From positions 1 through 29,249 of IMG/VR virus record IMGVR_UViG_3300034021_001435: 29,249 nucleotides of DNA; one strand, 5' to 3'. Below the pieces are notes generated by a model. The model was given only the letters and a program-made list of their open reading frames with translations, was not told where the DNA came from and made no database searches. Within the stretch, counting starts at the first letter, position 1. The number at the start of each line of letters is the position of its first letter. The stretch is from a virus. Of the stretch, positions 1-29,249 are shown piece after piece. The translations under genes and the position numbers were made by a program.

Positions 1-447
1 ACCATCAATAGTTAGAGTATTCCATGACCAATAAGGTTCGGGATTTTCTATTGTACCTTGCTTACCTAATGTAATAGAACCTCTTATTTTTGAAGCGAAT
101 TTAATAAAACCTTCCTGATCTTTTGGAGAATAAAAGGGAAACATAGGAAGTTCTCTCCAAGGTGTTTTTACTATAAATAATTGACAATTGAAATTACTAC
201 CATCAACAGATACAATCATATCTTGTTTTTTATCAATTACAAAGCCATCTTCTATATTATGATATTTCTTCAGTTCATTAAGAAATATTTGTCCCACATC
301 AATCTGAATATGAGTATTGAAATCTTCTTCCTTTCTATAAATAGGTTTATTCACAGAAGAATTTTCAGTTTCTCTTGAAGACCAACCACCAAAAGATTTC
401 ATAGCTTCTGGAAATCCAGAATTTAAATTCCATTCTTTATTGCTCAT
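1..447 (-). CDS. Hypothetical protein, 3' end cut by window edge
   Basis: An open frame of 149 codons runs on the minus strand from ATG at 447 to the window edge with no stop, so the C-terminus is missing. The start begins MSNKEWNLNSGFPEAMKSFG. The ATG overlaps the TGA of the upstream flavodoxin-like gene in an ATGA arrangement, which suggests translational coupling and membership in the same transcription unit. The sequence is soluble-looking and aromatic-rich, with patches such as TPWRELPMFPFYSPKDQEGF near residues 96-115. I see no membrane segment or family motif. Unlike its upstream neighbours it does not begin with the aromatic plus hydrophobic-X-Glu leader, so it may mark the end of the tagged block. 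Function not recognised. Confidence 0.8.
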   Translation of the reverse strand, partial: MSNKEWNLNSGFPEAMKSFGGWSSRETENSSVNKPIYRKEEDFNTHIQIDVGQIFLNELKKYHNIEDGFVIDKKQDMIVSVDGSNFNCQLFIVKTPWRELPMFPFYSPKDQEGFIKFASKIRGSITLGKQGTIENPEPYWSWNTLTIDG

Positions 448-1184
448 TGTATAATTCTATCAGTTAAATCTAAAATGTTTTTATCAAAATCCATAGCATC
501 TTGGATATATCCATCTTCACTTTCATTGTACATATCCTTAGTCCATTGATTATTGAAAAATAGTTCTTTTGGCGTTTCAAATCCAAACATTGAAAGAATT
601 TCCTTTTGTTGTTTAAGAACTTCTTTACCTCTCCAATTATGACCTAAAACAATAAGTCCTGCTGATTTTCCTTTAACTGGATTCTCTTCTTTAAGTGTAG
701 ATTGTCTGTTTTCAATCCATGTCAATCTTTCTAATAATTTTTGATATGTTGAATTCATTGAACCCCAACGAATAGAACCGAAAAATACTATACAATCAGC
801 ATAGTATATTTCTTTTGATATTTTCCAAAGTTCATCGTCTTTATTATTAAGAGATGCCCAACATCTCATAAAATTATCAGGATTTTTATCTGCATCTTTC
901 ATAATAGCAGATTCAGTTCCACAATGGTTTCCATCTCTATGTGAAACATTACCCTCGCATGTATGAATTTTAAGATCAAAAGCATCTATGATTTTTATAT
1001 CAGATTTGATTAATTCCGATAAGACAAAAGCAAGTTCTGTAGATTTTGGAATCTCATCATCCCATCTATTAGAAGTTGTTATAAAAACAGATTTCTTATC
1101 CTTTAAAAATTCTATTGTTTTTTCAAGTGGCTTAAACACCCCTGATTCTGCTTCAAATAGATTATATGGTGTTAAATGTTTCAT
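444..1184 (-). CDS. Flavodoxin-fold NAD(P)H:FMN oxidoreductase-like protein with capsid-targeting-like N-terminus
   Basis: This 246-residue protein looks like the flavodoxin / NADPH-dependent FMN-reductase superfamily. A beta strand (SVFITTSNRW, residues 32-41) leads into a Ser/Thr-rich phosphate-binding-type loop. A second strand at about 129-136 (ADCIVFFG) is followed by SIRWGSMNSTYQKLLERL (137-154), the position where such enzymes have a flavin-contacting loop and a helix ending in a conserved Lys/Asp-Arg-type segment. A third strand is AGLIVLGHNW (175-184). Cys76 and Cys88, in an H-x-C...G-N-H-C arrangement, recall cysteine segments of iron-sulfur flavoproteins, but this is weaker. The first 12 residues (NLFE followed by Ala, positions 8-12) fit an L-X-E prohead-protease site, so the enzyme may be packaged in the head. 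It heads a unit behind a GATATATA motif. Substrate unknown. Confidence 0.8.
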   Translation of the reverse strand: MKHLTPYNLFEAESGVFKPLEKTIEFLKDKKSVFITTSNRWDDEIPKSTELAFVLSELIKSDIKIIDAFDLKIHTCEGNVSHRDGNHCGTESAIMKDADKNPDNFMRCWASLNNKDDELWKISKEIYYADCIVFFGSIRWGSMNSTYQKLLERLTWIENRQSTLKEENPVKGKSAGLIVLGHNWRGKEVLKQQKEILSMFGFETPKELFFNNQWTKDMYNESEDGYIQDAMDFDKNILDLTDRIIQ

Positions 1185-1210
1185 TTAATGAACTTTTTTT
1201 TCTATACCAA

Positions 1211-1218
1211 TATATATC
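1211..1218 (-). promoter_or_regulatory. Putative late promoter element GATATATA
   Basis: The minus strand reads CTGATATATATTGG, 26 bases before the ATG at 1184. It matches the element seen before other gene-group heads, although the base after GATATATA is T rather than the usual G. The A/T alternation is near-palindromic and lies between divergent genes, so it might also serve the plus-strand gene at 1237. Confidence 0.5.
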
Positions 1219-1236
1219 AGAAAATAAGAGGTATTT

Positions 1237-1443
1237 ATGAATGATGCTAAAAAAATAAGAGAGATTGAAGGATTGTATTTCTATGAGTGTAAAGAAAATG
1301 AAGAGAATAAAGTAATACTCTTTAAAACACAGGAAAAATACAATGAATTAAGACAATTGTGTGAGAATTTATTAAACTCCAAAACAACTGATGAATTTGA
1401 TATTAATATGAATTTAATTGAATATCATCTAACTCAAAAGTGA
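1237..1443 (+). CDS. Small hypothetical protein on the plus strand
   Basis: This 68-residue highly charged protein is divergent from the flavodoxin-like gene and convergent with the SWIM-finger gene, ending three bases before the latter's stop codon. No minus-strand gene competes for this DNA. The start ATG at 1237 is preceded by AAGAGG at about six bases, one of the few convincing Shine-Dalgarno sequences in the window. The sequence is Glu/Lys/Asn-rich and predicted mostly helical, with no membrane segment or recognisable motif. It interrupts an otherwise one-directional block, like the plus-strand island at 25089-26035, so it may be an early or regulatory gene. That is inference only, and the function is not recognised. 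Confidence 0.65.
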   Translation: MNDAKKIREIEGLYFYECKENEENKVILFKTQEKYNELRQLCENLLNSKTTDEFDINMNLIEYHLTQK

Positions 1444-1446
1444 TTG

Positions 1447-1905
1447 TTACTTATCACCTTTCATTCTTTTGAAGAAATCATTTTTAATTGCACTCAAGTG
1501 TTTACAAAATTTAGGTATTCTCTGAGGATTCATCCTTTTGAGAGGTTGTTTATTTGAAGAAATAAGATTAGATGCATTTTTTTTCCAAAGTAACCACTCG
1601 TTTTCATATCTAAAATCGTTACAATCACAATGGACAATTACATGTTTTCTTAAATTTTCAAGAGTAATGTCATCTTTGTTTTTATTCCATAATTGTATCC
1701 ATTGTCTATGTTTATTCCCATTTGACAATGTTGTAGTCTCATAAAAGTATTTATCTTGTTTAGTTTTTGTTAAGAATTTGACTTTAATACTTTTAGCTCT
1801 ATCCTTATATCGTTTAGGTGTTTTTCTATAAATATAACTAAATCTCAATTCATTGAGATTATTTTGCATACTTTCTAAAAATTCCCCAAATGATTTTTTA
1901 ATCAT
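1447..1905 (-). CDS. SWIM-type zinc-finger protein with capsid-targeting-like N-terminus
   Basis: This 152-residue basic protein ends with a C-X-C...C-X-H arrangement: Cys93 and Cys95 in HCDCNDFRY, then Cys134 and His136 in PKFCKHLSAI. That is the spacing pattern of SWIM zinc fingers, which bind DNA or protein partners. Similar small SWIM-like proteins occur in large phages, but their role is not established. The N-terminus (KSFGEFLES, then NNLNEL at 15-20) has the aromatic plus L-X-E pattern of its neighbours, with possible cleavage after Glu11 or Glu19. The start ATG overlaps the end of the ankyrin-protein gene by eight bases. It is the last gene of the unit starting at 6859. The zinc-ligand assignment is by motif only, and the partner is unknown. 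Confidence 0.75.
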   Translation of the reverse strand: MIKKSFGEFLESMQNNLNELRFSYIYRKTPKRYKDRAKSIKVKFLTKTKQDKYFYETTTLSNGNKHRQWIQLWNKNKDDITLENLRKHVIVHCDCNDFRYENEWLLWKKNASNLISSNKQPLKRMNPQRIPKFCKHLSAIKNDFFKRMKGDK

Positions 1906-3838
1906 TTTTCTTTTGCATTTTTATGTAATCTTTATAGATTTCACTATCATAATTCAAGACTTCATTATCCATTAATGATTCTAAAAATCCATCTTCAAAT
2001 GCATCTGAATCTATATCTGCCCGATTCCATGCACGTTCCAAATCAACATCAGGATAATAATCGTTATCTTCCCAATCAGAATAAGACATATCTAATCTAT
2101 CAAAAAAAGTCTGACCAACACCAAATAAAGAATCTATAACCTTTTCTTTTGATATATTTTGTATCATATAACCTTCATCTGACCCTTCCCAAGATATAGG
2201 GTTTTCAGCTTTATTGTATGTTTTACCTGTTAGCCATTCATATGCTTCTGATATAATAGTTTCCCATAATTTACTTTCTATACCACTATCTTTTCCCCTA
2301 TTATATGCAATTACAATAGAATCTTTTATTTTTTCAGCCAGTTCATCATCAGAATTTTCAATGTAATCTTGTATTGAATCAAAATCTTCGTAATCTGAAT
2401 TTTTATCATTTTCTATTATATTCTTTAAAAGACTTTCTAACTCTTTTGTTATCTCACTATCATACATATATGATTCATATGTTTCATAATCTGAATCAAC
2501 AAAAAAATCACCATTAAGTATGTTTTTGATTGTTCCTTCAAATTTGCTCCTATGAAACAAAGTATAAAAATCTGAATAATCTTTTATGTATAAATTATAA
2601 CTATCAGAACTCTCATCATATTTTAAATCTTTCGTCAATATACTTTTAATGTATTCATCATTTTTTATGTAGTCAAAAGGAAAATCTCTATGATCAGGAA
2701 ATTCTATTTCACTAAAATCAGTAAAGAAGTCACAACAAGTATCTACATTTTTTAGAATTTCTTCCCTTTCTATATTAATTGTTTCTTCAACATCAAATCT
2801 TGTTACAAAGACATAATCATTTTTTTTATTGTAAAAGATATAAGGAACATCAAGAGGCAATGGCAAAACTTTCATACTATTAGAGAAAATGTTTTCTTGG
2901 ACATTTGGTAAATCTAAAAATATAAGATAGTTATCCTTTTTTTTAGATATTTCACCTCTATCTGAATGAAATATAATCCAATTACCAACATCTTTGATAT
3001 ATGTAAAATAATTTGATTTTAATTCTTCTAAATTGTAAATCTTTATATCATCTTCAAGTATTATTCTGCTTCTGCCTTCTCCTTCTATTAAATAATCTTT
3101 CAACTCTTTATTTTCAATTGAAAATATATCTGAAAATGAAACTTTAATTTTTTTAACTTTAAGTAAATACTTGATAAAATCAATATCAAAACCTGTTACA
3201 TCACCAAATGAAAAAACGCAATGTGCTATAAAATCTCTCCCCCCCATTACAAAATCAGTATCCGCACCAGCATCAATAAGATATTTTATAAATTCAATAT
3301 TTTGATCTACAGCACAATAAAATAATGGTCTTTGTTTACCTAAATTTAAGTCTGCACCATTCTCTACAAGTAATTTCATAACATCTTCACTTCCCCATTC
3401 ACAAGCTATACTTAATGCAGTAGTCCCTCTCTTAGAAAATTCATCTATATCTAGTTTTTTGTTTTCAATTAAATATGTTGCAATCTTAACACTATTGAAT
3501 CTACTTGCATAATGAAGTGGATTTGAATGATTAGAACCTCCCCACTTTTTAATAACTTTATCAGCACCAAATTTATAGAATAAATCTATTATTTCAACTA
3601 AATCTTGATGATAAATTTCTCTTTGTTCAAAAATATTAAGCTCACCATTCAATAATGAACTTAAATCAAATAATTCTGTTTCTACTAAATCTTTGATTAA
3701 TTGCACATTAATTTCAGAATTTTGTAACTCTGAAAAGAATAAATCTTGAATCTCTTTATTTGATTTCGTAAAAAGTTTAGTAAGTCTTTTAATTTCTTCA
3801 TCCTCAAAGAAATTTTCAAATAATTTGATATATTTCAT
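1898..3838 (-). CDS. Ankyrin-repeat protein with acidic C-terminal region
   Basis: This 646-residue protein has ankyrin repeats at roughly residues 80-230. Recognisable repeat pieces include NPLHYASRFNSVKIATYLIE (106-125), TTALSIACEWGSEDVMKLLV (139-158) followed by ENGADLN, and IEFIKYLIDAGAD (181-193). Ankyrin repeats bind other proteins. The C-terminal 250 residues are strongly Asp/Glu-rich and unrecognised. The N-terminus, MKYIKLFENF, fits the tag pattern with L6-F7-E8 as a candidate cleavage site. The ATG at 3838 has only an A/T-rich leader. The gene follows another ankyrin-like tagged protein by 31 bases and overlaps the SWIM gene by eight bases. If packaged, it could be a host-targeting effector delivered with the DNA, which is an inference. 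Confidence 0.85.
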   Translation of the reverse strand: MKYIKLFENFFEDEEIKRLTKLFTKSNKEIQDLFFSELQNSEINVQLIKDLVETELFDLSSLLNGELNIFEQREIYHQDLVEIIDLFYKFGADKVIKKWGGSNHSNPLHYASRFNSVKIATYLIENKKLDIDEFSKRGTTALSIACEWGSEDVMKLLVENGADLNLGKQRPLFYCAVDQNIEFIKYLIDAGADTDFVMGGRDFIAHCVFSFGDVTGFDIDFIKYLLKVKKIKVSFSDIFSIENKELKDYLIEGEGRSRIILEDDIKIYNLEELKSNYFTYIKDVGNWIIFHSDRGEISKKKDNYLIFLDLPNVQENIFSNSMKVLPLPLDVPYIFYNKKNDYVFVTRFDVEETINIEREEILKNVDTCCDFFTDFSEIEFPDHRDFPFDYIKNDEYIKSILTKDLKYDESSDSYNLYIKDYSDFYTLFHRSKFEGTIKNILNGDFFVDSDYETYESYMYDSEITKELESLLKNIIENDKNSDYEDFDSIQDYIENSDDELAEKIKDSIVIAYNRGKDSGIESKLWETIISEAYEWLTGKTYNKAENPISWEGSDEGYMIQNISKEKVIDSLFGVGQTFFDRLDMSYSDWEDNDYYPDVDLERAWNRADIDSDAFEDGFLESLMDNEVLNYDSEIYKDYIKMQKKND

Positions 3839-3869
3839 AGAATATATTTATTATGTTAATAAAGAATTT

Positions 3870-5573
3870 TTACATACATCCATTCTTTATAGAATATTCT
3901 TTAATCAAATCATATAATTTCTTATGTACTTCTGGACTAAGAAAATCTATTGCTTTTTTATCTGATTCATCAGTTGTTGGTTTTAGTTTCATACCATAAC
4001 ATGGGTTTGCTCCATTTTCAAGATAGATTTTTGTAACATTGTAAAGATTATCCCTCAACTCTTCTGATTCTAATCCTGAATAATTAAATACAACCAACAA
4101 TAAAGTTGGCATATCTCTTGGTCCATATTTTGATATATTCAAATCAAGCCCACGCTCAACCATATTTCCAATGATTGTTGAAAAATCATCATATCCTATT
4201 CTATTACTATCTGTCTCTTTTGCTAATTTAGTATTCAAAAGGTAAGCATTCATACTATTTATTTCATTTCTGTTAAATGCTGAACCATTATTTGGATTAT
4301 AATTAGGCAATGAAGATAAAAGAACTGCTGTTTTGAAATATTTTCTATCTTCCATCAATGCTTCTACTACAACATTAGAAGAACCATTTTCTCTTGTTCC
4401 ACTTCCATCTGCCCCTAAACTAATTAGATATTCACATATCTCATAAACTTGTTTATCAGTTTTGAATCCTGAACTAACAACAGTCATCAAAGGAGTTTTA
4501 TCATTTGACAAAGGTTTATTGATAATATCCTTATTGTTATCTAACACAAGTTTAATCAATTTTAAATTACCTATTTCAAGAGATGGTACAAGAAGAGAAT
4601 CCAATTCTTTCTGACCCATATTCATACTAGAAAATACAATATCAAAGCCTAATATCATATTACCCAAAATTGAATAATTACTATTTCGTGCTGAATCATT
4701 TTTCATAAAGTTTTGAACAAAACCAATTAAAATTTCAGCTAATGGCCATTTATTTTTAAGATTTTCATAACGAGAAGGATTCTTGATGTAATCATCCCAG
4801 AAATTTAATAATGCACCTTTAAAATCATGCTGACTATTATCAGCAATAAATTTGTTAAAATTGTCTGAACTATTTTCATAATTCTGAAACTCCCATCTAC
4901 CACCTCTTCCAAAGTGAAGTGCTTTATTCTTGAGTTTATCTTTCTTATTATGGAATATGTAAATAGGTGCTCCACCGCTATCCAATGAATTACAATAATT
5001 AGCAAAATGACCACCACCTCTCATATTTTCTTCACTATTTGCCGCAATACACCATCTTGCACCAGCTGCCCAATAATGAGATTGTGCCCAAGTTAGTGGG
5101 ATAATTACTGCCCATTCTTCATCATCAAAAATTTCAATATAGTCATCTGCGGTTTTAATTTTTCTTGAAGCCTTGAGACTCATCTTAGAAATATGATATT
5201 GATTTTCTACGATATGATTAACAACTTTTTCAAATTCCTCAAAATTTTTAATCTTATTAATATCTTTGAAATCTTGAAATTCATCTTTTAATTTCTTCTT
5301 ACCTAAATGATATTTTGTGAGGTTGTCCTGTATTTTCTCAATAATTTTGACATAATCATCAAGATTGTATTTTTTATACATGTTACCCAACCATCTTGTG
5401 TACATTTTATTTTCACTTGGGTCACTATCAAATATTGTTTCGCCAAGTTCATCAGTCATTACAACACCATCAAGAGATTTAAAATCTACAAAGTATTTTT
5501 TGAAATCTTCCCACATTTTTGCTTCTAGCAAAATATCATAACTTGATTCGAAAATTTTAAAAGATGTAATCAT
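3870..5573 (-). CDS. Two-domain protein: WC-motif domain plus ankyrin-like repeats
   Basis: This 567-residue protein has three parts. Residues 1-20 (MITSFKIFES, then ILLEAK) carry the tag pattern with I-F-E at 7-9 and L-L-E at 15-17. Residues about 150-240 form a compact domain with W154, PLTW at 159-162, a G-A-R-W-C motif at 171-175 and a Gly-rich loop. It resembles a domain I associate with phage proteins containing GxGTKWC-like motifs, but I cannot name its activity. Residues about 305-560 contain ankyrin-like units, such as NLKLIKLVLDNNKDIINKPL with DKTPLM following, then CEYLISLGADG and KIYLENGANP. It ends two bases before the next upstream neighbour's stop codon, in the unit that starts at 6859. 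Ankyrin assignment is moderate and the middle domain is unassigned. Confidence 0.82.
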   Translation of the reverse strand: MITSFKIFESSYDILLEAKMWEDFKKYFVDFKSLDGVVMTDELGETIFDSDPSENKMYTRWLGNMYKKYNLDDYVKIIEKIQDNLTKYHLGKKKLKDEFQDFKDINKIKNFEEFEKVVNHIVENQYHISKMSLKASRKIKTADDYIEIFDDEEWAVIIPLTWAQSHYWAAGARWCIAANSEENMRGGGHFANYCNSLDSGGAPIYIFHNKKDKLKNKALHFGRGGRWEFQNYENSSDNFNKFIADNSQHDFKGALLNFWDDYIKNPSRYENLKNKWPLAEILIGFVQNFMKNDSARNSNYSILGNMILGFDIVFSSMNMGQKELDSLLVPSLEIGNLKLIKLVLDNNKDIINKPLSNDKTPLMTVVSSGFKTDKQVYEICEYLISLGADGSGTRENGSSNVVVEALMEDRKYFKTAVLLSSLPNYNPNNGSAFNRNEINSMNAYLLNTKLAKETDSNRIGYDDFSTIIGNMVERGLDLNISKYGPRDMPTLLLVVFNYSGLESEELRDNLYNVTKIYLENGANPCYGMKLKPTTDESDKKAIDFLSPEVHKKLYDLIKEYSIKNGCM

Positions 5574-5575
5574 AA

Positions 5576-6859
5576 TTAAATAATTATTGTTTTTTTAGGT
5601 TTCCCATCAGCATCAGATTCTGCTTCAGGCCATAATTTTTTATTGTTTTCTGATTTTTTAGATTTTTTCTTTTCAGATTCTTCATCTTCAGAAATATAGG
5701 GAATGTAAGATTTAGACAAGTTTTCCAAAGCCCATCTTGTTTGTTTTCCTATTCTTCCATCTACCTTTAGCTTTTTACCATTTTCATTGTAAGAATTCTC
5801 TTGAAAACGTATTATAGCATTATGAGTAAGTTCACCAAATTTACCAGTAACACCACCTTTGAATAATCCCATTGATTGAAGTATTCTTTGGATTGTTTTA
5901 ACGATAGAACCCTCTTGAATGCCACTATAACCTATCCATGTCTTTGTAGAAGCATGAGACGATAATTCTTCAGAAAACTTCTTTGCAAGACGCTTACTAA
6001 TCTTTTCTTCCTCAATTAAAATACAATTATCAATTAAAACTTCTAAACAATGTACTATAACTGTTGTTCTCCAAGCATTATCTGCACCTGGAATCAAATC
6101 ATAGTATCTCATGTGATAATATGTATCTTCAATTGTTTCTGACATTTTCTTTAATGGTTTTTGCATCACATCAACAAATTCAGAAAGATTAGGTATTTCA
6201 TTGCTTTCTCCAAATATAGAATGGAAAATGGACAAATCTTGTTTTTTTACAAAGTCTGAAAGACCCATAAAAGTTTGTGTCGGCTGATAATTACTAATTA
6301 AATTAGTAAGAAAAACTCCAATCATATAAATTGGATTTCTATATTTTCTAGTTTTGATTAGAATTTCTTTTTGAACAACATCAATTGGGCTACTTGCATC
6401 TGTGAATTCAGCATCAGATTTTTCAATTTTTACTTTACTTAAATTTTGAATCTGATCCTCAAGAATTGTTGAAAGAAATGATTTGTAGTTCTTAATGTCT
6501 TCTTTCAAGATTTTTGCAGCACTCTTGATTTTTTCTTTATTTTCTTTCATATACATAAGGTCTTGATAGACCTCAACATCTTTCAAATCTGTGGTTTGCT
6601 CAAGTAAAGCCATCATACCGCTAGTACATGACTTGTAACCAACTTCTATCATACTCCATAATGAAGATGTCGGCAAAAGAGCTTCCTGAAATGTTTCATT
6701 TCCATTGAAAATTTCTATGGTAGATTGTGCAGATAAAGCGGTTATTTGATACAAGTCAGACATTCTAAATTCTTTTAGTGTAAGACCATAATAACCATCA
6801 TAAATGCCAGAAACCTCATTAATTCGCTGTTCTCTGAATATGTCAAATCTTGTTATCAC
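5576..6859 (-). CDS. Tagged protein with C-terminal peptidoglycan-binding-like domain
   Basis: This 427-residue protein starts with GTG at 6859. The leader MITRFDIFRE with I13-N14-E15 is a clean tag and cleavage candidate. The C-terminal part, about residues 314-383, matches the PG_binding_1 pattern: a helix (KTIQRILQSMGLFKGG), then G-K-F-G-xx-T-xx-A-I-xx-F-Q-E, and K-V-D-G-R-I-G-K-Q-T near 365-374. These domains bind peptidoglycan in cell-wall hydrolases. A hydrophobic helix, WRTTVIVHCLEVLIDNCILI (263-282), occupies the position where two paralogs (10481-11965 and 12339-13712) have a membrane-like segment. The tail is Lys/Glu-rich. It heads the unit behind the GATATATA element at 6882-6889. 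The role in host-envelope contact is inferred. Confidence 0.85.
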   Translation of the reverse strand: MITRFDIFREQRINEVSGIYDGYYGLTLKEFRMSDLYQITALSAQSTIEIFNGNETFQEALLPTSSLWSMIEVGYKSCTSGMMALLEQTTDLKDVEVYQDLMYMKENKEKIKSAAKILKEDIKNYKSFLSTILEDQIQNLSKVKIEKSDAEFTDASSPIDVVQKEILIKTRKYRNPIYMIGVFLTNLISNYQPTQTFMGLSDFVKKQDLSIFHSIFGESNEIPNLSEFVDVMQKPLKKMSETIEDTYYHMRYYDLIPGADNAWRTTVIVHCLEVLIDNCILIEEEKISKRLAKKFSEELSSHASTKTWIGYSGIQEGSIVKTIQRILQSMGLFKGGVTGKFGELTHNAIIRFQENSYNENGKKLKVDGRIGKQTRWALENLSKSYIPYISEDEESEKKKSKKSENNKKLWPEAESDADGKPKKTIII

Positions 6860-6881
6860 AGATGTAATTTATGTTTGCTTG

Positions 6882-6889
6882 TATATATC
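6882..6889 (-). promoter_or_regulatory. Putative late promoter element GATATATA
   Basis: The minus strand reads TTTTGATATATACAAG, 22 bases before the GTG start at 6859 and just downstream of the hairpin terminator at 6900-6931. This is a terminator-then-promoter boundary between two transcription units. Confidence 0.55.
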
Positions 6890-6899
6890 AAAATTAAAA

Positions 6900-6931
6900 A
6901 CTCTCTTTTGATAATCTTAAAAAAAGAGAGT
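6900..6931 (-). terminator. Rho-independent terminator
   Basis: On the minus strand a perfect 10-base-pair stem (ACTCTCTTTT pairing with AAAAGAGAGT) with a loop of about 12 bases is followed by a T-rich run (TTTTAATTTT). It lies 16 bases beyond the stop of the gene at 6947-8200 and closes the unit that begins at 11965. Confidence 0.8.
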
Positions 6932-6946
6932 ATTATTTTTGAAAGT

Positions 6947-8200
6947 TTAATATTTTTTTGAAGAAACTGAAGTAGCATCAGGTGGAGATGCTTTGATTGT
7001 CTTATTTATAGTTTTCAAATCTATTGGCGATACCTCGTTTTTTTGTTTTTTTGCCAATTCCATATCATCTAATGCACTTGGCAATTTTTTCAGCCAATTG
7101 TAATAAATTACATATTCCTGAAATTGCCAACAATATAAAGAGATATAATAAGTAATTATGTATCCGAATTGTTCAGGTTTTATATTCTTCCCTTCAGTTT
7201 TATTCCAATTTGACCAATTTGGCATACTTTCCAAATTTCTGTAAAATTCAGAATTTATATTCCAATCCCATGTTTTTTTGAAATCTGTATGACTTTCTAA
7301 TCTACTCTTTACTTTGCTTATAAAAGCGTTTTTATCTTCGTGACCTTGCTCTAATTTATCCGAAATATTAGAAATACCCATTGCCTTTATTTCAGGTTCT
7401 TGCATTAGTTGATTTACAACCTCACCGATAACAGATTGAATACCACCTGCAAGCAACACAGATTTAGGAGATGCCCAAAGTTTGTTATATGTATTTACTA
7501 CAGCAGGAGTAATATCTGAAATCTTATCATAAAATTTTCTGAATTTATTCAAGTATTTACTTGCGGTCATAGTTAATTCAGCACTCGCAATAGTAACTCC
7601 AGCAGCAGCTGGAGGGAATTCCATCATCAAAGCTATAACACAAAATGCTATTGCCTGTATAAGCGTATCTTTAACAATTTCACCACTAAATATAATTACA
7701 TCTTGTAATGTATCATTAATTTCATCAGTAGAGATATATTCAACAGCATTATCACAATACTTATCAATATCTTCCCACAACAATGAAAATACCTGACCAC
7801 TCGTTGTTTCTATGCTTTCATCAGATATAGGATTTAATCTTCGTCTTGTTATTTTCTTAGAATCTTCTAAAGGATTAGATTTGAAATCTTTACCATACAA
7901 TATTGATACTACTTTATTCCAAACTCTCGTTTTAACAAAAAATTTCAATGTAAAAACCAACTGATTGTATTCTATTCTATAGTGAGTTTTTTTTACATCT
8001 ACACATAAATAATTCTCAAGTTTTTTTAATTCAATATTTATTAGTTCTCTATTATTATTAAACTCTGATAATTTTTTATTTTTATCGGGTGGATTTTTAA
8101 CAAATTGAGTTAGCCAATATGTATTAATAGAATTTTGTGAAATTCTTTCTGATTCATTTAAAATATGAAATCTATAAAAACTTTGATAATTAGTTATCAC
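6947..8200 (-). CDS. Tagged putative membrane-inserting protein
   Basis: This 417-residue protein starts with GTG at 8200, two bases past the upstream gene's stop. Its leader MITNYQSFYRFHILNE ends in L14-N15-E16 followed by Ser, an excellent fit to the tag and cleavage pattern. A strongly hydrophobic stretch at about 178-208 (including LIQAIAFCVIALMMEFPPAAA) suggests one membrane segment or hairpin, and a weaker one lies near 252-270. The C-terminal part is rich in Trp and Tyr (for example YYISLYCWQFQEYVIYYNW). No enzymatic motif or known family was recognised. It is the last gene of the 11965-6947 unit and is followed by a clear terminator. A role in the envelope after ejection is inferred from tag plus hydrophobic segment. 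Confidence 0.82.
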   Translation of the reverse strand: MITNYQSFYRFHILNESERISQNSINTYWLTQFVKNPPDKNKKLSEFNNNRELINIELKKLENYLCVDVKKTHYRIEYNQLVFTLKFFVKTRVWNKVVSILYGKDFKSNPLEDSKKITRRRLNPISDESIETTSGQVFSLLWEDIDKYCDNAVEYISTDEINDTLQDVIIFSGEIVKDTLIQAIAFCVIALMMEFPPAAAGVTIASAELTMTASKYLNKFRKFYDKISDITPAVVNTYNKLWASPKSVLLAGGIQSVIGEVVNQLMQEPEIKAMGISNISDKLEQGHEDKNAFISKVKSRLESHTDFKKTWDWNINSEFYRNLESMPNWSNWNKTEGKNIKPEQFGYIITYYISLYCWQFQEYVIYYNWLKKLPSALDDMELAKKQKNEVSPIDLKTINKTIKASPPDATSVSSKKY

Positions 8201-8202
8201 AA

Positions 8203-9540
8203 TTAAATATCTTCATTTTTGATTTCATTTACAAGTTCTGAAACAGTCAATGCTTTACTGATTTGCATACGCTCTAATATAATATCAGCGAGCCAATAGC
8301 AAATATATGTACCTAATTGATTTTTATATTTATTATCTTTAAATTTCATGGTATCTAAATTTAAACCCAAATTATCATTAAAGTTTTGCGTATTATCTCG
8401 TATAAGTTCTGCATATAATTCTTTAGTCTCACTACTATTTTTTAACAAATCACTAACTCTTTTCATTTCAGGATTTTCATCATCAAATATTTCAGTTAAA
8501 CTTGGATTATTGAGGAGTAAATAAATTGTACCTATACCTGTTATAGCAGAAGAACCTCCAAAAAAAGCCTTTATTTTTTTATCAACTATTGAACTAGGTT
8601 TAGAAGTTTTTAAATTCAAACCCTTGGCTTTTGCATACTCTATGAAAACATCATCTGGCTTAATTACATCTTTAGGAATATTGCTTTTAACTCTATTTGT
8701 AATTTTATCAAGATTATTCACAATTTTTTCAAAACGAGTAGAAATAAGAGTATTTCCTCTTTCAATAGGTTTCAAAAAATCATTTATAGAATTATCTATC
8801 TTTTTACTGAAATTTTCCAATCCTTTACCAAATTTACTTTGTAAATCTGCAAATGAAGATTTAAAGTTAGAGATTGATTTGTATAAAGACTCTAAATCTT
8901 TAACTTTATTCAAATCGTTTTTCAAAAAACCCTCCATTTGATTAACACTACTTCTCATTTTATCTAATTCTTGAGAGAAAGTTTGTATGTTAGTTTGATA
9001 CTTTAATACATTCGGATTTTTTGATTGTAAAATAAAATTTAACATTTCGTCTTGAAATTTATCAATACCTGATCTAAGTTTTTCTATGTTATTTTCAATA
9101 AGAATAATTTCGTTTTTTACAATATCAGGATTATAAACTTTAAATTTTGAAACTAGATTTTTCAGTAATTGACCATATTTTAATTTTTTAGTTAAGATAA
9201 TAGTCGTTACTGCCGCTGCAATCGTAATCGCACCAATAGCAAGGTCAGAAATTGATTTTAGAAATGTATTAGAACTTTCACTATCGTCTAAACCTAAAAG
9301 AACATTTTTAGCAGCAAGAATATATGAATTTGAATTTTCTACTATTGAATTAACTGATGACTCATCATCAATTGCAAAATATTTTATCTTATCTCTTAAT
9401 CTATCTTTAGTATGTTCTAAAAATGATGTAGGTTTCCCCTCACCATATCCTTCAAATAATTCATAATTATTTGATAGATTAGTTTGTTTATTATTTTCAT
9501 TTAATATGAAATCAGAAAATTTTAATATAAATTTGTTCAT
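8203..9540 (-). CDS. Tagged coiled-coil protein with two hydrophobic segments
   Basis: This 445-residue protein begins MNKFILKFSDFILNE, with L13-N14-E15 as candidate cleavage site. The leader is almost identical to that of the M15 peptidase gene at 17049-18020. A second possible site, L28-F29-E30, follows. A transmembrane-like segment lies at about 98-117 (SDLAIGAITIAAAVTTIILT). A long alpha-helical, coiled-coil-like region follows at about 145-285, then a weaker hydrophobic segment at 327-344 (GSSAITGIGTIYLLL). The layout of tag, membrane segment and long coiled coil suggests an elongated membrane-anchored spacer. It could be part of a conduit across the envelope, but no family was recognised. 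The ATG follows AATAGGAAT, a weak Shine-Dalgarno. Confidence 0.83.
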   Translation of the reverse strand: MNKFILKFSDFILNENNKQTNLSNNYELFEGYGEGKPTSFLEHTKDRLRDKIKYFAIDDESSVNSIVENSNSYILAAKNVLLGLDDSESSNTFLKSISDLAIGAITIAAAVTTIILTKKLKYGQLLKNLVSKFKVYNPDIVKNEIILIENNIEKLRSGIDKFQDEMLNFILQSKNPNVLKYQTNIQTFSQELDKMRSSVNQMEGFLKNDLNKVKDLESLYKSISNFKSSFADLQSKFGKGLENFSKKIDNSINDFLKPIERGNTLISTRFEKIVNNLDKITNRVKSNIPKDVIKPDDVFIEYAKAKGLNLKTSKPSSIVDKKIKAFFGGSSAITGIGTIYLLLNNPSLTEIFDDENPEMKRVSDLLKNSSETKELYAELIRDNTQNFNDNLGLNLDTMKFKDNKYKNQLGTYICYWLADIILERMQISKALTVSELVNEIKNEDI

Positions 9541-9555
9541 ATTCCTATTCTTTTT

Positions 9556-10452
9556 TTATAATCCCGAAAATCTTTCACCAACTGCATTACGATCAACATT
9601 TAACCTTTCTCTTTTTGGACTACTTGTAGTAGAAGTTGTTGAACTAGAACTTGATTTGGTTTTAGAACTTGGAGCTGTAGTAGAAGCTGTGGATTGCGGT
9701 TTCCCTGACATTATTAAGTTAGCAAATAACCAAAAATGATAATGACGATAATATTCAAAAAATTCAAATTTTAATTTCGCATCCAAATCTTTCCAAGGAA
9801 ATGTTCCGTCTGAAATTTTTACATCCTTTAATTTTTTTAAAATACTATTATATTCTTGGTCTGAATTTATTCCAGATTCACTAAAAATTGAATCCGTTTT
9901 CGTTTTGTAAAAAGGTGACTTTTGCCAAAGGAGTGTATCTAATACTTTCCTACCTTCTCCCCATGTAGTAGATTCATAAGCACCAATAACTATATCATAA
10001 GAATTTTTGAACCCATCAGAAATCAAATCATTTCTTTTTGAATTTTTAATAGTATCATATCCACTCTGCAAATCAGAAGTGAAATTCAATCTTGATAAAA
10101 TCTTATCATTCCATACTTTTTTGATTTTATCACTTATTTCTTTATATGTAGATTTACCATCGATTTTTTTAGCCATTTCAGAATCATAATAACTACCAAA
10201 TGCTCCTGATTTTGATGAACTGAATAAATCTTCATCTCCAGTCAAAATAATATCTATACGCTGAAAGAACTTATCTTTCAACTTTTGATAAATATTTTCC
10301 TTTGTTATTTCATACATAGATTTAGTTTCTTCAGGAGTCCAACTCGGTTGCATTTCATTCAAAACAAAGTCTCTATTACTCTCATCAAAATGATTTACAT
10401 TTTCATTAGTAGTCTTTTGGATAAAATCTGTGTATGTATAAAGTCTTTTCAT
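9556..10452 (-). CDS. Tagged hypothetical protein with Ser/Thr-rich tail
   Basis: This 298-residue protein has two consecutive leader-like segments. MKRLYTYTDFIQKTTNE (T15-N16-E17) is followed by a second stretch ending in DFVLNEM (L31-N32-E33). Either could be the prohead-protease site, or both may be used in turn. The body is mostly helical and charged, with no membrane segment. Residues about 254-282 form a low-complexity Ser/Thr/Lys linker, followed by a short basic end (SPKRERLNVDRNAVGERFSG). No domain was recognised. It lies between the coiled-coil protein and the 494-residue peptidoglycan-binding protein in the unit starting at 11965, so it is probably part of the same packaged set. 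Confidence 0.8.
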   Translation of the reverse strand: MKRLYTYTDFIQKTTNENVNHFDESNRDFVLNEMQPSWTPEETKSMYEITKENIYQKLKDKFFQRIDIILTGDEDLFSSSKSGAFGSYYDSEMAKKIDGKSTYKEISDKIKKVWNDKILSRLNFTSDLQSGYDTIKNSKRNDLISDGFKNSYDIVIGAYESTTWGEGRKVLDTLLWQKSPFYKTKTDSIFSESGINSDQEYNSILKKLKDVKISDGTFPWKDLDAKLKFEFFEYYRHYHFWLFANLIMSGKPQSTASTTAPSSKTKSSSSSTTSTTSSPKRERLNVDRNAVGERFSGL

Positions 10453-10480
10453 CTGTGTGTTTTTTTATTAAAAATTGGGA

Positions 10481-11965
10481 TTAAAGTGAACCCATAACAC
10501 TTGAATCAATATTTTGTATATTGTATTTAATCTTTAAATTATTTGCAACTTCTTTAATTTCTGCTTTTGTTTCATTACCTATCATACCATCAACCATTCT
10601 CAAGCCATAATTTTCTTGAAATTTAGTAACAGCACTTGCAGTCGCTGTGTCATAATTACCATCATTTAATTTGGTAGATGGAAGATATTTAAGCAAAACC
10701 AAATAATTATTAATTAATTTAATATTATCTGCTGACATTTTTCTTGAACCAACTTTATAAACTACACCACCTCTTTGAAAGAAATTCATAGATTCAAGTT
10801 CTTCTGTTATCACTAACAATTTCTTAACTCTATCAACCTTCTCTTGATATTCTTTTTCTTTCTCTGATTTCTTAATTTCTTCTTCTTTTTGAACACCTGC
10901 TACTTCTACTTCAATATTCAAATTGATGAGTTTAAGCGCAAGTAATACAATCATACAAACAAACATAACTTGCAAAGCAGGAGTAAAGATATTTTTGAAA
11001 TGTTCTTGAGAATCAACATATACTCTTTTTATGAGAATAGAAGAAACTTCATTTAATAGTTGAGATAAAGGTTCAAATACAGATATATCAGCCGAAGGAT
11101 TAAATTGTCTAAGTGTAAGAATAGCATCTGGGCCAATTGTATAACCACTTAAATTTATCAGATTATAGTTTTGACCAAATTTTTCTTTTAAAGTACCACC
11201 GAATGGGTATTTTGAAATAGCAAATTCTAAAAATGCAGAAAATCTATCATAAACATCAGTAGATTCCAACATCTTATCAAGATCAATATTTGCTCCAATC
11301 AAATTTCCAGGAAAAGTTGAAGCCGAATCAGATTCAATTTTTTGTAAATCCTTAGCATCTATTTTAGTGTATAAATCTTTCAAACCAACAGTTTGAGCAG
11401 ATTGGTATAAACTTTCTAAAGTAGTATCAATAATTTTTATAACATTAACCCCATATAATGACAAGAAACTCTGTTTCAATGATTCTGAATTAAAATCAGC
11501 CATTTTATTAGTTTTTGCCAACTTTACAACTTCATCAATTTTCGGTATAATTGAAGAAATCCCACTTGGGCTTGTAATTTGAGATACCCTTTTGGTTGAA
11601 TTTTTTATACCCTGTGATTTAGTAGCGTTAAGAACTTCTTGAAATCCAGTAGCAAGTTCCCTTTCATAATTAGATATTTGGTTTTTGATATAAGTAAATT
11701 GGGCACGAATCAACTCAAATGAGTTTGTTCCTGTTGATTTACTTTTACCCATAACTTCTGAAAGAGATGGGATATTAGATTTTATAAAATTATGCATAGC
11801 TTCAGATTTTTCTATATCCAAACCTTCAAAAAGTTTGTCAATAGTTAATTGACTTAATCTGAATTCAGCATCGCTATCAATTAAACCAAAAATATCACCA
11901 GAAATGAAATTACCTTCATTGATGCTATAGTCTAAATTTGGGTTGTTAAAGTTCTTGAAAAGCAT
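10481..11965 (-). CDS. Tagged membrane protein with C-terminal peptidoglycan-binding-like domain (paralog 1)
   Basis: This 494-residue protein has a leader ending in Y-S-I-N-E-G (I15-N16-E17). Residues 22-51 (SGDIFG...LSQLTIDKLFEGLDI) align well with residues 33-59 of the 457-residue neighbour at 12339-13712. A transmembrane-like segment lies at about 328-348 (PALQVMFVCMIVLLALKLIN), again aligned with the neighbour, followed by a charged helical linker. Residues about 413-472 match PG_binding_1: a helix, then AVTKFQENYGLRMVDGMIG and N-E-T. The paralogs share the order tag, helical body, membrane segment, linker, peptidoglycan-binding domain. That order would suit a protein anchored in the inner membrane with its C-terminus reaching the cell wall. 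It heads a unit behind the element at 11999-12006. Confidence 0.87.
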   Translation of the reverse strand: MLFKNFNNPNLDYSINEGNFISGDIFGLIDSDAEFRLSQLTIDKLFEGLDIEKSEAMHNFIKSNIPSLSEVMGKSKSTGTNSFELIRAQFTYIKNQISNYERELATGFQEVLNATKSQGIKNSTKRVSQITSPSGISSIIPKIDEVVKLAKTNKMADFNSESLKQSFLSLYGVNVIKIIDTTLESLYQSAQTVGLKDLYTKIDAKDLQKIESDSASTFPGNLIGANIDLDKMLESTDVYDRFSAFLEFAISKYPFGGTLKEKFGQNYNLINLSGYTIGPDAILTLRQFNPSADISVFEPLSQLLNEVSSILIKRVYVDSQEHFKNIFTPALQVMFVCMIVLLALKLINLNIEVEVAGVQKEEEIKKSEKEKEYQEKVDRVKKLLVITEELESMNFFQRGGVVYKVGSRKMSADNIKLINNYLVLLKYLPSTKLNDGNYDTATASAVTKFQENYGLRMVDGMIGNETKAEIKEVANNLKIKYNIQNIDSSVMGSL

Positions 11966-11998
11966 ATTTCTTTTTTATTGTTTTGAATTTTATACTAC

Positions 11999-12006
11999 TA
12001 TATATC
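11999..12006 (-). promoter_or_regulatory. Putative late promoter element GATATATAG
   Basis: The minus strand reads TTCAGATATATAGTAG, 33 bases before the ATG at 11965 and in the 64-base gap after the small gene at 12030-12326. It matches the nine-base form with a trailing G. Confidence 0.6.
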
Positions 12007-12029
12007 TGAAAATAGTAATCTATTCTCAA

Positions 12030-12326
12030 TTAAACAAAAATAGTATCGTCTTGTTGTTGACCCTCATCCTTCAATTTACTATATTCTTTTCTATAATCAA
12101 TTTTGGATTCTCTTTCTGTTGATTTATCAGAAGATGATATGACATTAGGATTTACATCTATACCCAAAAGAGCATATAAGTCTGTAAAATCAAACACAAT
12201 ATTATCCATTTGATAGGTATAGACTTTAGAATCTTCTTCGTTTATTGTTTTACCTAATAAATGTTTAGTGTGCAATAATTCACTTTCATTCATTTGTATA
12301 AATTTTTGGAAATTTAGTATTCTCAT
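12030..12326 (-). CDS. Small tagged hypothetical protein
   Basis: This 98-residue protein is dominated by leader-like sequence. MRILNFQKFIQMNE (M12-N13-E14, then Ser) is followed by a second site, GKTINE (I28-N29-E30). The remaining 68 residues are acidic and polar, with a short hydrophobic patch (NIVFDFTDLYALLGID) and a Gln/Asp-rich end (GQQQDDTIFV). Its size and design resemble T4 internal head proteins, which are small, tagged and injected to counter host defences. There is no sequence match that I recognise, so this is analogy only. It is the last gene of the unit starting at 16992 and has no clear Shine-Dalgarno. Confidence 0.75.
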   Translation of the reverse strand: MRILNFQKFIQMNESELLHTKHLLGKTINEEDSKVYTYQMDNIVFDFTDLYALLGIDVNPNVISSSDKSTERESKIDYRKEYSKLKDEGQQQDDTIFV

Positions 12327-12338
12327 AGTTTTGTATAT

Positions 12339-13712
12339 TTATTTTTTTCCTAATCTTTGTTCAAAATCTTCCATAAAAGCTGTAAGAGCAAGACGAGTAT
12401 TTTTACCTATTCTACCATCTACTTGAATTCCACTCCCACCAATCTTGACAGCACCTTGGAATTTTTTTACAGCATTCCCTAAAATATTTTTATCAAATAC
12501 TTTACTTTCCAAATATGAAGTTGAACGATTTTTTAATAATCCAATAGCACTAAAGAATTTTTTAAGTTGAACTATCATTTCTTGTTCTGCTGATGTGTAT
12601 TTTTTATTCTCATAAAAAACTTTATCACTATCCAAAAATCCAGATGCGACTAAAGAATTATATGTTGTTAAACTTTCATTATATTTTTTCTGAACCTTTT
12701 CAGAAATTTCTGTTCTTTGTCTTGCTTCTGAACTAAGTTTTTCAACTCTTTCAACTAAACTTACAATCATCTTAAATGTTAAGAAAGCATTACATGATAC
12801 AAAAAGAGTTTGTAATGTTGGGATAGTAACATTATCCCATTTTTGAGATGTTGATTCAAGAGTTTCTTGAAAAAGTAAAGGGAATGTTTCATTTATCAAA
12901 ACTTTAAGTTCATTTAATAAACTCAATGGAATTTCTTCAGAACCTGAAGCATCTGTAAGTGGGGTTAGTATCAAATTTAAAAATTCTGATGCATTATCCT
13001 TGTAAACTAAATTAGATAGTCCAGATATTTTCAATGAATTCAAAGACATTTCCAACATCATAGAAATTCTTTGTACAGGAGATTCACTAACAATTAGTTT
13101 AGAAGCATCTACATCTTCTTTAATCCAAAATCTTTTTTCAGCCGTAGCAAATGAACTTGGTTCTAAATCTTCTAAATCCATATCATCAATTTTTGAATAT
13201 ACAGATGATTTAAGTCCCGTAACATTAGAATCAATTTTCTCAATTATACCATCAAGAAACTTTTGAGCCATACCTGTTGTATTTTTAAGAGTCTCACTAT
13301 TACTAATTAATTCCTTTACTTTTGTAAAATCAATTCCTGATTCTTTTATAAGTTTAATAATCTGCTCATTAGATTTAAGTTTAGTTTCTTTATCAGTTAT
13401 AGATTTTTTGATATATTCAATTTGCTTAATAACAATTTTATCAGCAGTATTTTTTTCTTTTTCGCTTTCTGTAAATACTTCTTTACAACTTGGAAACATC
13501 GTTCCTATACTTGTAAATGATTTTGAATCATCATCTATTTCAAGACCTCTAAAAAGATTTGAAATAGTTAGAGCACTTAAATTATCTTCTGCACTCTTTT
13601 GAAAAATATTACCTGAAAAACTTTCATTTAGAAAGGAAGTAGTTGAAAAACTCTTGTTTAGTGAAGTTTTTACATCTTTTACTTTTTTGTAGTACGAATT
13701 ATCAAATTCCAT
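12339..13712 (-). CDS. Tagged membrane protein with C-terminal peptidoglycan-binding-like domain (paralog 2)
   Basis: This 457-residue protein is a paralog of the 494-residue product at 10481-11965. The leader is longer here and ends in S-F-L-N-E-S (L28-N29-E30). Residues 33-59 (SGNIFQ...LSALTISNLFRGLEI) align with the paralog. A hydrophobic segment at about 298-318 (PTLQTLFVSCNAFLTFKMIV) is followed by a charged helix (LVERVEKLSSEARQ). The C-terminal PG_binding_1-like domain (about 376-446) contains KKFFSAIGLL, GNAVKKFQG and the signature VDGRIGKNTRLAL. Its closest internal motif match to the 427-residue protein is the VDGRIGK(Q/N)TR segment. A tandem duplication followed by divergence would explain the family. 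Placement in the envelope is inferred. Confidence 0.87.
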   Translation of the reverse strand: MEFDNSYYKKVKDVKTSLNKSFSTTSFLNESFSGNIFQKSAEDNLSALTISNLFRGLEIDDDSKSFTSIGTMFPSCKEVFTESEKEKNTADKIVIKQIEYIKKSITDKETKLKSNEQIIKLIKESGIDFTKVKELISNSETLKNTTGMAQKFLDGIIEKIDSNVTGLKSSVYSKIDDMDLEDLEPSSFATAEKRFWIKEDVDASKLIVSESPVQRISMMLEMSLNSLKISGLSNLVYKDNASEFLNLILTPLTDASGSEEIPLSLLNELKVLINETFPLLFQETLESTSQKWDNVTIPTLQTLFVSCNAFLTFKMIVSLVERVEKLSSEARQRTEISEKVQKKYNESLTTYNSLVASGFLDSDKVFYENKKYTSAEQEMIVQLKKFFSAIGLLKNRSTSYLESKVFDKNILGNAVKKFQGAVKIGGSGIQVDGRIGKNTRLALTAFMEDFEQRLGKK

Positions 13713-13728
13713 ATATTTAGTATTTTTT

Positions 13729-15759
13729 TTATCTATTTGCTAATGCTGCTTGCATTTGTTGTATATATCCTTGTACTTCCCCTCTTGAATTAATTTCTTG
13801 TGGACTTATAGTTCCAGCTAAATTTGTTGGAGAAGTCATATTTAAGAATTCAATTTGTTTTGCTAAATAAGCTAATGTTAAAACATCCGCTTTACCATCA
13901 ACTTTAATTTCAGCATTTGTTGGTTGAGCATTTGTTTGAATACCTGCTATAATTTTTGCTAATTCTTCGTCATATTCACCATTAATCTCACCATCGTATA
14001 AGTTGAGTTTTTGTAAACTCTGTTGAAGCAATTTAACATCGCCACCACTATCTCCTAATTGCATGTAATTTCTTTCTTGACCATTTGAATCAAACCTTTT
14101 AATAAGACCTACAGGTTTATCTAAATTCTTTTCGTCTGCTGTTATAGGAATTTTTCCGCCATATAAGTCATTCTCAAAGCGATAAAATACACTTGCATAT
14201 GCAGATAAGAGACCAATCGTTTCAAGCCCTGGTGTCGGTAATTCAAATGAATTAGCCCATTTGTTCTGCATCGCTTCAACCATAGGTTGAGATACTTTAG
14301 ATTGTGCATCTAAATACAAATCAAATGTAGGACTTTTAATTTGATCATAGCATTTTTGAGCATCACTACTTGACATTATTCCATTAGATTCTAATCCCTG
14401 AACCCAACTATTGAAAACATCTTTAGGATTACCACTTGTTGCTTTTTCTTGCATTATTTTACTTGCATTATGAAATGTCAAAAATGGTTGAAGATTATCT
14501 TCAGCCATATCTAATTCTAAAATAGAAAGTAATTCTTTAGAAGGAGTTTTTCCACTCTTTTCGTCATTTTCATTAAACCAAGAAGCTAACCAATAAATTA
14601 TACCACCATAAATTGAAAATTTTATCAGACTTGGAGCAACTGCCACAAAAATAGATCTATAAAATTTTCTTCTATCTTCCACTCTTCTTTGTCTTTCAGC
14701 TCTTTTATTTTCTTTTTCAATTTCTCTTTGCCTACGCTTTTCATCTTTAATTCTACTTATTTCATCCTTCTTGGCTTGTTTTTCTCTTTTGAGTTTCTCA
14801 AGTAAGTCATCTACATTTTTTTCTTTAGGAGCATCTGCATTATTTAATGCCTTTGTTTGTTTGTCTTTAGGGATATTAATGTCAAGTTCAGGAACTCCTC
14901 TACCCTGAACAGAACTTGTTGTCGGTTGTTGTATTTTTCCTGATATCCACGCTTCTTCACCTGCGTTTTTAATACCACTCTTTACTTGATTAAATTCTGG
15001 TGTATTCCTAACTACATCTGATATTCCAGAAGTGTTAAATGTATTTGCATTTACATTTATTTTATCCACACCCTTTGCTATTGAAGTTACTTCATTGTCT
15101 AAAGCAGAAAATGAACTCTTTACCCCTTCTCCTGATTTCTTAAACAAACCTTTAAATAAACCCCTTACAGTTTCAAATCTTTCATTTATTTCTTTATATT
15201 CTGATGATTCATTTGTACTTTTATTATCAGGTTCTAATACCTTTTTATTCAGAGATTCAACCATAGAATTAATTGGAACTTCAGAATCATACCAATTTTT
15301 GATTGAATTTAGAATTATAGTACCAAGTGTAATTGGATTTCCTTTAAGTTCATCAATGGTTTCTTTTGTTAAAGTATCTACTCCAAATCCAGCATTTGAA
15401 CTTGCAATCTCATTAATGATTTCTATTATATTTTTAATATAATAATTATTACTTACTTCAAGCATTGTGCTATCTATCGTCAAAGGTTCTTCTAACTTTA
15501 AATTAGAAAGTTCTTCTTCTTTCAATAATCCTATAAGCTGTGCATATGCACCAACTTTCATATCTTTAATTGGAGAATTGTATAATGCTGTTATAGTTGC
15601 ATCAATATCATCTTCTCCTCTTATTGCCTTTAATGCACCAGAAGGATCTTTTTCTGAAAATAATTTTTCAGAGGATTTGGCTAATTTTTGATCTACCCAA
15701 TCTGGAAAAGCCGAATCTTCATTCAATTTTCTCTCATACGCATTAAATCTTGTAATCAT
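13729..15759 (-). CDS. Large tagged protein: basic coiled coil, membrane segment and peptidoglycan-binding-like domain
   Basis: This 676-residue protein begins MITRFNAYERKLNE (L12-N13-E14, then Asp). Residues about 1-200 are helical. About 310-365 form a very charged, strongly basic helix (for example KKDEISRIKDEKRRQREIEK). It runs directly into a transmembrane-like segment at about 369-394 (IFVAVAPSLIKFSIYGGIIY, then WLASWF). Under the positive-inside rule, the basic helix would stay cytoplasmic or virion-interior and the C-terminus would be outside. A PG_binding_1-like domain at about 567-636 (LGDSGGDVKLLQQSLQKLNL, G-E-I-N-G-E-Y-D, KVDGKADVLT) would then face the cell wall. A possible extra cleavage site, I-N-E, lies at 191-193. 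It is the largest product of the block and a strong candidate for a component spanning the inner membrane. Confidence 0.88.
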   Translation of the reverse strand: MITRFNAYERKLNEDSAFPDWVDQKLAKSSEKLFSEKDPSGALKAIRGEDDIDATITALYNSPIKDMKVGAYAQLIGLLKEEELSNLKLEEPLTIDSTMLEVSNNYYIKNIIEIINEIASSNAGFGVDTLTKETIDELKGNPITLGTIILNSIKNWYDSEVPINSMVESLNKKVLEPDNKSTNESSEYKEINERFETVRGLFKGLFKKSGEGVKSSFSALDNEVTSIAKGVDKINVNANTFNTSGISDVVRNTPEFNQVKSGIKNAGEEAWISGKIQQPTTSSVQGRGVPELDINIPKDKQTKALNNADAPKEKNVDDLLEKLKREKQAKKDEISRIKDEKRRQREIEKENKRAERQRRVEDRRKFYRSIFVAVAPSLIKFSIYGGIIYWLASWFNENDEKSGKTPSKELLSILELDMAEDNLQPFLTFHNASKIMQEKATSGNPKDVFNSWVQGLESNGIMSSSDAQKCYDQIKSPTFDLYLDAQSKVSQPMVEAMQNKWANSFELPTPGLETIGLLSAYASVFYRFENDLYGGKIPITADEKNLDKPVGLIKRFDSNGQERNYMQLGDSGGDVKLLQQSLQKLNLYDGEINGEYDEELAKIIAGIQTNAQPTNAEIKVDGKADVLTLAYLAKQIEFLNMTSPTNLAGTISPQEINSRGEVQGYIQQMQAALANR

Positions 15760-15771
15760 AGTATTTATTTA

Positions 15772-16992
15772 TTAAGTTGTTGCAGTTGTGGTTTCTGAAT
15801 TGCCATCTGAAAAATCAGAAATCAATTCGTAAATAGCTTCTCCCAAAACCCAGAAAGCATAAATTGTCAATAAAAACATAACAAGTTGGCTTATACCTGG
15901 TATAGGAATAAGAATCCCAGCCATACCCGCAATAATTTTATCTATAAGCATAAACTTACCAAAATCAGATATAGCTGATATTAAAATAGCAAAAGTAGGT
16001 CCCATAACCTTAAATTCATAAGGACCTGCAATTCCAAAGTTATCATGTAAAAACTTTGAAGCGTATTCCAACGATTCATTCGTATTTGTTTTTATACTTT
16101 CAGAGAATTCCTTTATCCAACTAAATGGTGGAAGCATATCAAGTTTAGAACACGCCCATTCATAAAATTTTTCAAGTATTTCAATAGACTCATTAATTTT
16201 TTTCATTTCATTAAATGAACCTATTTTTAATCTGCTCGTATTTAACATTTTATGATTATCAATATCTATAAGACCTTCTTTTATAGCACTTGGGAGTAAT
16301 TCCGCTATTGAATTTTTAATAGAATCTTGAATATGATAAGAATCTTTGGATTCATTGATAGCCTTATTTAATGACATTGTAACTTTTGAAGCAAAAACCT
16401 CACCATTAATAATTTTACCAACACTATCAACAAACATAGAACTTAATTGTCCTGTTTCTCTTGATAACATATTCCAAAGTTCTTTATATTCATCATAGTC
16501 TTTTTCATTCAAAGATTCTTTTACACCATTTATCTGCTGATTCAAAGAAATAGTAATTTGTCTTTTCAAAGATTTGTTACCAGAAAACCACTTGTTAGTT
16601 TCTATTTTTACTGATTCCCAAGTTCCCTTTACTCCGTCCATTATCTTGCTTACAACAGAACTAACAGCACTTGCTAAATTTGAACCTAGTTCTACTACCC
16701 AATTAATAGCACCTTTTAGGGCAGTAGCAGTTTTATCAACAGTATCTCCCAACCAAGTATTTAATTTTGAAAACCAAGAATCTTCTTCTAGTAAATGCCA
16801 ATCATAAAAAGATAAATTCTGTTCACTTACAAATAAAAGGATATATCTTTGATCTTCAGTAATATAAATATTCTCTGATTCTAATATAGATTCAGCAACT
16901 GGAATATAAGATGATGTGATATATCTGGAATTAGATATTGTTTTCTTTTGAAAATAATCATCAAATGATAATATGGGTTGTCTATTTTTCAA
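15772..16992 (-). CDS. Tagged multi-pass-like membrane protein, TTG start
   Basis: This 406-residue protein is read from TTG at 16992. An AAGAGA Shine-Dalgarno-like stretch lies about nine bases upstream, and there is no in-frame ATG in the short leader. The N-terminus has aromatic leader features (LSFDDYF at 9-14), and the best hydrophobic-X-Glu site is I36-L37-E38 followed by Ser. Residues 75-125 are amphipathic and Trp/Val/Ala-rich. The C-terminal 330-390 is strongly hydrophobic, with two or three likely membrane segments (FAILISAISDFGKFMLIDKI; GMAGILIPIPGISQLVMFLL; TIYAFWVLGEAIYELI). It is the first gene behind the element at 17021-17028. No family was recognised. A pore- or channel-forming role in ejection is a guess from hydrophobicity. 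Confidence 0.8.
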   Translation of the reverse strand: MKNRQPILSFDDYFQKKTISNSRYITSSYIPVAESILESENIYITEDQRYILLFVSEQNLSFYDWHLLEEDSWFSKLNTWLGDTVDKTATALKGAINWVVELGSNLASAVSSVVSKIMDGVKGTWESVKIETNKWFSGNKSLKRQITISLNQQINGVKESLNEKDYDEYKELWNMLSRETGQLSSMFVDSVGKIINGEVFASKVTMSLNKAINESKDSYHIQDSIKNSIAELLPSAIKEGLIDIDNHKMLNTSRLKIGSFNEMKKINESIEILEKFYEWACSKLDMLPPFSWIKEFSESIKTNTNESLEYASKFLHDNFGIAGPYEFKVMGPTFAILISAISDFGKFMLIDKIIAGMAGILIPIPGISQLVMFLLTIYAFWVLGEAIYELISDFSDGNSETTTATT

Positions 16993-17020
16993 TTTAGATT
17001 CTCTTAATATTTTGATATTC

Positions 17021-17028
17021 TATATATC
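17021..17028 (-). promoter_or_regulatory. Putative late promoter element GATATATAG
   Basis: The minus strand reads AAAGATATATAGAATATC, 28 bases before the TTG start at 16992. It lies in the 56-base gap between the peptidase gene and the membrane-protein gene. Confidence 0.6.
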
Positions 17029-17048
17029 TTTGTTTTTTGTTCAATTTA

Positions 17049-18020
17049 TTACCAAGTACTTTTTTCCATACCAATAGTATTCCTAACATCTACATGAGTA
17101 AAATTATTTTTCATATAAAGTCCTATACCACCTTGATGAAAACTATTTACAAAATCAAAAACTTCTTTTGGAGAAACTCCCGATATTGTAATATCGGCTG
17201 CATTTCCATACATGTGTTGTGAATTTTGTGCAACGCCTTTACGCCCTTTTTTACGAAGTCCCGCATTATAAGCTGGTGTTCTATAACCTGAATTGATTTT
17301 TACAGGTTTTCCAAAATGTGTTCTAATTTTTTCAAGTAATTCTACTAAAAAAGGATTAATGAGTACTGGTTCAGAATTATCTCTACAAGCAAAATCAGAA
17401 ACTTTAAAATTTGGTGATACATTCTTATCACCATCTTTTGTTCTGCTGAAATGAACTGATACCGCAGCATATTTCTCAGTTTCTTGTGATGGAAAATCCA
17501 CTCCTCTTTTTACACCCTCTCCTCGCTTTACAGATGGAGTTGGGAATGTTATAGAACTTGGCATTGTGGTTGGAACAATATTTTTCTGTTCCTTATCTTT
17601 TGGTTTCTCTTTTGATTGAGGTTCTTCTTTTTCTTCAAATTCTAAAAGAAATCGGATAAAACTATTGGGTACAGAACTTGTAACTTCTATTGTTAAATTA
17701 AAATCTTTAATCATTAATTTAACAGCATCTAAAGTTTGAGAATCAAGTACACCATCAGGTAAATGATTTTTTAAGTAATCATAAGAAATAAGTATAGCTT
17801 GTAAAACAGATACATCTTGATTTTTATCAGAAAGATTCAGAGTCTTATTACCATTTATTACATCATCGGAAAAATAAGTACTGACTATATCTTTAACTAA
17901 TTCTTCTTTTTTATTCTTGTCTGTTTCAGATTGAATTAATCGTATAGCTTCTTCTGCATTTTGAATTTTAACTTCATTCAAAACGAAATCTGAAAATTTT
18001 AATATAAATTTGTTACTCAT
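17049..18020 (-). CDS. Tagged M15A-like D,D-/D-Ala peptidase with peptidoglycan-binding-like domain
   Basis: This 323-residue cell-wall peptidase has an N-terminal tag MSNKFILKFSDFVLNE (L14-N15-E16, then Val). Residues 21-127 hold a domain shared with the next gene (YFSDDVINGNKTLNLSDKNQ, D-V-S-V-L-Q-A-I-L) that resembles PG_binding_1. A Lys/Glu/Pro linker (129-150) follows. The C-terminal zinc-peptidase domain resembles Peptidase_M15_3: NFKVSDFACRD (204-214), KINSGYRTPAYNAGL (241-255), SQHMYGNAADI (267-277) and THVDVR (308-313). Likely zinc ligands are His269, Asp276 and His309. Such enzymes cut peptide cross-links of peptidoglycan. The tag suggests packaging inside the head, unlike an ordinary endolysin, so I favour a role in entry. 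A lysis role remains possible. Confidence 0.9.
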   Translation of the reverse strand: MSNKFILKFSDFVLNEVKIQNAEEAIRLIQSETDKNKKEELVKDIVSTYFSDDVINGNKTLNLSDKNQDVSVLQAILISYDYLKNHLPDGVLDSQTLDAVKLMIKDFNLTIEVTSSVPNSFIRFLLEFEEKEEPQSKEKPKDKEQKNIVPTTMPSSITFPTPSVKRGEGVKRGVDFPSQETEKYAAVSVHFSRTKDGDKNVSPNFKVSDFACRDNSEPVLINPFLVELLEKIRTHFGKPVKINSGYRTPAYNAGLRKKGRKGVAQNSQHMYGNAADITISGVSPKEVFDFVNSFHQGGIGLYMKNNFTHVDVRNTIGMEKSTW

Positions 18021-18055
18021 ACAATTTCATATAATTATTTTAGCATAACAATTTA

Positions 18056-19018
18056 TCAGACAATATATTGTGCAGCTTGAGGATTTTTAAGTTCAAAATG
18101 CATACCATCTTTACGATTCTTATAATGACCTCCCCAAAAGAATCCCCATTTAAGTGCAGATGGAACAAGTTCTCTCAATGATCCCTTTTCTCCAATAGCA
18201 GGTGGCGTTTGATACAGACCATTGTATTTTGTATTAATGTCAAATGCAACACCAAAAGCATGATTACTTAAAGTTGTTTTACTACCTCTTATAAATCTTG
18301 GGTTATACAAACCATTGAATGTTATAATTCTTGATAATAGTCCTAAATTTTCCCATTCTTGCCACAATCCAATAATTTGACGAGCAGCAAGTTTATGACA
18401 TCTTTGTTGAGTTGAACGAGGATGTTGTATTTTAGCAAGTTGAGGTATAGTAATAGTGATTATATTATCTCTTTCAAAATTATTTGTGATAATTATACCA
18501 TCACCTGAACCTTTGGGCTTATACTCAATCGGTCCGTATATTTTTTGAGCTTCTGATTGTGATAAGTAAGTTAATTGATCAGGTTTAGGTGGCCAATTAT
18601 ATTTATCTTCATATGCTTCTTTAGGTAAATTTGAAGGATTATATTTTATCGTTTTTGCAACATCTGTTTGAACTTTATATGTAGTAAATAAGTCAATGAT
18701 ACTTTTACCAACTGGTTGATTTACATCTACACTAACACCAAAAGTTTGAGCAAATGATTTCAGACCATTCATTGTTACCTGATCTAATTTCCCTGTCATA
18801 TCATTGTTTTTAAGGAAACTTAATCCAACAAGAATAGTTTGTAGAGTTTTTACATCTTGACTTTCTTCGTTTAAATTCATTGACAAAGAGCCAGATAACA
18901 ATTCATCAGAAAAATATTCTTTACTTACATATTGAACAATAGATTTAGTATCCTCGCTTTTTTTTGAATTGCGAAGTGCTTCAATAATCTGTTTTGGAGT
19001 TTCTAATTGAATTTGCAT
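18056..19018 (-). CDS. M15C-like peptidoglycan endopeptidase, paralogous N-domain, lacking the tag
   Basis: This 320-residue protein has an N-terminal part (residues 3-110) paralogous to residues 19-127 of the downstream peptidase: YFSDELL...LNEESQDVKTLQTILV aligns with YFSDDVI...LSDKNQDVSVLQAILI. The catalytic half differs. It has the M15C / L-Ala-D-Glu endopeptidase pattern: FNGLYNPRFIRG (234-245), LSNHAFGVAFDI (250-261) and DGMHFEL (304-310), with probable zinc ligands His253, Asp260 and His307. Alignment shows that Met1 falls at the residue just after the paralog's L-N-E cleavage site, so this copy has a body but no leader. The upstream stop lies two bases before its ATG, which excludes a longer form from this frame. 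It may be a soluble lysin or a partner of the tagged paralog. Confidence 0.9.
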   Translation of the reverse strand: MQIQLETPKQIIEALRNSKKSEDTKSIVQYVSKEYFSDELLSGSLSMNLNEESQDVKTLQTILVGLSFLKNNDMTGKLDQVTMNGLKSFAQTFGVSVDVNQPVGKSIIDLFTTYKVQTDVAKTIKYNPSNLPKEAYEDKYNWPPKPDQLTYLSQSEAQKIYGPIEYKPKGSGDGIIITNNFERDNIITITIPQLAKIQHPRSTQQRCHKLAARQIIGLWQEWENLGLLSRIITFNGLYNPRFIRGSKTTLSNHAFGVAFDINTKYNGLYQTPPAIGEKGSLRELVPSALKWGFFWGGHYKNRKDGMHFELKNPQAAQYIV

Positions 19019-19020
19019 TA

Positions 19021-20922
19021 TTACCTATTTTCTTTTAAAATATCTAATAACATTTTTGCGTAATTATCAAAAATAACTTTAAGATAAAAAGTAACTGCTT
19101 CTGATGTTTTACTCATAAAGAAATATTCGTTGGGTTTATCTTTATATGGTATAAATACTTTATTTAATAATTGATTTTTGAAAACATCATCAGGGCTTTC
19201 AATTAAATCCATAATGAGCAATGAGTTTCCTTCAATTATTTGTTTTTTATTTGAAGTTTTTAATACCTCCATCAATTCTTTTTGAATCTCATTAGGATTT
19301 GTAATAATTTGTTCAATTATTGTGGATTGTTCAAATAATTCTTTAAGGAAATTACTGCTATTATATTGACGACCTGCATCTCCCTTTGGTCCTCTTTTTT
19401 GTTCATCTTCTACATTAACAATTAAATCAGATTTAGGTTGAACAGATTTTTGTTCAGGTTCTGTTATTTCTTTAGGTGGTATCGCTTCTTTGGATGATGC
19501 TATTCCTTTGGAAGCATCTTCAACTTCAGATTTATTGCGATTCTCCATATAAAAATTAAAGAATGAATCTAATATTTTATTGCTATTGTTTATTATAGTA
19601 CTCAATTCAAGACCAAGTGAGTATCCATCCTCACTTTCCATAAAGTAATAAAAATCATCTCTCTTTTCAGATTTCTTAATGAGTTTGTTAACTAATTCAT
19701 TTCTTTCAATAACATCTGAACCATCAATAATTGCTTCATCAAGAAGTTTAATAATAAAATTAGAAATAATCCTTCTTGATTCATCATACGAGGATCTTGA
19801 TAAAGGCCCATACACTCTTGTCAATTCAGGTTTTACTGATTGAGCATTTTTGGGCTTGTCTTTCATAAGTCTTATAATTGCTTCTGTTGTTTCTTTGACT
19901 ATTTCTTCCTTTCTCTTTTGATTTTCTTCATCTGTAATCTCGTAAGGAATATCCACATTGATTATTATCTCATCAGATTTAGAAGTCTTTGTTGTTGGGG
20001 TTTCAGTCGTTGGAGTTTCTACAACATCGGTTGAAACATCTGAATCAACAGGCATTTCTTCTTTCGGTAGTTCAGTAGATAGTTCTTTCTCAATCTCTTT
20101 TGATGAATCAATCGCTTGATTTATTTCTTCGGGAGACATACTTTTTATTTCAGTTTCCCATGAATTCAATAATTGAATACGATTAAATGGTGGATTACCA
20201 AATACTACAACTGGACCCTCAATTCCAGAAACAGATATTTCAACAACATCCGCATTTTCAAATTTTTTACTTTTGAAAAGTTTTGAAAGTGTTTTTACAG
20301 GTATTTGTATATTTCTTGAAAGACTTGATAAAAATATTAAACCAGGTGTATCTGATGTTTTATCAAAATCAAAATAAGGGTATTTAACCAAAAATCGTGT
20401 CACTTGTACATAGGCATTATCCATATTAGATTCTACCGAATCTGCATCTGAATCACCGCTCAAATAATCAATGAAATCTGAAAATATAGATTCATTAAAT
20501 AATCCTCCAGTTTTTCTCTTTCTTTTTGTTCTATAAGAACCATAACCATAATCTTGAAGATGACTTGAGAAAGCATTCAAATTGTAGTTTTGAGTGTACT
20601 TACCATATTCTTTACCAATTTTTTCAGATGGCAGAACAACTAAAACATCTCCACTCCAAACTTTTGAAGATATTCTTGTAATTTTAAGATTTTCAATGTT
20701 CATCTCTCTAATTACTTTCTTCAATTGCTTTTCACTCGCAACAATAGTTTGTGAAAGTTTTTCTAATGGACATAAACCAGGAAGACCTGTGCTTATTTCA
20801 TATCCATATTGCTGATTATTTTTTAAGAATATTTGAATTCTCTCAAGAGTTTTCTTGTATTCCTTATTCTTTCTATCTTTCAAAAAGTCTAAAAAGGATT
20901 CATGTACATTAGAATATTTCAT
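19021..20922 (-). CDS. Large hypothetical protein with two internal duplications
   Basis: This 633-residue protein contains two pairs of internal repeats. Repeat A is at about 27-98 (YEISTGLPGLCPLEKLSQTI, with LKITRIS and GDVLVVLPS) and about 172-243 (FDKTSDTPGLIFLSSLSRNI, with VVEISVS and GPVVVFGNP). Repeat B is at about 314-462 (KSDEIIINV, then NELVNKLIKK, DDFYYFMES, FFNFYMENRN) and about 496-632 (KSDLIVNV, then NQLLNKVF, NEYFFMSK, MLLDILKENR). Acidic Thr/Pro/Glu-rich linkers separate them. Repeat A has a helix pattern that could be winged-helix-like, a weak impression. The N-terminus lacks a clean early hydrophobic-X-Glu site, but LFNES at 141-145 follows a Lys/Arg cluster and resembles one. 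It is the second gene of the unit beginning at 21396. Function not recognised. Confidence 0.83.
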   Translation of the reverse strand: MKYSNVHESFLDFLKDRKNKEYKKTLERIQIFLKNNQQYGYEISTGLPGLCPLEKLSQTIVASEKQLKKVIREMNIENLKITRISSKVWSGDVLVVLPSEKIGKEYGKYTQNYNLNAFSSHLQDYGYGSYRTKRKRKTGGLFNESIFSDFIDYLSGDSDADSVESNMDNAYVQVTRFLVKYPYFDFDKTSDTPGLIFLSSLSRNIQIPVKTLSKLFKSKKFENADVVEISVSGIEGPVVVFGNPPFNRIQLLNSWETEIKSMSPEEINQAIDSSKEIEKELSTELPKEEMPVDSDVSTDVVETPTTETPTTKTSKSDEIIINVDIPYEITDEENQKRKEEIVKETTEAIIRLMKDKPKNAQSVKPELTRVYGPLSRSSYDESRRIISNFIIKLLDEAIIDGSDVIERNELVNKLIKKSEKRDDFYYFMESEDGYSLGLELSTIINNSNKILDSFFNFYMENRNKSEVEDASKGIASSKEAIPPKEITEPEQKSVQPKSDLIVNVEDEQKRGPKGDAGRQYNSSNFLKELFEQSTIIEQIITNPNEIQKELMEVLKTSNKKQIIEGNSLLIMDLIESPDDVFKNQLLNKVFIPYKDKPNEYFFMSKTSEAVTFYLKVIFDNYAKMLLDILKENR

Positions 20923-20931
20923 AGATTAAAA

Positions 20932-21396
20932 TTATATTTCTTCGTGGCTAACAATAGCGAATTTAGATTCTCCAACTTCTTCAATAGGCATATTCTCTTC
21001 ATTACTGATGAATCGAATTGAACTATCTTGCAATGTATATTTTCCAGCAGGGAATGAATTGTTCAAGTTGTTTTTGGTTGTATAACGAATAAGAACTTCA
21101 ATTTCTTTAGCATTTTGTTTTCCTACAAGATTAGAAACAACTAAATTTATTTGTGCATATTCAATAGCAGGTCCAAAAATACCTAATGAAGCACCTGATA
21201 AAGGATTTGATGTGAATGTTTGACTATCTCCATAATCTCTATGTAGAGAAAGAATTTCCAACTTTACTTTATAGGGTTTCAAAACAACACTATTAAGATG
21301 TTTTTTGATTGTTTCTAAATCATCTTTCAATGGTTCGCCAGAAATCATCTTTGCTTCATTGACTTTCGTTTTTTTGTATTCTTCAAAAATTTTCAT
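20932..21396 (-). CDS. Tagged hypothetical protein just downstream of the portal gene
   Basis: This 154-residue protein begins MKIFEEYKKTKVNEAKM, with V12-N13-E14 followed by Ala as candidate prohead-protease site. This is very close in design to the T4 internal protein leader. The body is beta-rich and polar (YKVKLEILSLHRD, IEYAQINLVVSNLVG, EIEVLIRYTT, GKYTLQDSSIRFIS), without membrane segments or known motifs. It is the first tagged gene after the portal, and heads a unit behind the element at 21424-21431. In T4 the position after gene 20 holds prohead core genes 67 and 68, so a core or internal-protein role fits by synteny, but I see no sequence match to them. Confidence 0.8.
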   Translation of the reverse strand: MKIFEEYKKTKVNEAKMISGEPLKDDLETIKKHLNSVVLKPYKVKLEILSLHRDYGDSQTFTSNPLSGASLGIFGPAIEYAQINLVVSNLVGKQNAKEIEVLIRYTTKNNLNNSFPAGKYTLQDSSIRFISNEENMPIEEVGESKFAIVSHEEI

Positions 21397-21423
21397 AAAA
21401 TTGATTCTAATTTTTAGATAATC

Positions 21424-21431
21424 TATATATC
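21424..21431 (-). promoter_or_regulatory. Putative late promoter element GATATATAG
   Basis: The minus strand reads TTTGATATATAGATTATC, 27 bases before the ATG at 21396. It directly abuts the T-run of the terminator at 21432-21458. The flanks (TTTGATATATAGAT) are identical to those of the plus-strand copy at 25477. Confidence 0.65.
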
Positions 21432-21458
21432 AAAAAAACCCCAGACAATTCTGAGGTT
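21432..21458 (-). terminator. Rho-independent terminator after the portal gene
   Basis: In minus-strand RNA sense, AACCTCAG pairs with CTGGGGTT (eight pairs, one G-U) around a six-base loop and is followed by seven T. It starts 15 bases past the portal stop codon. The T-run touches the next unit's promoter element. Confidence 0.8.
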
Positions 21459-21472
21459 ATTTTGATTTATTT

Positions 21473-23113
21473 TTATACTTGTGGTTGTCCACTATCTTCA
21501 CCGCCACCTTCTTCACTTGAAACTTCTTCATCACCAGGCTTATCCCCTGCTTTCTTTTCCTTTTCTTTAATCATAGACCTATTTTCTTGTAATTCTTCTC
21601 TTGTCAAATTCAAGAAGTTTTCCATAGCATAATCCAAGTCAAAATAAGAATCTTCCTTTGTTTTAGGAATATTAAGAAGTTCATTAATCGCAGCAATTCG
21701 TTTTTGCATAATTTCAACTTTTCTTTGAGTTTCAAAGCTATTATCACGATTAAATTTGATACCAATACTAGATTTAAAAAGGTGATCTCCGTGAAATTCT
21801 GGGAATTTCATCAAAATTTGCAAAAGAAGAGGCTTTAACATAATTTCTTGAAAACCAGAACGCAATCTATTTACGAAATTATGAAAACGAATTTCATCTC
21901 TTTGAATACCTTCTGCTGATAAAGATAGAGCAGAACCACCTTCAGCAAAACGACTCATAGGAATTTTAGATGCTCTTCTTAATTTAGATTCAAAGTATTT
22001 CAAGAAATCTGTACTTGATAAATCAAGAGTTTGACCTGCAATAACCTCAACATTCGGAGAATTTCCATCTTTTGACGGAAACATAAAATGTTTAAAGAAT
22101 GGTATAGATGGTCTGCCGTTTACACTTAAAGTTCCATCTGCATCATTAAAGAATATTTCTTCTTTATAGTTATTCAAAATTTCAGAAAGTTCTTGTTTTG
22201 CTTTTTGAGGAGAATTACTACCGATTGGAATAGTCATTTTCAATCGCATCTGAGCATACATAATATGCCACATAACTTTTGAGTTCTCAATCAAACGGAG
22301 CAAATTCAAAGGTCTAACCAAACGCTCTACATAACTTACACGATCCATTTGCATATTTTGAGCATATGCAATATAAATAACAGTAGAATCATAGATTATC
22401 CTTTCCATATCATTACCTATCTTTTGAATCCATACTATGTATTCTTCACCATCATCACCTACCATTGTTGATAATTGCAATGTAGCTGGATCAAGTTTAT
22501 TAAGAGCTATTACTTCTTTTCCATCTTCATCAGTAACAATTTCAAATGCCAAAAATCCATCTACAAGATATTGTCTAAAAAGATTCCACGCTTTTGTGTT
22601 ATTATTGAATTCAAATTTTACATAAAGTTTTTTGAACTCTTCATGAATAGTGTCAACTATTTCTTCTTTCTTTTCTTCATTTAAGAATGATTCCAGTCCT
22701 TTTGTATCTGGATAACAAAACCAATTTTTTTCATCATAAACAATAGCTTCATCTGAAATTGTATCTAAAATTTCTACGATTTCATCATTAAGCGAAAATG
22801 AACGAAGAAAATCTCTCTTGGTAATATAATTTGAATCATAAACAGCTAACGCTTTTAATCCACCAATATCTTGAATAGCCATAGCAGAAAGCAATCGCTG
22901 ATCCCATTGAGCCGATGTATAACCACCATACACAGAATGTCCAAGTGGTCCAGCACTACCTTGTGAAGTTTCTGTTTCACCAGCACCCTGCCTTCTTTGT
23001 ATAATTAAATCATCATAATACATTCCAAATGATGACAATTTTCTTACATTGTCTGCTGGTCCTGATGTGAAACCATAAGTTTTGGCTCCGTCTTTTGATA
23101 CAAATCCTGCCAT
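21473..23113 (-). CDS. Portal vertex protein, T4 gp20 family
   Basis: This 546-residue protein fits T4 gp20 (524 residues), the dodecameric portal through which DNA enters and leaves the head. Family-like segments in order include the RLVRPLNLLRLIENSKVMWH helix (about 265-284), the following KMTIPIGSNSPQKAKQELSE region, and GQTLDLSSTDFLKYFESKLR with RASKIPMSRF, equivalent to the T4 stretch ending in an N-V-P-x-S-R-type motif. The RDEIRFHNFVNRLRSGFQEI segment matches the R-D-E-I-K-F helix of gp20, followed by LKPLLLQILMKFPE. The C-terminus is a Lys/Glu/Gly-rich tail. It starts MAGFVSKDG, without a packaging leader, as expected for a structural vertex protein. It is the last gene before the terminator at 21432-21458. 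Confidence 0.93.
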   Translation of the reverse strand: MAGFVSKDGAKTYGFTSGPADNVRKLSSFGMYYDDLIIQRRQGAGETETSQGSAGPLGHSVYGGYTSAQWDQRLLSAMAIQDIGGLKALAVYDSNYITKRDFLRSFSLNDEIVEILDTISDEAIVYDEKNWFCYPDTKGLESFLNEEKKEEIVDTIHEEFKKLYVKFEFNNNTKAWNLFRQYLVDGFLAFEIVTDEDGKEVIALNKLDPATLQLSTMVGDDGEEYIVWIQKIGNDMERIIYDSTVIYIAYAQNMQMDRVSYVERLVRPLNLLRLIENSKVMWHIMYAQMRLKMTIPIGSNSPQKAKQELSEILNNYKEEIFFNDADGTLSVNGRPSIPFFKHFMFPSKDGNSPNVEVIAGQTLDLSSTDFLKYFESKLRRASKIPMSRFAEGGSALSLSAEGIQRDEIRFHNFVNRLRSGFQEIMLKPLLLQILMKFPEFHGDHLFKSSIGIKFNRDNSFETQRKVEIMQKRIAAINELLNIPKTKEDSYFDLDYAMENFLNLTREELQENRSMIKEKEKKAGDKPGDEEVSSEEGGGEDSGQPQV

Positions 23114-23131
23114 ATTATTCTCTTTTATTTA

Positions 23132-23743
23132 TCAAAGTGATTGAATTTCTGAAATACTTTTATTTCCCAAAATTCCAAATGGAACTAACAATGGCAACCA
23201 TTTCCAATCTTCATAATCTATTGGAATAACACTTCCCATTCTTAGTTTAGACCAAATATAAGATTCTCGTGTTTTTGTAACATTCAATCCCATATTTCCT
23301 ATATATCCTTTTACAAATTCATTCAATCCTTCCATTGAAAATTGAGATAAATCTGATTTCTCTAATCTGGTTTTATTTTCATCAATATATCTTTGATAAA
23401 AATTATTTATAGCATCTATGAACATTGCTCTATTAGAAGAATTCCAATAATTTAGATTCAAACCAAAGAGCATCATATCAACATTTTTATAAGGCACGGC
23501 TTCCAAATGAAAAACTATTGGATATACATCATAATATCCTTTTTTAGGAACTGATTTATTATCGTTTATTGCAAAATAAATCTTACCTTTAGGAATAGAA
23601 CTCGCTTGAGTATAAATTCTTTCTTTAAGAGGTCTTGTTTGCATAAAATACTTTTGTCTAAACCATTCCTGCAATTCTTCTCCTAATTCCTTACGAGCTT
23701 CAATTAAACCTTTCTTTAATGTTGTTATTGCTTCTGTATTCAT
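23132..23743 (-). CDS. Conserved-looking hypothetical protein of the head/neck cluster
   Basis: This 203-residue protein has a helical, charged N-terminus (residues 1-50). The central segment YDVYPIVFHLEAVPYKN is followed by MLFGLNLNYWNSSNRAMFID. That pattern (Y-P-h-h-F-x-h-E, then F-G-h-N-L-N/H-Y) reminds me of proteins in large T4-like phage structural clusters, but I cannot attach a gene number. The C-terminus is Trp-rich and hydrophobic (DYEDWKWLPLLVPFGILGN). It lies 18 bases upstream of the portal gene and 13 bases downstream of the glycosyltransferase gene, in one unit with the gp4-like nuclease. A head or neck assembly role is suggested by position only. Confidence 0.78.
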   Translation of the reverse strand: MNTEAITTLKKGLIEARKELGEELQEWFRQKYFMQTRPLKERIYTQASSIPKGKIYFAINDNKSVPKKGYYDVYPIVFHLEAVPYKNVDMMLFGLNLNYWNSSNRAMFIDAINNFYQRYIDENKTRLEKSDLSQFSMEGLNEFVKGYIGNMGLNVTKTRESYIWSKLRMGSVIPIDYEDWKWLPLLVPFGILGNKSISEIQSL

Positions 23744-23756
23744 AGATTTTTTACAA

Positions 23757-24527
23757 TTATTGTTTTAAGGGAGAAAAATTAAATGGAGTATCCACTAATT
23801 CAAACTCATATCCATGAACACAATCTTTTCCTAAAAATGGTCTTGAAAATGAATCCTCAATCAATTCTTCCCATCTTCTTTCATTCTTATGTCCCCACCC
23901 TGAAACCTTTTTAAGAAGTTGTGCTTTTGTTCTTACCCATGAAAAATGATGAATATAGACATTATCCTGATATTTCACATTGAATAAACTTGTTACATTA
24001 TCAATAACAGCGTGACCACCTCTATCATATTTTGTAAAGACATTTCTTTTATTTAGAACATTCCTTGCAACAATCATATGTGCTTGTTCTAAAGTTTTAC
24101 TTCTATATTTGAAATCTCTGAAATACCAGTACATACTCAAAGAATAACTTTTATAGGAAGTCCAAAACTCATTGAAATTCTTTCTATATGAATTTAAAAA
24201 CAAATCACCATCTATAATTTCATCAGAATCTATTTGCATAATGTAATCTGTTTTACATTTCTCAATCCCTATCCATCTTGAATAGCAATTCCAATAAAAA
24301 TCAAATGGTATATTATCATGCCATTGGTATTCAAGAATATCAATGTTTTTATACTGAGAGCAAAATGATTTTAAGTTATCTATACTTTCCTTATTTTCAG
24401 GTTCCCCATTGTACAAATGGCTTGAAACTGATATGAAAATATTATTTGCAAATTTTTGACACTGGCGTATATTTTCTTCAATGAAAATTTCATCAAGAGT
24501 GCAATAAGGTATAACAACATCTATCAT
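23757..24527 (-). CDS. Glycosyltransferase, family-2-like (GT-A fold)
   Basis: This 256-residue protein begins with a GT-A type strand and loop (MIDVVIPYCTLDEIFIEENI). It carries a D-S-D motif at Asp100-Ser-Asp102 within YIMQIDSDEIIDGDLF. That is the DXD-type site that binds the nucleotide-sugar and metal in family-2 enzymes. The preceding helix, FYWNCYSRWIGIEKCKTDY, corresponds to the conserved segment before the DXD. A downstream YIHHFSWVRTKAQLLKKVSG stretch resembles the H-x-x-W/R region found in related glycosyltransferases. It may modify virion proteins, modified DNA bases or host surface sugars. Its place between gp4-like and portal genes favours a virion target, but that is inference. 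It ends 13 bases before the next gene and starts three bases after the nuclease stop. Confidence 0.85.
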   Translation of the reverse strand: MIDVVIPYCTLDEIFIEENIRQCQKFANNIFISVSSHLYNGEPENKESIDNLKSFCSQYKNIDILEYQWHDNIPFDFYWNCYSRWIGIEKCKTDYIMQIDSDEIIDGDLFLNSYRKNFNEFWTSYKSYSLSMYWYFRDFKYRSKTLEQAHMIVARNVLNKRNVFTKYDRGGHAVIDNVTSLFNVKYQDNVYIHHFSWVRTKAQLLKKVSGWGHKNERRWEELIEDSFSRPFLGKDCVHGYEFELVDTPFNFSPLKQ

Positions 24528-24530
24528 AGT

Positions 24531-25025
24531 TTATCTCGTAAATGGCCAATTCTCTTCTGTTAAGACTACATATTTCATGTTTCTATCAAGTGCCCACTTC
24601 ATAGCGGCTATTTGCTTTGCTTTGTTTACATGATACATTTTTGTCAGTTCAGCATGTCGTATCAATTTTTTTTCAGTAACTCTACCCTCTAAAATAGGTT
24701 CTTTACTGATTTGATTGCTAGGTTTAATTTCTACAATATAACGATTTATTTTGTTTTCATTATCTAAAACCTCAATAAAAAAATCAACATTATAGATATG
24801 TTCTTTATGGTCAATAGGAGAAACATACTTTATTTTTACAGGTTCTGAACCCCATCTTATGATTTGTGGAGTCAAGTCGCAAAGAATCATAAACTTCCTT
24901 TCCCAAGATGAACGAAATATAACAACTCTTGGATCACCAGCATATTTTTCGGGATTATGAACTTTGTAGTAGCCTTGTACAAATGGACCCTTTGAGTTCG
25001 GTTTTAATTTCTTAATATCTCTCAT
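24531..25025 (-). CDS. Head-completion nuclease, T4 gp4-like (TnsA-like endonuclease fold)
   Basis: This 164-residue protein matches T4 gp4 (150 residues), needed to finish DNA-filled heads before tail joining. Signature segments are NPEKYAGDPRVVIFRSSWER (24-43) with Glu42, then a strand with VDFFIEV (80-86, Asp81) and IVEIKPSNQ (97-105, Glu99 and Lys101). Together these form the E...D...E-X-K catalytic arrangement of TnsA-like/PD-(D/E)XK nucleases. The final part has the usual helix and strand: NKAKQIAAMKWALDRN, then YVVLTEENWPF. It starts at ATG 25025, opposite the plus-strand island, and leads the unit nuclease - glycosyltransferase - unknown - portal. Its own promoter is not clear in the 63-base divergent gap. 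Confidence 0.88.
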   Translation of the reverse strand: MRDIKKLKPNSKGPFVQGYYKVHNPEKYAGDPRVVIFRSSWERKFMILCDLTPQIIRWGSEPVKIKYVSPIDHKEHIYNVDFFIEVLDNENKINRYIVEIKPSNQISKEPILEGRVTEKKLIRHAELTKMYHVNKAKQIAAMKWALDRNMKYVVLTEENWPFTR

Positions 25026-25047
25026 AAAATATCGTTTTTCTGTTTTA

Positions 25048-25055
25048 GATATATA
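25048..25055 (+). promoter_or_regulatory. Putative promoter element GATATATA (plus strand)
   Basis: TTTTAGATATATATTC lies 33 bases before the ATG at 25089, in the 63-base divergent spacer. It is the plus-strand form of the element seen before minus-strand units, with T instead of G after the core. The spacer must also hold whatever drives the gp4-like unit. Confidence 0.5.
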
Positions 25056-25088
25056 TTCATTATATGTTTCACAATTATTTTTTATTAT

Positions 25089-25451
25089 ATGTCACAAAAA
25101 AGATTTCTTAGAGATGCCAAAAGTGTTTTTAAGGAAATACAAAAAGAATTAATAAGTCCAGAAGAAGAAGAGGTTTTCCAAAAGGTTGCCGAAAGGTTAA
25201 ATGTTTCCTATGAATCTGATAAAATCAAAGAAGAGGAAGCAAATAAAAGAAAACCAAAGAAAAAAGCAGTTACATTAGATGAAGAAACTCTTACATTTGC
25301 AAATCAAACCCAATTGTTAAGAGCAATACTTTCAAATGATATGGCTAGAAGGGAGAGTTTGGGCGAATTCGTAAAAAACCTTATTAAAGAAGAATGGAAA
25401 AGGTTATTCTCAACATACGAAAACTTGAGAAAAGATATTGATAATGAATAA
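25089..25451 (+). CDS. Small charged hypothetical protein
   Basis: This 120-residue, mainly helical protein is rich in Lys and Glu. An N-terminal helix (KRFLRDAKSVFKEIQKELIS) leads into a very charged middle (KIKEEEANKRKPKKKAV) and a C-terminal helix (GEFVKNLIKEEWKRLF). There is no membrane segment or recognised motif. It is the first gene of a three-gene plus-strand island, divergent from the gp4-like nuclease. The leader before ATG 25089 is A/T-only with no Shine-Dalgarno. T4-type small terminase subunits are also small and helical, but nothing specific supports that assignment. Function not recognised. Confidence 0.75.
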   Translation: MSQKRFLRDAKSVFKEIQKELISPEEEEVFQKVAERLNVSYESDKIKEEEANKRKPKKKAVTLDEETLTFANQTQLLRAILSNDMARRESLGEFVKNLIKEEWKRLFSTYENLRKDIDNE

Positions 25452-25476
25452 CAAAGTAAATTCTGACTAATAATTT

Positions 25477-25485
25477 GATATATAG
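25477..25485 (+). promoter_or_regulatory. Putative promoter element GATATATAG (plus strand)
   Basis: TTTGATATATAGATAA is centred in the 61-base gap before the ATG at 25513, 28 bases from the core to the start codon. Its flanks match the minus-strand copy before 21396. Confidence 0.6.
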
Positions 25486-25512
25486 ATAATATCAATTAAA
25501 ATATATTTCACT

Positions 25513-25704
25513 ATGAAAACATTTACACAAACAACTGAACAATTTCGTAAGCGAATCTATGAACAAGATGCCGATGCTGCGAAAGAACAAGCTGCAAAAA
25601 ACTATTTAACTAAATTATATGAGTTCAACATTAATTCAATTACCGAACTCAATGAAGAAGAAATAGTTGAATTTATTCATGGACTCAAATCTTTAGAGAG
25701 ATAA
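25513..25704 (+). CDS. Small hypothetical protein with tag-like start
   Basis: This 63-residue helical protein begins MKTFTQTTEQFRKRIYEQDA. That is reminiscent of the tagged leaders elsewhere (aromatic residues, then I-Y-E at 15-17), though the polar character and absent N-E make it a weak case. The rest is acidic and helical (ELNEEEIVEFIHGLKSLE). It could be a prohead core peptide comparable in size to T4 gp67 (80 residues), which is only a size analogy. It has its own upstream GATATATAG element, no Shine-Dalgarno, and ends one base before the next start codon. Confidence 0.7.
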   Translation: MKTFTQTTEQFRKRIYEQDADAAKEQAAKNYLTKLYEFNINSITELNEEEIVEFIHGLKSLER

Positions 25705-25705
25705 T

Positions 25706-26035
25706 ATGTTACAATTCATTCGACAAATTTTTAAGAAAAAGTCGAAACCACTAAAAACTATTGAAATAATTGATGATTTGGAAGATAATAGTCCAAAGAT
25801 GCACAATTTTCAAGAATTTACAGATAAAAAGTATTGTACAATTTTAGAGAGAGTAAATTCAAAAAGCGATTGCAGTTATGATACCTTAAAAATTGCTTGG
25901 AGATGTCAAAATCGTATAAAACCTGGTGATTTAATCATATTGAATAGAAATGGAAATTTCAAAACTTTAAGACTTCTAAAAATCCTAAAAGAAGACCCTG
26001 ACGAAAAAATAGGAATAGTTTCGACACTTAAATAA
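25706..26035 (+). CDS. Small hypothetical protein, last of the plus-strand island
   Basis: This 109-residue protein has a hydrophobic and basic start (MLQFIRQIFKKKSKP) that might touch membrane. An acidic linker (IIDDLEDN) follows, then a C-terminal beta-rich part (IKPGDLIILNRNGNFKTLRL). The G-D-h-h-h-L-N segment looks like a small barrel, but no family is assigned. The ATG follows the preceding stop by one base, with AGAGAGA nearby as a possible ribosome-binding site, so translation is probably coupled. It ends at a strong hairpin that terminates the island. Confidence 0.72.
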   Translation: MLQFIRQIFKKKSKPLKTIEIIDDLEDNSPKMHNFQEFTDKKYCTILERVNSKSDCSYDTLKIAWRCQNRIKPGDLIILNRNGNFKTLRLLKILKEDPDEKIGIVSTLK

Positions 26036-26060
26036 AAAGCCCATCAAATGATGGGCTTTT
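26035..26060 (+). terminator. Strong rho-independent terminator, probably bidirectional
   Basis: A perfect inverted repeat (AAAAGCCCATCA and TGATGGGCTTTT, two-base spacer) follows the last codon of the plus-strand island. TTTTTTATTA lies on one side and an A-run on the other. The minus-strand gene at 26081-26827 converges here, so the hairpin can end both transcripts. Confidence 0.88.
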
Positions 26061-26080
26061 TTATTAGATATGTTTAACAA

Positions 26081-26827
26081 TTAGGATATTGTTGCACCTA
26101 ATACATTTGTCAAAATCCAAGTAGTTCCTGTCCAACGAAGTTGAACTGATTGATAATCATAAGGAGAATTACTGAAATTCACAGTCTCTGTTGTAAGATT
26201 AGCAATATTTATATTATCCAAATACACACCTGAAACTACGCCAGTTTTAACAATAATTTCAAGTGTTTGACCAGTTGTATTACCTACAGGTAATTCAAAT
26301 GAAATTATATCTTTTGTTGTACCATTATATGTAGTAAAGTCAAGCAAAATTGAATGAACACCTGTAACTGCAAGAGTTGCTTGTGTTCCACTTACAGTCG
26401 CATATGATGCTGGATCTGCCGCTTCTATAAATGAATTACCAAAATCTTTACAAACAATTTCTCCATCTAAAACAAGTTTACCACTAATGTCTAATTTATT
26501 TGAAGCATTAGATAGTAATACATCACCACCTGTTACAGTAATTCCTGTTGAAGCTGTAATGGAAGTAGAAGTCAATCCACTTGTTCCACTTATAGATAAA
26601 TTTCCACCAAATACACCAGATGCCTCACATGTAAAAAGGGTTGTAGATGTTGGATTTGAACCTCTTTCTACATAAGATGAAGTTGTTGTCAAAGCACCCG
26701 TAGATGAATTCAAATAACCTTCAATTGCATCAATAGATGTCTTTACTGCTGTAAAGTTGTTATTTATTATTGTTCTTGAAGCCGAAAATGAATTCGTAGC
26801 TAAAATTGTTTGTAATGTGATTGCCAT
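26081..26827 (-). CDS. Fiber-like beta-structured virion protein
   Basis: This 248-residue protein begins with a helical segment (TIINNNFTAVKTSIDAIEGY, about 19-38) of the N-x-N-F-x-x-h-K-x-x-I-D-x-I-E type common at the start of phage fiber and head-decoration proteins. Long Ser/Thr/Gly-rich repetitive beta sequence follows (for example GTSGLTSTSITASTGITVTG), then a globular end (VQLRWTGTTWILTNVLGATI). Such composition is typical of trimeric fibers or capsid decorations. No host-binding domain can be named. It is a single-gene unit with its own GATATATAG element and shares the terminator at 26035-26060 with the convergent island. Its low-charge composition differs from its neighbours. Confidence 0.75.
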   Translation of the reverse strand: MAITLQTILATNSFSASRTIINNNFTAVKTSIDAIEGYLNSSTGALTTTSSYVERGSNPTSTTLFTCEASGVFGGNLSISGTSGLTSTSITASTGITVTGGDVLLSNASNKLDISGKLVLDGEIVCKDFGNSFIEAADPASYATVSGTQATLAVTGVHSILLDFTTYNGTTKDIISFELPVGNTTGQTLEIIVKTGVVSGVYLDNINIANLTTETVNFSNSPYDYQSVQLRWTGTTWILTNVLGATIS

Positions 26828-26854
26828 ATCTTTATTGGATTTTTATATTTATTC

Positions 26855-26862
26855 TATATATC
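26855..26862 (-). promoter_or_regulatory. Putative late promoter element GATATATAG
   Basis: The minus strand reads ACAGATATATAGAATAAA, 27 bases before the ATG at 26827, in the 55-base gap after the stop of the MazG-like fusion gene. Confidence 0.6.
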
Positions 26863-26882
26863 TGTTCTGAAAAAATATTTTT

Positions 26883-27533
26883 TTATTGTTGAACGACAAA
26901 CCAGCTATGTCCTGATTTTAAGTCTATATCTTCGCATTTTTCATATGACCATTCAAGATCCGAAGAACTTGATGATGTCCATTTTTTTGATTGAATTAAA
27001 ATAACTTTATAAGTGTTTTTAGAAATTACTTGGCTTGTTAAAAATTGATACTGAATATAAGGTTCAGTCTCATTATAGACATAAAGATATCCATTCAATT
27101 TTACACTTATTGACTCACTAAATGTCAAATTAAATGAAGAATCCTCATTTTTAGTAATATTTACTTTAGTATGAGGTTTTTTATATTCTTTTGGTTTTTC
27201 TTGAACTTGCGGATGCGAAGAAGAATCCTCAAGCAAACATTTTAGTAATACAAGATAAATAATAGCATCATTGATTCTTTCTTCAATAGGTTCAGATGTA
27301 GTGGAAGGCATTTCAGGGTTTTTACCTATTGCTCCTAATATTGACATGGCTTGTTTTCCAAAATATACACCCCACTTTTGAAAGGGAGTAAGTCCTAATA
27401 CTTCCGCATCTTGACTTTTGAAATTTGATAAGGCATCAACATTTGTAGCATAATCTTTGGCTTTACCATATTGTAAATTCAAACAAGAATCAAATATTTC
27501 TTTGAATATTTCATTTTTTCTTTCGTGTATCAT
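26883..27533 (-). CDS. DUF1599/MazG-like domain fused to a beta-rich C-terminal domain
   Basis: Residues about 1-105 of this 216-residue protein follow the DUF1599 (nucleotide-modification-associated) pattern, related to all-alpha MazG nucleotide pyrophosphatases. It contains CLNLQYGKAKDYATNVDALS, then NFK, GLTPFQKWGVYFGKQAMSIL and EPIEERINDAIIYLVLLKCL. The E-x-x-x-x-R-I-x-D-A-I-x-Y motif is the usual metal-site helix. A Lys/Pro/Ser linker (106-120) leads to a beta-rich domain of about 95 residues with SDLEWSYEKCEDID near the end, which I do not recognise. In phages this domain often lies near head genes. Catalytic activity is uncertain, because the acidic residues are only partly matched by eye. 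Confidence 0.75.
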   Translation of the reverse strand: MIHERKNEIFKEIFDSCLNLQYGKAKDYATNVDALSNFKSQDAEVLGLTPFQKWGVYFGKQAMSILGAIGKNPEMPSTTSEPIEERINDAIIYLVLLKCLLEDSSSHPQVQEKPKEYKKPHTKVNITKNEDSSFNLTFSESISVKLNGYLYVYNETEPYIQYQFLTSQVISKNTYKVILIQSKKWTSSSSSDLEWSYEKCEDIDLKSGHSWFVVQQ

Positions 27534-27582
27534 TTTCGTCTATATGGAATGTAAATAAAACTATTCTTCAAATATACATAAT

Positions 27583-27885
27583 TTAATTGAAATCTCTCCA
27601 TTTTTTTGAAAGAGCAAAATTATTATGTTTCTTAATATTTTTAACTGAATCTATTAGATAATTGATAAGTATTTCCATCATACTTAATAATGCCACTCTT
27701 TTTGTTTCTGCAACAAAGGTTGCACTTATACTCTTTTCAAGAACATTATTTCTATAATCAAAACCTATATTTTTGATTTCATTTTTTCTCGAAAGAGCAA
27801 AGTCCTTTAATGTGGGTCTTATGTCTCCATCTGTGACATCTAAATATTTTTCCCAAAATTGTGAATTAGATATTTCATCTCTCAT
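27583..27885 (-). CDS. Small hypothetical protein
   Basis: This 100-residue helical protein starts acidic (MRDEISNSQFWEKYLDVTDG) and becomes basic (SVKNIKKHNNFALSKKWRDF). The amphipathic helix VALLSMMEILINYLIDSVKN in its C-terminal third is hydrophobic but too polar to be a clear membrane anchor. The gene is preceded by GATATATAG at 27906-27913 and precedes the DUF1599-like gene with a 49-base gap. No family was recognised. Confidence 0.72.
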   Translation of the reverse strand: MRDEISNSQFWEKYLDVTDGDIRPTLKDFALSRKNEIKNIGFDYRNNVLEKSISATFVAETKRVALLSMMEILINYLIDSVKNIKKHNNFALSKKWRDFN

Positions 27886-27905
27886 AGTGTTGGTTCATTT
27901 GAATC

Positions 27906-27913
27906 TATATATC
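27906..27913 (-). promoter_or_regulatory. Putative late promoter element GATATATAG
   Basis: The minus strand reads AATTGATATATAGATTC, 20 bases before the ATG at 27885. It lies only two bases beyond the end of the preceding acidic-protein gene, so the gap is almost entirely the element plus a short leader. Confidence 0.6.
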
Positions 27914-27915
27914 AA

Positions 27916-28314
27916 TTATTCTTCTTCATCTAAAGAATCTTTAATTCCTAAATCAGCTAAATTTTCTATTCCTGACTTTTCATCTTCGTTAGAAATTTCA
28001 ATTTCTATCGGAGGAACATATTCAATTATGTTCTTGCATATGAATTCATATAATTCATAAGGAATCTTTGATTCTTGTAATGCATTTGGCTGACCATTTT
28101 CATCTACATTATCTTTACCTATACAATTCTCTAATTCTTCTCTATAATTAACAGATATTTGATAAAGAATTGTTCTCATTGCACTTTGTCTTAGCATTTC
28201 TTCAATTTCATCAGGAATTATACCATCTTCAATTTTTATGGTATTTAACTTATCATCATCTAATTGCATCCATACATTAGATGGGACATTGTTCGGTGTT
28301 TCCATATTTTCCAT
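27916..28314 (-). CDS. Small acidic hypothetical protein
   Basis: This 132-residue protein is strongly acidic, with Asp/Glu-rich ends (for example KIEDGIIPDEIEEMLRQ and GIKDSLDEEE) and a helical centre (AMRTILYQISVNYREELENC). It has no membrane segment or nameable motif. The chosen ATG at 28314 precedes a second in-frame ATG three codons in, so either could be used. It follows the 275-residue gene by nine bases and so is probably co-transcribed. Acidic proteins in head clusters can be scaffold-like, but nothing here proves it. Confidence 0.75.
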   Translation of the reverse strand: MENMETPNNVPSNVWMQLDDDKLNTIKIEDGIIPDEIEEMLRQSAMRTILYQISVNYREELENCIGKDNVDENGQPNALQESKIPYELYEFICKNIIEYVPPIEIEISNEDEKSGIENLADLGIKDSLDEEE

Positions 28315-28323
28315 AATTTTATG

Positions 28324-29151
28324 TTATGTTTGTAAAAAGCGTAAGTAATAAAATTCAGGTTTATATCCAACTTTCTCAAGAGCATACTCTTGTGTAAGAT
28401 TTAACGATAATGTTTTATTTTTTTCTACAACATTGATATTTGTAGAATTATAGATAATTACAATACCAGGTGTTAAATCTTCTGAAACTTGAGAACTCAC
28501 AATTAAACATAAAGAATCATTCTCTAAATAATTAGGTATAATTTCAACTTTAATTCTTTTATGATTAATTACTATATATTCTTCCTGAATATATTGTTCT
28601 AATTTTTGATAAATACTTTTAGATAAAAGAATATGTTTTAACCCTACATTATTCAATTCTTTAAGAACTGAATCACAATATTCCAATCTAAATTTAATTG
28701 CATCTGAATTGGTTAAATCAGAAATAGTAAAATTACCTATAGTTTGTTTTATTTGACCATATCCACCAGCAGTAATTCTGCCCATATCTGACATCAAATA
28801 AAGAACTTCTTTATTTAATTCTTTTATCATTTCATTGTGCAAAATAGTAACACCACTCTGAATAAGAAAATCTCTATCATTTGAAGATAACTCTTCTTCA
28901 CTAAAATGAAGTGTTTTCTGAATTTTTTTATTAGTTTGAACAACAGAGTATAAATCTTCTTTTCTAAAATTTATAGTGTTTTTGAATAGATGCGGTATTA
29001 TATTTTTTGTATGTATTCTTGCTGTTTGATGACCATCAAGATAATAATGAGCAACATTTTCAAAAGAACTCATTATTGGTCTTAATTTCAAAACATTTTC
29101 TTTATGTTTAGAAAAATACTCTGAAATCTTATTTGATATTTCTTTTATCAT
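28324..29151 (-). CDS. Hypothetical protein of the structural cluster
   Basis: This 275-residue protein has a helical N-terminal half (SEYFSKHKENVLKLRPIMSS). A central stretch (GRITAGGYGQIKQTIGNFTI) is followed by an alternating helix/strand C-terminal half (IKVEIIPNYLENDSLCLIVS; LTPGIVIIYNSTNINVV). The C-terminal arrangement is loosely like the P-domain and A-domain segments of HK97-fold capsid-related proteins, a low-confidence impression. The ATG overlaps the TGA of the upstream gene (ATGA), so translation is probably coupled. No family was named. Confidence 0.78.
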   Translation of the reverse strand: MIKEISNKISEYFSKHKENVLKLRPIMSSFENVAHYYLDGHQTARIHTKNIIPHLFKNTINFRKEDLYSVVQTNKKIQKTLHFSEEELSSNDRDFLIQSGVTILHNEMIKELNKEVLYLMSDMGRITAGGYGQIKQTIGNFTISDLTNSDAIKFRLEYCDSVLKELNNVGLKHILLSKSIYQKLEQYIQEEYIVINHKRIKVEIIPNYLENDSLCLIVSSQVSEDLTPGIVIIYNSTNINVVEKNKTLSLNLTQEYALEKVGYKPEFYYLRFLQT

Positions 29152-29249
29152 TCTGAAAGCGGATCAAATGTATAATTAACAAAGTTTTCTTTTTCTGGTT
29201 TATTTGTCCATAAATTCGCAGACCATCCAAATTCATCTGACCAAGCATC
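29148..29249 (-). CDS. C-terminal fragment of an upstream gene
   Basis: A minus-strand frame enters from the window edge and gives 33 residues ending GWSANLWTNKPEKENFVNYT followed by FDPLSE and TGA at 29150-29148. Its stop overlaps the next start codon by four bases, the same coupling style seen elsewhere. The fragment is too short to assign a function. Confidence 0.7.
   Translation of the reverse strand, partial: DAWSDEFGWSANLWTNKPEKENFVNYTFDPLSE

Follow-up and report, generated by a model that had tools for sequence, protein, structure and literature searches.

A leader-bearing and a leaderless M15 peptidase with paralogous N-terminal domains, encoded side by side in the head-gene block of a large T4-like virus

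Most of what is known about capsid-targeting leaders comes from a handful of T4 proteins and from engineered fusions. The T4 internal proteins IPI, IPII and IPIII are otherwise unrelated, but have a short N-terminal propeptide in common, which is cleaved by gp21. IPII and IPIII start with MKTYQEFIAE, i.e. an aromatic-xx-Phe pair followed by I/L-x-E, and in IPIII, targeting depends mainly on residues 4 and 7, and processing on residues 8 and 10 (PMC9026906). The T4 endolysin gene e, which encodes a leaderless wall hydrolase, is located directly beside ipIII and ipII, and thus provides a precedent for a leaderless wall enzyme next to leader-bearing genes. Wall-cutting enzymes that reside inside the head and are released at infection are described in podoviruses, namely T7 gp16 and phi29 gp3; the part of the source that we draw on describes no cleaved targeting leader for either (PMC5380687). 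In phiKZ and SPN3US, a prohead protease related to that of T4 acts on many head proteins, paralogous ones among them; the propeptides are for the most part far longer than those reported here, with S/A-x-E sites, and the sections of that source that we draw on describe no leaderless peptidase twin (PMC5694885). In DarB of phage P1, an N-terminal signal of less than 30 residues suffices for the packaging of a foreign protein, and no common consensus was found among the Dar proteins (PMC9024508), unlike the motif reported here, which is plain across many genes. The M15 endolysins Ply500 and LysB4 resemble the two proteins that we describe in the family of their catalytic domain. A peptidoglycan-binding domain followed by an M15_4 domain, without a leader, is a common endolysin layout. 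Our search of the literature for capsid targeting sequences in connection with a peptidase and peptidoglycan returned no example, which does not in itself prove that none exists.

The window, i.e. the whole stretch of DNA that we have analysed, is a virus record of 29,249 bases, a fragment from a large bacterial virus that is T4-like and uncultured. Its head genes are anchored by the portal gene:

21473 to 23113, minus strand: T4-type portal protein (gp20), the anchor that marks the block as head genes

The portal protein matches PF07230 with E 4e-66, and its nearest named or deposited phages, at 33-39% identity, are uncultured huge phages of 460-735 kb and the Lak Prevotella phages. The window also encodes a gp4-like head-closure protein (phrog_218) and, by a weaker match, a gp2-like DNA end protector (phrog_429). 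A glycosyltransferase-like gene (23757-24527) is located between these two; the related contigs L106 and L109 have it as well, whereas L107, L110 and L111 lack it in this position. Three short opposite-strand genes (25089-26035) lie inside the head gene cluster and are kept in most of the relatives seen. The portal gene is followed by a block of 17 consecutive minus-strand genes, extending from the gene of a 154-residue protein down to position 444:

20932 to 21396, minus strand: 154-residue protein with the leader MKIFEEYKKTKVNE; next gene after that of the portal
19021 to 20922, minus strand: 633-residue protein with a conserved aromatic-xx-aromatic N-terminus (SFLDF), in which an early L-x-E is not clear
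18056 to 19018, minus strand: untagged peptidase, 320 residues; PG_binding_1-like domain, linker and Peptidase_M15_4, no leader
17049 to 18020, minus strand: tagged peptidase, 323 residues; leader, PG_binding_1-like domain, linker and Peptidase_M15_3
17973 to 18020, minus strand: leader of the tagged peptidase, MSNKFILKFSDFVLNE, with the putative cut after Glu16
15772 to 16992, minus strand: 406-residue protein with the aromatic motif SFDDY
13729 to 15759, minus strand: 676-residue protein with the leader MITRFNAYERKLNE and a C-terminal PG_binding_1 domain
12339 to 13712, minus strand: 457-residue protein, leader ending in SFLNE; paralogue of the 494-residue protein
12030 to 12326, minus strand: 98-residue protein with the leader MRILNFQKFIQMNE
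10481 to 11965, minus strand: 494-residue protein with the leader MLFKNFNNPNLDYSINE and a C-terminal PG_binding_1 domain
9556 to 10452, minus strand: 298-residue protein, leader ending in FVLNE at residue 33
8203 to 9540, minus strand: 445-residue protein with the leader MNKFILKFSDFILNE, unrelated to the tagged peptidase, although their leaders are near-copies
6947 to 8200, minus strand: 417-residue protein, leader ending in HILNE
5576 to 6859, minus strand: 427-residue protein with the leader MITRFDIFREQRINE and a C-terminal PG_binding_1 domain
444 to 5573, minus strand: the other four block genes, with leaders or leader-like N-termini, encoding proteins of 567, 646, 152 and 246 residues

Most of these 17 genes have in common an N-terminal leader of 14 to about 34 residues, composed of [FY]xx[FY] and [LIVM]NE. 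Within the first 25 residues, the aromatic pair occurs in 15 of the 17 genes of the block, but the 11 other window genes that were scored all lack it there; across the window, it is found in 10 of the 11 genes with [LIVMF]NE leaders versus five of the 17 others (Fisher P 0.002), and two related contigs show the same tendency (P 0.0003 in one, P 0.0002 in the other). Leaders with [LIVMF]NE are present in 20 of the 105 proteins encoded by the window and a related contig, whereas random internal windows give 4.8 ± 1.9. The 11 scored leaders of the window all contain N-E, by construction of the scan, and L, I, M or V precedes it. In the family of the 494-residue protein, the leaders differ in body and length, but the hydrophobic-x-E is kept: SINE/GNFIS, RLNE/SNFIS, NISE/GNFIS and RVDE/SNFIS, the slash marking the putative cut. 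The 406-residue protein contains a conserved YIP[VI]AE/[SA] at about residue 34, a likely later cleavage site. Near the C-termini of the three leader-bearing proteins at 5576-6859, 10481-11965 and 13729-15759, the Pfam cut-off of PG_binding_1 is passed, so that the putative head cargo would be rich in wall-binding domains. Two more proteins with leader-like N-termini, one with ankyrin repeats (1898-3838) and one with a weak FMN-reductase match (444-1184), are candidates for injection into the bacterial host.

In the tagged peptidase, the aromatic pair is FSDF at residues 9-12 and the L-N-E is located at residues 14-16; I6, F12, L14, N15 and E16 are invariant across the six lineages introduced below, and in relatives, the aromatic pair reads YEEF, FGEF or YDKF. 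In T4 IPIII, the corresponding Y4-xx-F7 is closer to the cut by one residue. In the predicted structure, residues 1-19 have a pLDDT of about 30 and the fold starts at residue 22, compared with residue 8 in the untagged protein, and the leader is thus an appendage outside the folded domain. The leaders of the tagged peptidase and of the 445-residue protein are identical at 39 of 45 nucleotides, where 34.1 ± 2.3 are expected by chance when the peptides are held fixed (P 0.02); this suggests leader exchange within the genome, but the excess is modest and no more than suggestive of a very recent copying event between the two genes.

The untagged peptidase is the sole member of the block with neither the aromatic motif nor a conserved L-x-E. 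A candidate cleavage site in it, IIE at residues 11-13, has been rejected, as it is located inside the first predicted helix (residues 8-16) and is not conserved, being IID in two orthologues and consisting of different residues in two others.

The first-pass annotation had described the N-terminal domains of the two peptidases as paralogous, and the comparison bears this out: BLASTP finds one N-terminal, gap-free match between residues 16-129 of the tagged and 2-115 of the untagged protein (25% identical, E 9e-16), the identity being 25-26% over 107-114 residues without gaps, and the BLOSUM62 score of this register is 166, against 34 ± 6 in 1000 shuffles (maximum 62). The best diagonal sets Met1 of the untagged protein on Asn15 of the tagged one, two residues before the putative P1' residue, Val17; the shift of just two residues that had been expected from a gap-free alignment is thereby confirmed, while the register that had been favoured, VKIQ on MQIQ, is not tenable, its diagonal scoring 11 (next-best 25) versus 166.

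The N-terminal domains, about residues 20-129 of the tagged and 5-115 of the untagged protein, fall below the PG_binding_1 cut-off of 23 bits (22.6 and 17.9 bits), with the tagged orthologue of L110 just above it (23.6 bits); their predicted folds match peptidoglycan-binding domains with Z of about 7-8.5. In the tagged protein, a low-confidence linker leads to Peptidase_M15_3 at residues 205-311 (74.5 bits, cut-off 23.2), with the zinc-peptidase motif SQHMYGNAADI...HVDVR; in the untagged protein, Peptidase_M15_4 occupies residues 245-310 (60.7 bits, cut-off 25). The predicted folds of both enzymes match M15 peptidases with middling Z, and the residues of the M15 zinc site are kept in both: SxHMxGxAxD and HVDVR are present in all five full-length tagged orthologues, and His253, Asp260 and His307 are invariant among the untagged ones. 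BLASTP gives no credible alignment between the two catalytic domains. No named phage was found to carry close relatives, the matches in the 'phages' database spanning the catalytic domains only, and a sequence search of the PDB with the tagged protein returned nothing at E 0.01.

We have followed the pair across six lineages: the window together with the near-identical 3300034019_001418; L106; L109/L113; L111/L112; L004/L005/L006/L108; and L110, several of these contigs being truncated in one of the two genes. In all six, the two peptidase genes are located side by side, the untagged proteins being 49-70% and the tagged ones 52-72% identical to those of the window; the leader is present in six of six tagged and missing from six of six untagged orthologues. 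Relative to the P1' residue of the tagged protein of the same lineage, Met1 of the untagged protein is located at -2, -2, -2, 0, 0 and -3, so that the claim of a split exactly at the cleavage point holds to within three residues, being exact in two of the six lineages and two residues off in the window. A tree of the 12 N-terminal domains separates the tagged from the untagged set with support of 100/99, without gain or loss of the leader within either; the duplication therefore predates the divergence of the six lineages, and the leader status has not switched since.

As for the rest of the assembly machinery, the window, being a fragment, contains neither a gp21-type protease nor a gp23-type capsid gene, whereas a relative of 199.9 kb (G005) has matches to both Peptidase_S77 (gp21) and Gp23; a gp21-type protease was also detected in seven contigs from more distant relatives. 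Taken as a group, these viruses encode a portal, a protease and a capsid protein of the T4 type. The capsid protein of G005 contains LNE/S, with LNE at residues 41-43, within the N-terminal part that is removed from gp23 in T4, although not exactly at the T4 cut in a MAFFT alignment with gp23. The open frames that hold the gp21-type protease domain (G005:C1 166459-168477 and those of the other contigs) span about 600-720 codons; this is three times as long as T4 gp21 and perhaps points to a scaffold fusion. The product of the adjoining gene in G005 (C1 168648-169532) has a lysozyme domain of the T4 type, preceded by a long extension at the N-terminus; this relative also encodes an Amidase_2 protein and a 261-residue PG_binding_1 protein.

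On the strength of these comparisons, the identification of the leader as a T4-type capsid-targeting propeptide appears well supported. It is improbable that the leader is some other N-terminal signal, e.g. for membrane or compartment targeting, with the L-N-E conserved for another cause: the varying leader lengths and the indirect case for cleavage would allow it, but the genes adjoin the portal gene, the leader bodies diverge between orthologues where the hydrophobic-x-E stays, and the pattern fits T4 IPII and IPIII. That the untagged protein has lost its leader through an artefact, i.e. a wrong start codon, a frameshift or an assembly error, has a negligible chance of being true. An in-frame stop is located two codons before the ATG in both the window and 3300034019_001418, which has the same start; the gene upstream, that of the 633-residue protein, ends at 19021, 2 nt ahead of this start; an upstream in-frame leader, which would have pointed to such an error, was sought in the six lineages and none was found, five diverged ones included; and the separation of the two sets on the tree argues in itself against a start or sequencing error.

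From the paralogy, the leader boundary, the distribution of the leader over six lineages, the two catalytic motifs and the gp21- and gp23-type genes of the relatives, all of which are read from the sequences, we infer the packaging, cutting and ejection of the tagged enzyme and where either enzyme acts. A protein with a peptidoglycan-binding domain would have been duplicated long ago to give the pair, one copy having the T4-type capsid targeting sequence and an M15_3 peptidase, the other an M15_4 peptidase and no such sequence. During head assembly, the aromatic-xx-aromatic N-terminus of the tagged enzyme would bring it into the prohead core, and a gp21-type phage protease would cut after Leu-Asn-Glu16, leaving the mature enzyme, Val17 to residue 323, inside the head; this would exit with the DNA at infection and act on the wall, or on wall precursors, of the new host. 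The untagged enzyme, with the same kind of binding domain, would be kept out of the head and stay in the producing cell, most likely for lysis. We consider this scheme as a whole to be probable.

Against it, the untagged gene is located inside a block of head-protein genes, as expected of a virion protein, and in every lineage seen, it has its fixed place between the genes of the 633-residue and the tagged protein, in the portal-proximal block. Both enzymes might accordingly be virion proteins, the untagged one entering through binding to its tagged paralogue or to the 633-residue protein, or being part of the baseplate or tail. The binding domain that the two have in common and the separate lysis candidates of G005, lysozyme and amidase, would agree with this, but the missing aromatic motif and L-x-E of the untagged protein do not, and neither do its closest relatives outside the clade, which are mostly leaderless proteins of 260-275 residues with the peptidoglycan-binding plus M15_4 layout usual for endolysins ([LIVMF]NE leaders were found in none of 24 further, distant M15_4 relatives inspected); overall, we regard a virion location of both enzymes as unlikely, if worth keeping in view. 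Rather doubtful as well is a variant of our scheme in which the packaged enzyme acts in the cytoplasm of the new host, on wall precursors or recycling peptides: the T4 internal proteins IPI and Alt act in the cytoplasm (PMC9958956), and VanXY-type dipeptidases, whose substrates are small precursors, have the M15 fold, but the peptidoglycan-binding-like domain suggests the polymeric wall as the target, and the family matches point to wall peptidases. Returning to the scheme of a packaged tagged and a cell-bound untagged enzyme, the earlier proposal of one internal and one lysis enzyme is well supported, by inference, in its internal half; lysis is only one option for the other half, since with the lysozyme, the Amidase_2 protein and the further PG_binding_1 protein of G005, a lytic role of the untagged M15_4 enzyme is not required. 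Its layout is that of the peptidoglycan-binding plus M15_4 endolysins of other phages, from which it differs in the location of its gene in the head block, and its lytic role is putative.

In comparison with T4, an M15 wall peptidase and several peptidoglycan-binding proteins would be among the cargo, [LIVM]-N-E is the usual form of the motif and a single block holds a larger tagged set; in comparison with T7 gp16 and phi29 gp3, the enzyme belongs to a T4-like virus and is a separate peptidase of 323 residues with a propeptide that would be cleaved. The locus offers a testable case of a wall enzyme carried in the head of a T4-like phage, and the leader pattern gives a sequence rule for predicting the head-travelling proteins of uncultured huge T4-like phages. 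More tentatively, and with the balance of our judgement leaning against it, a huge T4-like phage may package a matured wall peptidase and several peptidoglycan-binding proteins as a wall-processing set that is ejected, while the untagged twin works in the producing cell, the gain or loss of the tag assigning an enzyme family to entry or to exit.

The pair had also been put forward as a natural tag-plus/tag-minus comparison. As an experiment of nature on wall peptidases, its outcome has been kept across six phage lineages; the leader is indeed present in one protein and absent from the other, but the two catalytic domains come from separate M15 families, which rules out one enzyme with and without a tag and confounds the leader with the type of enzyme. 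A cleaner comparison is offered by the contig 3300017788_004205, where the catalytic family is the same. This contig holds an untagged protein of 317 residues, a tagged protein and a third gene:

L202 5601 to 6221, corresponding to about 83600 to 84220 of 3300017788_004205: 206-residue protein, leader and stand-alone M15_4 domain

The 206-residue protein consists of MKYIKRLELFNNHSCVNE and, no more than about five residues on, an M15_4 domain that has 49% identity with its counterpart in the untagged protein of the same contig; it has no binding domain, in which the two M15_4 proteins still differ. The description of the leader as a detachable module is upheld by this fusion, together with its distribution over the six lineages and its location outside the fold.
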